Source of the DNA: an uncultured Clostridium sp.
GTDB taxonomy: Bacteria; Bacillota; Clostridia; Clostridiales; Clostridiaceae
NCBI GenBank assembly: GCA_903789665.1
Contig: CAIFEX010000008.1
Location: 1-64,000 of the forward strand
Reading direction: 5' to 3'
Length of the DNA: 64,000 nucleotides
Positions 1 through 64,000 of this stretch are shown here, piece after piece. Positions within the stretch are counted from its first letter, which is position 1. Every line of letters begins with the position of its first letter. Position numbers and translations under genes: made by a program. The notes under the pieces are model-generated. The model had not been told where the DNA came from. It ran no database searches and was given only the letters and a program-made list of their open reading frames with translations.

Positions 1-61
1 AGTCTCTTTTTCCATTTCTCATCTTAAATAACCCTACAGTAATTTTACACTAAGATAAAAT

Positions 62-94
62 AAAAACTATCTCCTTATGCGGAAATAGTTTTAT
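62..94 (-). terminator. Terminator of the activase operon
   Basis: An inverted repeat (AAAACTAT at 63-70 against ATAGTTTT at 86-93, with an imperfect TCC/GGA extension) overlaps the activase stop codon. Read on the minus strand it is followed by a T-rich run (TTTTTATTTTATC). This fits a factor-independent terminator. Bases 1-61 hold no recognisable gene. Confidence 0.6.
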
Positions 95-1034
95 TCCATC
101 TTTCACATCTTCCACCGAAAAATCCTATGATCTTTTTACTGCCAAGTATTTTTACAACTTCACATCTATTTGGACACCCCGTACATTCAAAACTCTTGGA
201 TACGAAATCTATATCTGTTAAATCAAATCCATTGAATTTAGTGCTGGTATTATTTTTTTCTATATTTTCTTTTGCCAGTATAGCTGCCCCGATAGCTCCC
301 ATTACTTTAAAGTTCTGCGGCACTGATATTTCCTCGCCAAGTGCCTCCTCAAAGGCATTCTTCATACCTATGTTGGCGGCAACTCCTCCCTGAAAAAATA
401 TTTTTGGATGTATTTCCTTTCCTTTGGCTACATTGTTTAAATAATTTCTAACCAGCGCATTGCACAATCCCTTTATTATATCTGAATTACTGCATCCCAT
501 TTGCTGCTTGTGTATCATATCTGATTCTGCAAAAACCGCACATCTTCCGGCTATTCTGGCAGGGCAGGTTGACTTTAAAGCATAATTCCCAAATTCATCT
601 ATCGGGATATCCAGTCTAGACGCCTGTCTGTCAAGAAAGGATCCCGTTCCGGCTGCACACACCGTGTTCATGGCAAAATCCAATACCACACCATTTTGAA
701 GCAGTATTATTTTAGAATCCTGGCCACCTATTTCTATTATGGTTTTCACATCGGGATCCAAGTGTAATGCAGCAACTGCATGGGAAGTTATTTCATTTTT
801 AACTACGTCGGCACCTATAACTGAGGCTGCAATCTGTCTGCCGCTGCCCGTAGTTCCAACTGCCGCTATATCCTTATCGTCATATTTTCCTTTCAGGGAT
901 TTAAGTCCTTCTTGAATTGCATTTATAGGCCTTCCTTTTGTCCTCAGATACAATGATTCAAGGACATTTATATTTTTATCTACAATTACAACATCCGTAC
1001 TTACGGAACCTACGTCAACTCCCATATAATACAT
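75..1034 (-). CDS. Acyl-CoA dehydratase activase (BcrAD/BadFG ATPase family)
   Basis: This 319-residue protein is an ASKHA-fold ATPase of the family that drives ATP-dependent electron transfer into 2-hydroxyacyl-CoA dehydratases (HgdC/HadI type) and benzoyl-CoA reductases. The nucleotide motifs MGVDVGSVSTD at the N-terminus, EIGGQDSK and CAAGTGSFLDRQ are visible, as is the cysteine pair STCPARIAGRC that holds the interfacial [4Fe-4S] cluster of the dimer. The C-terminus adds a CTGCPNRCEV segment with extra cysteines. I start at the ATG at 1034 because AAAGGAG lies 9 nt upstream; an in-frame start at 1052 is also open. It overlaps the upstream partner gene by 20 bp. No dehydratase alpha/beta genes are adjacent, so its electron acceptor is unknown. 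Confidence 0.85.
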   Translation of the reverse strand: MYYMGVDVGSVSTDVVIVDKNINVLESLYLRTKGRPINAIQEGLKSLKGKYDDKDIAAVGTTGSGRQIAASVIGADVVKNEITSHAVAALHLDPDVKTIIEIGGQDSKIILLQNGVVLDFAMNTVCAAGTGSFLDRQASRLDIPIDEFGNYALKSTCPARIAGRCAVFAESDMIHKQQMGCSNSDIIKGLCNALVRNYLNNVAKGKEIHPKIFFQGGVAANIGMKNAFEEALGEEISVPQNFKVMGAIGAAILAKENIEKNNTSTKFNGFDLTDIDFVSKSFECTGCPNRCEVVKILGSKKIIGFFGGRCERWNKTISA

Positions 1035-2112
1035 TGTTTTTTCTCCTTTCAAGTAAATCTAGGAAAGCTTCTATCCTAGTTATATAACCTGCTTCGCCGG
1101 TCATTTCATCCACAACCAGGGTAAGTATTGGAAATTTTTTATCCCTCGCTATGTTGGGCAGTATTGATTTCGATACTATTTCCGGCATACATCCCACAGG
1201 AAAAATTTGAATTGCACCGTCAAACCCTTTTTTACTTGCCAGAACAGCTTCTCCTACACATTCTCTTGCATGACCTCCTATATAAAATGGGAGATACTTC
1301 CTGGAAGCCATTCTTATACTGATGGAATTTAGCTTAAACGGCGATAAAATTGCATCTTTAACCCACCAGCTCGGTGTAAGACACCTGGCTGTTGATACCC
1401 CATAGTTCATGAGCTTCTCTTCTATGAATAAGTTTGAGAAGGGTTCTATTATGGTATATATTTCACCTATTATGGCAATTTTTAAAGGTTTCTTATTCTT
1501 TGAAACAGGGACTTTTCCTAATTTTCCGGCATAATTTTTCAATACGCATATCATTTCTTCCGGTGAATCAGTTTCAAAAGCTCTTTTCCTGCACTCATTC
1601 AAGAGGCTTTTACACTGGCCTCTTTTTAATTCATAGCCGCATAAGAATTTGGCCTTTTTTTCTACATTATCAATTAAATTTATTATTTTAAGTCCAAATC
1701 CAGCTACCCTTAACTTTTCAAAATTGTTCTTGTCACTTCCTGAAGCAATTGAACTTATTCTCCTGAAAAATTCTTTCAAGCCTATATCTTTAGGATAATC
1801 CAATACTATAAATTTCAAATTGTATCCCAGCTTTTTCAGCAGATTCATTTGGAGTTCGCAATATTCTCCAAATCTGCAGGGACCGCAGCTGCCAACTATC
1901 AAAATGGTATCCGCACCTTCTCTTATACTTTGAATATAATTGCCTATCATTATTTTAAATGGAAGACAAATCTCCTCGGGTGAATATTTAGCGCCTATTT
2001 CCAAAGCCTCCCTGTTGCTTAGAGGTGGAACTACATAGTCAATTCCAAGTCCGTCAAACAATGCTTTTACAGCAAGAAAGGTATTCCCGAGATGCGGAAA
2101 AGTTATTTTCAT
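1015..2112 (-). CDS. Activase-associated protein, DUF2229/HgdB-like (copy 2)
   Basis: A 365-residue protein of the acyl-CoA dehydratase activase-related (DUF2229) group. In many anaerobes such domains are fused to, or sit beside, BcrAD-type ATPases. Conserved-looking features are EEICLPFKI near residue 50, GSCGPCRFGEYC near residue 115 (a cysteine-rich motif likely to bind an Fe-S cluster), and a C-terminal VDEMTGEAGYITRIEAFLD. It shares this C-terminal pattern and the N-terminal layout with the next gene upstream, so the two look like tandem paralogues. ATGA overlap with that gene implies translational coupling. Biochemical role not established; family call is from motifs. Confidence 0.7.
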   Translation of the reverse strand: MKITFPHLGNTFLAVKALFDGLGIDYVVPPLSNREALEIGAKYSPEEICLPFKIMIGNYIQSIREGADTILIVGSCGPCRFGEYCELQMNLLKKLGYNLKFIVLDYPKDIGLKEFFRRISSIASGSDKNNFEKLRVAGFGLKIINLIDNVEKKAKFLCGYELKRGQCKSLLNECRKRAFETDSPEEMICVLKNYAGKLGKVPVSKNKKPLKIAIIGEIYTIIEPFSNLFIEEKLMNYGVSTARCLTPSWWVKDAILSPFKLNSISIRMASRKYLPFYIGGHARECVGEAVLASKKGFDGAIQIFPVGCMPEIVSKSILPNIARDKKFPILTLVVDEMTGEAGYITRIEAFLDLLERRKNNVLYGS

Positions 2113-3008
2113 CGATTACAGCACCTTCTTTCCAGCATATCGTGAAAAGCTTCAATTCTGGTATTAAACCCCGCTTCTCCGGTTTGCTCATCTACCTTCA
2201 ATACTAAAAAGGGGAATTTATTCAATTTATTTTTAATCAGCTCTATAACTACAGAATCTATACCACAGGCAAAAGAAGATACATAGATTATTCCATCTAT
2301 TTTTTTATTTTTAGCCAGGTAAGTGGAAAATCCATAGGAATTTTTAGCAAAAGTCCAAAATGGCCTTTTAAATAAATCGGAAGCTTCATTTTCTATTGCA
2401 TTTTCATCCACATCTTCTTCGGTAAATATGCCAATTCCAAGTTTATTCAATTTTTTCACTATGTTCATATTGATAAAACTGTCATTTATATTATAGGGAT
2501 GGCCCACCAAAGCCACTTTTATGGGAAAATTTGAGCTGTCATGCGGTTTTATAAAATTGCACTGTATTCTTGAAGCTTTTTCATAGGCCCTCCTGATTTT
2601 AAAAATATTCTTGGTACATGCAAAGCCTGAATTTAAAATCCAATTTTTAAATTTGCTTTTAGAAAAAGCATACACGGGATAACTCAGTACGGGCGGCATA
2701 TCTGAAATATCATTCAATATCATCTCTGGAAGTCCACAAAATTTAGGGCATATAAATTCTCTTTTCTTCAGCTGCATAATTCTTGGAATAAGAATAACGT
2801 CACATTTGTCTTTTATAGCAGCTACGTGGCCGTGAAATATTTTTATTGGAAGACAGGCTTCATCTACACAGCACTTTACTCCTCTGTCCAGAATATATTT
2901 ATTTGTATCGGGTGAAGTCACTATTTCCGCTCCCAATTCTTCGAAGAAAGTTTCAACAAAAGGGTGGTACTTACAGTAAAGTAGTCCTTGAGGAATACCT
3001 ATTTTCAT
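2109..3008 (-). CDS. Activase-associated protein, DUF2229/HgdB-like (copy 1)
   Basis: A 299-residue paralogue of its downstream neighbour and the first gene of this three-gene operon. It has CVDEACLPIKIFHGH near residue 50, cysteines in REFICPKFCGLPE near residue 88, and KVDEQTGEAGFNTRIEAF at the C-terminus. It is about 65 residues shorter than copy 2 and lacks the GPCRFGEYC motif, so the cluster ligands may differ. The start at 3008 has only a weak ribosome binding site (AGAAGCAG). I infer that the two copies form a heteromeric partner of the activase; nothing in the sequence proves this. Confidence 0.65.
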   Translation of the reverse strand: MKIGIPQGLLYCKYHPFVETFFEELGAEIVTSPDTNKYILDRGVKCCVDEACLPIKIFHGHVAAIKDKCDVILIPRIMQLKKREFICPKFCGLPEMILNDISDMPPVLSYPVYAFSKSKFKNWILNSGFACTKNIFKIRRAYEKASRIQCNFIKPHDSSNFPIKVALVGHPYNINDSFINMNIVKKLNKLGIGIFTEEDVDENAIENEASDLFKRPFWTFAKNSYGFSTYLAKNKKIDGIIYVSSFACGIDSVVIELIKNKLNKFPFLVLKVDEQTGEAGFNTRIEAFHDMLERRCCNR

Positions 3009-3376
3009 ATATGATAACTGCTTCTAAAAACAACTTAAAGCAGCAGACCTCCAATCTTTCAAATTAATAACAAATTAAATTTACATACATTTGTATATTT
3101 TATCTCAATTACAGAAATTTATTCAATTTCACTATACTATTTTCTTAATTCACTAAAAAATAGCAGTATCCTAAATATCGATTCTGTTAAAAAAAATAAT
3201 TTTAAAAATATGAATACCTACAAATTATATTTTTAAGTATTTTTTATTTTCTAATTCTACAAATAAATCCATTATTCTTTAATTAACAACTTTTACAATA
3301 ACTTGATTACGACCTAATTTTACACAATATAATCTTATGAATTTTTTACAAGAAAAAAGGGGAAGGGGAGAAAAAA

Positions 3377-3478
3377 ATGAATCCACATAGTTATCACCAT
3401 ATTGTGGAAATATTTCAATTTTATAAATGTACACTTTATTTCCACAATGTGTTAATAACTGTATTTATGAAAATATGA
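3377..3478 (+). CDS. Possible 33-aa small ORF
   Basis: An ATG behind a strong purine-rich GGGGAAGGGGAG opens 33 codons of a His/Tyr/Phe-rich peptide (starts MNPHSYHHIVE, ends VFMKI). A promoter-like pair lies 45-70 bp upstream. No family is recognised. The coding span coincides with an inverted repeat, so the conserved element may be the DNA or RNA structure rather than the peptide. Confidence 0.25.
   Translation: MNPHSYHHIVEIFQFYKCTLYFHNVLITVFMKI
3401..3448. repeat. 11-bp inverted repeat with DnaA-box-like words
   Basis: ATTGTGGAAAT (3401-3411) and ATTTCCACAAT (3438-3448) are perfect inverse copies. Each contains ATTTCCACA on one strand, matching 7 of 9 positions of the TTATCCACA DnaA box. 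ATCCACA at 3381-3387 and the inverse of TTATTAACACA at 3449-3459 add two further partial matches. Whether DnaA binds is inference. Confidence 0.45.
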
Positions 3479-3681
3479 ATTATTTAAAATGCAAAAATTC
3501 ATTTTGCTTTATCTGTATTCGACAATAACGCCGGAAAAATCAACAATATATTAAATTTTTACAGATTAATGCAATTTAATCCGGTTCGTATGGAGAAAGC
3601 TATAAGTTTCAGTGAGATTTAACTGAAATGAAAATAAATTTGTTTCATAAAAAGAAGGATTTTGGATGACTTTTATAGAAT

Positions 3682-3717
3682 ATTAACTTCGCTAAATGAT
3701 TATTTAGCGAAGTTAAT
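3682..3717 (+). repeat. 16-bp perfect palindrome upstream of the recombinase gene
   Basis: ATTAACTTCGCTAAAT (3682-3697) is followed by loop GATT and its exact inverse (3702-3717). It ends 27 bp before the start of the Xer-type gene. It could be a terminator for an upstream transcript, although the following GCTATTTTAAG is a poor U-run. It could equally be an operator or recombinase binding site. Confidence 0.7.
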
Positions 3718-3744
3718 GCTATTTTAAGAAAGGAAGAACACTTT

Positions 3745-4731
3745 ATGCAGTATAATTTGAAACACGTATATGACCCTGGACTGCCAAGATGTTTAAATGA
3801 CTTCTTAAACTACCTCGGTACCATCAGAGGAAAATCAAAAAACACTTTAAATGGCTATAAAATTGATCTTACCATGTTTTTCAGATTTTTAAAGCTCTAT
3901 AAGGGTCTGATAAACGGAGATTATGAGTTTAAAAAAATAAATATAAACGACATAGATGAAAATTTCGTAAGGCATATAAGTTTAAGCGATCTCTTTGCAT
4001 TTATATCCTTTGTCGAAAATTACAGGAATAATGGTGACTGCAGCAGAGCTAGAAAAGTAGCTGCCATAAAGTCCTTTTTCAAATACCTGTACAGCAAGGC
4101 AAAAATAATAGATGAAAACCCTGCCCTGGAATTGGAATCACCTAAAATAAGTCAAAAAAACCCAATTTACTTGAGTCTTGAGGAAAGCAAGGAACTTTTA
4201 AGAGCCGTAGACGGAAAATTTAAAAAGAGGGATTATTGCATTATAACTTTCTTCCTAAACTGTGGAATGAGGCTGTCTGAATTGTGCGGCATCAATATCT
4301 CGAATATCAAGGAAGATACGCTGACTGTAATTGGCAAGGGGAGCAAGGAAAGAACTATATATCTGAATAAAGCCTGCAGAAGAGCTCTTAAAAATTACCT
4401 TGAGGAAAGGAGCAAATATCATGACAAAATAAAAAACAGGGATGCCCTCTTTATAAGTAGAAATTACAACAGGATAAATAAGAGGACTGTAGAATTGATG
4501 CTGAAAAAATATTTGAAAAAAGCAGGTTTAGACAGCAGAAAATATACCCCGCATAAATTGAGGCACACTGCAGCCACTCTCATGTACAAATATGGAAATG
4601 TTGATATAAGAAGCCTTCAAAAAATATTGGGCCATGAAAATGTATCCACTACCCAGATCTATACCCATGTAGATGATGAAGAGCTGAGAAAAGCAGTTAA
4701 ATCAAACCCACTGAGCGAGGAAGATATGTAA
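3745..4731 (+). CDS. xerC: Tyrosine recombinase, XerC/XerD type
   Basis: A 328-residue site-specific recombinase. Residues 15-125 form the SAM-like N-terminal core-binding domain, and residues about 140-320 the catalytic domain. All catalytic residues are visible: Arg176 (GMRLSEL), Lys198 (GKGSKE), His270 and Arg273 (TPHKLRHTAA), His297 (LGHENV) and nucleophile Tyr306 (TQIYTHV). The length is typical of chromosomal Xer proteins, and proximity to lexA/hfq/mutSL argues for a housekeeping role in dimer resolution rather than a phage integrase. AGGAAG at 3731 sets the start. Whether it is the XerC or XerD equivalent cannot be told from sequence alone. Confidence 0.85.
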   Translation: MQYNLKHVYDPGLPRCLNDFLNYLGTIRGKSKNTLNGYKIDLTMFFRFLKLYKGLINGDYEFKKININDIDENFVRHISLSDLFAFISFVENYRNNGDCSRARKVAAIKSFFKYLYSKAKIIDENPALELESPKISQKNPIYLSLEESKELLRAVDGKFKKRDYCIITFFLNCGMRLSELCGINISNIKEDTLTVIGKGSKERTIYLNKACRRALKNYLEERSKYHDKIKNRDALFISRNYNRINKRTVELMLKKYLKKAGLDSRKYTPHKLRHTAATLMYKYGNVDIRSLQKILGHENVSTTQIYTHVDDEELRKAVKSNPLSEEDM

Positions 4732-4737
4732 AACAAA

Positions 4738-4772
4738 AAATTAAAGGCTGGAAAAATTCCAGCCTTTAATTT
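4738..4772. terminator. Bidirectional terminator between xer and the Cys-cluster gene
   Basis: TTAAAGGCTGGAA (4741-4753), loop AAA, TTCCAGCCTTTAA (4757-4769), extended by A and T runs on both sides. The convergent stop codons at 4729-4731 (+) and 4773-4775 (-) flank it directly. Confidence 0.85.
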
Positions 4773-5177
4773 CTATTTGTTTTTGAACTTCTTATTTATC
4801 CTGATAAGCCCCGGATATTCTTCACGTGCAAATTTCTTAAAAGAATTTTTATTTTCAAGTACTTCGCTTAATCCGTCTATATCGTCTATGAATTCAACTT
4901 TATCGTCATTTTTATCGTCGCCTTTATTTTCCAAATTCTCATCATCTTGATAATGAGAATCATTTGATGAACACTCGTCTTCCTCTTCGTAATCCCTGGA
5001 TTCATTTTCATCATCTATGATATCGTCAATTTTTATAGCTTTCATATCATACCCTTCCATTTCAAGGCATTTACCACAATTGTCGCATTTTTTGGTTGGA
5101 TCCAAATCGCATGTGTCGCATTCACCACAGTTGTCACATACTTTGTTTTCATCAAATACGCAATAATTATTTTTCAT
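4773..5177 (-). CDS. Acidic protein with an N-terminal eight-cysteine cluster
   Basis: A 134-residue protein of unknown function. Cysteines at residues 6, 14, 17, 20, 23, 31, 34 and 37 form CxxCxxCxxC and CxxCxxC arrays, which suggests a metal (Zn or Fe-S) knot. Residues 50-110 are very rich in Asp/Glu, and the C-terminus (residues 115-134) is basic. AGGGAGAT precedes the ATG. A minus-strand promoter (TTGACA/TATACT, 18-nt spacer) contains the LexA-box-like sequence of the divergent lexA gene, so SOS control is possible. The name and function are unknown to me; the acidic middle could mimic nucleic acid, but this is speculation. Confidence 0.75.
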   Translation of the reverse strand: MKNNYCVFDENKVCDNCGECDTCDLDPTKKCDNCGKCLEMEGYDMKAIKIDDIIDDENESRDYEEEDECSSNDSHYQDDENLENKGDDKNDDKVEFIDDIDGLSEVLENKNSFKKFAREEYPGLIRINKKFKNK

Positions 5178-5210
5178 AATATCTCCCTCTTGTTATCCTG
5201 TAATAAAACT

Positions 5211-5240
5211 AGTATAGAACATAGGTTTGATATTTGTCAA
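5211..5240 (-). promoter_or_regulatory. Promoter of the Cys-cluster gene
   Basis: Read on the minus strand: TTGACA (plus coordinates 5235-5240), an 18-nt spacer and TATACT (5211-5216). The spacer holds the LexA-box-like motif, so a bound repressor would block this promoter as well as that of lexA. Confidence 0.65.
5217..5228. promoter_or_regulatory. Probable LexA operator shared by two divergent promoters
   Basis: GAACATAGGTTT matches the Gram-positive SOS box GAACnnnnGTTC at all but the last position. It overlaps the -35 hexamer of the lexA promoter and lies in the spacer of the opposite promoter. This is the expected arrangement for lexA autoregulation. Confidence 0.65.
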
Positions 5241-5255
5241 CTTCTATGATATAAT
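5227..5255 (+). promoter_or_regulatory. lexA promoter
   Basis: TTGATA (5227-5232), 17-nt spacer and TATAAT (5250-5255). Transcription should begin near 5261, giving a leader of about 145 nt before the lexA ATG. Confidence 0.75.
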
Positions 5256-5260
5256 TCACA

Positions 5261-5395
5261 TCAAGTGATTCTTAGGTTCAAAATGGAGCCTGGGCCTTAG
5301 AAGAACTTATCCAGGCGCGCAGCAGTGCTTATCCCCCGCTTTGAGAAGCTGGGAGTATTGGCCAATGATAGCGTTCGGATAAATAAATTATAGGA
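5261..5395 (+). ncRNA. Structured lexA leader RNA, class not recognised
   Basis: The leader is markedly more GC-rich than its surroundings and folds by eye into two domains. Domain 1 is a hairpin: TTCTTA (5269-5274) pairs with TTAGAA (5297-5302) with one mismatch, and GGTTC (5275-5279) pairs with GAGCC (5286-5290). Domain 2 is closed by TTATCC-A-GGCGC (5307-5318) against GCGTT-C-GGATAA (5371-5382), 11 pairs around one A-C mismatch. It encloses a long hairpin with GCTT-TGAG-AAGC (5338-5349) at its tip and CAGTGCT/AGTATTG below. The lexA ribosome binding site (AGGAG, 5392-5396) follows 9 nt later. It matches no riboswitch, 6S or SRP signature I know. It may be a cis-regulator of lexA or a processed small RNA. 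Confidence 0.6.
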
Positions 5396-5405
5396 GTGTT
5401 TTTTT

Positions 5406-6014
5406 ATGAAAAATTCCAGTAACAACAGACAACTTCAGATATATGAATTTATAAAATCCCAAATTAAAGAAAAGGGTTACCCTCCTTCTGTCAGGGAAAT
5501 ATGTGCAGCTGTAGGCCTGAAATCCACTTCTACCGTGCACAATCATCTTGCAAAATTGGAAAAGAGAGGACTTATAAAAAGAGATGGAATTAAATCCAGG
5601 ACTATAGAGATAATTGAAAAATCAGCACCTCAAAAGGAAATGATAGATGTCCCCATTATAGGAAACATAGCTGCAGGCATACCTATTTTAGCTACTGAGA
5701 ATATAGAAGATTTTTTCCCAATTCCGATGGATTACATTAAAAATGATAAAAAATTATTTATATTGAAAGTTAAGGGAGAAAGCATGGTAGATGCAGGTAT
5801 ATTGGACGGAGATTTTTCCATACTGGAGCAGACAAATGTTGCTGAAAATGGAGATATAGTTGCGGCCATGATTGGAAACGAAGCTACTTTAAAAAGATTT
5901 TTCAAGGGAAAGGACAGTATAAGGCTCCAGCCTGAAAATAAAAATATGTCTCCCATTATAGTGACTGACTGTAAAATCATAGGAAAATTAGTAGGCATAT
6001 ATAGAAAATATTAG
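5406..6014 (+). CDS. lexA: LexA SOS repressor
   Basis: A 202-residue repressor of DNA-damage genes that cleaves itself when RecA is activated. Residues 1-65 form the winged helix ([24 protein letters not shown]), and residues 80-202 the S24 peptidase domain. The self-cleavage bond Ala90-Gly91 lies in NIAAGIP, with catalytic Ser126 in KGESM and Lys163 in ATLKRF. Length is typical of Firmicute LexA. AGGAG lies 9 nt before the ATG. The gene has its own LexA-box-overlapped promoter and an unusually long folded leader, and ends at a convergent hairpin shared with the next gene. Confidence 0.95.
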
Positions 6015-6026
6015 ATTTATTTTCAT

Positions 6027-6081
6027 GTAAATTTTAAATCAGGGATCCTTTAAATAAGTAAATTCCTGATTTAAAATTTAC
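6027..6081. terminator. Long inverted repeat between lexA and the PLP lyase gene
   Basis: GTAAATTTTAAATCAGG (6027-6043) is repeated inversely as CCTGATTTAAAATTTAC (6065-6081), around a loop of about 20 nt. It sits exactly between the convergent lexA and PLP-lyase stop codons and probably ends transcription in both directions. Confidence 0.6.
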
Positions 6082-6085
6082 GATG

Positions 6086-7366
6086 TTACAGTATACGGGA
6101 TAATGCTATGAGTATCCCTATTTTAGCATGGTCAAAAGTAAGTCCGCCTTGAAGATATCCTATATATGGCTCCCTTATAGGCGCATCCGCAGATAATTCT
6201 ATGGAGGAACCCTGCACGAAATCTCCCGCAGCCATTATAACCTGATCTGAATATCCCGGCATATCCCAGGGTTCGCATGTGACAAAGGAATCTACCGGCG
6301 ATCCATTCTGAATGGCCCTGCAAAAATTTATCAGCTTTGATTTGTCCATGAACTTAATTGCCTGTATTATATCACTTCTCTTATCGTTATACCTGGGTAA
6401 AACCTCAAATCCGGCCAGTTCCATGATCCTGGCACAGAAGATGGCCCCTTTCACTGCTTCTATTGAGATATGGGGAGCTAAAAAAAGCCCTTCATATAAA
6501 AGTCTCATAACCCCAAATGTAGAACCGCACTCCCCTCCTATTCCAGGGACGGTAAGCCTATAGGAAGCCTGAGTGACACAATCTTTTCTGCCAACTATGT
6601 ATCCTCCAGTAGGTGCTATTCCACCTCCTATGTTTTTTATGAGAGAACCAGCAGCCATGTCAGCCCCTACGTCAGTTGGCTCCAGGGTATCTATAAATTC
6701 TCCGTAACAATTGTCCACAAGACATATCACATCGGGATTTATCCGTTTTACAAAATCAATTATCCTTTTGATTTCAGGTATGAGCAGGGATTTTCTCCAG
6801 CCGTAGCCAGTAGATCTCTGTATATGTACTAATTTTATGCTGCTGTTTTCCCTGAGATGTTTTTCTATGCCCTTAAAATCTATTCTATCATCTTCAGTCA
6901 GGTCCACCTGTTCATAATTTATACCGTATTCTCTGAGAGAGCCCAGTTTTTTGCCAGCATCCATTCCTATCAAGCTGTGTAAAGTGTCATAAGGTGTACC
7001 ACATACCGAAAGCATTGTATCTCCAGGACGCAAATTTCCAAAAATGGCACAGCAAAGGGCATGTGTACCATTTACAAAGTGCGGCCTTACAAGTGCACTC
7101 TCCGAATTGAATATGTCCGCATAAACCCTATCTAAAGAATCTCTGCCTATATCACCGTATCCATAGCCAGAAGAATTGGTAAAATGTGACTCGCTTATTC
7201 TTTCCCTCTGCATTGCATTTAAAACTTTCACTTGATTGTATTCTCTTACTTCATCGTAGTATTTGAATTGGTTCTTCACATCTTCCAGTGCTCTTTCATA
7301 TAGATCAAACACTCTTTCATCTATTTTATACGCTTCCTTGAGTTTTTTCTTAGTTATATCTAACAA
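6086..7366 (-). CDS. ynbB: PLP-dependent methionine gamma-lyase-like protein (YnbB / aluminium-resistance family)
   Basis: A 426-residue fold-type I PLP enzyme of the YnbB family, related to cystathionine/methionine gamma-lyases. Motifs include the phosphate-site segment VNGTHALCCAIFGNLRPGD, an Asp-containing LVDNCYGEF and the PLP-lysine region AGSLIKNIGGG. The frame stays open to 7474, but the best start is the TTG at 7366, placed 8 nt after AAGGAG; the ATG at 7393 has no ribosome binding site. B. subtilis ynbB also lies close to hfq and glnR, so the neighbourhood is conserved. The true substrate is not known from sequence. Confidence 0.8.
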   Translation of the reverse strand: MLDITKKKLKEAYKIDERVFDLYERALEDVKNQFKYYDEVREYNQVKVLNAMQRERISESHFTNSSGYGYGDIGRDSLDRVYADIFNSESALVRPHFVNGTHALCCAIFGNLRPGDTMLSVCGTPYDTLHSLIGMDAGKKLGSLREYGINYEQVDLTEDDRIDFKGIEKHLRENSSIKLVHIQRSTGYGWRKSLLIPEIKRIIDFVKRINPDVICLVDNCYGEFIDTLEPTDVGADMAAGSLIKNIGGGIAPTGGYIVGRKDCVTQASYRLTVPGIGGECGSTFGVMRLLYEGLFLAPHISIEAVKGAIFCARIMELAGFEVLPRYNDKRSDIIQAIKFMDKSKLINFCRAIQNGSPVDSFVTCEPWDMPGYSDQVIMAAGDFVQGSSIELSADAPIREPYIGYLQGGLTFDHAKIGILIALSRIL

Positions 7367-7513
7367 CGTCAATTCTCCTTTTTCATATTTCATATTTTTA
7401 TTTGCTTTATTTTTTAAGGTAAAAGGCACATAGAAAGGGAATAGGCAATACCTATTCCTCTCTACATTTAACAAATAACCTTATTGTCTAGCACTTTTAA
7501 CTGTTTTTTCAAT

Positions 7514-7756
7514 CTAATCTGTTTCAACTTGCTGCGCATTAAACAAGATTGATTTTACGGGTGTAATAGTGGAAATTGCATGTTTGTATACCATCATCTG
7601 TTTTCCAGCACAATCCAATATGACTGTAAAATTGTCAAATCCTTTTACAGTCCCCTTAATTTGAAACCCATTGGTCAAATATATGGTAACTGAAATTTTA
7701 TTCTTTCTTGCACCATTTAGAAAAATGTCCTGTAAATTATTAGCTGGTTTACTCAT
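7514..7756 (-). CDS. hfq: RNA chaperone Hfq
   Basis: An 80-residue Sm-like hexameric RNA chaperone. The Sm1 motif region is visible ([32 protein letters not shown], residues about 17-48) and the Sm2 signature is YKHAIST (family YKHA(I/V)S). The start at 7756 (MSKPANN) follows GGAGGGTGAGAGCT; the longer frame to 7822 has no support. It is the last small gene of the miaB-mutS-mutL-miaA-hfq row, 83 bp after miaA. Confidence 0.95.
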
Positions 7757-7839
7757 AGCTCTCACCCTCCGTAATTTTATTATATAATTATATAAATGCC
7801 ACAATAACTTTTTCAGTATCATGGCCCACGGCAGTTAAA

Positions 7840-8787
7840 TTACTGCATGGCTTTAAATTTATTTATTATATACTCAACTATTTCACTGCGGCAATTAAAA
7901 TCATCTTCATTTACCCATATGGCTCTCTTATCTTTCCTAAACCACGTCAATTGCCTTTTGGCATAATTTCTGCTTCCTTTTTTTACCAGATATATAGCTT
8001 CATCCAAAGATATCGTACCCTCTAAATAACCTAGTATTTCTTTATATCCTATAGCTTTCATGGATTGCATATTCCTTGTACAACCCATTGATTTCAAATT
8101 TTCAACTTCATCTATAAGCCCTTTTTTCAGCATTATATCCACTCTGCTGTTGATTTTCTCGTACAATTCAGTCCTATTCATTGTCAGGACAAAATAGTAT
8201 ATTTTATAGGGCGCCTCATATAAACGGTTCCGGGCATTAAATTCACCTATGGTTTTTCCTGTAAGCTTATAAACCTCTAAAGCCCTGACAACTCTCTTTA
8301 GGTCATTGGGATAAAGTTTTTTATAGGATACTTCGTCTACATCCTTCAAGAGTGAATGTACATATTTTTTTCCGTTCTTTTCAGCCAGTTCCCTAAGATG
8401 TTTTCTATAAGTTTTATCCACTTTTGCATCTGTAAAATTATAATTGCAGATAATGGAATTGATATAAAGACCTGTACCTCCTACCAGCATTGGGAGTTTG
8501 TTTTTTTTGTATATCTCGTCTATAGTTTTCACAGCCAGTTTCTTATATTCCAATACATTGAAACTTTTGTTGGGTTCTATAAAATCTATTAAATGATGGG
8601 GTACTCCCTTCATTTCCTCCGGGGTAATCTTTGCAGAGCCTATATTCATATATTTGTATATTTGCATGGAATCTGCCGATATTATTTCACCGTCAAGTTT
8701 TCTGGCAATTTCTACGGATATATCACTTTTCCCAACTGCAGTAGGACCTGCCAGTATAAATAAATTTTGCATAAATTTTTCACTCAC
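7840..8787 (-). CDS. miaA: tRNA dimethylallyltransferase MiaA
   Basis: A 315-residue enzyme that adds a dimethylallyl group to A37 of tRNAs reading UNN codons. The P-loop GPTAVGKSD is near residue 13; DSMQIYK and GGTGLYINS are family motifs, and [13 protein letters not shown] near the C-terminus is characteristic. It starts with GTG in a GTGA overlap with the mutL stop; ATG at residue 6 is an alternative. The next enzyme of the pathway, MiaB, is encoded upstream in the same row. Confidence 0.95.
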
Positions 8788-10574
8788 TGTATTCTCTTAA
8801 ATTTTTTTTCCAGATCATTTAAAGTAAATTTTATTATAACAGGTCTTCCATGAGGACAGGTATAGGGTTCTTCTATAAATCTCAATTGTTCAAGTAAATC
8901 TTCCATTTCCATACGGGACAAATGATCGTTTGCCTTAATGGCAGCTTTACAGGCAAGAGTCGCTATCGAAATATATTTTACCTCCCAGGTTTCACCAGAA
9001 CCCATATTTTTCAAATTATCAAGTATCTCCGTGAATAAATTTCTGATATCAGGTTTCCCAAGTATCATAGGTACTTCTCTTATATTTACAGCTGTATCTC
9101 CAAATGATTCTATTTTGAAGCCGGTTTTTTTAAAGATATTCTCATTTTCTATATAATAATTATAATCAATTGGTGAAAGTTCTACAACTACAGGAGTTGC
9201 TAAAATTTGAGACAATACGCTGCCGCTTTGAATACTTTTTTTATACTTTTCAAAAAGAATCTTTTCATGGGCGGCATGCTGATCTATCATGTACAGATTA
9301 TCTCCATCCTCTGCTATTATATAGGTACCGTGAAATTGGCCGATTATTTGAAGGTGTGGAAACTTGGCAGTTTCGTTGTTCATTGGAATTTCCTGAAAAT
9401 TTAACTTGCGCTGCTTGTAGTTGCCGGCGGTTTCACCTATAAAACTGTTTTGCCTGCCGTCATAATCAGGCTTATTGCTGCTTTGCTCCAGATGATTTTC
9501 ATTATTTAGAGATTTTAAATCAACCGGAATCTGAACTTTCTCTACATGATCGGGTTCGTCAGCATCAATGGTGAAAGAATCTTTTAAACTGTCTTTGAGT
9601 GCATCATGAACAGCGTCAAAGACAAATTTATATATCATTCTGGAATCACTGAACTTCACTTCCCACTTGGCAGGATGGACATTTACATCTACAAACTCAG
9701 GAAATATATCTATAAACAATATGAAAAACGGAAACTTGTTTATAGTAATGAAGGATTTGAAAGCTTTCTCCACTGCCGTAGTTATGGATTTATTCTTTAT
9801 ATATCTCTTGTTTACAAATAAACTCTGATTGTTTCTACTTCCACGGCTTATTTCCGCATTCCCTATATATCCGTAAATTGAAGCTATGTCTCCGTGTTTT
9901 TCCACAGGGATTATATTTTCATAGATATTTTTGCCGTATATGCACCGTATAACATCCATTACATTTCCCGAACCATACGTAGTAGTGGACTTTTTGCCAT
10001 TTTTAAAAAATTTGAATGAAATATCTGCATTAGCCAGTGAAAGCCTGCTTATTATATCTGAAATTCCTGCAGCTTCCCTGCTGGGGGATTTTAAAAATTT
10101 TTTCCTCGCAGGTACATTGAAAAACAGGTCTTCTACCAAAACTGAAGTTCCAAGGTTGCATCCAACACGCTGAGCGCCTTTAAGTTTTCCACCGTTTATC
10201 TTTATCTCCATTCCCGAGTTGAATTGGTCAGTCCTGCTTTTAAGAACTACATTGGACACAGCAGCTATGCTCGCCAGTGCTTCACCTCTGAATCCCATGG
10301 TACTTATTTTTTCAAGATCCTGCGCACTTTTTATTTTGCTGGTGGCATGCGGCATAAAAGCTTTCTTTATGTCATCTGGATGTATTCCGCAACCGTTATC
10401 CAATACCTTTATGGATTTTTCTCCGCCATCTTCAATTTCCACAATTATATTTTTAGCTCCCGAGTCTATACTGTTTTCAAGTAATTCTTTCACTACAGAG
10501 GAAGGACCTTCAACTACTTCCCCTGCAGCAATTTTATTTGACGTATTTGCATCAAGAAGATTTATCCTTTTCAT
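8784..10574 (-). CDS. mutL: DNA mismatch repair protein MutL
   Basis: A 596-residue GHKL ATPase that links MutS recognition to strand incision. N-terminal motifs [24 protein letters not shown] and the KFLKSP region are intact. After a variable linker (residues about 330-400) the C-terminal domain carries [12 protein letters not shown], which fits the DQHA(x)2E(x)4E endonuclease motif, plus ACKAA and CPHGRP. It should therefore be a nicking MutL, as expected where MutH is absent. It lies 24 bp downstream of mutS. Confidence 0.95.
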
Positions 10575-10598
10575 GCTATCTCAGTCCTTTGTTTAAAA

Positions 10599-13193
10599 TT
10601 ATATAGACTTCGCTCTTTTTATTATATCATAAAGTTTGTTAAAACCGTCCATAGGTGTCATATTTAATATGTCTATATTTTGAATTTCTTTAACCAGAGA
10701 TTCCTTTTCCACATCTGAAAAACCCAATTGTCTGCTCGATTTAGTATTTTTTTCTTTTTTTAGGGCTTTTCCCCTTTTTGGTTCACTTGATTTTTCCAAA
10801 CTGTTCAATATTTCTCGAGCTCTCTTTAAAACTTCATCGGGAAGTCCTGCAAGTTTGGCAACTTCGATGCCGTAGGATTGGTCAGCTCCACCCCTTATAA
10901 TTTTTCTTAAAAATACTATATTGTTATCCACTTTTTTAACGGATACACAGTAATTTTTTACTCCATCTATCATTCCCTCCAATTTTGTCAGTTCATGATA
11001 GTGAGTTGCAAACAGCGTTTTACTCTTCAATTTGTTATTTTTACATATATATTCTATTACAGCCCAGGCTATGCTGAGTCCGTCATAAGTACTTGTTCCC
11101 CTGCCAACTTCATCTAGCAGCAGCAGGCTCCTGTTGGTAGCATTTTTCAATATATTGGAAACCTCCCACATTTCCACCATAAAAGTGCTTTTACCTGAGG
11201 ACAGATCATCCGATGCACCTATCCTGGTAAATACCCTGTCACAAATGGATATGGAAGCACTTTTGGCAGGTACAAAACTTCCAATCTGGGCCATGATTAC
11301 AATCAAGGCTACCTGACGCATATAGGTGGATTTACCTGCCATATTGGGACCCGTTATCAAGAGAAGTTGATTTTCAGAAGTATCCATATCTGTATTATTT
11401 GATATGAATTCACCTGCCGGCATCATTTTTTCAACTATGGGATGTCTTCCTTCTTCTATTGAGATTTTGTCTGAAAGGGTGATATCGGGTTTGCAGTAAT
11501 TATTTTCCACAGCTATCTTTGCCAGGGAGCTAAGGCAGTCCACCTGGGCAATTATTTCAGCAGAGGTCTGCATTCTGTGAATTTCTTTCTCTATCGTGTT
11601 TCTTACATCTATAAAGGTGTTATACTCCAAAGATATGAGTTTGTCCTCTGCTCCTAAAATCTTATCTTCCATTTCTTTCAGCTCCGGAGTTATATATCTC
11701 TCTGAATTTGAAAGAGTCTGTTTTCTTATATATCTTCCCTCTGGTACCATGCCGAGGTTGCTTTTAGTAACTTCTATATAATATCCAAATACTTTATTAT
11801 AGCCTATTTTTAGAGATTTTATTTTAGTTACATCCCTCTCCTGTTTCTCAAGAGATGCTATCCAGTCCTTGCCGTGAGTTTTTATTTCCCTCAATTCATC
11901 TATCTTGCTGTTATATCCCTTCTTTATCAGATTGCCTTCCTTCAGAGAAATCGAAGGGTTATTAAGTATGGCTCTATTTATGAGAGACCATATATCTTTA
12001 AGTTCATCCAGGTTTTCGTACATGTTCTTCAATAGCGGAGTCTTGAAATTTGAAAGTATGGATTTAATATCAGGTATTTTTTCTATAGAATTTTTCAGTG
12101 AATTCAATTCTCTCGCATTTACACTTTTAGAGGATATCTTCCCGACCAATCTCTCGATATCATATATATCCTTCAAGGATTCCCTCAAATCCTCGTGGTA
12201 GGATATATTAGTAGAAAGTTCTTCCACCGAATCCAGCCTCTCAATTATCTTATTCCTGTCCATAAGCGGTTGTTCCAGCCATTTTCTAAGTTTTCTTCCA
12301 CCCATGGCAGTATTTGTCCTGTCTATGACCCAAAGAAGCGATCCCCTTTTTTTATTTTCTCTCAAGTTTTCCGTTATTTCCAGATTTCTTCTGGAATTGC
12401 TGTCTATCAGCAAATAGTCAACTACATTATAATAATGGAGTTCATTTATATGGGAAAAATTAGTTTTTTGAGTTTCACGTATATATTTTAAAAGGGAACT
12501 ACAGCAGATTACAGTTTCAGGCTTATAGTCCTCTGGATCGAAATTTGTGAACTGTTTTTTTAATATTTCTTCCCCTTCTTTGGAAAAATAACCCTCATCC
12601 AGCTTGGTAACGGAACCATTAAAGATTTCTTTTATCTTGTTCAGTGAAGAAGTTGAAATATTTTCCTGAACCAATATTTCGCTCGGATTATATTTGGATA
12701 TTTCATCTAAAATTGCGGATAAATTAAAAGGAGTGTCTGTACAATCAAACTCTCCCGTAGATATATCTGCAAAACACAGCGCGGAATTATTTTTCTCATC
12801 TATGTACAAACACATTATATAGTTGTTTTTATTCTCCTCTAAAAAAGTTGAATCAGTATAAGTACCGGGAGTTATAAGTTTTATAATTCCCCTTTTTACA
12901 AGGCCCTTTGCAAGGGCAGGATCCTCCAGCTGTTCACATATAGCTATTTTATATCCCTTATTTATCAAACGGCCTATGTAGGAGCCAGCAGCATGGTAGG
13001 GAATACCGCACATAGGTGCCCTTTCCTTTAAACCGCAGTCCCTTCCCGTAAGGACCAGTTCCAGTTCTCTTGCCGCCGTCTTTGCATCATCGAAAAACAT
13101 TTCATAAAAATCACCTAATCTAAAAAACAGTACATAATCCTTATATTTTTCTTTTAACTCCATATACTGTTCCATCATCGGAGTCAATGCCAC
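10599..13193 (-). CDS. mutS: DNA mismatch repair protein MutS
   Basis: An 864-residue mismatch sensor. The N-terminal domain has the mismatch-reading Phe-x-Glu in [11 protein letters not shown], and GIPYHA. The C-terminal ABC-type ATPase has Walker [14 protein letters not shown], signature [14 protein letters not shown], Walker [14 protein letters not shown] and [11 protein letters not shown]. The GTG start follows AGGAGG by 7 nt. Length is typical of MutS1. It is preceded by miaB (15-bp gap) and followed by mutL, so it is probably co-transcribed from the promoter at 14619-14647. Confidence 0.95.
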
Positions 13194-13207
13194 CTTGCTA
13201 CCTCCTT

Positions 13208-14581
13208 TTATTGTATTTGTTTACCTAGAAGCGAAAAAGAATGGGCTTTACTTATTTTAACCTTTATCAACTCTCCTATGGAATTTACATCTCCCTGAAA
13301 ATTTACAAGTTTTCCTGTTCTTGTTCTTCCCATGAGTCTTGTGCTGTCATTTTTACTTAAACCTTCCACCAGTATTTCCTCTGTCCTTCCCTCATATGCT
13401 CTGTTTTTTCGGGCTGAGGATTCATTCACGATTTTCACGAGCCTGTTGAATCTTTCATGTTTTATGTCCTCGGGGATTTGTTCTTCAAATTTATCAGCAG
13501 GAGTTCCCCTCCTTCTGGAATATATAAATGTGAAAGCGGAGTCATATCCCACTTCCCTTACCAGATTTAAGGTATCTTCAAAATCCTTTTCACTTTCGCC
13601 GGGAAATCCCACCATTATATCAGTGGTAATAGCTGCTCCAGGAATTTTTTCCTTTATCTTGTATATTAAACTCAGGTACTGTTCTCTTGAATAATTTCTG
13701 TTCATTTTTTTCAATATATTTGTAGAACCGGATTGAACCGGAAGATGTATCTGTTCGCACACTTTATCACATTTCGCAACTGCATCTATCACATCATCTG
13801 TCAGATCCTTGGGATGTGATGTCATAAATCTGATCCTTTCGAGCCCTTCTATATTGTTTATTCTCTCTAAAAGCTCGCTGAATTTCACTTCCGGATCCAG
13901 ATCCTTGCCGTAGGAATTTACATTCTGACCTAAAAGGGTAACTTCCCTGCATCCTTTTGAAACCAGATTTTTTATTTCATTTTCAATATTTAGAGGGCTC
14001 CGGCTTCTTTCCCTTCCTCTTACATAGGGTACTATGCAGTAGGTGCAAAAATTGTTACAGCCATACATTATGGTGACAAAAGCCTTTATAGTGCTCTCTC
14101 TGTCTACAGGCACCCCTTCCACAATTCCAGATTCACTATTTTGGATTTCCACAACAGAACTTCTATTTTGACATACTTCATTTAGATATTGCGGAAATTT
14201 ATATGCGTTGTACGTTCCAAAAATCATATCCACGAAGGGAAATTTCTTCATTATATTTTCTGCCATATGTTTTTGCTGCATCATGCATCCGCACAAGGCT
14301 ATTATAAGCTCTGGATTTCGTTTCTTCAAATTTTTCAGGGCACCCAGATGTCCATACACCTTGAGTTCTGCGTTTTCCCTCACACAGCAGGTATTGAGTA
14401 TAATCAAATCTGCATGATATTTATTTTTCGCTTCTTCATAGCCCATTTTTTTCAACATCCCGGACAGCTTTTCTGAATCCTCTTCATTCATCTGGCAGCC
14501 CCAGGTTTCAATAAAAAAAGTTTTTTGTATTTTATTTTTATTACAGCACTTTTGCTTGTCTGCAGTAAATTCTTGCATCAT
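13208..14581 (-). CDS. miaB: tRNA 2-methylthio-N6-isopentenyladenosine synthase MiaB
   Basis: A 457-residue radical SAM methylthiotransferase acting on i6A37 in tRNA. The N-terminal UPF0004 domain holds three cluster cysteines ([22 protein letters not shown]). The radical SAM motif CNNFCTYC lies in the middle, and a TRAM domain closes the protein. I place the start at the ATG at 14581 because GGAG sits 10 nt upstream; the frame begins at 14602. First gene of the row leading to hfq. Confidence 0.95.
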
Positions 14582-14618
14582 TATTCTCGTTCTCCACTTC
14601 ATATTGTTTTACTTTATA

Positions 14619-14647
14619 ATTATATCCTTAATATTCATCTGTGTAAA
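14619..14647 (-). promoter_or_regulatory. Promoter of the miaB-mutS-mutL-miaA-hfq row
   Basis: On the minus strand TTTACA (plus 14642-14647), a 17-nt spacer and TATAAT (14619-14624). The predicted start near 14612 leaves a leader of about 30 nt to the ATG at 14581. Confidence 0.7.
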
Positions 14648-14663
14648 CACAATATCCCAGTAT

Positions 14664-15482
14664 TCAATTTACTTTTAAATTATATTTTACCGTGGTGAAC
14701 GTGATCTCTATCAAATAGGCAAATATAAAGACAAGAAGTATGGAAATGCCGGCACGCCCGTAATTATAACTGGATAAGCTGGAATATATAGAATAACCTA
14801 TTCCGCCGGCACCTACCATACCAAATATTCTGCATTCACCAAAATTTATTTCAAATCTCATTGCAATCCATGCTATGAGAGAAGTAAAAGAAGCCGGTAA
14901 AATTACACTGAAAAAGATTTGAATTCCTGTTGCTCCAGTGGCTTTAACAGCCTCAATCACATCTTCAGGAACTTCTTCAAAACTTTCTGAAAAGGATCTT
15001 GCAAAGAAAGCACTTGAATGTAAAAAAAGTCCCAGAATTGCAGGTACTGGGCCAAGGCCCAGACAGGTAAGAAACAAAAGCACCCATATCATCGTCGGGA
15101 CTGCCCTGACAAAGGAACTTATAGAGGTAAACAGTACTGCCAGAGTCCTGCTGGGAGTGATATTTCCTGCCATAATGGCACCTACAACGAGTCCTGCAAG
15201 TATGCTATATGCAGTTGCCAATATTGTTATTTCAACTGACTCTGCAAATCCGATTAAAATCAAATTGAAATTGCTAAAGTTGAACTTCAATAATTTTAAA
15301 AAAACACCTCCAAGCAGAGCAAATCTTGATATCAATTTACCCCATTCTATATGGAGGTTGACTATAGATATTATCGATATAAGAAGCATAAGCACAATGA
15401 AAATCTTAAACACCCTATTATTCTCAGGGCTGCTTATTTTAATCCGGTCTTTGGAATTTACTTTGATATTGTCTCTCCCCAT
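14664..15482 (-). CDS. phnE: Phosphonate ABC transporter permease PhnE (second copy)
   Basis: A 272-residue membrane permease with about six predicted segments. The permease loop is VIEAVKATGATGIQIFFSVILPA (residues about 178-200), the EAA-type motif that docks on the PhnC ATPase. The N-terminus is charged for about 25 residues before the first membrane segment. It overlaps the preceding phnE by one base (TAATG). Paired PhnE proteins are common in Gram-positive phosphonate systems and presumably form a heterodimer. It is the last gene of the phn row; no clear terminator follows. Confidence 0.9.
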   Translation of the reverse strand: MGRDNIKVNSKDRIKISSPENNRVFKIFIVLMLLISIISIVNLHIEWGKLISRFALLGGVFLKLLKFNFSNFNLILIGFAESVEITILATAYSILAGLVVGAIMAGNITPSRTLAVLFTSISSFVRAVPTMIWVLLFLTCLGLGPVPAILGLFLHSSAFFARSFSESFEEVPEDVIEAVKATGATGIQIFFSVILPASFTSLIAWIAMRFEINFGECRIFGMVGAGGIGYSIYSSLSSYNYGRAGISILLVFIFAYLIEITFTTVKYNLKVN

Positions 15483-16282
15483 TACACCAAAACCTTCTTT
15501 CTTATTAAATCTGTAATGATATTGACTACAATAACCACCAGTGCTATTTCCAGAACTGCCGTAGTTGCCACTTTATATTTAAAGGATTTTATATATCCCA
15601 TAAGTAAAAGCCCTATTCCACCTCCGCCTACAAAACCAACAATAGTTGAATCCCTCACGTTCAATTCTATTGAATACAAAAACCAGGATAGATAACCGGG
15701 AACTGCCATTGGAATTACACCTTGAACTATTTTTTGCGGAAAACTCGCTCCAACAGAATCCAGTGCTTCTAGAATTTCTCCTCCAATCTCATCTATAGTT
15801 TCAATATATGCCCTCAACAAAAAACCAAAAGATGTTATAAAAAGAGCCAACAGCCCGACAGAAATTCCTATTCCAAAGGCCATGACCAGTATAAGAGCCC
15901 AGACTAAAGCCGGGATATTTCTCATAAAAGATCCAATGAGTCTTATAATTTTATTTAACAGAGGTACGTGGAAAATTATATTTGATCCAAAAAAAGATAA
16001 AATCAGTGCAAATACGGCAGCTAAAAAAGTGGAAGTTACAGCCATCTCAAAGGTCTGAAGCAGTGCCAGACTTGTTTCCTGTACCCTCGTAAAATCAGGC
16101 GGCAAAAATTCTTGTGTTATAAAATCAATTAGATTATTATAATTAAACAGTATCTCAAAGGGGTTGTACTCGGTAAAAAAGGTAGACACGGCAAAGAGAA
16201 CCGCCGTGATAATAAGAGCTGTATTATAATATTTATTTCTCCTCGTATCTGTCAGAGCTATATGTTCTCTGGATTCAAGCAT
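15482..16282 (-). CDS. phnE: Phosphonate ABC transporter permease PhnE (first copy)
   Basis: A 266-residue permease, homologous to its downstream neighbour. Hydrophobic segments start near residues 18 and 75, and the EAA-type loop ILEALDSVGASFPQKIVQGV is near residue 170. Its ATG follows GGGAGGAG and overlaps the end of phnC by 8 bp, which implies translational coupling. Together with PhnC and PhnD it forms a binding-protein-dependent importer for phosphonates and possibly phosphite or phosphate esters. Confidence 0.9.
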   Translation of the reverse strand: MLESREHIALTDTRRNKYYNTALIITAVLFAVSTFFTEYNPFEILFNYNNLIDFITQEFLPPDFTRVQETSLALLQTFEMAVTSTFLAAVFALILSFFGSNIIFHVPLLNKIIRLIGSFMRNIPALVWALILVMAFGIGISVGLLALFITSFGFLLRAYIETIDEIGGEILEALDSVGASFPQKIVQGVIPMAVPGYLSWFLYSIELNVRDSTIVGFVGGGGIGLLLMGYIKSFKYKVATTAVLEIALVVIVVNIITDLIRKKVLV

Positions 16283-17066
16283 TCAATTTCTCCTCCCTTT
16301 TTCCAATCATCAAGTTGTCCATGGATGTATCGTAAATGTCTTCTATAATTTTATTGCTGAGCAGACTTGGCACTCCATCGAACACCACTTCACCATTTTT
16401 TATTCCAATTATTCTATCTGCATATCTCTTTGCTATTTCAACCTGATGTAAATTTACGATGCAGGTTATACCTCTCTCTTTTACCAGATCTCTTATCAAG
16501 TCCATAATAACCTTGGAATTTCCGGGATCAAGAGAGGCAATTGGTTCATCACATAGAAGCAAAGAGGGTTCCTGCATCAATGCCCTGACGATTCCAACTC
16601 TCTGTTTTTGACCCCCGGAAAGTTCGCTGGCCCTCTTATACATATAATTAATCAGGCCAACTTTATCTAGAAGTGCAACTGCCTTTTTTTTATCTTCTTC
16701 GGAATAAAGTCCTAATATTCCCTTTATACCTGATATATAGCCAAGTCTTCCGTGCATGACATTCTGCATTACAGTCAACCTGTAGACCAAATTGTAATTT
16801 TGGAACACCATTCCAATTTCTCTTCTGACTTTTCTGATCTCCCTGCCTTTAATTTGATTTATAACCTTATTTCCCAATATAATTTCACCTTTCGTAGGTT
16901 GGGTAAGACAGTTTATACACCGCAGTATCGTTGACTTACCAGCACCTGAAGGCCCAATAATAGAAACAAATTCCCCCTTGTTTACGTGAAAACTTATATT
17001 GTTTAAAACCAGTTTATCTTTGTTAAAATACTTGTATAGGTTATTAACCGATAAAATTCTATTCAA
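16275..17066 (-). CDS. phnC: Phosphonate ABC transporter ATP-binding protein PhnC
   Basis: A 263-residue ABC ATPase energising phosphonate import. Walker A GPSGAGKST (near residue 37), Q-loop MVFQNYNLV, signature LSGGQKQRVGI, Walker B LLLCDEPIASLDP and switch histidine region IVNLHQVE are all intact. The start codon is TTG at 17066, behind GGAGATGATTTGAT. It is separated from phnD by about 100 bp that hold a terminator-like hairpin. Confidence 0.92.
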   Translation of the reverse strand: MNRILSVNNLYKYFNKDKLVLNNISFHVNKGEFVSIIGPSGAGKSTILRCINCLTQPTKGEIILGNKVINQIKGREIRKVRREIGMVFQNYNLVYRLTVMQNVMHGRLGYISGIKGILGLYSEEDKKKAVALLDKVGLINYMYKRASELSGGQKQRVGIVRALMQEPSLLLCDEPIASLDPGNSKVIMDLIRDLVKERGITCIVNLHQVEIAKRYADRIIGIKNGEVVFDGVPSLLSNKIIEDIYDTSMDNLMIGKREEKLNA

Positions 17067-17096
17067 ATCAAATCATCTCCATAATAATAATTAAAA

Positions 17097-17152
17097 AAGA
17101 GGCCGTCTTAAAAGGCATTTATTCTTTATTTTTACTTTTAAAAGGGTCTCTT
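17097..17152 (-). terminator. Attenuator-like hairpin between phnD and phnC
   Basis: On the minus strand AAGAG-A-CC and GG-C-CTCTT form the base of a hairpin with a long AT-rich loop, followed by TTTTTTAATT. Lying within the phn row, it would let only some transcripts continue from phnD into phnC and the phnE genes. Confidence 0.5.
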
Positions 17153-17169
17153 CACCAATGCAAGTTTCA

Positions 17170-18102
17170 TTAATTAAGTCCAAATTTAGTTGCCAGATCA
17201 TTTATATATTTGTAATCGGAGTTTTCTGCAGATACATAACGAATTTTTTGTCCCTCTTTTTCTCCAACAAAATTTTTGAAATAGGAATCATTGTCATATT
17301 TCAGATAAAAGTTTTTTACACTTTTTATGAAGTTTGGATCCAGGTCTCCCCTTATTGCTACAGGTGAACCCGGAATTATAGGAGATTTGTATATGATTTT
17401 TATCTTATTTTTGTCTACATCACCCTTTTGAATTTCCAGATCAAAGGTGTCTGAAGCACAGGGAGCAGCATCGATATCACCTTTTGCTACTGATAATAAT
17501 CCATTTTGATGGGCTCCTGAATAAGTAACCGACTTAAAAAATTTTCCATTGGTATGTAGGGCATCAATAGTTAAATTCTGATCCTTGAGTGTATCGATTA
17601 TAGCTTTTGAAGGAACCAAATTACCGGAAGTTGAATCCGGATCCACAAATGCAAAGCTCTTTCCCTTTAAATCCTGTATTGAATTTATTGAATTGTTGTT
17701 TGACTGGGTAATAAGGTAAGAATAGTATCCTGCCTTGCTTTTATCTGAATTTAAAGCCGGGACTACCAGAGGCACTGCCTTAGATCTTTTATGTGCCTGG
17801 ACATAGGATAGCGGTCCAAAATTGGCAATATCCACTTTCCCGGTTCTCATGCCCTCTATGGCTGCATTGTAATCACTGCAGAGGTATTCTTGAACTTTCA
17901 CTCCCAATGCCTTTTCCATGTCTTTCTGGATGGCATGACGATATTCTGTAAGTTGAGATGTAGCTTCATTGGGAAGATAAGCTATAACTATTTTGTCAGG
18001 TTTTTTTACCTTGTTTTGAGAAGTTTTAGATTGTGAGGAACAGCCTGCAATAGAAAAGACAATCATTATCGTCATAATAATGGGCAGAATTTTTTTTAAC
18101 AT
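17170..18102 (-). CDS. phnD: Phosphonate-binding lipoprotein PhnD
   Basis: A 310-residue periplasmic-type solute receptor, here a lipoprotein. The signal peptide (residues 1-20, MLKKILPIIMTIMIV) ends in the lipobox SIAGC with acylated Cys21. The mature part has the PhnD pattern IAYLPNEATSQL, NFGPLSYVQA, AFVDPDSTSGNLVPS and IPGSPVAIRGDLD, including the Ser/Thr cluster expected around the phosphonate group. GGAG precedes the ATG. It overlaps the preceding fusion gene by 7 bp. Confidence 0.9.
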   Translation of the reverse strand: MLKKILPIIMTIMIVFSIAGCSSQSKTSQNKVKKPDKIVIAYLPNEATSQLTEYRHAIQKDMEKALGVKVQEYLCSDYNAAIEGMRTGKVDIANFGPLSYVQAHKRSKAVPLVVPALNSDKSKAGYYSYLITQSNNNSINSIQDLKGKSFAFVDPDSTSGNLVPSKAIIDTLKDQNLTIDALHTNGKFFKSVTYSGAHQNGLLSVAKGDIDAAPCASDTFDLEIQKGDVDKNKIKIIYKSPIIPGSPVAIRGDLDPNFIKSVKNFYLKYDNDSYFKNFVGEKEGQKIRYVSAENSDYKYINDLATKFGLN

Positions 18103-19736
18103 GATTTAACACTCCTTAAATTTTTTATATTTGTCTTACTCAATAATTCATCTTCAATAGGTTTGCTTTCAGCTGCTATAAAGACGAATTTATTATTGTT
18201 CCCATAACTAAAATATTGGCAGCATCCGCCAAGTGCTTTTAGAAAAATGGCAGCTGCGGCAAAATCCCATATTCTAAGTTTTGCAGAAATATATCCCTGA
18301 AGTTCCCCCATGGCAATTTTACATATGGACAGGGATGCAGAACCAAAAGCTCTGTGCCCCCTTATACTGTCATTGATTTTTGTCAAATCTATTTTTTTAT
18401 TTTTCAAAAATGTAATTGTATTTAAACTGAAATCTATAACTGAATCCTGCAGCACAGGATTTCTATCTGCTTTTTTCGTAATTATTTTTCCATTTAAAGC
18501 AGCCTCCCTGCCTGAAATCGCCGAATACATGATATCTTTCATAACATCATAGACAACACCTATGAAAGGTTTCTTATTTCTGTAAAGTGCCACGGATATT
18601 GAAAAATTTTCATGGAAACTCACAAAATTTGTGGTTCCATCAATGGGATCTATTATCCAGGTATATTCTGAAAAAAATTGTTTTTCAGAGGTTTTTTCTT
18701 CAGTTATAAAGCTGTGGTCGGGATATTTTTCGGCAATTTTTTTTACCAGAAATTTCTCAATTTTCAAATCATATTTTGTGACTAAATCCCTGCAGTCATT
18801 ATTTTTTAATTTTAGATTGAAGTTATCGGATACAGAATTTTTGACAAAATCGCCTGCTTCCCTCACAATTGATTTAATAAAATTTTCTATTTCTTCAGGT
18901 CCGTTTTCACCTTTTTTTATATCTTTGTCGAAAGAATATATTGCTTCTTTTGGGGAAGTTATGCTGCCTAATTTTATACCGGAACCATATTTCCCATGAA
19001 AATCACTTCCGCCTGTGAGAATAAGATCATATTTTTTGCTGTATCTCTTAATTTTCTCCATATCCTCACTGCTGTTGGCTTCATGATTAAGTTCCAGACC
19101 ATCCAGGCCGGCCCTACACAGTTTGTCAATCATGTCGTACGAATCGAACTGCCCTGGATGTGCCAAAATAGCTGTGCCGCCATCCGACTTTATGGCTCTG
19201 ACCGCATCCACTGCATCCACATAGATTATATCCCTGCTGCATATACCTTTACCCTTAAATAGTTTTCTGTATAAATCGGAATATATTTCATCTGTGTAAC
19301 CTCTCTCTATCAGTTCCTCCATTATATGCTGCTTGTATATAACCCGGCTGTTTCTCGCCCTGCCTATTATATTTTTAATACTTATTTTATAGCCGGCGTC
19401 TATCAGTGTACTTATCTGTGAAATGGAATTGGCGTTTCTTCTTTCCAAAATGGGATTACATAATTTCTTTATGTTTTTACCTTGAAGATCGAAATTAAAT
19501 CCTAAAATATGGGCTTTCTTGTTCTTTTGAAAATCGAACCCGGAGATTTCAATTCCCGGAATGACCTTTATACCCTCCCGTATTCCCAGATCTACAGCTT
19601 TTCCCAGGCCTTCTACAGTGTCATGATTTGTTATTGCTACATGGGTCAGTCCACTTTCTCTGGCCATATTCAATATTTCTTCAATGCTGCTGCAGCCATC
19701 TGAAATATCAGTATGAATGTGAAAATCTGCCTTCAT
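18096..19736 (-). CDS. PHP phosphoesterase - inositol monophosphatase fusion in the C-P lyase locus
   Basis: A 546-residue two-domain protein. Residues 1-260 are a PHP metal-dependent phosphoesterase: HIHTDISDG, NHDT, GIEISG, AHPGQF and GSDFHGKYG supply the metal ligands. Residues 275-535 are an inositol-monophosphatase-like domain with ITEEK, DPIDGTTNF (near residue 363) and WDFAAA. C-P lyase makes 5-phosphoribosyl 1,2-cyclic phosphate; some bacteria lacking PhnP open it with a PHP enzyme (the Eggerthella lenta PhnPP precedent). As phnP and phnN are absent, I infer the PHP half does this job. The IMPase half may remove a phosphate from a following intermediate; that is a guess. ATGA overlap with phnL and a 7-bp overlap with phnD place it firmly in the operon. 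Confidence 0.85.
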   Translation of the reverse strand: MKADFHIHTDISDGCSSIEEILNMARESGLTHVAITNHDTVEGLGKAVDLGIREGIKVIPGIEISGFDFQKNKKAHILGFNFDLQGKNIKKLCNPILERRNANSISQISTLIDAGYKISIKNIIGRARNSRVIYKQHIMEELIERGYTDEIYSDLYRKLFKGKGICSRDIIYVDAVDAVRAIKSDGGTAILAHPGQFDSYDMIDKLCRAGLDGLELNHEANSSEDMEKIKRYSKKYDLILTGGSDFHGKYGSGIKLGSITSPKEAIYSFDKDIKKGENGPEEIENFIKSIVREAGDFVKNSVSDNFNLKLKNNDCRDLVTKYDLKIEKFLVKKIAEKYPDHSFITEEKTSEKQFFSEYTWIIDPIDGTTNFVSFHENFSISVALYRNKKPFIGVVYDVMKDIMYSAISGREAALNGKIITKKADRNPVLQDSVIDFSLNTITFLKNKKIDLTKINDSIRGHRAFGSASLSICKIAMGELQGYISAKLRIWDFAAAAIFLKALGGCCQYFSYGNNNKFVFIAAESKPIEDELLSKTNIKNLRSVKSC

Positions 19737-20428
19737 ATGAGTTCACCCGCCTCCATATTGTATTCTCTGTCACAAACCCCATCCATAAAATCAATGTCAT
19801 GAAATATTCCTATCATCGTAGTTCCTTCAGATTTCAGCTGATTTAAAAGCTCTTTTACCCTTTCTTTAGAATAATTATCCAAGCTTGCGGTAGGTTCATC
19901 CAAAAGTAATAACCGGGGATGCTTGACCATAGCCATAGCTATGTTTAGACGCAATTTTTCACCACCTGAGAAATTATTCGGATAGCTGTCCCAAAGTTCC
20001 CTGTCAAGTTCAAAATGTTCAAGTATTTTATCGGCTTCTTTTGAAGCGTATTCTTTGCTAAAACCCATTTCCAAGACGGAATGTTCCACAAGATCCCTGG
20101 CTATGGTTCTTGGCATACTGTTGAGAAACTGGGATACATATCCCATTTCATATTTTCTCAAATATATCATCTGTCTTTCAGATATACTTAAAATATCAAC
20201 TAGTCCAAATTTTTTTGAATTGTACCATATGTTTCCTTCATTGGCCAGATAAGTTCTGTAAATGCATTTAAGTATTGTGGACTTACCACTTCCACTTCTG
20301 CCTGTAATTCCTATGAACTCCCCCTTGTTTAAAGATATGTTGATATTCTTTGATGCACTTATATGTTTCCTCAGGCTGTGTATGGTAAAAGTTTTGCATA
20401 AATTTTCTATTTTCAGTAGCTGCTCCAT
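19733..20428 (-). CDS. phnL: C-P lyase ABC-type protein PhnL
   Basis: A 231-residue ABC-ATPase-like subunit of C-P lyase that does not transport. Walker A GRSGSGKST, signature NFSGGEKLRLNIAM and Walker B LLLLDEPTASLD are intact. The LHISASKNINISLNKGEF-type N-terminus, EYNMEAGE end and position in the locus identify PhnL rather than PhnC. PhnL supports the PhnI step that couples phosphonate to the ribose of ATP. Five bases separate it from the acyltransferase gene. Confidence 0.9.
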   Translation of the reverse strand: MEQLLKIENLCKTFTIHSLRKHISASKNINISLNKGEFIGITGRSGSGKSTILKCIYRTYLANEGNIWYNSKKFGLVDILSISERQMIYLRKYEMGYVSQFLNSMPRTIARDLVEHSVLEMGFSKEYASKEADKILEHFELDRELWDSYPNNFSGGEKLRLNIAMAMVKHPRLLLLDEPTASLDNYSKERVKELLNQLKSEGTTMIGIFHDIDFMDGVCDREYNMEAGELI

Positions 20429-20432
20429 AATA

Positions 20433-21068
20433 TTACCTTCCTTTATAATGCTTCTTCACAAAATCATCTATATTCAATAAAAAGTCATTGAAATTTTCTT
20501 TTATTTTCTCGTAGCTCCAATTCCACCATTTGATGCTCTGAAGTTTTAAAACAACGTCCTCATTGAATCTTTTTCTGATCACTTTTGCAGGTACGCCTGC
20601 CACTATAGTATAGGGTTCAACATTTTTTGTCACTACAGCACCACTTCCAACCACAGCTCCATCTCCAACAGTTACATCCGGCATGACAATAGCACCATGG
20701 CCTATCCAGACATCATTTCCAATGTATACTTTTTTGCTTTCCCTTCTTCGGAAAAATTCTTCATCATCTTTTTCGTCAAAACCGTATATTTTCCTCCTGT
20801 AGGTGAAATGATGCAGGGTCGGTCTTTCCATAGGATGATTTGTAGGCCCAATTCTCACCATGGCAGCAATGTTGACAAACTTACCTACTTCAGTGTTTTG
20901 CAGAAAACAAAATTGACCTGTATAAGAATAATCACCGAGAATCACATTCTCATAAAAATTTAAAATACCCACTTTTGTAAATTCACCCAGTTTTGAATTT
21001 ACTATTTTACAGTCCCTGCCTATAACCGGTTTTCTGGATAACACTTTCCCATCAGCATTCATAAGCAA
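20433..21068 (-). CDS. Hexapeptide-repeat acyltransferase of phosphonate metabolism
   Basis: A 211-residue left-handed beta-helix protein of the family often found in phn operons. Hexapeptide-type turns run from about residue 15 to 165 (IVNSKLG, IGNDVWIGHGAIVMPDV, VGDGAVVGSGAVVTKNV), followed by AGVPAKVIRKRF, typical of xenobiotic/CAT-like acetyltransferases. The catalytic His is probably in IGPTNHPMERP or VWIGHGA. By analogy with PhnO it may acetylate aminophosphonates, but the fold differs and the substrate is unknown. It overlaps phnM by 10 bp. Confidence 0.8.
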   Translation of the reverse strand: MLMNADGKVLSRKPVIGRDCKIVNSKLGEFTKVGILNFYENVILGDYSYTGQFCFLQNTEVGKFVNIAAMVRIGPTNHPMERPTLHHFTYRRKIYGFDEKDDEEFFRRRESKKVYIGNDVWIGHGAIVMPDVTVGDGAVVGSGAVVTKNVEPYTIVAGVPAKVIRKRFNEDVVLKLQSIKWWNWSYEKIKENFNDFLLNIDDFVKKHYKGR

Positions 21069-22234
21069 TAATTGGTCCTTGAAATTAATTTTCCATCAAC
21101 AAAAGCTGATGTAATAACCGGGAATTTATTATTTAACTTTTCTATTATAATTACGTCAGCTTTTTTGCCTTCTTTTATCGAGCCTACGGTGTTATCAATA
21201 TTTACTGCTTTTGCCGGATTTATTGTAACCATATTGAACATTTTGCTTAAATCCATGTCATATTTACCGTTGAGGAGAAATACTGCATGAAGCATGGCTG
21301 CTGGATAGTAGTCACTGCAGAGTATGTCGATATAGTCTTTTTTTATTGCCTCTATTGCACATAGATTTCCTGCATGGGATCTACCAAGGAGTACATTTGG
21401 CGCTCCCGCCACTGTATACATTCCCATATTTTTAGCAGATTTTGCGACTTCTAGGGTTACAGGAAATTCACTTATCTTGGCACCATAATCTCTAACAATT
21501 TTTAATTTTTCAATACTGTCGTCATCATGGGATGCAATTGGAATATTTTTTCTTACAGCCAGGCCGGCAATTTCCTTTATGGCTTTGTCCGTTATCTTTT
21601 CTTTATGCTTGCTGTCTTCGATTATATTCTCTATTTTCTCATCCGACAGTCCTCTGTTGGATTTAAGTGCTTTTTTGTATATCTCCAGATCCCTGTATTC
21701 TCCTTGTCCCGGAGTGTGATCCATAAAGGAAATCAGCTGTACTTTATCATTTTTAATATACTCTTTTATATTATCTACCTCGCCTACATCGTCTATTTCA
21801 ATTCTTGCATGAAAGCGGTGCCTGATAAGATGTTTGCTGCCGTGTATCCTGTCAATGGTGTTGATTATTTTCTCCACATTTTTAGGATCTCTTATAGGCA
21901 TGTTTTTCAATTCATTCTTATCCATGGTAATTGAATGAAACATAGTTGTTATACCTTCATTTATTAAAATCTTTTCCTCTTCCCTTAGGCTTATGGAAAA
22001 ATCCATAATTGAAGTAGGCCTAGGTGCAGACATGGTCTCAATGTAATCTGAATGCACATCAATGAATCCAGGAGCTATAAAACCGCCTTTGGCATCAATT
22101 GTCTCTTTAAAATCATGTTTTTTGATTTCTTCATCTTTTTTAATTTCTGCAATTAAATCATCTTTGATTATGAGATCATATCCCGTTAATATTTCATTTT
22201 CAGTTATTATTTTTCCATTTCTAATTAGGTACAC
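21059..22234 (-). CDS. phnM: Alpha-D-ribose 1-methylphosphonate 5-triphosphate diphosphatase PhnM
   Basis: A 391-residue amidohydrolase-fold enzyme that removes diphosphate from the ribose triphosphate phosphonate made by PhnGHI(L). Metal ligands are visible in GFIDVHSDYIE (HxD/H site), SFMDHTPGQGEY, ASHDDDS and LCSDYYP. It has GTG as start after GAGGAGG. Length agrees with the family. Its product is the substrate of PhnJ. Confidence 0.93.
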   Translation of the reverse strand: MYLIRNGKIITENEILTGYDLIIKDDLIAEIKKDEEIKKHDFKETIDAKGGFIAPGFIDVHSDYIETMSAPRPTSIMDFSISLREEEKILINEGITTMFHSITMDKNELKNMPIRDPKNVEKIINTIDRIHGSKHLIRHRFHARIEIDDVGEVDNIKEYIKNDKVQLISFMDHTPGQGEYRDLEIYKKALKSNRGLSDEKIENIIEDSKHKEKITDKAIKEIAGLAVRKNIPIASHDDDSIEKLKIVRDYGAKISEFPVTLEVAKSAKNMGMYTVAGAPNVLLGRSHAGNLCAIEAIKKDYIDILCSDYYPAAMLHAVFLLNGKYDMDLSKMFNMVTINPAKAVNIDNTVGSIKEGKKADVIIIEKLNNKFPVITSAFVDGKLISRTNYCL

Positions 22235-22273
22235 TGCTTATCCTCCTCTTTAGATCCCAAAATGTCGAATTTG

Positions 22274-23116
22274 TCACAGAAGTGAATACACCAACTGCTG
22301 TGTATACTCAGATTGAGGATCTTCAAGTATTTGATCTGTAAGACCTTTTTCAATAATTTTTCCATTGAGCATGACGACGGTCCTGTCTGCAAGCATTCTT
22401 ATAACACCAAGATCATGGGATACGATAATCATACTTATACAAAGCTCTCTTTGGATTTCCTTGATTAAATCAAGTACATTCGCCTGCACCGACAAATCCA
22501 ATCCTGTAGTAATTTCATCCAGCAGCAGGACAGGAGGATTATTTGACAGTGCCTTGGCAATTTGAACCCTCTGCTGCATACCACCTGAAAAATTTTTAGG
22601 AGCTTCTTTCATTCTTGAAAGCGGTATGTTGACTCTCTCCAGAAGTTCCCTTCCCCTCTCTTCCATCTTGCTCACATTTCTATGCCCTGCAGAAATTAAA
22701 TTCTCGGCAATATTGCCTATGGAGGAAAAATTCATTCTCAACCCCTGTGCAGGGTTTTGATAAACTTTACCTAGAATATTGTTTTTTATAAATCGTTTCT
22801 GCTGGGAGGATTCTGAAAATATATTTACTCTGCCGTTTTTATAGTTATTTATATAAGCCTGTCCAGAAGTGATATCTTTATCAAAATAAAGGCATTCCAG
22901 TAAAGTGGATTTTCCACTGCCGCTTTCTCCTACGACACCGAGTATCTCTCCTTTATACAACTCAAGGGAGATATCCTGACAGGCATACACTGTACCACAT
23001 TCAGGGCAAAAGTTTTTCTCCAGCCTATTCTTTGAATTACTGCATTTACTGCATCCATTTCCAAATTGCTTGTTTAAATTTACAACTTTCAAAATTGGTT
23101 TTTCCGAAGGTTCCAT
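22274..23116 (-). CDS. phnK: C-P lyase ABC-type protein PhnK with a zinc-ribbon insert
   Basis: A 280-residue ABC-ATPase-like subunit that docks on the PhnJ core. Walker A GESGSGKST, signature NFSGGMQQRVQIAKAL, Walker B LLLDEITTGLDLS and the switch region IIVSHDLGVI are all present. Residues 22-40 carry an extra CxxC-x11-CxxC (Cys22, 25, 37, 40) between the first strand and the P-loop, with Cys46 nearby. This is not part of the E. coli-type protein as I know it and suggests a bound zinc. Start is ATG behind GAGGTG, 10 nt after phnJ. Confidence 0.9.
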   Translation of the reverse strand: MEPSEKPILKVVNLNKQFGNGCSKCSNSKNRLEKNFCPECGTVYACQDISLELYKGEILGVVGESGSGKSTLLECLYFDKDITSGQAYINNYKNGRVNIFSESSQQKRFIKNNILGKVYQNPAQGLRMNFSSIGNIAENLISAGHRNVSKMEERGRELLERVNIPLSRMKEAPKNFSGGMQQRVQIAKALSNNPPVLLLDEITTGLDLSVQANVLDLIKEIQRELCISMIIVSHDLGVIRMLADRTVVMLNGKIIEKGLTDQILEDPQSEYTQQLVYSLL

Positions 23117-23125
23117 TTTATCACC

Positions 23126-23974
23126 TCAATTATCTGTCAATTTGCTGTTCATTCTCATAAGACAATAGCTTGTATCATTACATTGATAATATTTTTTACC
23201 GGTTTCTTTGTCTATAAATTCATCAAGATATACATCAGCTGCCCCGCAGAGTCTGCATTTTTTGCCTTCAAAATTTTCAGGCTTGAATGGATAATCCTCG
23301 AAGCACAGAGATCTTACCTTAGTATAGGGCGGCACCGCATATATCTTTTTTTCCCTTCCTGCCCCCAGAAGAATTAAAGCTTCGGAATAATTCATTTTAC
23401 TATTGTCAAAACGGGGTATAGGACTTGGGGCCATTACATATCTGTCATTTACAACAACAGGATGGTCAGGTCCAGTAGCCATATCTCCGTACTTCATAAT
23501 CCGCTCAAATAACATGAGCCAAACACCGCTGTATTCTTTTTCAGCATGAAGTCTTTTGGACTTATATTCACTGGGTTCCACATATCGAAGAGGTTCTGGA
23601 ATTGGGACCTGAAGTACCAATATTTGACCATTTTTAAGCTTTACCTCCGGAATTCTGTGCCTCGATTGAATTATGGTAGCTTCTTCTGTTTTTTCTGTAA
23701 TTCTGACACCAGTAGTACCCTGTACGAGCTTTTTTATATTTACAGCATTTACGGATTCATCTGATCCCTGATCTATAACCTTCAATACATCTTTTTTGCC
23801 AATTAGCGATAGAGTCAGCTGGAGCCCTCCTGTGCCCCATCCTCTGGCTATAGGCATTTCCCTCGAGGCAAAGGGAACCTGATAACCGGGAATTGCAACG
23901 GCTTTTAGGGAAGCTCTTCTAATTTCTCTTTTGGAATTTTCATCAAAGAAAGCAAAATTATAATTTCTCTTCAA
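23126..23974 (-). CDS. phnJ: C-P lyase PhnJ (radical SAM)
   Basis: A 282-residue enzyme that breaks the C-P bond of ribose 1-alkylphosphonate 5-phosphate with a 5'-deoxyadenosyl radical. The C-terminal cysteines CRLC...QCNDTSYC have spacing x2, x21, x5, which is that of the known PhnJ cluster ligands. The N-terminus NYNFAFFDE, PGYQVPFASREMP and GWGTGGLQLT are family hallmarks. The frame runs back to 24037, but the family start fits the TTG at 23974, behind AGGGACAGCAA, which overlaps the end of phnI by 17 bp. Confidence 0.95.
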   Translation of the reverse strand: MKRNYNFAFFDENSKREIRRASLKAVAIPGYQVPFASREMPIARGWGTGGLQLTLSLIGKKDVLKVIDQGSDESVNAVNIKKLVQGTTGVRITEKTEEATIIQSRHRIPEVKLKNGQILVLQVPIPEPLRYVEPSEYKSKRLHAEKEYSGVWLMLFERIMKYGDMATGPDHPVVVNDRYVMAPSPIPRFDNSKMNYSEALILLGAGREKKIYAVPPYTKVRSLCFEDYPFKPENFEGKKCRLCGAADVYLDEFIDKETGKKYYQCNDTSYCLMRMNSKLTDN

Positions 23975-25082
23975 TTGCTGTCCCTTCCTTTCTCTTGGTT
24001 CTGCGTACGCTGTCCAATTTTGATTGAAAAGTAACATAATGGGGCAGTTTCAAATGTGACATGAATCCCGAGGATTCAACACTGTCTATGTGAAGTAATA
24101 CAAATTCCTCATCCTGGGTTGGATATACTGTATCTTTGTTTTCAAGACATTGATCAAGTATTGCCATAGCCATAGCTTTGGTCTCGTTCTGGCCATAGCA
24201 GGCACCATAACCTATACCAAATTCAAACTCCTGCCTTCCATTTTTTTTCTTCACTGTTTTGGGCACAAACATTTCCACTTCTGTTATTACAATATCCCCT
24301 ATATAGAAATCTTCCTCTTCTTCACAGGAATCTTCCAGTGGATTGCTCACATACAGCGGAAGATTTCCAACTCTCAATTCCCCTACTGTAGGGTGTTTGG
24401 AACCATAACCTCTCAATGCTGCATATCCTAAAGATATAACTGCTCCTGTTTGTCCTCTCGTTAAAATTTGCAACCTTTCACTTCTCTCTGTAGGAAATTC
24501 TATACTCTTCTTGGTTATGTCAATTGGAGATCTGTCATCATTTTTATAGGACCTGATAAGTCCCTCTGCTCTTAAATAATCCAAAACTTTGGGTAAATTC
24601 CTAAGATTTTCCCGAGGGACTTTAGAAGAAATATCATTTTCAAACTTCTTTAGCCATTTCAGGGATTCTCCCTTGGATTCATCGACAAGATCAAAATCTA
24701 TAAGTCTATGGGTATAATCACGAGATGCTCCTAAAATTTGTCCCCCCGGTATATCTTTAAAACTAGCTGAGATTCTTCTTTCTATATGCATGTCTTTCGA
24801 TTCAGCCGTCCTTGTATAATGTTTTCTTGACAGCGTAGATCTGTAAGCCCTAAGTAAAAATACCGCCTCTTCAGAATTACCTTCTGACTGCTTGATTGCA
24901 ATAGCCGCCAATTTTTCAGAGTACAGGCTGCTTTCCGACATTACCTGATCAATAAGTCCCCTCATACCTGCTTCTATATCGCTGACTTTTAAAATACTGC
25001 CCTTTTTCAATCTTTCATATTTTACTCTTCTAATAGACTCTTCTATAGCCCTAGTTCCACCTTTTACAGCCACATATCCCAC
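23958..25082 (-). CDS. phnI: Alpha-D-ribose 1-methylphosphonate 5-triphosphate synthase subunit PhnI
   Basis: A 374-residue catalytic subunit that exchanges the adenine of ATP for phosphonate, with PhnG, PhnH and PhnL. The N-terminus GYVAVKGGTRAIEES is characteristic, and the C-terminal half has KHPTVGELRVG, YGACYGQNETKAMAMAILD and SSGFMSHLKLPHYV. The GTG start follows AAGGTGG, one base after the phnH stop codon. Slightly longer than the E. coli protein. Confidence 0.93.
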   Translation of the reverse strand: MGYVAVKGGTRAIEESIRRVKYERLKKGSILKVSDIEAGMRGLIDQVMSESSLYSEKLAAIAIKQSEGNSEEAVFLLRAYRSTLSRKHYTRTAESKDMHIERRISASFKDIPGGQILGASRDYTHRLIDFDLVDESKGESLKWLKKFENDISSKVPRENLRNLPKVLDYLRAEGLIRSYKNDDRSPIDITKKSIEFPTERSERLQILTRGQTGAVISLGYAALRGYGSKHPTVGELRVGNLPLYVSNPLEDSCEEEEDFYIGDIVITEVEMFVPKTVKKKNGRQEFEFGIGYGACYGQNETKAMAMAILDQCLENKDTVYPTQDEEFVLLHIDSVESSGFMSHLKLPHYVTFQSKLDSVRRTKRKEGTAIEEKL

Positions 25083-25083
25083 A

Positions 25084-25677
25084 TTAATCCACCTTCTTTG
25101 TAACTTCTGTAGTCCTTGGCAGACATATTATATTCGAATATCTGTCTACAAAAATCATGTCTATTCCCATGGGAAACTCTACATTTTTATTGTGTAAACT
25201 GTCCAACCAGACTCCATTCAGCTGCAGATCCATATAATTTTTATCCTTTATGCCAGGTCCCTTAAGCAAAAATTTTTTTTCATTACTTATTTTAGAAGTT
25301 TCCACAATTACAGTAGCTGATCTATGAGGATTTATTAAATTTCCAGGTTTTGCACAAGCAAGTGCCTCTTTTAACATAATTATGTCTGCATCTTCCAATA
25401 TAAATATGAAATCGGCTTTTTCAATGCACTCGGGTTTTGAATAAGTCAGCTGCCTTACGATACTGGAAACTTCATTCTCATTTTTAGAAATAATTTTGAA
25501 ACTCACCTCTGAATCCAGTAGCATGAACATCAATACTAATGTGGAATTGAAAAATTTTATATCCATATGAATTTTTTTACTTTCTTCATCTATGTTTTTT
25601 ATAACGCCGGGTTCTGACATGCAAGTTAATAATTTTCTATAAGCTTTCTGTATATCGTGAACCATATCAATCTCCAT
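25084..25677 (-). CDS. phnH: C-P lyase complex subunit PhnH
   Basis: A 197-residue subunit of the PhnGHIJ core; PhnH is a PLP-transferase-like fold without cofactor. Family features are VHDIQKAYRKLLTCMSEPG at the N-terminus, NPHRSATVIVE and LKGPGIKD in the middle, and PMGIDMIFVD towards the C-terminus. It sits between phnG and phnI with 2-bp and 1-bp gaps, matching the conserved phnGHIJ order. Confidence 0.92.
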   Translation of the reverse strand: MEIDMVHDIQKAYRKLLTCMSEPGVIKNIDEESKKIHMDIKFFNSTLVLMFMLLDSEVSFKIISKNENEVSSIVRQLTYSKPECIEKADFIFILEDADIIMLKEALACAKPGNLINPHRSATVIVETSKISNEKKFLLKGPGIKDKNYMDLQLNGVWLDSLHNKNVEFPMGIDMIFVDRYSNIICLPRTTEVTKKVD

Positions 25678-25679
25678 AC

Positions 25680-26105
25680 TTATCCTTCCTTCATCGTCTC
25701 AAAGTTTACTTTGGTTTTTAAAATTTGGGCCTCTTTTAAAGATTCTGCCTTTTTTATCCTCTTTTCTTCTTCAACTAGCATTTTTTCCCATGCATTTGTC
25801 TCTTCTAGATTTGAATTGTAAGCTGCATCAATAACTGCAAGCCAATATGCCAAATCCGGTCTATAACCTTTTACAATTCCCAATCCAAATTTTTTATTTA
25901 TCTGTACCTTTACTTCAGTTACAAGTACTTCCCCCAAGTAAAATAATGAATTTTTAGCGCTTTCACGCATTTTCACCATAACGAGACCAGTATTTGGTTT
26001 TTCTATCATCTTTATTTCATATTTTTTTTCTATTTCCTCGAAGAGGCTTTCTGCAAGTTTTTCGGAACCTCTAACCAGGATTTCAGTTCTTCTTCGTCTT
26101 TTCAT
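25680..26105 (-). CDS. phnG: C-P lyase complex subunit PhnG
   Basis: A 141-residue core subunit, first gene of the phn row. The N-terminal RRRRTEILVRGS, the central KPNTGLVMVKMRES and FYLGEVLVTE, and GLGIVKGYRPDLAYWLAVIDAAY are typical. The C-terminal helix (residues 105-141) is highly charged. GAGAGGAG precedes the ATG. A 150-bp gap with a probable promoter separates it from the regulator. Confidence 0.92.
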   Translation of the reverse strand: MKRRRRTEILVRGSEKLAESLFEEIEKKYEIKMIEKPNTGLVMVKMRESAKNSLFYLGEVLVTEVKVQINKKFGLGIVKGYRPDLAYWLAVIDAAYNSNLEETNAWEKMLVEEEKRIKKAESLKEAQILKTKVNFETMKEG

Positions 26106-26202
26106 TTTTTCAACTCCTCTCTAGCAATTTTTATTATATCCTGTTGCCAAGTTTTAAGAAGTAAAATCTAGGTTAATTGTGTTAAATAATATTAATTAAT
26201 GT
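26106..26202 (-). promoter_or_regulatory. Probable phn promoter and operator region
   Basis: On the minus strand a TATAAT (plus 26133-26138) lies 28 bp from the phnG start; the -35 (CTTCTT, plus 26156-26161) is weak, which suits an activated or repressed promoter. Upstream an imperfect inverted repeat with TTAATT/AATTAA arms spans about 26173-26199 and could bind the adjacent GntR-type regulator. Confidence 0.4.
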
Positions 26203-26237
26203 AAAAAAGCCGTGTATAATTTTATACACAGCTTTTT
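26203..26237 (-). terminator. Terminator of the GntR regulator gene
   Basis: AAAAAGC-C-GTGTATA and TATACAC-A-GCTTTTT arms form a hairpin followed on the minus strand by TTTTTT. It would separate the regulator transcript from the phn row. Confidence 0.8.
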
Positions 26238-26256
26238 AGTCAATTTTGAAATGTTA

Positions 26257-26982
26257 TTATTTGATTATATATTTGAAATGATCGGATCTATAAAGTATTT
26301 TTGTATATTCAAGTATCTTTTTGGTCTTGGCATCGCAGGAATTGGTTTCCAATATCAGCAGAGGAATCAGACTCCGGCATTTCAATATTTCTCGCTCTCC
26401 TTCCGTGGGAAAGGAAACACTTAAAATACTCTTACTTGACATGAATTCACTGTACCCGTTATTTCGGTAATACTCAAACATGGATGTTATTTTATCGCCA
26501 AAATTTTCTATATTAGGGAAAGTAGTTGAAGAAACATAGGATACATGCAACGCCATGGGTATGTGATCTATGATTCTGAGTCTTGCAACCTTATATATCT
26601 TGTCACCGGCATCTGCATTTAATTCCGTAAAAATTTTTCTGTTATATTTTATCCTTTTAAAGCATACATTTTTTGATAAAAAATCATATCCTTTTTTTAT
26701 CATTTTCTCACTAAAACTCTTGTCACCAGATAAAACGAGATCTATGAGTTCATGTTTATGCTTCAAAAATCTCCCTTTACCCCATTTAGAATAGATATAA
26801 CCCATCTCCTGTAACCTCTCATAAGCCTTTCTAACCACTATTCTTGGAACTTTGTAAATATCAGCCAAATCATTTTCCGAAGGCAGTCTGTCGTTTTTGT
26901 CATATTTCTTTTTATTGATGTTATATATCAGTTCATCTATAATTTTGGTTTCAGCATCAATATTATCATTCATGGGTTTCAC
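26257..26982 (-). CDS. phnF: GntR/HutC-family regulator (PhnF-like)
   Basis: A 241-residue regulator. Residues 10-75 form the winged helix (DRLPSENDLADIYKVPRIVVRKAYERLQEMGYIYSKWGKG region) and residues 90-235 a UTRA effector domain, with IYKVARLRIIDHIPMALHVSY at its core. PhnF proteins of phosphonate operons belong to this class, and its position directly upstream of phnG makes it the likely phn repressor. GAGGTG precedes the ATG. The effector is unknown. Confidence 0.75.
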   Translation of the reverse strand: MKPMNDNIDAETKIIDELIYNINKKKYDKNDRLPSENDLADIYKVPRIVVRKAYERLQEMGYIYSKWGKGRFLKHKHELIDLVLSGDKSFSEKMIKKGYDFLSKNVCFKRIKYNRKIFTELNADAGDKIYKVARLRIIDHIPMALHVSYVSSTTFPNIENFGDKITSMFEYYRNNGYSEFMSSKSILSVSFPTEGEREILKCRSLIPLLILETNSCDAKTKKILEYTKILYRSDHFKYIIK

Positions 26983-27324
26983 CTCAATTTTGTTTTATAT
27001 TGTCCATGATAGATTAATTCTTTTAATTCAATATTTAATCTTTGTAAAATAAAATTAACAATAAATCCTCCATTATAGTAACAACATGTGCATATTTAAA
27101 GTAAATATATTTAAATTATTGTTGAAAATATCCTCTAAAAATTATATTATTATAGTAGAAGGTAATACGTCTATAAAGAAAATGATATTAATGTGATTTT
27201 TCTGATTTTTTTGACTTTTAATATGTATTACCTCAAATTACAAAAAAATAGTAATTCAAATATATTAATTTAAGGAAGGTGATAAAGGAATTATTGCATT
27301 TTTAAAATTTAGGGGGGTTTTTTC
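26983..27324. other. 342-bp divergent intergenic region
   Basis: AT-rich control region between the GntR gene and the first aminotransferase gene. It holds inverted copies GGTAATAC (27161-27168) and GTATTACC (27225-27232), 56 bp apart, upstream of the plus-strand gene. I see no clear promoter pair, RNA structure or ORF. Confidence 0.45.
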
Positions 27325-28509
27325 ATGGAAATAAGTTTTTCACAAAGAGCGGAGGGACTAAAAGCTTCAGAGATAAGGGAACTATTGAAATTAACTGAAA
27401 TGCCTGAAATAATTTCTTTTGCCGGAGGATTACCTGCACCGGAACTTTTCCCTGTAAAAGAAATGAAAAAAGTAATGCAGAATATTTTAGACGAAGATGG
27501 AATTGGTACTATGCAGTATAGTACTACAGAAGGATTTAAACCCTTAAGGGAAATAATAGCAAATCAAAGGATGGTTAATTCAGGGGTACATGTTACTGGT
27601 GATGACATAATAATAACCAGCGGCTCCCAACAGGGAATTGAATTTTCAGCAAAAATGTTTGTAAATGAAGGGGATACTATTGTATGCGAAAGTCCAAGCT
27701 ATATGGGAGCACTTAATGCATTTAGGGCTTACAGACCTAAATTTACTGAGATAGAGATGGATGAAAACGGTATGATAATAGAAAAACTTGAGGAAGAACT
27801 TAAGAAAAATAAAAAAGTTAAAATGATCTATACTATCCCAGATTTTCAAAACCCTACAGGAATAACCATGTCCGACGACAGGAGAAAAAAGTTGGCTGAA
27901 CTTGCAAGTAAATACAAGGTTCCTGTAATTGAGGATAATCCTTACGGTGAACTTATCTTCGAAGGCACGACTCATCCTTCTATAAAAAGTTTTGATAAAG
28001 ACGGATGGGTGATATATCTTGGGACGTATTCAAAAACATTTTGTCCTGGTTTTAGAACCGGCTGGATATGTGCTTCACCTGAAGTACTTCAAAAATATGT
28101 TATAATAAAACAAGGGGCAGATCTTCAATCAAGTAGTTTGGACCAAAGAGCTACTGCAAAATTTATGGAGACATACGATCTAGGTAAACACATAGACGAT
28201 ATAAAAAAGGTTTATGGCAAACGTCGAACTCTTATGCTGAGAAGCATAGACGAGTACTTTCCAAAGGAAATTAAACACACAAATCCTTATGGAGGGCTAT
28301 TTGCTTGGGTTGAGTTAAAAGAAGGATTAAGTTCTAAAAAGATATTGGAAGAGGCATTAAAAGAAAAAGTAGCCTACGTTCCAGGAGGTTCTTTCTTCCC
28401 AAACGGCGGACGTGACAATCATTTCAGACTAAATTATTCATGTATGTCAGAGGAAAAAATTGTAGAGGGAATTAAGCGGCTTGGAAAAGTACTCTACAAA
28501 TATTATTAA
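27325..28509 (+). CDS. PLP-dependent aminotransferase, MocR/LysN-like class I
   Basis: A 394-residue fold-type I aminotransferase related to 2-aminoadipate transaminase and to the catalytic half of MocR regulators, without an N-terminal helix-turn-helix. Features: ISFAGGLPAPELFP, QYSTTEGFKPLRE, ITSGSQQGIEF, PDFQNPTGIT, VIEDNPYGEL, PLP-binding lysine in GTYSKTFCPGFRTGW and FRLNYS. GGGGGG lies 9 nt before the ATG. The substrate cannot be read from sequence; the adjacent phn locus raises the option of an aminophosphonate, but nothing specific supports that. Confidence 0.85.
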   Translation: MEISFSQRAEGLKASEIRELLKLTEMPEIISFAGGLPAPELFPVKEMKKVMQNILDEDGIGTMQYSTTEGFKPLREIIANQRMVNSGVHVTGDDIIITSGSQQGIEFSAKMFVNEGDTIVCESPSYMGALNAFRAYRPKFTEIEMDENGMIIEKLEEELKKNKKVKMIYTIPDFQNPTGITMSDDRRKKLAELASKYKVPVIEDNPYGELIFEGTTHPSIKSFDKDGWVIYLGTYSKTFCPGFRTGWICASPEVLQKYVIIKQGADLQSSSLDQRATAKFMETYDLGKHIDDIKKVYGKRRTLMLRSIDEYFPKEIKHTNPYGGLFAWVELKEGLSSKKILEEALKEKVAYVPGGSFFPNGGRDNHFRLNYSCMSEEKIVEGIKRLGKVLYKYY

Positions 28510-28525
28510 TCTATAGAATAAAATC

Positions 28526-28560
28526 TCTCCTTTTAGGTTAAACTTTCTCTAAAGGGAGAG
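28526..28560 (+). other. Hairpin covering the ribosome binding site of the 51-codon ORF
   Basis: CTCTCCTTTTAG pairs with CTAAAGGGAGAG (one G-T pair), leaving a short loop. The second arm contains the AAAGGGAGAGG that would initiate the ORF at 28567. There is no U-run after it, so a translation-controlling hairpin is more likely than a terminator. Confidence 0.5.
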
Positions 28561-28566
28561 GATAAC

Positions 28567-28722
28567 ATGTATGATATAAAAAATTCTATAGAATTAACAG
28601 AAAAAAGGGGTAGATTGAGAGCCGATTGTATTGGAGACAGAGGTTACTTTAACAGTTTTCAAAATCAAAGCATGTTTGAATTAAAATCAATTCACATTCC
28701 CATAAAAAACTTATCTAAATGA
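28567..28722 (+). CDS. 51-aa small protein, unknown
   Basis: An ATG 5 nt after AGGGAGAGG opens 51 codons: MYDIKNSIELTEKRGR at the start, a middle with ADCIGDRGYF and a positively charged C-terminus ending KNLSK. No signal peptide, membrane segment or known motif is visible. It is too short for routine gene finders. A hairpin covers its ribosome binding site, and 12-bp inverted repeats flank it. It lies between two aminotransferase genes transcribed in the same direction. Confidence 0.45.
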   Translation: MYDIKNSIELTEKRGRLRADCIGDRGYFNSFQNQSMFELKSIHIPIKNLSK

Positions 28723-28790
28723 AAAGATTTTATTCTTACATTCATACTACAGTTTAGTTAATTTAAATCAAAAGTGGAGGGGTATTTCCT

Positions 28791-29987
28791 ATGAAATTAT
28801 CAAATAGAATTTTAAACATGAAATTTTCACCTATACGTAAATTGGCGCCTTATGCAACTGCCGCAACAAAGAGAGGTGTAAAGGTATACCATTTAAATAT
28901 TGGACAACCTGATGTAAAGACTCCAGACCTGTTTTTCAAGGCAATTGAAAGATTTAAGACAGATGTTCTGTCATATACGGAATCGCAAGGAATGGACGAG
29001 CTACAGGAAAGCTTCATAGAATATTACAAAAAATGGGGTACAGAATTTACTAAAGACGAGCTGGTAGTGACTAATGGAGGCAGTGAAGCCATAATGCTTA
29101 CCTTTATGACTTTATGTGATCCTGGAGATGAAATAATTTCTCCTGAGCCATTTTATACAAATTATAATGGATTTGCAGAAACAGCTTCAGCTAAGATGGT
29201 CCCATACTTGACAAAAGCAGAAAATGGTTTTCACCTTCCAAGTAAAGAGGTAATAGAAAGCAAAATAACCGATAGGACAAGAGCACTTATGATATCAAAC
29301 CCCGGAAACCCGACAGGTACAGTATATACTGCAGAAGAACTAAGAATGCTTGGAGATATAGCTAAAGAACACGACCTCTTCCTTATAGCAGATGAAGTTT
29401 ATAGAGAATTTGTATATGATGGACTGAAATATACTTCTATACTCAGCTTAAAGGATATTGCAGATAGAGTAATAGTTGTGGATAGTATATCCAAACGCTA
29501 CAGTGCTTGTGGCGCAAGAATTGGATTAGCAGCCTCAAAGAACAAGGAGTTTATCCACAATGTGATGAAATTGTGCCAGTCCAGACTTTGTGTACCTACT
29601 GTAGAACAGATTGGAGCAACTGCCTTAAAAGATACTCCGGAAAGTTATTTTGTTAAAACAAGAGAGGAATATCAAAAAAGAAGAGATATTCTAATGGAGG
29701 GTCTTGGCAAGATACCCGGCTTGATATGCAAGAAACCGAGCGGTGCCTTCTACGTAGTTGCAAAATTACCTGTCAAAAATGCAGAAGATTTTTCAAAATT
29801 CCTGTTAACTGATTTTGAGAAAGACGGAAAAACAGTAATGGTTGCTCCTGCCAACGGTTTTTATGCTACTCCGGGATTGGGAGAAGATGAAATAAGAATA
29901 TCTTATTGTCTGAATTGTGACGACTTAAAAGAAGCTGTAAGATTATTAAAGATAGCACTGGATGAATATAAAAAGACAAGAGATTGA
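28791..29987 (+). CDS. Class I/II aminotransferase (aspartate aminotransferase-like)
   Basis: A 398-residue PLP enzyme. Visible features are LNIGQPDVKTPD, TNGGSEAIMLTF (phosphate site), the substrate/PLP residues in SNPGNPTGTVY, IADEVYREFVYDG with the PLP-pairing Asp, the Schiff-base lysine in DSISKRYSACGARIG, and the C-terminal arginine in IRISYCLN. GGAGGGG precedes the ATG. Sequence places it near archaeal/clostridial aspartate or broad-range aminotransferases; the donor is not defined. It ends at a very strong hairpin. Confidence 0.87.
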   Translation: MKLSNRILNMKFSPIRKLAPYATAATKRGVKVYHLNIGQPDVKTPDLFFKAIERFKTDVLSYTESQGMDELQESFIEYYKKWGTEFTKDELVVTNGGSEAIMLTFMTLCDPGDEIISPEPFYTNYNGFAETASAKMVPYLTKAENGFHLPSKEVIESKITDRTRALMISNPGNPTGTVYTAEELRMLGDIAKEHDLFLIADEVYREFVYDGLKYTSILSLKDIADRVIVVDSISKRYSACGARIGLAASKNKEFIHNVMKLCQSRLCVPTVEQIGATALKDTPESYFVKTREEYQKRRDILMEGLGKIPGLICKKPSGAFYVVAKLPVKNAEDFSKFLLTDFEKDGKTVMVAPANGFYATPGLGEDEIRISYCLNCDDLKEAVRLLKIALDEYKKTRD

Positions 29988-29992
29988 TTAAG

Positions 29993-30044
29993 AGGTAATA
30001 TATAAAAAATTCCCAGTTAGCTGGGAATTTTTTATATATTACCT
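29993..30044. terminator. Very long bidirectional terminator palindrome
   Basis: A 24-bp perfect stem with loop TTAG (30017-30020): the inner GC-rich core is TTCCCAG/CTGGGAA, flanked by A and T runs, then TATATTACC. It overlaps the stop codon of the convergent GNAT gene (30039-30041). Confidence 0.9.
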
Positions 30045-30917
30045 TCTGTGGTTTAGTTCTAAAAGGCACTGTTCCCTTTTTACCTTGAACCCAACGCTTT
30101 TATACAGATTTAAAGCTATGTAGTTAGAATTTTTCACTTTTATTATTATTTTATTGAATCCATTGAAATGTATTAGATTCAATATGTATATCAGAAAATA
30201 TCTGCTGTATCCTCTACCCCTGAATTCTTTGATTATACCAAAATTTACTATAACAGGCATTCCCTTTTCAATTATGAATTGACCATATCCTATATATCTA
30301 TCGTTTTTTTTCAAGAAAACTGCACCTTTTTCAAAATAATAATCCTGTATTTCATCAAAAAAAATATCTTCCAAAGTAAGCGGAATCCTGTTGTTATCCT
30401 GAAATATTTTATTCTGTATTTCACATCTTTTTTTCTCATCTCTGCCCTTTTGCATTAATTCAAATTCCAACTCTTCATTTAAAGTAAAATCTATACTTTC
30501 AGGCAGATCCCTGTATAAAATCAAAGTACCATCTTTTTTTTCAAATCCCACCTTCTTTAATAATCTAAAATTATAGTTATTGCTTTCGCAAAAATATTTT
30601 ATAATATAATTTTTCTTTATGGTATTTATCAAGCACTTATAGGGCAATATATCGGTGCTTCTGTATTCATATACTACGTTCATGGCATTTATGTAACAGA
30701 TGTCTCTAGGGTAGAAGTCTGTCCAAATATAGCCTATATACCTAGCTCTATTTCTGATTAGTTTGACCTTATTTCTTAAAATAATTTGCTGTATAAAATT
30801 GCAATTATCATAAATTTGGAAAAAATCCTTATTTAAAGAATTGAACAGATTCCGCTTTTCATTCAATATTCTAAAATACTTTAGATTTTTCTTTATCAGC
30901 TTCATACATTTATACAT
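30039..30917 (-). CDS. GNAT-family acetyltransferase
   Basis: A 292-residue protein whose C-terminal half (residues about 165-290) is a GNAT domain: the acetyl-CoA loop reads IIKEFRGRGYSRYFL (R/QxxGxG/A type), followed by NYIALNLYKSVGFKV. The N-terminal half (1-150) looks like a second, degenerate GNAT-like module ending in NYNFRLLKKVGFEKKDGT, so a tandem arrangement is likely. Substrate unknown. The ribosome binding site is weak (AGGGTG). Confidence 0.75.
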   Translation of the reverse strand: MYKCMKLIKKNLKYFRILNEKRNLFNSLNKDFFQIYDNCNFIQQIILRNKVKLIRNRARYIGYIWTDFYPRDICYINAMNVVYEYRSTDILPYKCLINTIKKNYIIKYFCESNNYNFRLLKKVGFEKKDGTLILYRDLPESIDFTLNEELEFELMQKGRDEKKRCEIQNKIFQDNNRIPLTLEDIFFDEIQDYYFEKGAVFLKKNDRYIGYGQFIIEKGMPVIVNFGIIKEFRGRGYSRYFLIYILNLIHFNGFNKIIIKVKNSNYIALNLYKSVGFKVKREQCLLELNHRR

Positions 30918-30956
30918 TCAATTTTCACCCTGTATGGTATATAATAATAGAAAATA

Positions 30957-30985
30957 AAAGATCACCCTGCTCGATGATCTCTTAT
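30957..30985 (-). terminator. Terminator of speD
   Basis: AGATCA (30959-30964) pairs with TGATCT (30975-30980) around a loop, followed on the minus strand by TTTTATTTT. It overlaps the end of speD. Confidence 0.5.
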
Positions 30986-31362
30986 ATATTTGAGGCTTTT
31001 ACTTCCACGGCCTGTTCAAATATACCTCTCTTTACTTCTGTAGCCGTCATATTTTTTGCATTGAATTTTTCAGTCATATAATTACATGCATCCCAAGGAT
31101 TTATTCTATTTCCACAAGTAAATACGTCCACAGCAGCATAACCAAGTTCTGGCCATGTATGAACAGTCAGATGTGATTCTGATATTATAACTACACCACT
31201 GACACCCTGCGGACTAAATTTGTGAAAAATAGCTTCTCTTACTTCAGCACCTGCTTTTAGTGCAGAATTCACCATTACTTTTTTTATAAAATCTTCATCA
31301 TTCAATATTCTAGCATCGCATCCATAGATTTCCGCTAAAATGTGCCGCCCTAATTCATTCAT
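30982..31362 (-). CDS. speD: S-adenosylmethionine decarboxylase proenzyme (class 1B)
   Basis: A 126-residue proenzyme that cleaves itself at Ser in ISESHLTVHTWPE to make its pyruvoyl cofactor and supplies decarboxylated SAM for spermidine synthesis. His in LTVHTWP and Cys in VFTCGNRINPWDAC are the other catalytic residues. The short length is that of the Bacillus/Thermotoga (SpeH) type. The start at 31362 is 12 nt from GGGGG; an earlier ATG is out of frame. No spermidine synthase gene is adjacent. Confidence 0.92.
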   Translation of the reverse strand: MNELGRHILAEIYGCDARILNDEDFIKKVMVNSALKAGAEVREAIFHKFSPQGVSGVVIISESHLTVHTWPELGYAAVDVFTCGNRINPWDACNYMTEKFNAKNMTATEVKRGIFEQAVEVKASNI

Positions 31363-31400
31363 TTTTCATATTTACCCCCTAGATAAAATATAACAATTAA

Positions 31401-31428
31401 ATTCTATCAAAAATAATGAAAAAGTCAA
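31401..31428 (-). promoter_or_regulatory. speD promoter
   Basis: On the minus strand TTGACT (plus 31423-31428), a 16-nt spacer and TAGAAT (31401-31406), about 40 bp from the speD start. Confidence 0.6.
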
Positions 31429-31514
31429 TATATATTTGAAATATTTAAATATTACTCTAATTTTCTTCATATATTGGATAAACATTGGCGGTAAATCAGA
31501 TTTTAGGGCATGGT

Positions 31515-33431
31515 TTAAATATCGTCTACCTCTTTTATACTCAATGCTATTTTTTCATCATCCCTATTTACTTCCAGAATCTTTGCCTTTACTTCCTGAC
31601 CTACTTTCAATACATCTTCAGGTTTATCTATTCTCTTGTGGCTTATCTGAGATATATGGACAAGTGCATCTACTCCCGGTTCCAATTCAACAAAAGCACC
31701 GAAACTTGCAAACCTGACTACTTTCCCAAGTACTACGCTTCCCACTGGATATTTTACATCAACATTATTCCAGGGATTTTCCATAAGTTTTTTAAGTGAT
31801 AATGACAATTTTCTCTTTTCTTTGTCTACATCCAATATATAAACTTTTATCTTATCACCTATTTTCAAAACATCACTTGGCTTATCTACTCTTCCCCAGG
31901 ATAATTCAGATACATGAAGCAGACCGTCAACTCCCTGTACATCCACAAAGGCTCCAAAATCAGTCAATCTTCTAACTTCTCCTTCTACTACTGTATCCTT
32001 TTCAAGAATATTCCATGTCTTCTCTTCTCTTTTCTCTCTTTCTGCCCGTAAAATTTCTCTTCTCGAAGCTACTACTCTGGTTCCCCTTCTCTCTTCCTTA
32101 TATTCGATTATATTTACGTCCAATTCTTTATCTACATATTGAGAAAGATCATCTACATGATATAGTTCTACATGGGAAGCAGGTATGAAGACTCTCGCCC
32201 CCTTGTAATTTGCCACAAGTCCGCCTTTTACAGCTTCTTTCACTGTGACTTCTACCACGGTATCTTTTCCATTGATTTCTTTTAATTCTCTATAGGCATT
32301 TTCCCTTTCCAGTTCTATCTTGGACAGTACTACATATCCATCCTCATTTTGCCTTCGAATTACTTTGACTTCCATTTCGTCTCCCGCATGTATCAATTTT
32401 TCCAGGTCATCATCTTCATTCTTGGTTATCTCTACTTTGGGAAGTATACCATCTGATTTATATCCTATATTTAAAAAGACCTCATTTGGGTTTACAGATA
32501 TTACAGTCCCTTTAATTTTTTCTCCTAATATTATTTGAGTATCATTTTTATCCATATAAGATAATTGCTCATTTTTTAATGCTAAATTTTTGTCATCGCT
32601 CATTTTCAAAATTGCCTCCTTTATTATCCAATCTGGTGTTGAAGCTCCTGCTGTAACACCTATAGTTTTTATTTTATTAGATCTAATTATATTATCAGGT
32701 ATTTCTCCTGAATTTTCAACATGAAAGGTATTTATACAATTACTTTTACATATTTCATATAATTTAGTGGTGTTGGAACTATTTTTACCCCCTAATACTA
32801 TCATTGCGTCAACTTTTTTTGAAATATCATCTGCAGATTTTTGTCGAAATCCTGTAGCACTGCATATTGTGTTAAAAGCAATGAACTCTTTACACTGCTT
32901 GATTACTACATTCATCACTTTCTGCCAGTTGGACTGCTTTTCTGTAGTCTGTGACACTATGCAAAGTTTTGGTGGAAGTTTTTCCAGGTTTGATCCATTT
33001 TTAGATATAATTGCAGTATTTTCACACCAGCCATCTATGCCCAGTACTTCAGGGTGAGTCTTATCACCTACTATTAATATAGAATACCCCAATTTATAAT
33101 ATTTTTCTACTTTTTTTTGTATATTCGAAACATACGGGCATGTAGCATTTATTACATTTACTTTTTTATTTTTTAGAAGAGTAAATGTAGATTTAGGTAC
33201 TCCATGGGAACGTATTATAACTACATCTCCTTCTTCGAGTTTATCCATATCATCTTCTTTTAGAGGAAATATTCCTTTTTCCTCTAATTTTTTTACTACA
33301 CTATTATTATGAATCAAAGGACCCAAAGTATATATATTTTTTTTGAATTTTTTTTGAGTATTTACAGCTCCTTCCACAGCTCTTTTTACTCCGAAACAAA
33401 ATCCAGATTTTTCTGCCAGTACAATTTTCAT
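31515..33431 (-). CDS. ispH: IspH - ribosomal protein S1-like fusion
   Basis: A 638-residue fusion. Residues 1-280 are 4-hydroxy-3-methylbut-2-enyl diphosphate reductase, the last step of the MEP isoprenoid pathway, with cluster cysteines in SGFCFGVKRA, NATCPYVS and NTICSATGFRQ. Residues about 300-635 hold four S1 RNA-binding domains (GTVISVNPNEVFLNIG, VEVTVKEAVKGGLVAN, GEVRRLTDFGAFVDV, GKVVRFASFGAFVEL). This fusion is known from clostridia. AAGGTG precedes the ATG. It lies 4 bp after cmk, repeating the conserved cmk-ispH-rpsA order. Confidence 0.95.
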   Translation of the reverse strand: MKIVLAEKSGFCFGVKRAVEGAVNTQKKFKKNIYTLGPLIHNNSVVKKLEEKGIFPLKEDDMDKLEEGDVVIIRSHGVPKSTFTLLKNKKVNVINATCPYVSNIQKKVEKYYKLGYSILIVGDKTHPEVLGIDGWCENTAIISKNGSNLEKLPPKLCIVSQTTEKQSNWQKVMNVVIKQCKEFIAFNTICSATGFRQKSADDISKKVDAMIVLGGKNSSNTTKLYEICKSNCINTFHVENSGEIPDNIIRSNKIKTIGVTAGASTPDWIIKEAILKMSDDKNLALKNEQLSYMDKNDTQIILGEKIKGTVISVNPNEVFLNIGYKSDGILPKVEITKNEDDDLEKLIHAGDEMEVKVIRRQNEDGYVVLSKIELERENAYRELKEINGKDTVVEVTVKEAVKGGLVANYKGARVFIPASHVELYHVDDLSQYVDKELDVNIIEYKEERRGTRVVASRREILRAEREKREEKTWNILEKDTVVEGEVRRLTDFGAFVDVQGVDGLLHVSELSWGRVDKPSDVLKIGDKIKVYILDVDKEKRKLSLSLKKLMENPWNNVDVKYPVGSVVLGKVVRFASFGAFVELEPGVDALVHISQISHKRIDKPEDVLKVGQEVKAKILEVNRDDEKIALSIKEVDDI

Positions 33432-33435
33432 AATT

Positions 33436-34092
33436 TCACCTTGAATTTTCTATTATGTATTTCGAAATAACTTCTACCACTTCCGAAATAGAAAGGTTAG
33501 AAGAATCTATTTCTAAGGCATCTTCCGATTTCACAAGAGGAGATATCTCCCTATGCGAATCCATATAATCTCTTTTAATTATATCATTTAATATTTTATC
33601 ATATTCTGCAGGTATATTCTTCTCCTTAAGTTCCCTGCACCTCCTCCTGGCTCTTTCACCGGCGCTGGCCGTAAGAAAAAATTTTAAGGGGGTGTCTTTT
33701 AGAACTACAGTGCCTATATCCCGTCCATCCATAATCACATTGCATTTCAATGCCATTTTTTGCTGCATATCTACCAATAATTTTCGCAGCTCGGGAATAG
33801 CGGCATAGTTTGATACATTATTGCTTACACTGGGTTTTTTTATAGATTCAGTCAAATCCCTGCCGTTTACCAGAATTCTGTCATTTTTAAAGCGCATTTC
33901 AAGTGATTTTGCAACTTTGCAAACGCTTGACGTATCTGTGTAAGGTATGCTTTTTTCCATACATATATAAGCAACAGCCCTGTACATAAACCCCGTATTT
34001 ATGTACATTAGGTTGAACTTTTGGGCTATAATGTTTGCTATAGTACTCTTGCCTGCAGCTGCAGGACCATCGATTGCGACAGATATATTCAA
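33436..34092 (-). CDS. cmk: Cytidylate kinase
   Basis: A 218-residue kinase phosphorylating CMP and dCMP. P-loop DGPAAAGKSTIA at residues 8-19, INTGFMYRAVAY for the nucleotide site, MDGRDIGTVVL with the CMP-binding Arg/Asp, and ARRRCRELKEKN in the lid. TTG is the start codon at 34092, behind AAAGGCGG. It forms a two-gene unit with ispH-rpsA. Confidence 0.95.
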   Translation of the reverse strand: MNISVAIDGPAAAGKSTIANIIAQKFNLMYINTGFMYRAVAYICMEKSIPYTDTSSVCKVAKSLEMRFKNDRILVNGRDLTESIKKPSVSNNVSNYAAIPELRKLLVDMQQKMALKCNVIMDGRDIGTVVLKDTPLKFFLTASAGERARRRCRELKEKNIPAEYDKILNDIIKRDYMDSHREISPLVKSEDALEIDSSNLSISEVVEVISKYIIENSR

Positions 34093-34187
34093 AATATTAT
34101 TCCGCCTTTCTTGATAAAGCCATTAATTATTTATATATTCTATTATTCTATAAAAAACTATAAAATCCTTTATTTTATAGGATTAAT

Positions 34188-35420
34188 TTAACGTATTCGT
34201 GTCATTTGAGTCCCTGCTAAAAATCCAGTGGATAATGCAATCTGCATGTTAAATCCGCCTGTATAACCATCTACATCAATCAACTCTCCTGCAAAATATA
34301 GATTGGATATTATTTTGGATTTCATAGTAGATGGATCTATTTCTTTCGTATTTATCCCTCCTGAGGTAATTATTGCCTCTGATATGGGCCGGAGCCCCTT
34401 TATGGTCATAGAAAGGTTCTGAAGTAGATTCGCCAAATCCATCCTTTCCTCCTTAGTTATGGAATTGCACTTTTTACTTGGAACTATTTTGGATAAATCT
34501 ATAACTATTTCTATTAATTTCCTGGGTAATAGATCATCCAGAGAATTCTTAAAATCTTTGTTTGAATACTTTAGAAAATCTCTCTGCAGTCTCCTATCCA
34601 GTTGTTCAACTTGCAGGGCAGGTTTTAAATTTACAACTGCCCTTAAATTTGTATTGTCTTTTACCACCCTGCTTGCACTTAAAACAATAGGACCAGATAT
34701 ACCAAAATGGGTAAACAACATTTCGCCAAATTCCCTATACAAAATTTTATTTTTTGAATCAACTATACTTAAAGATACATTTTTCAATGAAAGACCCTGC
34801 AGTTTCTTTATCCAGCCTTCTTCTATCTCTATCGGCACAAGTGATGGATTTAACTCCATTATAGTATGACCCATCCCTTTGGCCAATTTATATCCATCTC
34901 CTGTAGAACCAGTCTGAGGATAAGATAGCCCACCAGTACAGAGCATAAAATAATCACCTTCCACTATGGAATTATCTTCAAGCTGAACTGCACTTATAAC
35001 CCTGTCACGACAGATAAATTTTTTCACTCTGGAATTTAATTTTATCTTGACCTTTTCTTTTATAAGCTGTTTTTTCATGGCTTCAATTAGATCAGAGGAC
35101 TTATTTGATACAGGGAAAACCCTATCCCCTCTCTCAATTTTCAGTTTGACTCCTAATTTATTAAAAAATTTTATAGTATCTTCATTTGTAAATGAATAAA
35201 GGGAACTGTAAAGGAAATGGGGGTTTCCGGGAATATAATCGAAAAATTCCTCTATATCTTTCCCATTTGTTATATTACATCTTCCCTTTCCTGATATAAA
35301 CATCTTTTTGCCCAATTTTTCATTTCTCTCTATTAAAACAACTTCATTGTTATTTGATGCGGCGGTTATCGCAGCCATCATTCCCGAGGGACCGCCGCCG
35401 ATTACTATTATTTTTGTCAT
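34188..35420 (-). CDS. NAD(P)/FAD-dependent oxidoreductase (HI0933/BaiN family)
   Basis: A 410-residue flavoprotein of the HI0933-like (YhiN/BaiN) family. Dinucleotide-binding GGGPSGMMAA is at the N-terminus, followed by ERNEKLGKKMFISGKGRCNITN, CTGGLSYPQTGSTGDGY in the middle and FAGELIDVDGYTGGFNMQIALSTG at the C-terminus, which closes the FAD site. I start at the ATG at 35420, 8 nt after AAGGTG; the frame begins at a GTG at 35432. Substrate unknown: BaiN homologues reduce bile acid intermediates, but most relatives are uncharacterised. Confidence 0.85.
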   Translation of the reverse strand: MTKIIVIGGGPSGMMAAITAASNNNEVVLIERNEKLGKKMFISGKGRCNITNGKDIEEFFDYIPGNPHFLYSSLYSFTNEDTIKFFNKLGVKLKIERGDRVFPVSNKSSDLIEAMKKQLIKEKVKIKLNSRVKKFICRDRVISAVQLEDNSIVEGDYFMLCTGGLSYPQTGSTGDGYKLAKGMGHTIMELNPSLVPIEIEEGWIKKLQGLSLKNVSLSIVDSKNKILYREFGEMLFTHFGISGPIVLSASRVVKDNTNLRAVVNLKPALQVEQLDRRLQRDFLKYSNKDFKNSLDDLLPRKLIEIVIDLSKIVPSKKCNSITKEERMDLANLLQNLSMTIKGLRPISEAIITSGGINTKEIDPSTMKSKIISNLYFAGELIDVDGYTGGFNMQIALSTGFLAGTQMTRIR

Positions 35421-35548
35421 TAGTTCACGCACCTTATTTTGTATAGGAATAAGTATATTACCCTATTATAGTAATATACTATGCAAATTTATTCAATATA
35501 AATTTAATATAATATTTATAACTTTTGAATATTATAGGAATTGTAAAA

Positions 35549-35588
35549 TAAAAAACAGGCGAATTTATTATAAATCCGCCTGTTTTAA
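35549..35588 (-). terminator. Terminator of gdhA
   Basis: AAAACAGGCG-A-ATTTAT and ATAAAT-C-CGCCTGTTTTA form a strong hairpin, followed on the minus strand by TTTTATTTTAC. Confidence 0.85.
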
Positions 35589-35610
35589 ATCCACAGTGAT
35601 ATTGCCCGTA

Positions 35611-36972
35611 TTAGTATATTCCCTGTGCATACATTGCATCTGCCACTTTCACAAATCCGGCAATATTAGCTCCTGCCAATAAGTTGTACCCAAATCCGTA
35701 TTCTTGAGATGCATTCTTGCAATTATTATATATATTTATCATTATATTATGAAGTTTTTCATCAACTTCATCTGCCGACCAAGATAATCTCTCACTGTTT
35801 TGTGCCATTTCAAGGGCTGAAGTAGCAACTCCGCCTGCATTTACTGCCTTTGAAGGTCCAAGTATTATGTTGTTTTTTAAGAAATACTGTTCAGCTTCAT
35901 TAGTGCATGGCATATTGGCAACTTCACATACAAATTTTATACCATTTGCCACTATTTGTTTTGCATGTTCTATGTGAATATCATTTTGAGTAGCACAAGG
36001 CATTATTATATCAGCTTTAACTCCCCATGGTTTTTCATTAGGGAAGAATTTAGCACCAAATTTGTCAGCATAATCTTTTACCTTGTCTCTGCCTGAAGCA
36101 CGCATCTCCAACATGTAATTTATCTTTTCATCCGTAACTACCCCGTCCGGATCATATACATAGCCGTCCGGTCCGGAAAGTGTTATGACTTTTCCACCTA
36201 ACTGGGCAATCTTCTTGCATACTCCCCAGGCAACATTGCCAAATCCGGATATAACTACTGTTTTACCTTTGATGTCAGTTCCCTCGTGCTTGAGAATTTG
36301 CTGACAGAAATAAGTTGCACCAAAACCAGTTGCTTCCGGTCTTACCAAACTTCCGCCATAGGATAATCCCTTTCCGGTAATAACACCGTTTTCAAATGCA
36401 CCTCTTAATCTTCTATACTGTCCATAAAGATATCCCACTTCTCTTGCACCTACGCCTATGTCTCCTGCAGGAACATCTACATCTGGTCCTATGTGTCTGT
36501 ACAATTCAGTCATAAAGCTTTCACAAAATCTTCTCACTTCACCGTCAGATTTTCCTCTCGGATCAAAATCGGAGCCGCCTTTGCCACCTCCTATTGGAAG
36601 ACCTGTCAGTGAATTTTTGAGTGTCTGTTCAAATCCCAGAAATTTAATAATTCCTATATAAACGGATGGATGAAATCTAAGTCCTCCTTTATAAGGTCCT
36701 ATACTGCCGTTAAATTGAACTCTAAATCCTCTATTGACCTGAACCTTGCCATTATCATCTACCCAAGGAACTCTGAAGATTATCTGCCTTTCCGGTTCAC
36801 AAAATCTTTCCAGAAGATTTTGTTCGATGTATTCAGGATGTTTTTCCAATACCGGTCCTATGGAACCTAAAACCTCCTCCACAGTCTGCAGAAATTCAGG
36901 TTCATTTGAATTTCTCGCCTTTACTTTTTCAATTACCCCGTTAATATAATTTTGTACCTTCTCCTCAGTCAT
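35611..36972 (-). CDS. gdhA: Glutamate dehydrogenase
   Basis: A 453-residue hexameric dehydrogenase interconverting glutamate and 2-oxoglutarate plus ammonia. Family motifs: YKGGLRFHPSVYIGIIKFLG with the substrate Lys, LPIGGGKGGSDFDP with the catalytic Lys, DVPAGDIGVGAREVGYL, and the Rossmann motif SGFGNVAWG. The start is the ATG at 36972 (AAGGAGGG, 11-12 nt away); a GTG at 36984 abuts the ribosome binding site. The length is that of the E. coli/clostridial small GDH group. It can use the glutamate delivered by histidine degradation. Confidence 0.95.
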   Translation of the reverse strand: MTEEKVQNYINGVIEKVKARNSNEPEFLQTVEEVLGSIGPVLEKHPEYIEQNLLERFCEPERQIIFRVPWVDDNGKVQVNRGFRVQFNGSIGPYKGGLRFHPSVYIGIIKFLGFEQTLKNSLTGLPIGGGKGGSDFDPRGKSDGEVRRFCESFMTELYRHIGPDVDVPAGDIGVGAREVGYLYGQYRRLRGAFENGVITGKGLSYGGSLVRPEATGFGATYFCQQILKHEGTDIKGKTVVISGFGNVAWGVCKKIAQLGGKVITLSGPDGYVYDPDGVVTDEKINYMLEMRASGRDKVKDYADKFGAKFFPNEKPWGVKADIIMPCATQNDIHIEHAKQIVANGIKFVCEVANMPCTNEAEQYFLKNNIILGPSKAVNAGGVATSALEMAQNSERLSWSADEVDEKLHNIMINIYNNCKNASQEYGFGYNLLAGANIAGFVKVADAMYAQGIY

Positions 36973-37155
36973 AAGTGGTAACACCCTCCTTGTGTGATTA
37001 TTAAATATTTATTTGTTAAATTACAGAATTAAGACATTTTTAATTTATCTTATATGAATATATTCTATATAAAATTCAAGAATCCTTCTTATTTTACATA
37101 AATTCTTTTAATAGTTTGATAAATTATTCATAATATTCAATTTTCCTAATTTTAG

Positions 37156-38031
37156 TTAATTTTGATCTCTAAAAGAATAAACCTGGTATTCCTTCCAGAT
37201 ACTCTCCAAATCCGAAAAAGTGGAAGATATTTTTCCTTTTTCCCTCAGACCAACTGCAACAATCAATGCATTGATTACACTTAAAGGTGCTACTAATGAA
37301 TCCACAAAGGAAGCCATATTGCTCTGGGCAATCAATGTATAGTCCGATCTGGCTGCAAGCGGTGAAAGAAGACTGTCAGTAATAGCTACTATTTTGGCAT
37401 TCCTGCTTTTGGCAAAAGTCAGTGCCTCTATAGTTCTTACGGCATATCTGGGAAATCCTATTCCTATAACTAGATCACCTTCCCTTAGATTTATCATCTG
37501 TTCAAAAATATCACTTATCCCATATCTGACTACCTGTACATTGTCCAATATCAAATTCAGATAAAAGCCTAAAAAATCTGCAATTGCGGTAGAACTCCTA
37601 AGACCCAGTATGTATATCTTTCGAGCCTCGAATATACTTTCAACTACATCGTCAAAAGTCTTATGATTTATTTTTTCAAGAGTTGCCCTTATGTTTTCCA
37701 TGTCGGATTTTAAAACACTTTTCAAGGGGCTTTCCTGACTTACAAAATCATTTGATAATTCTATTCTCTGTACGGTAGTTAATTTGTTTTTTATGAGTTC
37801 CTGCAGAGATTTTTGCAATTTAGGATATCCTGAAAATCCTAGTTCATTTGCAAATCTGACTACTGTAGATTCACTTACACCTACATTTAACCCTAATTTT
37901 GCAGCAGTCATAAATGCTGCCTTGTCGTAGTGTTTTAAGATGTATTCAGCTATTAGTTTTTGACCCTTGCTCAATCTTGGAAATTTAGTCTGAATCGTCC
38001 TTATCAAATCCTGACTGTTAACCTGTTCCAT
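37156..38031 (-). CDS. RpiR-family regulator with SIS domain
   Basis: A 291-residue regulator. Residues 10-85 form the HTH_6 DNA-binding domain (SKGQKLIAEYILKH, VSESTVVRFANELGFSGYPKLQK), and residues 125-265 a SIS sugar-phosphate-binding domain (ARKIYILGLRSSTAIADFLG, DLVIGIGFPRYAVRT, AITDSLLSPLA). Such proteins sense phosphosugars or, less often, other metabolites. It is transcribed towards gdhA with a 183-bp gap, so control of gdhA is possible but unproven. Confidence 0.85.
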   Translation of the reverse strand: MEQVNSQDLIRTIQTKFPRLSKGQKLIAEYILKHYDKAAFMTAAKLGLNVGVSESTVVRFANELGFSGYPKLQKSLQELIKNKLTTVQRIELSNDFVSQESPLKSVLKSDMENIRATLEKINHKTFDDVVESIFEARKIYILGLRSSTAIADFLGFYLNLILDNVQVVRYGISDIFEQMINLREGDLVIGIGFPRYAVRTIEALTFAKSRNAKIVAITDSLLSPLAARSDYTLIAQSNMASFVDSLVAPLSVINALIVAVGLREKGKISSTFSDLESIWKEYQVYSFRDQN

Positions 38032-38224
38032 TTTTATTCATTCCTTTCTATCCATTTTGAATCTGTTTTGCAATATTTGTTTCATTTTATCATCTATTGA
38101 TTAAATTATCAAGACATCTTTCAATTGTTTATCTATTTTTCTTTTTTCGTGTAAACCTCAATTCATCCCATAACCGCCTGCATTTTGGTATAAAACAATA
38201 TATAATTTTATACATAAATTCATA

Positions 38225-38932
38225 TTATTTTTTGATATAATCTATCTCTTTTTTGTTCAAATATCTCCAGTTTCCCTCTTTTAAATTTCCAAGCCGTATA
38301 TCCCCTATGGCTATTCTTGTTAAAGTCAGTACAGGGCATCCTATTTTTGAACACATTCTTCTTATCTGCCTATTTTTACCTTCATGTATTTTTATTTCAA
38401 CTTTTGATTTATTTTTATCTATATTGATTATCTTAAAGTCAGCTTCAGCAGTTATATACCCTCCTATATCCAATCCACTTTTAAACCTCTCTATGGAACT
38501 GCCAGATGGTATGCCTTTCAAAGTGGCTATGTAAATCTTGCTTCGTCCCGACCTGGGATGGACTATATTATTGTATACTTCTCCATCATTAGTAAGTATT
38601 ATAAGCCCGGAAGTGTCATAATCCAACCTGCCCACCGGATAGACTCTCTCTTTAACTTTTACGATGTCCAGTACGGTATTTCTACCTCTGTCATCTGTGA
38701 CTGTGGAAAGGTACCCCACAGGCTTGTTTAATAGTATATATACTTTTTTTCCCTCTTTTTTTACCACTACATCATCTATGGAAACTATATCACTTACATC
38801 GTCAACTTTCAGGCCCAGCTTATTTGCCACAGATCCATTCACTTTTACTCTTCCCTGTAATATTATGTCTTCACATTTTCTTCTTGAAGCTATACCACAG
38901 TGAGACATATACTTTTGCAGTCTTTCAATCAT
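38225..38932 (-). CDS. rluB: Ribosomal large-subunit pseudouridine synthase, RluB/RsuA family
   Basis: A 235-residue enzyme. Residues 1-60 are an S4 RNA-binding domain (ERLQKYMSHCGIASRRKCEDII), and the rest is the catalytic domain with GRLDYDTSGLIILTNDG holding the catalytic Asp, and EGKNRQIRRMCSKIG. The start at 38932 follows AGAGGTGG; the frame extends to 38953 without support. The exact modified base is uncertain; RluB (23S U2605) is the common member in Firmicutes. Confidence 0.88.
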   Translation of the reverse strand: MIERLQKYMSHCGIASRRKCEDIILQGRVKVNGSVANKLGLKVDDVSDIVSIDDVVVKKEGKKVYILLNKPVGYLSTVTDDRGRNTVLDIVKVKERVYPVGRLDYDTSGLIILTNDGEVYNNIVHPRSGRSKIYIATLKGIPSGSSIERFKSGLDIGGYITAEADFKIINIDKNKSKVEIKIHEGKNRQIRRMCSKIGCPVLTLTRIAIGDIRLGNLKEGNWRYLNKKEIDYIKK

Positions 38933-38969
38933 CTTTATCCACCTCTGCTTCAATATTTCAAATTAAAAA

Positions 38970-39000
38970 ATAATCCTCAATGATATATCACTGAGGATTG
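38970..39000 (-). terminator. Terminator of the glycosyltransferase gene
   Basis: AATCCTCA-G-TGA, loop TATA, TCA-T-TGAGGATT (minus strand), then ATTTTTTAATTTG. It lies between the glycosyltransferase stop and the pseudouridine synthase start. Confidence 0.75.
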
Positions 39001-39003
39001 TTC

Positions 39004-40401
39004 CTATTCCATTTCCTGTATACTTATTTGTCTGATATGTTTAGTGTGATCCCACTCTTTGTTATTCTTGTCCAATATTCCTTGTATTGCTATTGGTATC
39101 CAAGTTAAAGTATATATCCCGTAGAGTAAATACCATATGAACATTTTAAGAGGCTTTTTGCCCCAAATTAAAGCTATAAAGGATACAAATATCAACAGAT
39201 ATACTGCATTTCCAAGAACCATTTGTAAAAAGGTTGGAGACCCAAAAATATATGAAAGTACTATTATGTTAAGAGAATACAATGCAAACACAAAAAACAT
39301 CTTTTTAGAGAGTTTACATTCCAAGGTCATTATAAAAGGTGTAATTAAAAACTGAAATATGCTGAATGCTTTCCACAAAATAGGTATGAACAATGAACTT
39401 ATGACAAATATGTTCAGACCATGTTCATTGTTATTTTGTAAAACAGTCATCAGAGCTGATAGGCCAATTAACAAAGTTACAAAGGGCTGTATAGTATATA
39501 TTGCACAGTCGAGAGATGTAAGACTTTTATCACGTACAGCTTTTTTTACAAGCTTGAAGAAAAATCTAGAGGCCACATCTGTAAAGCCCTTCATCCATCT
39601 TTTTCTCTGATTCCAGGACTGTTTCAATGTCAGCGGCTTTTCATCATATACCACTGCATTATGGGCCCAGCCGACTTTATGCCCATTTAATACTAATTTA
39701 CAGGTAAACTCTAAATCTTCAGTTAAACAAGTTGCACCCCATCCCAATTCCCTGAGAATATCCGTGTCCATACAAAAACCTGTTCCACAAATTTGAGTGG
39801 ACAATCCAAGATTTGATCTAGACAATTGGAAGAGTCTATTTGTAGTCCAAAATGAAATCGAATAAGATCCCGTTATCCACGAATCATCTGGATTCTTACT
39901 GTCAACATAACCCTGGACAACTTTATAGCCCTTACTGAGTTTGTAATTCATCTCCCGTAAAAAATTCTTCGAAACCAAATTATCAGCATCAAAAACAGCT
40001 ATGGAATCATATTTCCTATCCATTTTAAATATTTTATCAAACATCCATTCAAGAGCATATCCTTTTCCCTTTTTTTCAGGAACTTTCCTTTCATACACAT
40101 TTACATCATATTTTCTTGCTATATCCGCCGTATTATCATCACAATTATCTGCAATTACAAAAATATCATACATGTTTTTAGGATAGTCTAATTTTTTTAA
40201 ACTTTCTATTACGTTTGCAATAACCATCTCTTCATTATGAGCTGCTACTAACAGCGCAAAGGTGTGTTTAGGAGCAAATCTTTTGGCACCGTCATCTCTT
40301 CTTTTATAGAGTCCAAATAAAGAAAGTATTAGGTAATATATTGTGATTGTAAAAACCGATATTTGAAAAACAAGTGTAAAATTAAAAATAAACCCTTTCA
40401 T
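39004..40401 (-). CDS. Membrane glycosyltransferase, family 2
   Basis: A 465-residue processive-type GT2 enzyme. One N-terminal membrane segment (residues about 5-28) is followed by the cytoplasmic GT-A domain with AAHNEEMVIANVIESL, ADNCDDNTADIA, FDADNLVSKNF, TEDLEFTCKL and the QRKRWMKG motif (Q/RxxRW). Four or more hydrophobic segments follow (residues 300-450). This layout is that of polysaccharide synthases and BcsA/IcaA relatives; the polymer or lipid product is unknown. GGAAGG precedes GTG/ATG starts 3 bp apart. It is a single-gene unit ended by a terminator. Confidence 0.85.
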   Translation of the reverse strand: MKGFIFNFTLVFQISVFTITIYYLILSLFGLYKRRDDGAKRFAPKHTFALLVAAHNEEMVIANVIESLKKLDYPKNMYDIFVIADNCDDNTADIARKYDVNVYERKVPEKKGKGYALEWMFDKIFKMDRKYDSIAVFDADNLVSKNFLREMNYKLSKGYKVVQGYVDSKNPDDSWITGSYSISFWTTNRLFQLSRSNLGLSTQICGTGFCMDTDILRELGWGATCLTEDLEFTCKLVLNGHKVGWAHNAVVYDEKPLTLKQSWNQRKRWMKGFTDVASRFFFKLVKKAVRDKSLTSLDCAIYTIQPFVTLLIGLSALMTVLQNNNEHGLNIFVISSLFIPILWKAFSIFQFLITPFIMTLECKLSKKMFFVFALYSLNIIVLSYIFGSPTFLQMVLGNAVYLLIFVSFIALIWGKKPLKMFIWYLLYGIYTLTWIPIAIQGILDKNNKEWDHTKHIRQISIQEME

Positions 40402-40618
40402 CACAAAAATCCTTCCTTGACATATTTATTCTATTGTCCTCTAACAATTGTATATAAATATCGTATAACATCATAACACAAATTTTAAGTTATACTGTAT
40501 AAGTTGAAATATTCTGAATAGTACAAATTCATGTAAATTATCATATAACTATAATATTTATCTATAGCTTTACTATATACTATTTATAAAAAATATAATA
40601 CATGCAATTGCCCTATGC

Positions 40619-40638
40619 TATAATTTACTTGAGTAAAT
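40619..40638 (+). promoter_or_regulatory. yedF -10 element and overlapping palindrome
   Basis: TATAAT (40619-40624) is overlapped by ATTTACTTGAGTAAAT (40623-40638), a 7-bp inverted repeat with a 2-bp centre. This could be an operator over the yedF transcription start. No strong -35 is visible. Confidence 0.4.
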
Positions 40639-40666
40639 CTAATAATTTTTGAAAGGTGGTATTTGA

Positions 40667-41248
40667 ATGGAACATATAATAGACTGCAAAGGTTTAAAGT
40701 GTCCTCAACCAGTAATAAATACTAAAAAATATTTTGATTCAATAAAAGAGGGAACTGCTACCGTCATCGTGGACAATGATGTTGCTAAAAACAATTTGTT
40801 GAAATTTGCAAAGGGCAGCGGATTTGACAGTGCGGCAAAGCAAAAAGACAATCTATATTATATAACTATTACAAAGAATTCTGACAGCTGTGAATCAGTT
40901 GATTTTAAAAGTAAAAAGCTGACTATAGTTATATCCAGTAACAAGCTTGGTGTTGGCAATGACGAACTTGGAACAACCTTGATGAAAAGTTACCTGTATG
41001 CACTAACTGAAAGCAGTAATCTTCCGGCTGACTTGATATTTTTAAACGGCGGAGTTAAATTGACTACGGAAGGTTCTGATTCGCTGGACAATCTGAAGGC
41101 TTTGGAAAAAAAGGGAGTACACATTTACAGCTGTGGAACCTGCCTCGACTTCTATGGCTTAAAGGAAAAACTTGCTGTAGGCGAAATAACCAATATGTAC
41201 ACTATAGTTGAAAAAATGAATTCTTCAGATAATACCATAAAATTGTAA
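40667..41248 (+). CDS. yedF: YedF: TusA-like / DsrE-like sulfurtransferase-type protein
   Basis: A 193-residue two-domain protein. Residues 1-70 are TusA-like, with DCKGLKCPQPVINTKKYF containing the CPxP motif and its reactive cysteine. Residues 85-190 are DsrE-like, with a cysteine pair in YSCGTCLDFYGL. This architecture is named YedF in selenium-using bacteria, where it often accompanies selD. No selenium gene is in the window, so the link is only by family. AAAGGTGG precedes the ATG. It is convergent with the nitrilase gene, with 6 bp between stops. Confidence 0.85.
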   Translation: MEHIIDCKGLKCPQPVINTKKYFDSIKEGTATVIVDNDVAKNNLLKFAKGSGFDSAAKQKDNLYYITITKNSDSCESVDFKSKKLTIVISSNKLGVGNDELGTTLMKSYLYALTESSNLPADLIFLNGGVKLTTEGSDSLDNLKALEKKGVHIYSCGTCLDFYGLKEKLAVGEITNMYTIVEKMNSSDNTIKL

Positions 41249-41254
41249 ATGAAT

Positions 41255-42079
41255 CTATAATAGACTTTTATATATATCTCTTCTGACATTTTTTAAAATA
41301 GGAAGAGATTTTCTCACTTTTTGTATATAATCTAAATCCAATTCCGATATTAGTATTCCCTCTTTTTCATCTAATATATTTATTATTTTACCCCATGGAT
41401 CTACTGCAACAGAATATCCATAGGCGGCATAGGAGTAATTTGTGTTTCTTGCCGGAGATATTCCCACCATGTAAAGTTGATTGTCAACGGCTCTGCTCTT
41501 AAATAATGTCTCCCAATGATCAGGTCCTGTTGCCATGCTAAAAACTGCAGGGACAAATATGGCATTTGCACCTTTAAGTGCCATAATTCTTATGAGTTCG
41601 GGAAACCTTATATCAAAACAAATTGCTATCCCTATTTTACCCCATTTTGTATCTATTACAGATATCTTATTTCCTGGAGTCAATGTATCAGATTCTTTAA
41701 AGTTTACCTTGTTGTTTATGTTTACATCGAATAAATGTATCTTTCTATATTTCCCAATTAACTCACCCTTTTCGTTGAAGGTAAAAGATGTATTGTATAG
41801 ATTGCCCTTTTCATCAATTTCAGGTATAGATCCTCCTATTAAATATATTCCAAGCTCCCTTGCTGTAGAAGACAGCATATTCAAAGTTTCACCGTAATTA
41901 TGGGGGTTTTCCGCATATTTTTTAAAATATTTGAGGTTATAATAACAATTAAAAATTTCAGGCAAGGCTACTATTTCAGCTCCCCTTTTCACAGCTTCAT
42001 GAATCATATACTGAGCTCTTTTTAGATTGTCCATTTTATTTGATTTTGAAATCATCATCTGGCACAAACCTATTTTCAT
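41255..42079 (-). CDS. Carbon-nitrogen hydrolase (nitrilase/omega-amidase family)
   Basis: A 274-residue amidase-fold enzyme. The catalytic triad is visible: Glu in EIVALPEIFN, Lys in GKYRKIHLFD and Cys in GIAICFDIRFPEL. ESDTLTPGN and KSRAVDNQLYMVG are further family marks, and the pattern is nearest to Nit2/omega-amidase, which deaminates 2-oxoglutaramate or 2-oxosuccinamate. The start at 42079 follows AGGAGGG; the frame extends to 42112. The substrate is not certain. Confidence 0.87.
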   Translation of the reverse strand: MKIGLCQMMISKSNKMDNLKRAQYMIHEAVKRGAEIVALPEIFNCYYNLKYFKKYAENPHNYGETLNMLSSTARELGIYLIGGSIPEIDEKGNLYNTSFTFNEKGELIGKYRKIHLFDVNINNKVNFKESDTLTPGNKISVIDTKWGKIGIAICFDIRFPELIRIMALKGANAIFVPAVFSMATGPDHWETLFKSRAVDNQLYMVGISPARNTNYSYAAYGYSVAVDPWGKIINILDEKEGILISELDLDYIQKVRKSLPILKNVRRDIYKSLL

Positions 42080-42243
42080 TATTAAATACCCTCCTGCCCG
42101 CATGCTGTGCATGCTTTTATATATATTTAATTATAATTTATTGTAACTTACTATTCAACATCCCAGTTGCTTAAAGGAGCTCAAAATTATATAATTTTAT
42201 TGATGCAATTAAAATATATGTACAATTAAGAGGAGATAATTAA

Positions 42244-43014
42244 ATGAAGCAACATGCATTTTCAAGAACTGAGCTGTTAATTGGTACAGAAGCTCTGCAA
42301 AAATTAAGAGAAAGTACTGTGGTGATATTCGGACTGGGTGGTGTAGGCGGCTTTACTCTTGAAGCACTCGTCAGAGGTGGTATAGGCCATGTAGTACTTG
42401 TAGACGACGATACTGTATGTCTTACTAATATAAATAGACAAATACAGGCTAATTTTCATACAATAGGTAAATATAAAGTAGATGTTCTGAAAGACAGAGT
42501 CATGAGTATAAATCCACGCTGCAAGGTGGAAACCTACCGCACCTTTGTAAAAAATGACAACATAAGCAGGATCATACCGGATAATACAGACTATGTCGTT
42601 GATACAGTGGACACTGTGTCTTCTAAAATATCCCTGGTACTCTGGTGCAAGGCCAACAATGTAAATATAATAAGCTGCATGGGTGCCGGAAATAAAATGG
42701 ATCCAACTAAATTCAAAATATCAGACATATATGATACAAAAATATGCCCTCTGGCAAAAGTAATGCGTCGGGAACTGAAAAGAAGAGGTGTGAAAGATTT
42801 AAAAGTTCTATATTCTGAAGAAGTTCCTCTAAAACCCAGAATTGGCGAGGTTGTAACTTGTAAAGAAGGATGTGTATGTGTGGGAGGCTCCAAGAAATGT
42901 CTCGCCAAACGTCAGATACCTGCAAGCAATTCCTTTGTACCTCCTGTGGCAGGAATGATAATAGGCGGAGAAGTTATCAAGGATATAATATATGGATACA
43001 ACAACCACAGTTAA
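42244..43014 (+). CDS. tcdA: tRNA threonylcarbamoyladenosine dehydratase (TcdA, ThiF/E1 family)
   Basis: A 256-residue E1-like enzyme that cyclises t6A37 of tRNA to ct6A. N-terminal FSRTELLIG, nucleotide-binding FGLGGVGGFTLEALVR, DDDTVCLTNINRQ and DTVDTVSSKISL are typical. Late cysteines in VCVGGSKKC and the C-terminal PPVAGMIIGGEVIKDI agree with the TcdA group rather than with ThiF or MoeB. GAGGAG precedes the ATG. Its stop abuts the stop of the convergent membrane-protein gene. Confidence 0.9.
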   Translation: MKQHAFSRTELLIGTEALQKLRESTVVIFGLGGVGGFTLEALVRGGIGHVVLVDDDTVCLTNINRQIQANFHTIGKYKVDVLKDRVMSINPRCKVETYRTFVKNDNISRIIPDNTDYVVDTVDTVSSKISLVLWCKANNVNIISCMGAGNKMDPTKFKISDIYDTKICPLAKVMRRELKRRGVKDLKVLYSEEVPLKPRIGEVVTCKEGCVCVGGSKKCLAKRQIPASNSFVPPVAGMIIGGEVIKDIIYGYNNHS

Positions 43015-43536
43015 TTAGTCCTCTGAAATAAAGACGTTTTTAGAAAAACATTCTTCTATTTTCTTTATTTCAGAAGGAAGCACCTTCCAATCCCTTATTT
43101 TTATTTTGCCATTTTTATCTTTTGATTTATATATAAGTATATTGCCTCTGCCTTCCATCCACTTCCATTGAACAATCTTTTTCCAATAAATGAAATTATA
43201 ATATGTGCCGCTGTAAAAACTTTTTTCACCGATTCCAGTTGAAGTAATTATTTTTATTTTACTAAAGTCATACACGCTTACCAATATATAGGAAATAATC
43301 AATAGTGAAAGTATTGAAAGATAACCTGTGATCAATACATAAACTATATACACTGCGAGTCCTATAAAAATTAAAGATAAAATTTCTCTTTTCTCAGTAC
43401 TCCACTTTAATTTTAAAATATTTTTTCCAAGATCTTTTTTAAAAGATCTTCCCTTTATAAAGGATATAAAAAATTGCACTATTAATGCCAGAAATAATAC
43501 ATCCTTTAACACATTATCAAAATACAAATATTTCAC
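43015..43536 (-). CDS. Membrane protein of unknown function
   Basis: A 173-residue protein with three likely membrane segments (residues about 8-25, 50-70 and 72-92), and a C-terminal soluble part with YYNFIYWKKIVQWKW and DWKVLPSEIKKIEE. The Trp-rich middle and charged tail resemble small Firmicute membrane proteins of unknown function (a DUF5673-like layout, uncertain). It has a modest ribosome binding site (GGGTGAA). It follows the alanyl-tRNA editing gene after 19 bp and may be co-transcribed. Confidence 0.65.
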   Translation of the reverse strand: MKYLYFDNVLKDVLFLALIVQFFISFIKGRSFKKDLGKNILKLKWSTEKREILSLIFIGLAVYIVYVLITGYLSILSLLIISYILVSVYDFSKIKIITSTGIGEKSFYSGTYYNFIYWKKIVQWKWMEGRGNILIYKSKDKNGKIKIRDWKVLPSEIKKIEECFSKNVFISED

Positions 43537-43555
43537 CCAATTTCTTAAATTATAC

Positions 43556-44734
43556 TTATGCTACACTAGAATAAAGAAAATTTGAAAAATTTACCATGTC
43601 ATCACTATTTGAAAAAATTCCTTGGGCCTGGCTGACATTTCCCCCACCCTTACCGTTAAAATTTTCTATATTATCCTTAAATAATTTTCCACAGTCAACT
43701 TCTTTTTTCAAATTATTCACGAGCAATATTCTCTTATCCCTATCTGAATACAAAATCAATATATATTTTTCAGGTTCTTCTTCTAAAATAGTAGAAGCTA
43801 TCAATTTGATGTCTTCAAATTTTTTATCATCATATCCTTTTAAAATTATATTCGAAATTTTGTTTTCAATGATATTTTTAATTTCATACCTTATCAAAGA
43901 TTTCTTCATATCTCTATTTTCTGCTATGAGCTCCCCCATCTTACTTTCTTCAGAATTTATCCTATCTTCTATATGAAGGATATCCGTTGACAGATTTCTG
44001 CCAAGATCCATGACTATCTGATGTTCTTTTTGAAACTCCAGCAATGTCCTGTTTCCACATTTAAAGTATATCCGTGTCATTTTCTTGTATTTTTCAGCTT
44101 TTAGTATCTTTAACATACCTATTTCACCAGTTCTGGATACATGAGTTCCACAGCATGGGCAGCAATCCATATTGGGTATTTGAACTATTCTCACATTTTC
44201 CACCCCTCTTTTTACTGCTTTTCTCAAGGGAAATTCCAGACTTTTATGTCTTGAAACCATATGCGTTTCTACAAGTTGGTCTCTGTAAATATATTCGTTT
44301 ACCAAATTTTCCACTCTTTTTATCATATTTTTATCCATGGGTTCTATATCAATGTCTGCTGTCACATGTTCTTCACCAAGATGAAATCCCCTGTTATGCC
44401 CGTTGAATAAAGTGTATATCGCTCCAGACAGTAGATGCTCTCCGGAATGCTGCTGCATATAGTCAAATCTCCTTTTAAAATCAATTTTACAAATTACACA
44501 TTTATTTTTGGGCTTATCTTCCATACAGTGATATATAATTCCATTATTTTCATATACATAATTTACCTTTAAACCGTCAATAGTACCTGTATCAGAGGGC
44601 TGGCCCCCGCCTTCCGGGTAAAATATGGTTCTGTCCAATACAATTTCCATTTTCCCATTTTTTTCTATAATGTCTATTATTTCAGATTTGCATTCACTGA
44701 GATATGAATTTTTGTAAAATAACTTTTCAGTCAA
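43556..44734 (-). CDS. alaX: Alanyl-tRNA editing protein AlaX (long form, with DHHA1)
   Basis: A 392-residue free-standing editing protein that hydrolyses mischarged Ser/Gly-tRNA(Ala). Residues 1-90 resemble the AlaRS beta-barrel (YPEGGGQPSDTGTI), and 95-230 the editing site with zinc ligands HSGEHLL and CCGTHVSRTGEIG. The C-terminal region (residues 320-390) is a DHHA1 domain with GKGGGNVSQAQG. TTG start behind AAGGAG. No aminoacylation motifs are present, so it is not a truncated AlaRS catalytic core. Confidence 0.9.
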   Translation of the reverse strand: MTEKLFYKNSYLSECKSEIIDIIEKNGKMEIVLDRTIFYPEGGGQPSDTGTIDGLKVNYVYENNGIIYHCMEDKPKNKCVICKIDFKRRFDYMQQHSGEHLLSGAIYTLFNGHNRGFHLGEEHVTADIDIEPMDKNMIKRVENLVNEYIYRDQLVETHMVSRHKSLEFPLRKAVKRGVENVRIVQIPNMDCCPCCGTHVSRTGEIGMLKILKAEKYKKMTRIYFKCGNRTLLEFQKEHQIVMDLGRNLSTDILHIEDRINSEESKMGELIAENRDMKKSLIRYEIKNIIENKISNIILKGYDDKKFEDIKLIASTILEEEPEKYILILYSDRDKRILLVNNLKKEVDCGKLFKDNIENFNGKGGGNVSQAQGIFSNSDDMVNFSNFLYSSVA

Positions 44735-44899
44735 TTTCTATCAACTCCTTGATTATATTATATACTTATTTTGGTTTACTTTATTTTTTAATTTACATAA
44801 TATTTATAATGTTAATTAAAAAAATTAGTTTTATTTTCTGGAATAATTATCTAAATTAAGGTAAAATATTTATAGTGACATTAAAGGGGGTTAATTTTT

Positions 44900-45919
44900 A
44901 TGTTTGATTTCAATTATAAAACTACCGATAATTCCATTTGGAAAGGACGAATTGACAGCACAACTGATTTCAATGCCTTTAGATGGCATCAATGGATTAA
45001 AAATATAGATTTAAGAAATCCCGACTTAAAACCTTATACCGGTAAACTGGGATTTGGCCTTATCGGATTTTGCTGTGACGAGGGCGTTAAAATAAATAAA
45101 GGCAGAACCGGTGCCTCCAAAGGTCCTAAAAGTATCAGGCTTGAGATGGCAAATCTTCCCTGCTTTTTTACAAAAGATGTAAGATTATTCGACTGTGGAG
45201 ATGTATATTGTGAAGGTTCTTCACTTGGAAGAAGCCAAAACCTACTTGCAGAAGCAGTATATAGAATTTTAGGTTTGAATCTCTTTCCCATTGTACTTGG
45301 AGGTGGCCATGAAACAGCTCTGGGAAACTACAAAGGCATGTTGAAGAATTTAGATAAATTTGATCCTTCACCGGACATAGGCATTATAAATTTCGATGCA
45401 CATTTTGATATAAGGCCTTATAAGAATTATGGAAGCTCAGGCACCATGTTCAGGCAAATACATGACATAAATACTGCAAGAAACATAAACTATTCATACC
45501 TTTGCATTGGCATCCAAATCCACAGCAATACACTGGAGCTTTTCAAGACGGCTGACAGGTTGGGAATTGATTACATACTTGCAAAAGACATAAATGAAAA
45601 ATCCAATCCAAAAGTGCTGGATAAACTATCCAAATTCATTGAAAAACACAAATACATTTATGTAACAACATGTTCTGATGTCTTTTCCTCATCCTATGCA
45701 CCCGGAGTGAGTGCCACCCAGTCCTTTGGCCTTGATCCTGAAATAGTGCTGAAATACCTCAAATATATATTAAAATCAAATAAAGTGATGAGTTTCGACA
45801 TATGTGAGGTATCGCCCAGATTTGATCAGGATAATGCCACTGCAAATCTGGCGGCCGTCATAGTATTTTCCCTTGTAAACACACTGTGCGAAATAAAAAA
45901 TCTATCTTTGCAAATTTAA
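44900..45919 (+). CDS. hutG: Formimidoylglutamase (arginase superfamily), HutG-like
   Basis: A 339-residue ureohydrolase. Metal-site motifs are VLGGGHETALG, NFDAHFDIRP and SFDICEVSPRFDQDN; the third motif reads TTCSDVFSSSYAPGVSA, where the first Asp of the usual DxD is Cys. APGVSA is typical of formimidoylglutamase, which cuts N-formimino-L-glutamate to glutamate and formamide. GGGGG precedes the ATG. It lies at the edge of the hut cluster, in opposite orientation to hutH-U, separated from it by an IS remnant and the permease. Agmatinase is the alternative, but context favours HutG. Confidence 0.8.
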   Translation: MFDFNYKTTDNSIWKGRIDSTTDFNAFRWHQWIKNIDLRNPDLKPYTGKLGFGLIGFCCDEGVKINKGRTGASKGPKSIRLEMANLPCFFTKDVRLFDCGDVYCEGSSLGRSQNLLAEAVYRILGLNLFPIVLGGGHETALGNYKGMLKNLDKFDPSPDIGIINFDAHFDIRPYKNYGSSGTMFRQIHDINTARNINYSYLCIGIQIHSNTLELFKTADRLGIDYILAKDINEKSNPKVLDKLSKFIEKHKYIYVTTCSDVFSSSYAPGVSATQSFGLDPEIVLKYLKYILKSNKVMSFDICEVSPRFDQDNATANLAAVIVFSLVNTLCEIKNLSLQI

Positions 45920-45929
45920 AAAAGGGAGT

Positions 45930-45976
45930 GTTGCAAAACTATTTTTTAAAGTAGTTTTACAGCTCTCTGTTTTTAT
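45930..45976 (+). terminator. Hairpin at the left IS end, probable hutG terminator
   Basis: GCAAAACTA pairs with TAGTTTTAC (one mismatch), with partial outer pairing, followed by CTCTCTGTTTTTATA. It lies just after the hutG stop. Confidence 0.5.
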
Positions 45977-46002
45977 ATTTCCGTATGACAGCTGGCGCTC
46001 AT

Positions 46003-46377
46003 TTATGAATTTTTTTGATACATATATCTTTTTATTTCTCCAGGCTCTTGTACAAATTTAATATTCTCTGCTTCTTTTTTCTTATAAAGATATTTCAGGA
46101 TCCATTTAGGATCGTCTATTATCGTTAATTTCTCTACTCTAAAATTTGTTTTATAAAACTTATTTATTTTATTGACAGAAGCTTGTATTTTAACAGACAT
46201 TTTTTTCTCATTTTTAGCCACAACTTTTTTCCATACAAAAGTGTAACGGTTGGCATTGGCTTCTATAATTTTTTCCAAATGTTTTACAAGCTGGTAAAAT
46301 AAATCTTCTATGGCATCTGGAAGATAATATTTTCTTATTTCGGTATAATTTTCATGTTGATAATTTGTTTTTTGCAT
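46003..46377 (-). pseudogene. Truncated IS1182-family transposase
   Basis: A 124-codon frame inside the IS remnant. The N-terminus (MQKTNYQHENYTEIRKYYLP) resembles the start of IS1182-type transposases, and ANANRYTFVWKKVVAKNEKK resembles a stretch normally well inside the protein. The order suggests that the central catalytic region has been deleted and the ends joined. No DDE catalytic residues can be placed, so it should be inactive. No good ribosome binding site is seen. Confidence 0.6.
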
Positions 46378-46398
46378 AAATTAATTATACAACATTTT

Positions 46399-46416
46399 CA
46401 GGGCTTTCGAGCCCTG
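46399..46416. repeat. Small GC-rich hairpin inside the IS remnant
   Basis: CAGGGCT, loop TTCG, AGCCCTG: a 7-bp perfect stem with a stable tetraloop on the plus strand, just upstream of the transposase remnant start. Confidence 0.7.
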
Positions 46417-46439
46417 CATTTCATATATTTAAGCAAAAA

Positions 46440-46473
46440 AACGAACTGTTACACAAATTAATTGTGCAACAGC
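46440..46473 (-). terminator. Right IS end acting as permease terminator
   Basis: On the minus strand CTGTTGCACAA, a short loop and TTGTGTAACAG form an 11-bp stem (one G-T pair), followed by TTCGTTTTTTT. It stands 14 bp after the permease stop, so the IS end appears to supply the terminator. Confidence 0.65.
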
Positions 46474-46489
46474 CCCTAATGATACCAAA

Positions 46490-47893
46490 TTAATTTTTAT
46501 TCTTATCCAAAGTAGGTTTTCTGTCATTCAATACACTATGTCTCATGCCATACATAAAATACACCAAAATCCCAGCTCCTGTCCATACTGCAAACCTTAT
46601 CCAAGTTACACTTGGAAGATTAAGCATAAGGTACACACAGAATATCACCGTCAAAATGGGTGTAAATGGAACTCCGGGACATTTGAATTTTCTTTCAACA
46701 TCCGGCATGGTTTTTCTAAGTACGATAACCCCTATAGATACAAACAGGAAAGCCGACAGCGTACCTATATTACATAGATCTATGATTACCTCCAAAGGCA
46801 GGAATCCACATATTACAGCAGTTACAATTCCAGTTATTACAGTACACATACCTGGAGTCTTGTGTTTATCATTCACTTTGGAGAATACATTTGGAAGCAG
46901 TCCGTCTCTTGCCATGACCATGAATATTCTAATCTGTCCATATAAAATTACAAGGATAGTTGAAATCATTCCTATGATAGCTCCCACACCCACCAAGGCG
47001 GATCCCCAGTTTATACCCACTCTGGCCAAGGCACTTGGAAGGGCATTATTTAAATCAATTGATTTAAAAGGTACCATCCCTGTGAGAATAGCTGCCGTAG
47101 CTATATAAAGTATAATAACTGTTACAAGACAAATAGCAAGTCCAATAGGTACATCCCTCTTTGGATTAGCTGTTTCCTCCGCTCCAGTAGATACCGCATC
47201 AAAACCTATAAAAGCAAAAAATATGATAGCTGCACCGGACATTACACCTTTGAATCCGTAAGGTGCAAAAGGATGATAATTTGCAGGATTTACATGAGTC
47301 ATACCTATAAATATGAATATCAGTATCACGGATACTTTTATAACAACTATAATATCATTCACCTTGGAACTTTGAGTAACTCCAATATACAGTACCCATG
47401 TTATGATGCCCACGATTATGATGGAAGGCAAATCCACTATGCCGCCTGCCAGTGGAGAATTAGTAAGCTGGTGGGGTAAATTGATGCCGTAGGTTTTCAA
47501 CACCCCTACAAAAGTTCCAGACCACCCAGAGGCAACTGCCGCCCCGGAAACAAGATATTCCAGCATCAGATTCCATCCTATGATCCATGCAATTATCTCC
47601 CCGAAAGCCACATAACAATAGGAATAAGTACTTCCAGCCACCGGAAACATAGTGGCAAGTTCAGAATAAGTAAGTGCACAGAGGGCACTTGTAATAGCAG
47701 CTACGGTAAATGAAATTATAACGGCAGGGCCTGCAAGTTGTGCCCCCTGACCTATGGATACAAAAACACCGGTTCCCACCATGGAACCAATTCCCAAAGC
47801 CGCAAGATCAAGAGAACTCAATCCTTTCTTAAGCCCACTTTTTTTCACAGAAACCCTAAAATCTTCTACGGTTTTCTTTCTTAACAGATTCAC
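46490..47893 (-). CDS. APC-family amino acid permease
   Basis: A 467-residue transporter with about 12 membrane segments. The substrate-binding first helix reads GIGSMVGTGVFVSIG (GxxxGxGIF-type), and the sixth-helix region is FFAFIGFDAVSTGAEETANPKRDVP. It is closest in pattern to the YfnA/CAT (cationic amino acid) subgroup. As the last gene of the hut row, 23 bp after hutH, it probably imports histidine or exchanges it for a product. GTG start with AGGAGG 8 nt upstream. Confidence 0.87.
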   Translation of the reverse strand: MNLLRKKTVEDFRVSVKKSGLKKGLSSLDLAALGIGSMVGTGVFVSIGQGAQLAGPAVIISFTVAAITSALCALTYSELATMFPVAGSTYSYCYVAFGEIIAWIIGWNLMLEYLVSGAAVASGWSGTFVGVLKTYGINLPHQLTNSPLAGGIVDLPSIIIVGIITWVLYIGVTQSSKVNDIIVVIKVSVILIFIFIGMTHVNPANYHPFAPYGFKGVMSGAAIIFFAFIGFDAVSTGAEETANPKRDVPIGLAICLVTVIILYIATAAILTGMVPFKSIDLNNALPSALARVGINWGSALVGVGAIIGMISTILVILYGQIRIFMVMARDGLLPNVFSKVNDKHKTPGMCTVITGIVTAVICGFLPLEVIIDLCNIGTLSAFLFVSIGVIVLRKTMPDVERKFKCPGVPFTPILTVIFCVYLMLNLPSVTWIRFAVWTGAGILVYFMYGMRHSVLNDRKPTLDKNKN

Positions 47894-47916
47894 ATATAAT
47901 TCCTCCTATTTTTATA

Positions 47917-49440
47917 TTATATTTCCAGTTTCACTTTCTCTTCAACTGATCTCAAAAGTTCTCCGCTTGTCACAAGCCCCTCGCACTTATCAAGATCTTT
48001 ATACATTATTTTATCTTTTTCTATGAAATCCACTTTGTTTCTCACTGCCTTATAGGCTTCTTCAGTACCTTTCCCCAATTTAAGCCCCTTTCTGAAATCT
48101 ATGGCCTGACATGCAGCCATAAGTTCCGTCGCCAGCACCCTGGCCGTATTGTTTACAATTTCCAGGCCTTTCCTAGCGGCAATAGTGCCCATGCTAACGT
48201 GATCTTCCTGATTCGCCGATGAAGGTATGGAATCCACAGAAGCAGGATGGGCAAGTATTTTATTTTCCGATACCAGAGCCGCCGCTGCATACTGTGTAAT
48301 CATAAATCCGGAATTAAGCCCCCCATTTTTCGCCAAAAATGGCGGCAGATCGTTTAGCTGATAGTTTATCAGTCTCTCCAGTCTTCTCTCCGATATATTG
48401 GCTATTTCAGATACTGCAATTCCAAGGAAATCAAAGCTTAACGCCATAGGTTCACCGTGAAAATTCCCTCCGGATATAACGTCTGAATTATCAAATATAA
48501 TAGGATTATCCGTAACAGAATTTATCTCTATTTTAACTTCCTCTTTAACATAATTTACAGCATCCTTACTGGCTCCGTGAACCTGCGGCACACACCTCAG
48601 GGCATAGGCATCCTGCACTCTCAAGTCACCCTGGTCAGTCATAAAGGTACTGCCTTCCGTCAAAGCAATTATATTTTTAGCTGTTTGAATCTGACCTCTG
48701 TGGGGCCTCAATTTATGTGTTCTCAAATCAAATGCATCCCGAACTCCCCTTAAAGCTTCCATAGTAAGAGCTGCCGTAATATCACTCACTTTTAAAAGAT
48801 TTATGGCTTTATACAATGCCAGAGAACCAACTGCAGTCATTACCTGAGTCCCGTTTATGAGTGCAAGCCCCTCTTTGGCCACCAATTCAACTGTAGGTAT
48901 GCCGGCTTTTTCCATAGCATCTTTTCCCGGCAAAATCTCTCCTTTAAACTCAGCTTCCCCCTCACCTATCATGGGCAGCACCATATGTGCAAGAGGTGCA
49001 AGATCACCGGAGGCTCCCAAAGAACCCTTCTCAGGAATAGACGGATGTACTCCTTTATTGAGCATATCCAGCAGTGTCTCAAAAACGCTCAGCCTTATTC
49101 CGGAATATCCTCTTGCCAGATTATTTGCTCTCAGCAGCATTATCGTCCTCACTATTTCTCTGGGAAATTTTCGCCCGAATCCGCAGGAATGTGACATTAT
49201 CAAATTCTTTTGAAGTGTTTTGCACTCCTCTCCCGTTATAACTACATCAGAGAATTTTCCAAATCCTGTAGTAATTCCATATTTTACATCATTTCTGCTT
49301 ACTATGCCATCTATTACCTTTCTTGAATCATTTATTTTTTCTCTGACTTCCTCAGTTATATGAACTGCATAATCATTGTAGGCAACATTTATAATATCTT
49401 CAATAGTAAGGTTTTCACCATTTAGAGTAACAATTTCCAT
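47917..49440 (-). CDS. hutH: Histidine ammonia-lyase
   Basis: A 507-residue enzyme converting histidine to urocanate and ammonia. The self-made MIO electrophile comes from Ala-Ser-Gly in GSLGASGDLAPLAHM (near residue 141). KYGITTGFG, SVTDNPI and SSANQEDHVSMG are family motifs. I start at 49440 (MEIVTLNGENL), behind AAGGGGG, which gives the standard length; the frame extends to 49488. First catabolic step of the cluster. Confidence 0.96.
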   Translation of the reverse strand: MEIVTLNGENLTIEDIINVAYNDYAVHITEEVREKINDSRKVIDGIVSRNDVKYGITTGFGKFSDVVITGEECKTLQKNLIMSHSCGFGRKFPREIVRTIMLLRANNLARGYSGIRLSVFETLLDMLNKGVHPSIPEKGSLGASGDLAPLAHMVLPMIGEGEAEFKGEILPGKDAMEKAGIPTVELVAKEGLALINGTQVMTAVGSLALYKAINLLKVSDITAALTMEALRGVRDAFDLRTHKLRPHRGQIQTAKNIIALTEGSTFMTDQGDLRVQDAYALRCVPQVHGASKDAVNYVKEEVKIEINSVTDNPIIFDNSDVISGGNFHGEPMALSFDFLGIAVSEIANISERRLERLINYQLNDLPPFLAKNGGLNSGFMITQYAAAALVSENKILAHPASVDSIPSSANQEDHVSMGTIAARKGLEIVNNTARVLATELMAACQAIDFRKGLKLGKGTEEAYKAVRNKVDFIEKDKIMYKDLDKCEGLVTSGELLRSVEEKVKLEI

Positions 49441-49484
49441 ATTTTCATTTCCCCCTTGTGATTTTAATACTTGTGAGTTAAATG

Positions 49485-50123
49485 TCAATCCAATTTACTC
49501 TCTACAATTTCCATTATTTTTTCTTTTTCCTGCCTGCTCTCTTTCAGCAGGCAACTGCATTTGCTTTTTAAATTTTCCTTGTAATTTTCATCTTTTATAT
49601 TCCGGATATTAATCTTTACATTGAGAACCGCACCTTCTACTGCAGTTTCCACCAGGGAAGCCGCCACTCCCGCATCTGAAATTGCATTTTTATTTCCATA
49701 ATTCACAGCAGTAAATATATATGGGTACAGCCTGCAGGCATTTTCAGCCACTCGAAGAGGAACCTCAAGCGACTTGCTGTTCCCTCTCCTTATGGCGTCT
49801 TCCCTCAATTTTACCTCTTCTTTTGTATTTTTAGGCATCTTATAAGCTCTCATCAAGGACATGAAAGATTCCGTATCTTTCTCCATAAAAGTCAAAAATT
49901 CTTTACTGTATAAATTCATATGATGCATAGAAGAGTCGATGGTACCTCTCAATACGTTTTCATATTTCAGATATTCTCTTTTCCCAATTGTCAGATTAAA
50001 TACCATGCCGGTCAGCGCACTGGCCAAAGCCGCTGCAAGAGCCGAAACACTTCCTCCTCCAGGTGCAGGCGACTTTGAAGCTAATTCATCTATAAATTCC
50101 CTCAAATTAAGATCCTGTAACAT
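49485..50123 (-). CDS. fchA: Formimidoyltetrahydrofolate cyclodeaminase
   Basis: A 212-residue helical enzyme that converts 5-formimino-THF to 5,10-methenyl-THF and ammonia. Typical features are FIDELASKSPAPGGGSVSAL at the N-terminus and SDAGVAASLVETAVEGA near residue 165. It is separate from ftcD, whereas mammals fuse the two. AGGAGG precedes the ATG. Its presence shows that the histidine carbon can enter the folate pool. Confidence 0.94.
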   Translation of the reverse strand: MLQDLNLREFIDELASKSPAPGGGSVSALAAALASALTGMVFNLTIGKREYLKYENVLRGTIDSSMHHMNLYSKEFLTFMEKDTESFMSLMRAYKMPKNTKEEVKLREDAIRRGNSKSLEVPLRVAENACRLYPYIFTAVNYGNKNAISDAGVAASLVETAVEGAVLNVKINIRNIKDENYKENLKSKCSCLLKESRQEKEKIMEIVESKLD

Positions 50124-50137
50124 AACTGCCTCCTAAA

Positions 50138-51391
50138 TTAATACATTAATTTTCCCTTTTCCACTGCAATTTTTCCGTTTTTTATTACAGTATCAACTGC
50201 ATTTACACCAAAATGGTATATAAGATAATCCAAATTTTTAGCATCGAATACAATTATATCAGCTTTTTTCCCGACTTCAATACTTCCTATTTCATTCTCC
50301 CTTGAAATTGCAGCAGCACCGTTTATAGTCATGGCATTTATTATTTCTTCAGGCAGCATTTTAAGTCCAAAGCATGCAAAAGTCATGGTTGCCTGAAGGG
50401 ATTCCGTTGGTGAAGTGCCTGGATTGCAATCCGTAGCCAGGGCTACTATAACCCCGTCTTTTATCATTTTTCTAGCCCTTGCAAATTTATTTAACATCAA
50501 ATAAAATGATGTTGTTGGCAGGAGTACTGCAACCACTCCGTTTTCAGCCAAAGACTTTATGCCATTGTCAGAAGCAGATACCAGGTGTTCTGCAGATACT
50601 GCCTTTATTTCACCGGCTAGTTCCGCTGCAGATACGGATTCAACTTCATCCGCATGTATCTTGGCCTTGAGTCCGGCTTTTTTCCCGGCCTCTAAAATTC
50701 TTTTCGCCTCTCCTGTAGTGTATACCCCTTTTTCACAAAAACAGTCAATGAATTCCGCCAGTTCATGCTCTTTCACATAGGGAATTACAGAATTTATCAT
50801 TAAATCTATATAAGCTCCCCTATTATCCTTAAATTCTTCCGGAACGGCATGTGCCCCTAAATAGGTAGATACTATATCAACAGGATGTTTGCCGTTTAAA
50901 TTTTTGTTTACCTGAAGCAGCTTTATCTCATTTTCAAAATCCAGGCCGTACCCAGACTTGCTTTCAACAGTAGTAGTTCCATGAAGAAGCATTGTATCCA
51001 ACCTGCTTTTTGTTTCATTTTCAATTCTCTCTATTGGAGTCTTTCTTACACTATTTACAGTACTGAGTATACCCCCTCCAGCTTTGAGTATGTCAATATA
51101 CTTTACATTCCTGAGTTTTAGGGAAAGTTCTTTTTCCCTTGATCCGGCGTATACAACATGGGTATGACTGTCTACAAGTCCCGGTGTGACAGTCTTACCG
51201 CCGCCGTCTATTACAATCCTGCCGCTTCCCAAATATTTTTTATATCCATCTCCGCTGCCAACTTCTGCTATTCTATTGTTGTCTACAATTATATATCCAT
51301 TATTAACTATGCCTGCATCTTTTAGATTTTCTTTTGTCTTGGGACAATTTCCCCCACAGGTAACAAGACAGCTTATATTTTTGATTATCAT
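50138..51391 (-). CDS. hutI: Imidazolonepropionase
   Basis: A 417-residue amidohydrolase opening imidazolone-5-propionate to N-formiminoglutamate. Metal ligands are in VDSHTHVVYAGSRE, KIHADEVE and SAEHLV, with ATDCNPGTSP near the C-terminus. The start at 51391 follows AAGGAG. It lies 40 bp after hutU and 14 bp before fchA. Confidence 0.95.
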   Translation of the reverse strand: MIIKNISCLVTCGGNCPKTKENLKDAGIVNNGYIIVDNNRIAEVGSGDGYKKYLGSGRIVIDGGGKTVTPGLVDSHTHVVYAGSREKELSLKLRNVKYIDILKAGGGILSTVNSVRKTPIERIENETKSRLDTMLLHGTTTVESKSGYGLDFENEIKLLQVNKNLNGKHPVDIVSTYLGAHAVPEEFKDNRGAYIDLMINSVIPYVKEHELAEFIDCFCEKGVYTTGEAKRILEAGKKAGLKAKIHADEVESVSAAELAGEIKAVSAEHLVSASDNGIKSLAENGVVAVLLPTTSFYLMLNKFARARKMIKDGVIVALATDCNPGTSPTESLQATMTFACFGLKMLPEEIINAMTINGAAAISRENEIGSIEVGKKADIIVFDAKNLDYLIYHFGVNAVDTVIKNGKIAVEKGKLMY

Positions 51392-51431
51392 AATAATTAT
51401 CTCCTTCTTATCAGTTAATAACAAGTATTTA

Positions 51432-53453
51432 TTAAAATAATTTATCTACTGCATCTCTTACAACTTTTTCATCTGCCAAATATGGAAGAGTTACGTGATC
51501 CGTACCCGTATTATCCCTGTTAAACTGCACTGCGGTTTCAACAGCATGTTCATTTCTTGCCCACGAACGTCTTGAAACTCCACTCATCACATCCCAATTT
51601 ATCCCTGATCTGATGATTTGATCCACTCTGAAACTTCCGTCCAGCACTAAGCCAAAACCGCCGTTTACAGCTTTTCCTATACCTACTCCCCCTCCATTGT
51701 GAAGTGATACAAGGCTCATTCCTCTGGAAGCATTTCCTGCATAACATTGAACAGCCATATCTGCCATCACATTGCTGCCGTCTTTTATATTGGAAGTCTC
51801 TCTGAAAGGAGAATCCGTTCCACTTACATCATGGTGATCCCTGCCAATCATAACAGGTCCTATTTTGCCTTTTCTGACCATTTCATTGAACTTCAGCGCT
51901 ATGTTTATTCTTCCCTGGGCATCCTGGTACAGTATTCTGGCCTGTGTACCAACTACAAGCTGATTTTTTTCAGCATCCCTTATCCAGTTATAATTATCCC
52001 TGTCCTGATATCTCCTGTTCGGATCTATACATTCCATTGCGGCACTGTCGGTTTTTACCAAATCCTCTTTTTTCCCACTCAGGCAGACCCACCTGAAAGG
52101 CCCATAACCATAGTCAAAGAGCTGAGGTCCCATTATATCTTCCACATAAGAAGGGAATATAAAACCATCTTTTTCATCTACTCCATTTTTGGATATCTCC
52201 TTAACGCCTGCATCATATACAGCTTTCATAAAAGAATTTCCATAATCGAAGAAATAAGTTCCCCTGCCAACCAGACACTTCACCAGTTCAAAATGACGCC
52301 GCAAACTTTTATCCACTAATTCTCTAAATTTTCCCCTGTCTTCTGCAAGAAGTCTTGTCCTTTCTTCAAAGCTGATTCCCTGGGGACAGTATCCTCCTTC
52401 ATAGGCGGCATGACAGGAAGTCTGATCTGACAGAAGATCAACCTTTATATTGTTTTTGACTATATATTCCAGCAGATCAACTATATTTCCACAGTAGGCA
52501 ATAGATATGCTCTCTTTTCTCTCCAAATAATCCTTTACAATCTTGAATATTTCATCTAAATCAGAAGAACACTTTTTAACCCATCCCTGCTCGAGTCTTG
52601 TATCTATTCTGGACTTGTCAACTTCAGCTATCACTCCAACCCCCCTTGCTATCTCTATAGCCTTGGGCTGGGCGCCGCTCATTCCTCCAAGTCCCGAACT
52701 TACAAACAAATGGCCGCTTAAATCACCATCGTTTGGAATGCCAAGTTTAAGCCTCCCTGCATTTAACAGAGTATTGAAAGTTCCATGAACTATTCCCTGC
52801 GGTCCTATATACATCCAACCGCCGGCAGTCATCTGTCCATAATTTGCTACACCCATTTCCTCCGCAACTTCCCAATCTTTCTCGTTGTCAAACATACCCA
52901 CCATGAGTGCATTTGTTATTATAACTCTGGGTGCTTCAGGTTTTGATCTGAAAAGTCCAAGAGGGTGGCCGGATTCCACAACCAAGGTCTGATCCCGGGT
53001 CATAACTTCAAGATATTTTTTTATAAGCCTGTACTGCATCCAGTTTTGACATACACTTCCCGTTTCACCATAAGTAACAAGTTCATAAGGATACAGTCCG
53101 ACTTCAAAATCCAGATTGTTGTCTATCATAACCTGAAAAGCTTTACCTTCTACGCAATTTCCTTTATATTCATTGATTGGTCTTCCATAGATCCTACCTT
53201 CAGGTCTAAATCTATATCCATAAATTCTTCCCCTTGTAGTCAGCTCTTTTAAAAATTCCGGTATCAATTTCTCATGGTATTTAGGAGGAATATATCTCAG
53301 AGCATTTTTTAGGGCAGTTTCAGTCTGTAATTTTGTCAGATTAAATCCCCTATCCGGAGCTCTCCTTATTCCTTCCACAAATTTGGGCATTTCAGGCAGT
53401 TCATCATCTAATTTTACGGTCATAGCACTGCTGATATCCGCATTATCAATCAT
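51432..53453 (-). CDS. hutU: Urocanate hydratase
   Basis: A 673-residue NAD-dependent urocanase converting urocanate to imidazolonepropionate. It is longer than the roughly 560-residue proteobacterial enzyme, as in other clostridial-type urocanases. Motifs: GSVCQNWMQYRL, VSSGLGGMSGAQPKA, LSDQTSCHAAYEGGYCP, GRDHHDVSGTDSPFRET and SLHNGGGVGIGKAVNGGFG. The start at 53453 is set by AGGAGG 9 nt upstream. First gene of the minus-strand hut row. Confidence 0.95.
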   Translation of the reverse strand: MIDNADISSAMTVKLDDELPEMPKFVEGIRRAPDRGFNLTKLQTETALKNALRYIPPKYHEKLIPEFLKELTTRGRIYGYRFRPEGRIYGRPINEYKGNCVEGKAFQVMIDNNLDFEVGLYPYELVTYGETGSVCQNWMQYRLIKKYLEVMTRDQTLVVESGHPLGLFRSKPEAPRVIITNALMVGMFDNEKDWEVAEEMGVANYGQMTAGGWMYIGPQGIVHGTFNTLLNAGRLKLGIPNDGDLSGHLFVSSGLGGMSGAQPKAIEIARGVGVIAEVDKSRIDTRLEQGWVKKCSSDLDEIFKIVKDYLERKESISIAYCGNIVDLLEYIVKNNIKVDLLSDQTSCHAAYEGGYCPQGISFEERTRLLAEDRGKFRELVDKSLRRHFELVKCLVGRGTYFFDYGNSFMKAVYDAGVKEISKNGVDEKDGFIFPSYVEDIMGPQLFDYGYGPFRWVCLSGKKEDLVKTDSAAMECIDPNRRYQDRDNYNWIRDAEKNQLVVGTQARILYQDAQGRINIALKFNEMVRKGKIGPVMIGRDHHDVSGTDSPFRETSNIKDGSNVMADMAVQCYAGNASRGMSLVSLHNGGGVGIGKAVNGGFGLVLDGSFRVDQIIRSGINWDVMSGVSRRSWARNEHAVETAVQFNRDNTGTDHVTLPYLADEKVVRDAVDKLF

Positions 53454-53477
53454 AATATTTACCTCCTGTAAGACTAA

Positions 53478-53505
53478 ATTGTACATATATGAAAATGATA
53501 TTCAA
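53478..53505 (-). promoter_or_regulatory. Possible hutU-operon promoter
   Basis: On the minus strand TTGAAT (plus 53500-53505), a 16-nt spacer and TACAAT (53478-53483), 25 bp from the hutU start. Moderate match only; it may need the divergent activator. Confidence 0.4.
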
Positions 53506-53655
53506 TTATTTAAATATTGTATCAATTTCATCTATTTATATGCTACCTTAAATGCATCTCCAGAAAGTCAATACAAATTAAAATTTGATTTTTAAAATTC
53601 TGTATTTTTCATATATTGAAGACGTTTTATATTTAATTCCATGCAAATACTATGT

Positions 53656-53661
53656 TATAAT
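53656..53661 (+). promoter_or_regulatory. Possible -10 of the SARP-like regulator gene
   Basis: TATAAT at 53656-53661, with a weak TTAATT 17 nt upstream. The regulator ribosome binding site AGGAAGGG follows at about 53688. Confidence 0.4.
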
Positions 53662-53701
53662 ATATTTAAATAGTCTGCCTACTAAAAGGAAGGGATGTAT
53701 A

Positions 53702-56700
53702 GTGAATATTATAAATATAAAAATGTTTGGTAATTTTGAAGTGAATATGAACCATGTAAAAATCCTATTTCCCTATAATAAAGCACAGGCTCTTTTTTGT
53801 TATTTAATTATAAATAAAGAATGTACAAGAGATAAACTGGCCGGCCTTTTCTGGCCCGAGGAAGAAGAAAGTAACGCTAAGAAAAATTTAAGAAATGCCC
53901 TGTATAAAATAAAAAAAACATTTAATTTTGAGGTATTGATATCGCCGAGGAAATCAACTGTCATGATAAATCCACACATAGTTATAAAATCTGACGTGAT
54001 TGACTTTTTAGAAGATAAAAATGAAATCGGACTGTATACGGCACCTTTTTTATCCGGATTTTACGTAAAAAATGCGGAAAGTTTTCAAAATTGGCTGATT
54101 GAATACAGAGAATACCTGCAGCATATATATATACGGAGACTTAAGTCAAAAATATCCCTGGAGGAAAAAAACAAGAACTACGATAAAATTGAAAATTACT
54201 GTAGAATGCTCATAAGAACTGATGAATTTGATGAAGATTCCTACAGAAAATTAATGTACAGTTTAATGTACGAGGGCAAATTGAACAAAGCCGTTGAAAC
54301 CTATAACAAACTCTCAGAAATTTTAAACAGTGAATTAAACATAGAACCTTCCAGAGAAACAAAAAAGTTATTCAAGGAAATTCTAAATAAAATAGGATAC
54401 ACACACAGCAACCTAAAGCATCAAAAATTTTTCTTTGGAAGACGCGGTGAATTAAAATTTCTCCAGACAAATTATTTTAAGTTCATCAACAACATAGAAA
54501 CTAAATCTGTTTTAATATTGGGAGAGGCCGGCATCGGTAAAACGAAACTAAAGGAAAAATTCCTGGAAAATATAACTGGAAGCAGCATATATGTTTTTGA
54601 AACATGCTGTTATCAATTTGAAAAGGAATATATACTAAAGCCGTGGAATTCCATAATATCAAACCTGGCAAAAATAATCGAATCAGATAAAATAGCTCTG
54701 CCCCAGGGATATGAAAACATAATAGGCAACTTTTTCCCACAATTTAGCAAAAACTGTTCCATTGATTCAAAACTTATAGAAAACAACAACAGTTTAAAAT
54801 ACGAGGTCATTATAAATACCATAGAAAATGTTTTCAAAAATCTCGGCAGTAGGAAAAAAATTCTGCTTGTATTTGAAGACATCCAGTGGATCGATTCAAT
54901 GAGTTTGTCACTTTTAGGCAGCATAATCTTAAGTAAAAATAAAAATATAATTTTGCTTGCCACCTCTAGAAAAGAAAGGAATGAAGAACTGGATAAATTT
55001 ATTACTTCAATGAAAATGCATGACAAGATAAAAATCATTGAACTATACAGGCTCGGATTTAAAGAGACTGAAAATTTTATAAAACAAGCTCTTCCAAATC
55101 ATAATCTGAATAAAAAAATGGTCAAAAAAATTTATAATGAAACAGAAGGAAATCTATTTTTTTTAACTGAATACATGAATATAATAAAATCAAATGGAAA
55201 TATAAATATAATGTCCTCAAAAATGCAGGACATACTAAAGAGCAGATATCTGGATGTATCTGAAAACGGAAGAAAAATTTTAAATATATGCTCTATGTTT
55301 TTCGATGAAACCCCTCTTTATATACTGGTAAAATTAATGCATAAAGACGAATTGGAAATAATGGACATGCTTCAGGAGCTGGAGGACAAATTTATACTTA
55401 CAGAAGCCTTAGGTGAGAATAATATAAATTTAAAGTTCACTCACCAGAAATTAAGAGAGTTTATATATTCAAATCAATCTATGGCAAGGAAAAAAATACT
55501 GCACAACAAAATAGGAAATATCTTCGAAAAAAGCCTTTCCGGCAATAAAAACGATTTAAACATATATTACAAACTGATATACCATTTTTCAAATGCCGGC
55601 AATTATGTGAAAAAGCTTAAATATATAATGAAAAGTCTAAATGTATATCTTGGGTTCAGCCATGAACTTTTTCCGGTACTCTATTACAATAACACCAAAT
55701 ACAGCAGTTTGTATTTTAGCGATGAAAAGGCTCTAAACAGCATGAACAAAACAGAAAAGCTTTTGAATAAAATTAAAAGTCAAACCGATTCCAAAGAAAC
55801 TACACTGCTGGAAATCACATTTCTTCACATGAAGGGAAGATATTTAATCCGGGTGGGAGAATACAAAGAAGGTACTTCAATAATAAAAAGCATGATAGAT
55901 AAGGCACTTCAGATAGAAAATGTCAATTATGCCCTTGAAGGTTATAAACAGATGATCTACTACTGTATACAAACCTATGATGTAAAGGACATGATACTGT
56001 ACGTAAATTTGGCACTTGATATTGCAGTATCTGAAGCCTATGAAGATGAAAAAGCCGTACTTTTCAGGTTAAAGGCACTTTACAACAATATGTGCGGAAA
56101 TTACACAGAAGCGGAAAAGCTCTTGAATAAATCCATAGACATACTTGAAAGAAATGATTCGGTATCTGACAAATATGCACTGAACATAGCAGCCGCCTAT
56201 AATTATATAGGTGAAATAAGAAGATATTCCACGAAGTTCCCGCAAGCTATAGACTACTATAATAAAGCCATTAAGATATGTGAGAAAAAAAAGATAACTT
56301 CAACCAGTGCAATATTCAATATCAATGCAGGTGAAGCAGCTTTTGACATGGGAAACTACACCCTTGCAAAGGAATATTTCAGCAGATCCCTCAAAATATA
56401 CAACCACTTTGATTTGGTCTGGGGACGTTCCGTAGCGGAAGCTTTCATGTCCTTAATTAAAATAGATGAAGGAAATTTTGACGCGGCATTAAATTATTTA
56501 AAAGCCGCCCATACTCATTCAGAAATGTTAAAAAGCCCCCATGAAATAGGACTTGTATACAGCATTAAGGCATCAATCAGAATAAAAATGATGGAAAATA
56601 AAGGGTTAAATTCCATTTTTCAAAAATATCTCTGTCAAAATATAGACTATTACTGTAAAAGCGGTATTGAATATTTAAAAAGATCTCTGGATTATTATGA

Positions 56701-56755
56701 GATCGATGTGCTTTTAAAGCTAAAATCCAAAGCTGAAAGTACAGATATAAAGTAA
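53702..56755 (+). CDS. Large transcriptional activator: winged helix, BTAD, ATPase and TPR
   Basis: A 1017-residue regulator. Residues 1-95 form an OmpR-like winged helix (INIKMFGNFEV, GLFWPEEEESNAKKNLRNALYKIKK), and residues 100-240 a bacterial transcriptional activation domain (SARP type). Residues 260-500 are an NTPase with Walker A GEAGIGKTK (near 274) and Walker B ILLVFEDIQWID (near 388). Residues about 640-960 are TPR-like repeats, including AAAYNYIGEIRRYS. I choose the GTG at 53702, 5 nt after AGGAAGGGAT; the frame extends to 53585. Being divergent from hutU and next to ftcD, it is the likely hut activator. The inducer is unknown. Confidence 0.82.
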   Translation: MNIINIKMFGNFEVNMNHVKILFPYNKAQALFCYLIINKECTRDKLAGLFWPEEEESNAKKNLRNALYKIKKTFNFEVLISPRKSTVMINPHIVIKSDVIDFLEDKNEIGLYTAPFLSGFYVKNAESFQNWLIEYREYLQHIYIRRLKSKISLEEKNKNYDKIENYCRMLIRTDEFDEDSYRKLMYSLMYEGKLNKAVETYNKLSEILNSELNIEPSRETKKLFKEILNKIGYTHSNLKHQKFFFGRRGELKFLQTNYFKFINNIETKSVLILGEAGIGKTKLKEKFLENITGSSIYVFETCCYQFEKEYILKPWNSIISNLAKIIESDKIALPQGYENIIGNFFPQFSKNCSIDSKLIENNNSLKYEVIINTIENVFKNLGSRKKILLVFEDIQWIDSMSLSLLGSIILSKNKNIILLATSRKERNEELDKFITSMKMHDKIKIIELYRLGFKETENFIKQALPNHNLNKKMVKKIYNETEGNLFFLTEYMNIIKSNGNINIMSSKMQDILKSRYLDVSENGRKILNICSMFFDETPLYILVKLMHKDELEIMDMLQELEDKFILTEALGENNINLKFTHQKLREFIYSNQSMARKKILHNKIGNIFEKSLSGNKNDLNIYYKLIYHFSNAGNYVKKLKYIMKSLNVYLGFSHELFPVLYYNNTKYSSLYFSDEKALNSMNKTEKLLNKIKSQTDSKETTLLEITFLHMKGRYLIRVGEYKEGTSIIKSMIDKALQIENVNYALEGYKQMIYYCIQTYDVKDMILYVNLALDIAVSEAYEDEKAVLFRLKALYNNMCGNYTEAEKLLNKSIDILERNDSVSDKYALNIAAAYNYIGEIRRYSTKFPQAIDYYNKAIKICEKKKITSTSAIFNINAGEAAFDMGNYTLAKEYFSRSLKIYNHFDLVWGRSVAEAFMSLIKIDEGNFDAALNYLKAAHTHSEMLKSPHEIGLVYSIKASIRIKMMENKGLNSIFQKYLCQNIDYYCKSGIEYLKRSLDYYEIDVLLKLKSKAESTDIK

Positions 56756-56787
56756 GGATGATTTTCGGCAGCCGCTGAAAATCATCC
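56756..56787. terminator. Bidirectional terminator between the regulator and ftcD
   Basis: GGATGATTTTC (56756-56766) pairs with GAAAATCATCC (56777-56787), with further inner pairing around loop AGCC. It lies between convergent stop codons. Confidence 0.85.
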
Positions 56788-56803
56788 TTATTAGAATACA
56801 GCT

Positions 56804-57700
56804 CTATTCATACAATCTGGATTCCAATACCTGACTCATGTCAAAATTCTCTATTTGAAGATAGTATTTTGCACAATCTATAAGAGCTTTCATTGGAACC
56901 AATCCTATGACCTCACTGCCTATTACAGGTACTCCATACCTTTTTGCCTCCATTTTGACCATTTCCTGTGCTGAATATACAGGTGTCTTTTCATAATTCA
57001 CCAGATTCATGGATACCTGTACTATATTTCTTTCAGTCACCTTTACGCCCACAGCTTTAACGTACCTGAGGCCCCCTCCTATGTATCTAACTTTTCTCGC
57101 TATGGCATTTGCAATCTCTACATCATCAGTACCTAAATTTACATTATATGCCACAAGTGGAAGTCTTGTTCCTATAACTGTTGCCCCGCTTTTCACATTC
57201 ATCTTCTGAGGTCCAAAATCCGGTTTCCACTCGGGCTTTTTTATTTTCTCGAAAAATCCCTCATACTGACCCTTCCTTATATCCGCTAAGTTTCTTCTCT
57301 CGAGACAGCTGGCAGCATCTTCATATAAATAAACAGGTATTGCCAGTTCAGTTCCCACTTTTTCACCCAATTTTCTTGAAATTTCCACGCATTCCTCCGT
57401 GGAAACATCCTTAATTGGTATAAAAGGTACCACATCCGTTGCACCCATCCTAGGATGCGCACCCTTATGTTTTCTCATGTCTATAAGTTCGGCTGCTTTC
57501 CTTATGAGATTAAAGGCAGCACTTTCCACCTTATCAGGTTCTCCCAAGAAAGTTACCACTGATCTATTATGATCTTTGTCCGAAGAATAATCCAGAAGTT
57601 TTACACCTTCAATTTTTCTAACCTCATCCACAATATTCTCAATTATTTTTACATTCCTGCCTTCACTAAAATTTGGAACACACTCCACTAATTTTGTCAT
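56804..57700 (-). CDS. ftcD: Glutamate formimidoyltransferase
   Basis: A 298-residue enzyme transferring the formimino group of formiminoglutamate to THF. ECVPNFSEGRN at the N-terminus, SDKDHNRSVVTF, HKGAHPRMGATDVVPFIPI and IGTRLPLVAYNVNLGT are family motifs. It is the N-terminal half of the mammalian FTCD; FchA, about 6.7 kb away, is the other half. GGGGGAAG precedes the ATG. It is convergent with the regulator and outside the hutU row, so it is probably expressed from its own promoter. Confidence 0.94.
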   Translation of the reverse strand: MTKLVECVPNFSEGRNVKIIENIVDEVRKIEGVKLLDYSSDKDHNRSVVTFLGEPDKVESAAFNLIRKAAELIDMRKHKGAHPRMGATDVVPFIPIKDVSTEECVEISRKLGEKVGTELAIPVYLYEDAASCLERRNLADIRKGQYEGFFEKIKKPEWKPDFGPQKMNVKSGATVIGTRLPLVAYNVNLGTDDVEIANAIARKVRYIGGGLRYVKAVGVKVTERNIVQVSMNLVNYEKTPVYSAQEMVKMEAKRYGVPVIGSEVIGLVPMKALIDCAKYYLQIENFDMSQVLESRLYE

Positions 57701-57773
57701 CTTGACTTCCCCCTAAATTCTAATTTAAAGTCATTATAAATTAGCTGCATCTTTAAAACGTCTAAATGCATTT

Positions 57774-58664
57774 TCATCCCCGATTCCAGAACAGACATGA
57801 TGCAAACATTCCAACTATAGTTACACCGGTTATAGTTTCAATCATAACCAAAATACGCACTATTGTGGAATTTGGTACAATGTCACCATATCCCAATGTA
57901 GTCATGGTCACTGCACTGAAATACATAAAATTCCACAGGGGGTATCTGAGTTTTTCATTCATTACCGACTTGAGTACCAAAGGGCTGTCGTCCAGAAATG
58001 ATATGGAATTTTTAACAAGTTCCGGAAAATAAAAATTCAAGGGATAATAAAAATATCCGTTTCCGGGAAATCCACTGTAGAGTACCGGATATTCATTTAC
58101 CCACATATATCGAGTGCATACCTTTTTAAAATCATTACTGAAACTTCTTGTATAAATCCTAAAACTTTTTAATTTTGGGTTCCCATCTATCTTATAAAAA
58201 TCCACCTTTATTCTATAGCTGTCAAATCTTCCACTTATTTTATTGGGGCCTAAATTTTCCACGGCAATATGTGTGATTCCTTCATTTTTAAACAATAGAT
58301 AATAATAATTGGCCCACTCTCCCCCCAGAACTTTTTCAAAAGAAAATACATTGACAAGAGGATTGGAATCATCTACAAACTCCAGTTTTGCAACAGGTCT
58401 TTTATATTCATTTGACAGCAATAAGCTTTTTATGCTGTTTTTGAGCTCACTGCTGCACATTTCAATATCCAGATCCCTTTCAAACATATTTATTTTCCTA
58501 TCTATATTTATGTCATCCTGAAATATAAAAAATTCCCCATTTGACCGGTTTGCAATGTCCCAATAGACAATTCCAAAACAAAGCAAAACAATTATGTAGA
58601 ATAAAGCTAAAAACAGTAAAATAGTTTTTTTCTTAATCTTATATACGTTAATAAACCATTTCAT
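57774..58664 (-). CDS. Two-TM potassium channel with a large extracytoplasmic domain
   Basis: A 296-residue protein. TM1 is at residues about 14-34; a pore helix and the selectivity filter TTLGYGD (residues 255-261) precede TM2 (about 268-292), and the chain ends three residues after CLFW. About 200 residues between TM1 and the pore form a soluble domain with WANYYYLLFKNEGITH and KVDFYKIDGNPKLKSFRIYTR. No cytoplasmic RCK domain is present. The pore is typical of K+ channels, but the large outer insert and missing regulatory domain are unusual. AGAGGT precedes the ATG. I infer gating by something sensed outside the membrane. Confidence 0.8.
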   Translation of the reverse strand: MKWFINVYKIKKKTILLFLALFYIIVLLCFGIVYWDIANRSNGEFFIFQDDINIDRKINMFERDLDIEMCSSELKNSIKSLLLSNEYKRPVAKLEFVDDSNPLVNVFSFEKVLGGEWANYYYLLFKNEGITHIAVENLGPNKISGRFDSYRIKVDFYKIDGNPKLKSFRIYTRSFSNDFKKVCTRYMWVNEYPVLYSGFPGNGYFYYPLNFYFPELVKNSISFLDDSPLVLKSVMNEKLRYPLWNFMYFSAVTMTTLGYGDIVPNSTIVRILVMIETITGVTIVGMFASCLFWNRG

Positions 58665-58780
58665 ATTATAACCTCTGTATTAGTTATATTTATTTATACT
58701 TATATGAAAAGTTCATTATAACATTTTACAGTTATTTTTTATATATTTATATATCTGAAACAGGAATTCAGAATCAAAAA

Positions 58781-58826
58781 AGCACTGCCGCAGTACAGTC
58801 AAAATAACCTGACATCCGGCAGTGCT
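58781..58826 (-). terminator. Terminator of the AhpD-like gene
   Basis: AGCACTGCCG (58781-58790) and CGGCAGTGCT (58817-58826) are perfect arms around a 26-nt loop, followed on the minus strand by TTTTTTGATTC. Confidence 0.85.
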
Positions 58827-58846
58827 CTGCTATGTTCCAAAATTGT

Positions 58847-59197
58847 CTAACTGAAATCCGATTTAAACTCTTCAAGGGACTTTCTAAGAAGTGTAACTGA
58901 ATAAGCCATGGAGGGTCCCCCACCAAAGGCCACAGCTACCATGGCAGCTTCCATTATCTCTTCAGGGGAAGCGCCTGCTTTAAGTGCCTTATAAGAGTGG
59001 CCCACAATGCAGTACTTGCACCTGTTATATATACCTATGGCCACACTTATAAGTTCCTTTGTCTTTACATCCAGGGACCCTTTTTTGAACAGAACTCCCA
59101 TTGAGCTTGAAAAAGCCCCCATCTGTTCAGCATTGGTCTTGTTAAATTCAGCAAAGCCCTCATTACAATCTTTTAAAATTTCTCTCGGGTTTTCCAC
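58847..59197 (-). CDS. Carboxymuconolactone decarboxylase / AhpD-like protein
   Basis: A 116-residue all-helical protein of the CMD family. The redox motif CKYCIVGHSYKALKAG (CxxC-x3-H) near residue 60 indicates peroxidase-reductase (AhpD-like) chemistry rather than lactone decarboxylation. GTG start after GAGGAG. It stands alone with its own terminator. Physiological partner unknown. Confidence 0.85.
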   Translation of the reverse strand: MENPREILKDCNEGFAEFNKTNAEQMGAFSSSMGVLFKKGSLDVKTKELISVAIGIYNRCKYCIVGHSYKALKAGASPEEIMEAAMVAVAFGGGPSMAYSVTLLRKSLEEFKSDFS

Positions 59198-59275
59198 AAA
59201 AACATCTCCTCTTTTGAAACTGTAAATGGATTAACTCTCATATTATATCCAATGAAAAGCAAAATAATGTACTTT

Positions 59276-60691
59276 TTATCTTTTTACCCTCCACGTAGTT
59301 CCACTTTTCGAATCCAATATTTCTATACCCATATCACTGAGTTTATCCCTTATTTCATCAGCTTTAGACCAATTTTTATTATCCCTTGCTTCCTTTCTTT
59401 CAGTTATCAATCTATTTACTTCATCTTCATCTATACCTCTTAAATTCTGTTTGTCATCATATTTTAACAAATCCAGAGAAAATACAGTATCAAAGCTCTC
59501 TATTAATATCTTCTTTTCCCTGTTTGTAAGCTCATCATCCTTCATAACCTCAAATAGAACTGTAAATGCATTTGGCATATTTAAATCATCACATATCTGT
59601 TCCATAAATTTTGACTTGTAGCTGTCTATCAAGTTTTCATCTGCCCTTTCGCTTTCATCTACAGTTGAAATTATAGAAGCTATTTTTTCTTTTAACTTAT
59701 TATAGGAAAGATGTGCCTGCTGGAGGGCATCATAATTGAATATCAGTTGTTTTCTATATCTCGACTGAAGGCAAAAGTATCTGTAATCCAAGGGTGAAAA
59801 TCCTTTTTCTTCAAGTTTTGACAGTGTCAAAAATTCTCCACTCGACTTAGACATTTTTCCCGCATTTGTAACCAAAAATTCTCCGTGCATCCAGTAATTA
59901 ACACATTTATGGCCCACCGCAGCTTCCGATTGAGCTATTTCATTGGTATGGTGTACCGGTATATGATCTACTCCACCACAATGTATATCTATTCTATCTC
60001 CAAGATATTTCAATGACATGGCAGAACATTCTATGTGCCATCCCGGAAATCCTCTTCCCCAGGGTGAATCCCACTGCATCACCTGGTTTTTAAACTTAGA
60101 ATTTGTAAACCACAGTACAAAATCCAGCGGATTTTTTTTATTTTTATCAACTTCCACCCGGCTTCCAGCCTCGAGCTCTTCCATGCTCAAATGTGCAAGT
60201 TTATTATAGTCTTTAAATTTATCGATCGAATAATAAACATTGCCGTTTGACACATAAGTATATCCTTTTTTTTCTAATATCTTGATTAAATTTATCATAT
60301 CCTGAATATGATCCGTTGCCCTGCAGACTACATCAGGCCTTCTTATATTAAGTTTCTTGCAGTCTTTAAAAAAAGCATCCTCGTAAAATTTTGCAATTTC
60401 CCATACAGTTTTATTTTCACGCTCCGCTCCTATCTGCATCTTGTCTTCTCCCGTATCTGCATCGGATTGTAAATGTCCAACGTCCGTTACATTCATAACA
60501 TGTTTTACCCTGTAAGAATCATATTCAAGAGATTTTTTCAGTAGATCTTCAAATATATAGGTTCTTAAATTCCCTATATGAGCATAATTATAAACTGTAG
60601 GACCACAAGTATAAATTCCAACTTTTCCCATGCAAATGGGAATAAATTTTTCTTTTTTTCTACTCATAGTATTATAAATATAAAAATTCAT
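59276..60691 (-). CDS. cysS: Cysteinyl-tRNA synthetase
   Basis: A 471-residue class I synthetase. Zinc/HIGH region CGPTVYNYAHIGN near residue 28, GWHIECSAM for cysteine-binding zinc, KMSKS in AGKMSKSSGEF near residue 270, and the anticodon-binding helix bundle with RKEARDNKNWSKADEIRDKL at the end. GGGGAG precedes the ATG. It is separate from the serS/cysE context found elsewhere; no T-box motif was seen in the 100 bp upstream. Confidence 0.96.
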   Translation of the reverse strand: MNFYIYNTMSRKKEKFIPICMGKVGIYTCGPTVYNYAHIGNLRTYIFEDLLKKSLEYDSYRVKHVMNVTDVGHLQSDADTGEDKMQIGAERENKTVWEIAKFYEDAFFKDCKKLNIRRPDVVCRATDHIQDMINLIKILEKKGYTYVSNGNVYYSIDKFKDYNKLAHLSMEELEAGSRVEVDKNKKNPLDFVLWFTNSKFKNQVMQWDSPWGRGFPGWHIECSAMSLKYLGDRIDIHCGGVDHIPVHHTNEIAQSEAAVGHKCVNYWMHGEFLVTNAGKMSKSSGEFLTLSKLEEKGFSPLDYRYFCLQSRYRKQLIFNYDALQQAHLSYNKLKEKIASIISTVDESERADENLIDSYKSKFMEQICDDLNMPNAFTVLFEVMKDDELTNREKKILIESFDTVFSLDLLKYDDKQNLRGIDEDEVNRLITERKEARDNKNWSKADEIRDKLSDMGIEILDSKSGTTWRVKR

Positions 60692-60790
60692 ACTTATCTC
60701 CCCTTATTACCGTAACCTTCTTTAGCATTACATATATATATTACCACATTATATATAAATATTACCACAATCGCAATATAATTCAACAAT

Positions 60791-61714
60791 TTATTTTTCG
60801 GCCACATATTTTCTTATATATTTGTTGAAATCCCAGAGGTGTAAAAATCTCCGGGCACTTTTATAACCAGATTCGAATAGTTTCAATCTCATATCCCTGG
60901 ATATATCAAACTCAGTCGTTCTTACGCCCAAGGTGGGAATAAACACCGTTCTCACCGCATATTTGTCCTTTACATAGACTTCCTCATCTTTGTCGAGCAT
61001 TGTTCCCATTATATCAAAAAGATATGAAATAAAATCTTCTCTCTTTGAATTACTGCCCCTGCCTTCCTTCTCGGTCAATTTAAAACCTATAGTAGGCAAA
61101 GTTGGAACGTCTTTTGTATCGAATATCCATATTGGAAAATTACTAAGCAGTCCTCCATCGACTATATAGCTGCATTTATTTCCATAACGAAGTTTCACCG
61201 GTTTAAAATACAGCGGAATACTGATACTCATCCTCACTGCATCTGCTATTTTAAATTTCATAGGATTTATTCCATAGTTCACCAGATCATCCGGAAGTAT
61301 GAGCATGGATTTTTTAGTTATATCGGAAGCTATTATTTTAAGGGGTGACTTATTGCCCGCACTTATGTCCTCAAAAGTTACCTTTCCCTTTCTCAATAAA
61401 AGCTCCTCAATATATCTTCCTACAGCCTTAGACGAGTATATACCTTTATCCTTGAAAAGTGAAATAGTATTTTTTAGCATGGAGATCTTCCAGATATCCC
61501 TTTTCTTGAAGAACATTTTTTGATCCAGGTTCATCATTATGTTCTTGAGATCTTCACCTCTATATCCCACAGCCAAAAGTGAAGCTATAATCGCCCCTGC
61601 AGAAGTTCCTGCAAATTCATTCCACCTGTACCCCATTTTTTCAAAATAACACACGGCACCTATGAGTCCTATTCCCTTTATACCCCCACCTTCAAATACA
61701 GCATTTGCCTTCAA
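60791..61714 (-). CDS. Patatin-like phospholipase
   Basis: A 307-residue serine lipase-fold protein. The oxyanion loop GGGIKGIGLIG is at residues 8-18, the nucleophile Ser in AGTSAGAI (GxSxG) near residue 40, and the catalytic Asp in VDGGLLSNFP near residue 195 (DG-G/A). I start at the TTG at 61714, 5 nt after GAGGTGA; the frame extends to 61765 without support. It belongs to the RssA/YchK-like intracellular group; the lipid substrate is unknown. Confidence 0.87.
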   Translation of the reverse strand: MKANAVFEGGGIKGIGLIGAVCYFEKMGYRWNEFAGTSAGAIIASLLAVGYRGEDLKNIMMNLDQKMFFKKRDIWKISMLKNTISLFKDKGIYSSKAVGRYIEELLLRKGKVTFEDISAGNKSPLKIIASDITKKSMLILPDDLVNYGINPMKFKIADAVRMSISIPLYFKPVKLRYGNKCSYIVDGGLLSNFPIWIFDTKDVPTLPTIGFKLTEKEGRGSNSKREDFISYLFDIMGTMLDKDEEVYVKDKYAVRTVFIPTLGVRTTEFDISRDMRLKLFESGYKSARRFLHLWDFNKYIRKYVAEK

Positions 61715-61859
61715 TAAAATCACCTCAATATATAGATATGAAAGCCAATAAAATAAGACACTCAAAATCAGGTGATTCTTGAATATTGAATAATTTTCAT
61801 ATAAGTGGGAAAAATAATTTCAATCTCAATATTTTGCTTTTACAGGGAGTGATTTTAAA

Positions 61860-62225
61860 ATGAGAGTTGAAATTTATTATAATGGCCTAAAAAATGCAAA
61901 CAATGCAGTGGAGAAATTAAAAAATGCAGGTTTTCCAAATGCCATGGTCGATTTAAACGACAATTACATAGATCTATACAACACGAATTCAAATTTAGAA
62001 TCCGATATGAATTTTTCAAATGTGATAAATTCCAGAAAATTCACAAATGATTCATCTCAAAAAATGTCTATTTCAGGAAGTCCAATGTCGGGTGGATTTG
62101 AAAACTTAAGGGAGATTGAAAATACAAATTACAAAGTGGTCATAGATTCCGATTCATTCAATCTTCAAAAACTAAAAGAAGTCATAGGAGAAACTGGGGG
62201 ACAGATCAGGGATCACACTTTCTAG
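61860..62225 (+). CDS. Small conserved-looking protein of unknown function
   Basis: A 121-residue protein. The N-terminus (RVEIYYNGLKNANNAVEKLK) and C-terminus (YKVVIDSDSFNLQKLKEVIG) look like two beta-alpha units of a ferredoxin-like or heavy-metal-associated-like fold, joined by a Ser/Asn-rich linker (residues 45-85). No metal-binding cysteines are present. GGGAGTG precedes the ATG by 10 nt. The last 20 bp overlap the end of the convergent ROK gene, so no terminator separates them. Confidence 0.6.
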   Translation: MRVEIYYNGLKNANNAVEKLKNAGFPNAMVDLNDNYIDLYNTNSNLESDMNFSNVINSRKFTNDSSQKMSISGSPMSGGFENLREIENTNYKVVIDSDSFNLQKLKEVIGETGGQIRDHTF

Positions 62226-63168
62226 ATTGCAATATAACCAATGCAGCTGCCCCTATAACACCTGCATTGGTTCCAAGTTCTGCTCTGAGTATTTTGGTAT
62301 TCTCACTTATAACCTTAAAGCATCTCTTTTCCACTACTTCCTTCACTTTATCAACAACTATATTGCCGCCTTCTGAAACGCCTCCGCCTATTATCAAAAC
62401 TTCCGGATCAAAACAATTCATTACATTGGCCACACATATTCCCAAATAATTCAATGCCCTATCCAATACTTCCGCAGACTTGACATCTCCACAACCTGCT
62501 TCTTTAAAAACTTCCTTAGCAGTTATCCTTCCATATTTACGAAGAGATGTGGGTGCCCCGCTTTCTATAACCTTTTTTGCTTCCCTTGCAATTGCAGTAC
62601 CTGAAGCCAGTACCTCTGCACACCCCCTGTTGCCGCAGTTGCAAATGGGACCGTCCTTTTCCAAAGTCATATGTCCAATTTCCAGGGCGTTTTGAGTATT
62701 TCCCCTATACAGTTTGCCGTTGAGCACCGCACCTGCACCTATCCCCGTAGAAACCGTAATAAATATCATGTTTTTGCTGCCTCTGCCCGCCCCGAACATG
62801 TATTCTCCCAATGCAGCAGCATTTGCATCGTTCTCCAGATAAACAGGCAGATCAAACACACTTTTTAACGGATTTACAATATTAAAGTTTTTAAAAGGCA
62901 AATTAGGAGTGCACAATATCTCGCCCTTAATTAAGTCAAGAGGTCCGGGAGCCCCGATTCCAATGCCTTTTATTTCCCTAATGTTCAATTCGCAGTTTTT
63001 CATCATATCTTTTACAAGGACTGTCACTGTATTTAATATGGCTTTTTCTCCTCTTTCCACATTAGTTGGAAGGATTTTATGATAAATTATTTTTCCACTC
63101 AAATTCACTAAAGCAGTGCTGATCTTCGTACCTCCTAGATCCACTCCAATTACAAATCTGCCTTTCAA
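62206..63168 (-). CDS. ROK-family glucokinase-like protein
   Basis: A 320-residue sugar kinase. The ATP site GVDLGGTK is at the N-terminus, with ENDANAAALGEYMFGAG carrying the catalytic Asp. The ROK zinc motif CNCGNRGCAEVLASG is near residue 175, and HMTLEKDG contributes the zinc-binding His. No N-terminal helix-turn-helix is present, so it is a kinase and not a repressor. The start is TTG at 63168, 7 nt after GGGAGG. Glucose is the usual substrate but other hexoses are possible. Confidence 0.9.
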   Translation of the reverse strand: MKGRFVIGVDLGGTKISTALVNLSGKIIYHKILPTNVERGEKAILNTVTVLVKDMMKNCELNIREIKGIGIGAPGPLDLIKGEILCTPNLPFKNFNIVNPLKSVFDLPVYLENDANAAALGEYMFGAGRGSKNMIFITVSTGIGAGAVLNGKLYRGNTQNALEIGHMTLEKDGPICNCGNRGCAEVLASGTAIAREAKKVIESGAPTSLRKYGRITAKEVFKEAGCGDVKSAEVLDRALNYLGICVANVMNCFDPEVLIIGGGVSEGGNIVVDKVKEVVEKRCFKVISENTKILRAELGTNAGVIGAAALVILQSRKCDP

Positions 63169-63196
63169 ATCAATACCTCCCAATTAAAGATTTCAC

Positions 63197-64000
63197 TTAT
63201 ATAGTATACAGCTCCTTAAAATCCTTTGCAGTTTTCACCATAGCTTTTATATTTACAAGGGGCGTTCTAGGCCCTATTCCGCAAGCAGGTGACAGTATAT
63301 CCACTCCCGATTTGATACAATTAAAACACATTTTCCTGATATCCTCCGGTCTCGCGTTTTCAAGAGAAAATGTACTCATATTTCCCATTATGGCTTTATC
63401 TTTTACATTGCTGCACATCTGCTTTATACTTGTAATCGAATCAAAACTTACAGCATTGCTGTGAAGTTCATTTAACTCAGAGTATATACTTTTCAATTTG
63501 CCGCATATATGTACTATGATGCCATATTCAGTGTATTTTTTCAAGGAATCTACAATTTTGTTCAAATAGGGAAGCGTAAAATTTCTGAAATTTTTAGGAC
63601 CCATTATTTCTCCTGTACCGCTGGGATCCGATATGGTAAGTAAATCTGCACCGGCTTCAAGCTGTGCCCTCCCGAATTTCACAAGATTATCTACGATAAA
63701 TTCCATAAATTCATGAGCTTTGTCTTTTTTTCTGATAATTTCTCTAAAAAATATTTCAGGTTCTACTAGAGAAGAGGCAACACTTACCGGACCTGTCAAA
63801 TTTGCCATGATAGGTACAGGCAAATTCTTTTCCTTCAGAATCTTTATGGCCTCCAAGACCACTTTAGGTCTCCCGCTGTTTATATCTATATCCCTCAACT
63901 TATGCAAATCTTCTACTGAATTTATGGGATATCCGACAATCCTAGGTTCATTTATCTTGCCGCCCAATGAGACTTTCGCTCCCATAGCTTCCGCCTCTAC
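63197..64000 (-). CDS. Methylcobamide:CoM methyltransferase-like (MtaA/CmuA, UroD fold), 5' truncated by the window
   Basis: The frame is open to the window edge, so the N-terminus (probably 70-80 residues) lies beyond it; 267 codons are seen. The TIM-barrel has zinc ligands in VHICGKLKS (HxC) and SPACGIGPRTPL. GPVSVASSLVEPE and ISDPSGTGEIMGP are typical of the corrinoid methyltransferase branch rather than of uroporphyrinogen decarboxylase itself. In clostridia such proteins serve methylamine, methanol or methoxy-aromatic demethylation with a corrinoid protein; none is in the window. The next gene downstream is the ROK kinase. Confidence 0.82.
   Translation of the reverse strand, partial: VEAEAMGAKVSLGGKINEPRIVGYPINSVEDLHKLRDIDINSGRPKVVLEAIKILKEKNLPVPIMANLTGPVSVASSLVEPEIFFREIIRKKDKAHEFMEFIVDNLVKFGRAQLEAGADLLTISDPSGTGEIMGPKNFRNFTLPYLNKIVDSLKKYTEYGIIVHICGKLKSIYSELNELHSNAVSFDSITSIKQMCSNVKDKAIMGNMSTFSLENARPEDIRKMCFNCIKSGVDILSPACGIGPRTPLVNIKAMVKTAKDFKELYTI

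Follow-up and report, generated by a model that had tools for sequence, protein, structure and literature searches.

Which enzymes complete the C-P lyase pathway in a bacterium whose phn operon holds neither phnP nor phnN? C-P lyase brings phosphonate phosphorus into cells, and methane from methylphosphonate, with PhnJ making 5-phosphoribosyl 1,2-cyclic phosphate; to our knowledge, the steps at the end of the pathway are well known only for the PhnP-PhnN pair of E. coli. The question is raised by a stretch of 64,000 nucleotides from an uncultured Clostridium sp. (contig CAIFEX010000008.1; the window), in which a PHP domain is joined to an inositol-monophosphatase (IMPase)-family domain in a gene lying between phnL and phnD.

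This gene is part of a complete phn operon on the minus strand, in which phnG, H, I, J, K, L and M all lie on one strand, phnK being assigned by position and PhnL scoring just under its family cut-off. The operon begins with a phnF-like GntR/UTRA regulator (26257..26982; TIGR02325, 78 bits, under the cut-off of 156.8), followed by phnG (25680..26105; PF06754, 3.6e-37), phnH (25084..25677; PF05845, 7.5e-44), phnI (23958..25082; PF05861, 7.8e-139) and phnJ (23126..24037; PF06007, 1.7e-142), where the profile match begins at residue 25, so that the true phnJ start probably lies inside the ORF. Next come an ABC ATPase named phnK from its place between phnJ and phnM (22274..23116; PF00005), phnM (21059..22234; TIGR02318, 414.6 bits, cut-off 390.55), a hexapeptide-repeat transferase of phn operons (phn_thr-fam, 20433..21068; TIGR03308, 266.5 bits, cut-off 201.65) and phnL (19733..20428; TIGR02324, 247.4 bits, cut-off 256.3). 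Downstream of the fusion (18096..19736) are a phnD-type binding protein (17170..18102; TIGR01098, 235.6 bits, cut-off 112.05; TIGR03431 PhnD, 234.7 bits, cut-off 261.1), phnC (16275..17066; TIGR02315, 344.1 bits, cut-off 266.1) and two permease genes, phnE (15482..16282; TIGR01097, 227.6 bits, cut-off 216.7) and a second, phnE-like one (14664..15482; 181.2 bits, below the same cut-off). At the junction of phnL and the fusion, the stop and start codons overlap by 4 nt within ATGA, and at the other end of the gene its stop and the phnD ATG lie in a 7-nt overlap (ATGTTAA), which bears out the translational coupling to both neighbours described in an earlier note on this DNA.

As that note also described, the two domains are joined in one ORF, here of 546 amino acids with an ATG start, and both halves are complete. 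Residues 1-271 (18924..19736) form the PHP domain (PF02811 on residues 4-106, 1.3e-10, 42.3 bits, cut-off 26.4), a predicted cyclic-ribosyl-phosphate phosphodiesterase of PhnPP-like type, and residues 280-546 with the stop codon (18096..18899) form the IMPase-family domain (PF00459 on residues 281-512, 6.8e-53, 180.3 bits, cut-off 27), a predicted ribose-bisphosphate phosphatase; between them is a linker of residues 272-279 (18900..18923). The AlphaFold2 model has a mean pLDDT of 91.4; values stay below 50 over at least three consecutive residues only at 272-276, in the linker, and weaker blocks (pLDDT 59-79) lie at residues 301-320, 421-430 and 511-520 and at the C-terminus. Its pTM is 0.57, so the mutual placement of the two domains is uncertain.

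The lack of phnP and phnN that had been noted extends to the whole source genome (3.03 Mb, 63 contigs, 99.99% complete), in which no gene exceeded the cut-off for PhnP (TIGR03307, 272.25 bits) or PhnN (TIGR02322, 156 bits). The best matches were an MBL-fold protein at 38.4 bits for PhnP and a guanylate kinase (PF00625, 161 bits) at 43.4 bits for PhnN, and at these cut-offs a copy of either gene elsewhere in the genome is ruled out. PhnP was likewise over its cut-off in none of the 12 genomes checked.

The family closest to the PHP half is PhnPP (NF041661; 284 bits, 1e-84, profile positions 1-250 of 259), with the second-best PHP family at 128.9 bits. The curated equivalog cut-off of NF041661, 500 bits, is reached neither by the PHP half nor by any other PHP protein scanned, including the 23 encoded at phn loci of our survey (best score 302.6 bits), and we therefore file the domain as PhnPP-like. 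Scores at phn loci were 206-303 bits in 22 of these 23 proteins; the remaining one (G779, 172 bits) falls within the range of three non-phn PHP proteins that have the common K-x-H-x-M motif (155-192 bits), and second PHP copies of the searched genomes reached at most 114 bits. High scores were also found for an orphan PHP of a genome without PhnJ (G136, 293 bits) and for a PHP on a Lysinibacillus irui plasmid that adjoins a HAD phosphatase and a phnS2/T2-like transporter (279 bits). Because G779 scores low and these two score high, the NF041661 score is no clean marker of C-P lyase. The residues that we take from the family to bind the three metals are kept in the window protein and are identical in all 27 aligned rows, except for His137 (26 of 27), which is Phe in one (L076). 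The earlier note's reading of the PHP half as a stand-in for PhnP is thus supported by the nearness to PhnPP, by the metal residues and by the occurrence of PHP genes at the phn loci of 23 among the 37 C-P lyase genomes surveyed. The replacement as such is not new: phnPP already serves as an alternative to phnP in a passage of a published study (PMC8774927).

Those 37 genomes are the survey set drawn up from PhnJ searches of 206, 391 and 398 genomes, with repeats among them. The 23 PHP genes are of the PhnPP type, and 12 of the 37 genomes carry IMPase-family genes at their phn loci. Two loci were fused, seven had separate PHP and IMPase genes, 14 had PHP only, three had IMPase with no PHP seen (in one of them the contig ends there), seven had neither and four were truncated. 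The search for this architecture in phn loci, called for in the earlier note, returned the fusion at three loci, namely the window, L037 (552 amino acids) and L003 (537 amino acids), all in phn operons; one locus search was a non-exhaustive pattern scan, and its L005 and L006 were taken as the G063 and G047 contigs of the survey and not counted twice. Among 192 matching records of a plasmid search, none had a place covering 80% of the fusion. Separate PHP and IMPase genes overlap by 4 nt in L069 and L116 and by 7 nt in L117; in L115 they abut in frame with a single stop between them, and in L041 the junction holds AAAGGAGG, with likely IMPase starts 1-10 nt past the PHP stop.

PF00459 was present in 15 of 33 C-P lyase genomes searched, and in 12 of these 15 the best copy was at the phn locus; of 47 genomes sampled that gave no PhnJ match, five have the family. 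The corresponding location figure is about 10^-23 and a Fisher test gives 0.0006, neither of which we use as a P value, since both ignore relatedness and the 47-genome background of the Fisher test is non-random and rests in part on no-match rows. At 1e-5, PF00459 was without a match in 13 of the 14 genomes with PHP-only loci; the pathway can therefore do without the IMPase, and, PHP-only operons being the commonest type, the enzyme is best regarded as accessory. It nonetheless recurs at phn loci, at times independently of PHP. In G609 (100% complete), which has no NF041661 match at 1e-10, the IMPase gene is followed by an MBL-fold gene, the ATG of which lies 14 nt past the IMPase stop and is preceded by GGAGG; the best family of its product is the cyclic-nucleotide phosphodiesterase NF041851 (129.9 bits, cut-off 400), and other genomes have relatives of it that sit outside phn loci. 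The best NF041661 match of G661 is 79.7 bits, and no phosphodiesterase gene adjoins its IMPase. One phn-type IMPase (L133, in G667) lies outside any phn locus.

The IMPase half belongs to the Inositol_P superfamily by its PF00459 score, and the EE, DPIDGT and WD motifs, which we take to bind metal, are present in all 13 phn-linked IMPases. It falls under the NCBIfam cut-offs for inositol-1-monophosphatase/SuhB, HisN, CysQ and FBPase-IMPase (PRK10757, 103.7 bits against 332; TIGR02067, 111.4 against 275.15; TIGR01331, 96.9 against 228.8; PRK12676, 99 against 264). The Glu before the WD motif, which presumably binds inositol, is present in nine of nine SuhB-type proteins and is replaced by Ser484 in the fusion, as it is by Ser in 12 of the 13 phn-linked IMPases and by Gly in the other; as Ser or Thr at this position also occurs in non-phn IMPases, Ser484 is not diagnostic. 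The first-ranked relative by sequence is IMPase-II of S. aureus, of which entry 5dw8 holds 2'-AMP, a ribose 2'-phosphate; one list of matches was filled mostly by one domain, and the absence of a family from it carries no meaning. Apart from the fused domain, the source genome has no PF00459 match, and none was found in 12 of 12 congeners, which rules out the chance capture of a housekeeping IMPase.

In the family tree, the phn-linked IMPases cluster (2 label changes against 9.5 when shuffled), and a single clade of all 13 was neither established nor rejected (p-AU 0.077). L211 and L213 were left out of both IMPase trees, L008 and E. coli CysQ also out of the second, and L212 and L214 had no usable ORF. 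A single fusion origin, with the three fusions held together, was rejected on the IMPase tree (p-AU 0.015, for a group named after the tree had been seen); the PHP tree is compatible with it (78/74). One fusion followed by fission in the L041 lineage is also compatible with the data, and for this reason we claim no number of fusion origins.

These observations lead us to propose the fusion as a bifunctional enzyme of the end stage of the C-P lyase pathway. By homology to PhnPP, the ring of the ribosyl cyclic phosphate would be opened at the trinuclear metal site of the PHP domain, the product probably being ribose 2,5-bisphosphate, which is reportedly the intermediate in the E. lenta work from which we take this regiochemistry. 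The IMPase-family domain, a two-metal phosphomonoesterase, could then take off the remaining ring-derived phosphate to give ribose 5-phosphate and Pi, and such a route would skip both PhnP and PhnN and yield Pi directly rather than PRPP. Where a locus has no IMPase, both steps would be expected of the PHP enzyme; where it has no PHP, ring opening would fall to another phosphodiesterase and the finishing step to the IMPase. Judged from sequence, the chances are even that the work is divided in this way, with PHP opening the cyclic phosphate and the IMPase domain, as a predicted ribose-bisphosphate phosphatase, completing the conversion. The IMPase half probably helps to free the phosphate, and the suggestion in the earlier note that it acts on a further phosphate or on a side product was the right kind of guess. 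With somewhat under an even chance, the IMPase-family phosphatase is more generally an unrecognised end-stage enzyme of C-P lyase in Firmicutes, a predicted ribose 2,5- or 1,5-bisphosphate phosphatase that would have either a PHP or an MBL-fold phosphodiesterase as its interchangeable partner, sometimes fused to the former, in a route ending in ribose 5-phosphate and Pi and not in PRPP.

The phosphate could also be freed in other ways. The PHP half alone might carry out both hydrolyses, leaving the IMPase half to work on ribose 1,5-bisphosphate, if the other ester is opened, or on ribose 5-phosphate for one more Pi. A PHP enzyme able to break a cyclic diester at both bonds is cited in PMC11656708, and the passages concerned have Elen0235 hydrolysing both. 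The PHP-only operon as the commonest type (14 of 37) fits this reading, as do PHP columns unchanged by the presence of an IMPase: none differed by 60 points or more between the 10 IMPase-bearing and the 17 PHP-only rows, so there is no sign that the PHP half has lost the second step, and no residue signature of such a loss was found in IMPase-bearing operons. We nevertheless consider it rather unlikely, as the two genomes that have an IMPase without a PHP of PhnPP level, in one of which an MBL-fold gene comes right behind it, are a better fit to a main-line monoesterase than to a side-product cleaner. Assigning the IMPase half to general phosphate starvation, or to the preparation of phosphorylated phosphonate substrates, with a place in the operon for co-regulation only, seems improbable to us. 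IMPase-family enzymes are often promiscuous phosphomonoesterases and the gene is accessory, which speaks for this reading, but its fusion or tight linkage to PHP in several loci and the clustering of the phn-linked IMPases in the tree count against it.

Doubt could equally be directed at the PHP half, which might be a nucleotide or oligonucleotide phosphatase (of the 3',5'-bisphosphate nucleotidase or RNase AM type), with PhnP replaced by something unseen. Such enzymes belong to the same superfamily, with NF041577 and NF047791 scoring 128.9 and 112.8 bits on this domain, which itself lies under the PhnPP cut-off and has high-scoring NF041661 relatives outside C-P lyase loci. PhnPP, however, scores at least 155 bits above both families, and K135 and M139, present in 26 of 27 phn PHPs, are replaced by R135 and A139 in all four rows of the RNase AM type. 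The source genome also encodes another, separate PHP protein, on contig C13, which matches RNase RNM best (148.5 bits). We therefore regard this reading as very improbable. An origin of the fusion in faulty sequencing or assembly, or as a read-through product without function, is scarcely credible: three fusions come each from a different assembly, both halves keep their catalytic residues and both domains are modelled with high confidence, and nothing was found in support of this explanation.

The proposed division of labour between PHP and IMPase names a specific candidate for the Pi-releasing end of the C-P lyase pathway, and predicts that surveys which use phnP and phnN to mark the pathway miss part of its occurrence in Clostridia and their relatives. 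The literature searched, with matches partly judged by title and abstract, gave no description of a PHP-IMPase protein or of an IMPase in connection with C-P lyase; the earlier note likewise knew of no description of the two-domain arrangement. The new part is the IMPase, as PHP in place of PhnP is already in print.

Among known systems, IMPase-II (3t0j; 5dw8 with 2'-AMP) and the IMPase/NADP phosphatase (4g61, 5eyg) of S. aureus stand alone, unlike the fused domain, and Ser437, present in all 13 phn-linked IMPases, gives way to Asn in three of the four other Ser/Thr-type rows compared. The families corresponding to RNase AM (9etk) and to the Chromobacterium PHP enzyme 2yb1 score far lower on the PHP half, and the RNase-AM-type rows are without the K135 and M139 of phn PHPs. 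The RcsF/2H phosphoesterase takes the place of PhnP in phn operons, marine ones among them (PMC3840354, PMC10574752), and resembles the PHP half as a non-homologous stand-in, although its fold differs and no IMPase is mentioned in the passages concerned. The fusion would hold the same place in the pathway as PhnP and PhnN of E. coli, which are an MBL-fold enzyme and a kinase giving PRPP, neither of them over its cut-off in the source genome. It is most like PhnPP (Elen0235 of Eggerthella lenta; NF041661), with which it shares the whole PHP domain, the PHP metal residues and the C-P lyase setting, and from which it differs in scoring 284 bits against the curated 500 and in carrying, fused to a PHP domain of predicted activity, a domain of the IMPase family.

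The minus strand of the window carries a complete C-P lyase operon, in which a 546-aa ORF (18096-19736, minus strand) sits between phnL and phnD, sharing an ATGA with the former and overlapping the latter by 7 nt. By Pfam, this ORF fuses a PHP domain (PF02811) to a domain of the inositol-monophosphatase family (IMPase; PF00459). The absence of phnP and phnN stated in the earlier note holds across the genome (99.99% complete), where nothing exceeded the cut-off for PhnP or PhnN. In an AlphaFold2 model built on a 26-sequence alignment, both domains are folded with confidence (mean pLDDT 91.4) and a weak stretch falls at residues 272-276; the placement of the halves relative to each other is uncertain because the pTM is 0.57. 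The PhnJ of this operon (14664-26982) was not found in any of the 12 further species sampled from the genus, which suggests that it was gained by the window's species or lost in the other congeners. Elsewhere in the window, a histidine-utilisation cluster (47917-57700) holds, by Pfam, an aromatic amino acid lyase (hutH-like), an amidohydrolase (hutI-like), urocanase and formiminotransferase, and within it lies a large ORF (53585-56755) that is regulator-like by eye.

Searches for PhnJ gave matches in 11 of the 206 family genomes, 7 of the 391 class genomes and 21 of the 398 phylum genomes; the survey set comprised 37 different C-P lyase genomes with the window's own counted once. The PHP-IMPase architecture noticed earlier was sought within their phn loci, and the fusion was present in two (G000 and G145); a pattern scan revealed a third fusion in an Acidaminococcaceae MAG (L003), whose phn operon differs in gene order. 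Separate PHP and IMPase genes were present in seven genomes (G182, G335, G951, G806, G920, G580 and G239), PHP only in 14 (G047, G063, G068, G073, G080, G148, G467, G493, G537, G729, G764, G779, G812 and G893), and IMPase with no PHP at the locus in two (G609 and G661), plus one (G684) in which the contig ends there. Seven had neither, these having a PF01261 TIM-barrel gene after phnM, and four loci were too truncated to classify (G036, G183, G727 and G740). PHP is directly followed by an overlapping IMPase gene at L069 (4 nt), L116 (4 nt) and L117 (7 nt), the two abut in the same frame with a single stop between them at L115, and they lie within 10 nt at L041, with AAAGGAGG in the junction. 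At L076 phnL stands between them, and at L122 their order is reversed across a gap of 474 nt.

The search for PF00459 covered 80 genomes, namely 33 with C-P lyase (the 37 minus the four truncated) and 47 without a PhnJ match (12 congeners, plus 8 genomes from the family, 26 from the class and 1 from the phylum). The domain was present in 15 of the former compared with 5 of the latter; neither it nor PhnJ was found in any of the 12 congeners, and the fused domain is the sole PF00459 match in the window's genome. Of the 15 C-P lyase genomes with the domain, 12 had their top match at the phn locus and three (G729, G683 and G721) had it elsewhere; a weak second match (64-84 bits) occurred in G951, G609 and G661. 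On the tree, phn-linked IMPases clustered (2 label changes versus a shuffled mean of 9.5), a non-phn copy (L133) fell among them, and a single phn-linked clade received a p-AU of 0.077, which neither establishes nor rejects it. The fusions of the window and L037 grouped as sisters, and the split pair of L041 joined them next (100/99 and 99/98); the fusion and the close gene pair are therefore near relatives in that lineage.

The IMPase half clears PF00459 easily but, for each of the named families (IMPase, HisN, CysQ and FBPase), scores far under the curated cut-off. All 13 phn-linked copies retain intact catalytic motifs. At the position where Glu marks inositol-type enzymes, 12 of these copies carry Ser and one Gly, compared with Glu in 9/9 SuhB-type rows; Ser or Thr also occurs there in four non-phn rows. 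Among solved structures, S. aureus IMPase-II was the top match by sequence and also by fold, where SuhB and human IMPase trailed it by 1-2 Z units. One of its entries, 5dw8, contains 2'-AMP according to the PDB title only, and thus offers a plausible precedent for the removal of a ribose 2'-phosphate.

In our full model, which is the economical reading, phosphoribosyl cyclic phosphate would first have its ring opened by a cyclic phosphodiesterase, here the PHP and at other loci perhaps an MBL-fold enzyme; removal of the phosphate by the IMPase domain would then give ribose 5-phosphate and Pi. We give this complete scheme an even chance of being correct, and hold the PHP step alone with greater confidence. 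Three results speak against a main-line role for the IMPase: PHP stands alone at 14 of the 37 loci, 13 of the 14 PHP-only genomes gave no IMPase-family match (PF00459) at 1e-5, and no PHP column tracked the presence of IMPase at the threshold applied. On these grounds the IMPase is accessory where PHP is present.

As to the loci with IMPase and no PHP, an MBL-fold gene follows the IMPase by 14 nt at L123 (G609), with GGAGG ahead of its ATG, and the top match of its product is a cyclic-nucleotide phosphodiesterase (129.9 bits against a cut-off of 400). The G609 genome yielded no match at 1e-10 to NF041661 (the NCBIfam PhnPP family, curated cut-off 500 bits) and none to PhnP at 1e-5. No phosphodiesterase gene adjoins the IMPase at the G661 locus, and in that genome the top NF041661 match reaches 79.7 bits and all PhnP matches are under the cut-off; the corresponding NF041661 value in G684 (assembly 81% complete) is 103 bits. 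MBL proteins of the L123 type are also present outside phn loci in other genomes, including G661.

Several further genes were observed. On a Lysinibacillus irui plasmid (L215:8195-9825), a gene for a PhnPP-like PHP (279 bits) shares 4 nt with one for a Cof-type HAD phosphatase; a phnS2/phnT2-like transporter lies upstream of the pair, and the stretch shown contains no phn genes. This is another PHP-monoesterase pairing, and it warns that PHP proteins of the PhnPP-like type also occur apart from C-P lyase. A PHP protein (L068:9557-10378) that shares 59% identity with the PHP half of the window's fusion and scores 293 bits on NF041661 is encoded in G136, which belongs to the window's family and gave no PhnJ match; this PHP is either an orphan or the remnant of a lost operon. 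The TIM-barrel genes, present in 7/7 phylum loci without PHP or IMPase, encode xylose-isomerase-like proteins of 279-366 aa (PF01261) and are a candidate for a further stand-in at the PhnP step; six lie immediately after phnM (L135:5697-6620, L137:13096-14085, L138:5728-6666, L143:9576-10676, L144:13866-14957 and L145:13345-14283) and the seventh one gene further on (L142:10205-11044). Two genomes of one genus have a second PhnM-like gene (L121:7478 and L122:6696; 35% to the window's PhnM) downstream of phnE, with a PhnO-like gene after it. A 259-aa gene (L122:8433-9212) situated just upstream of the G580 IMPase has no Pfam or NCBIfam match, and its product is 2H-phosphoesterase-like by eye.

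Within a body of literature lying mostly outside subscription journals, no link of IMPase to C-P lyase, the phn operon or PHP was found, the few hits being, to judge by title and abstract, a flux model of E. coli and a paper on a 5'-nucleotidase. The use of PHP in place of PhnP is itself already known, as is that of 2H/RcsF (PMC3840354, PMC10574752).
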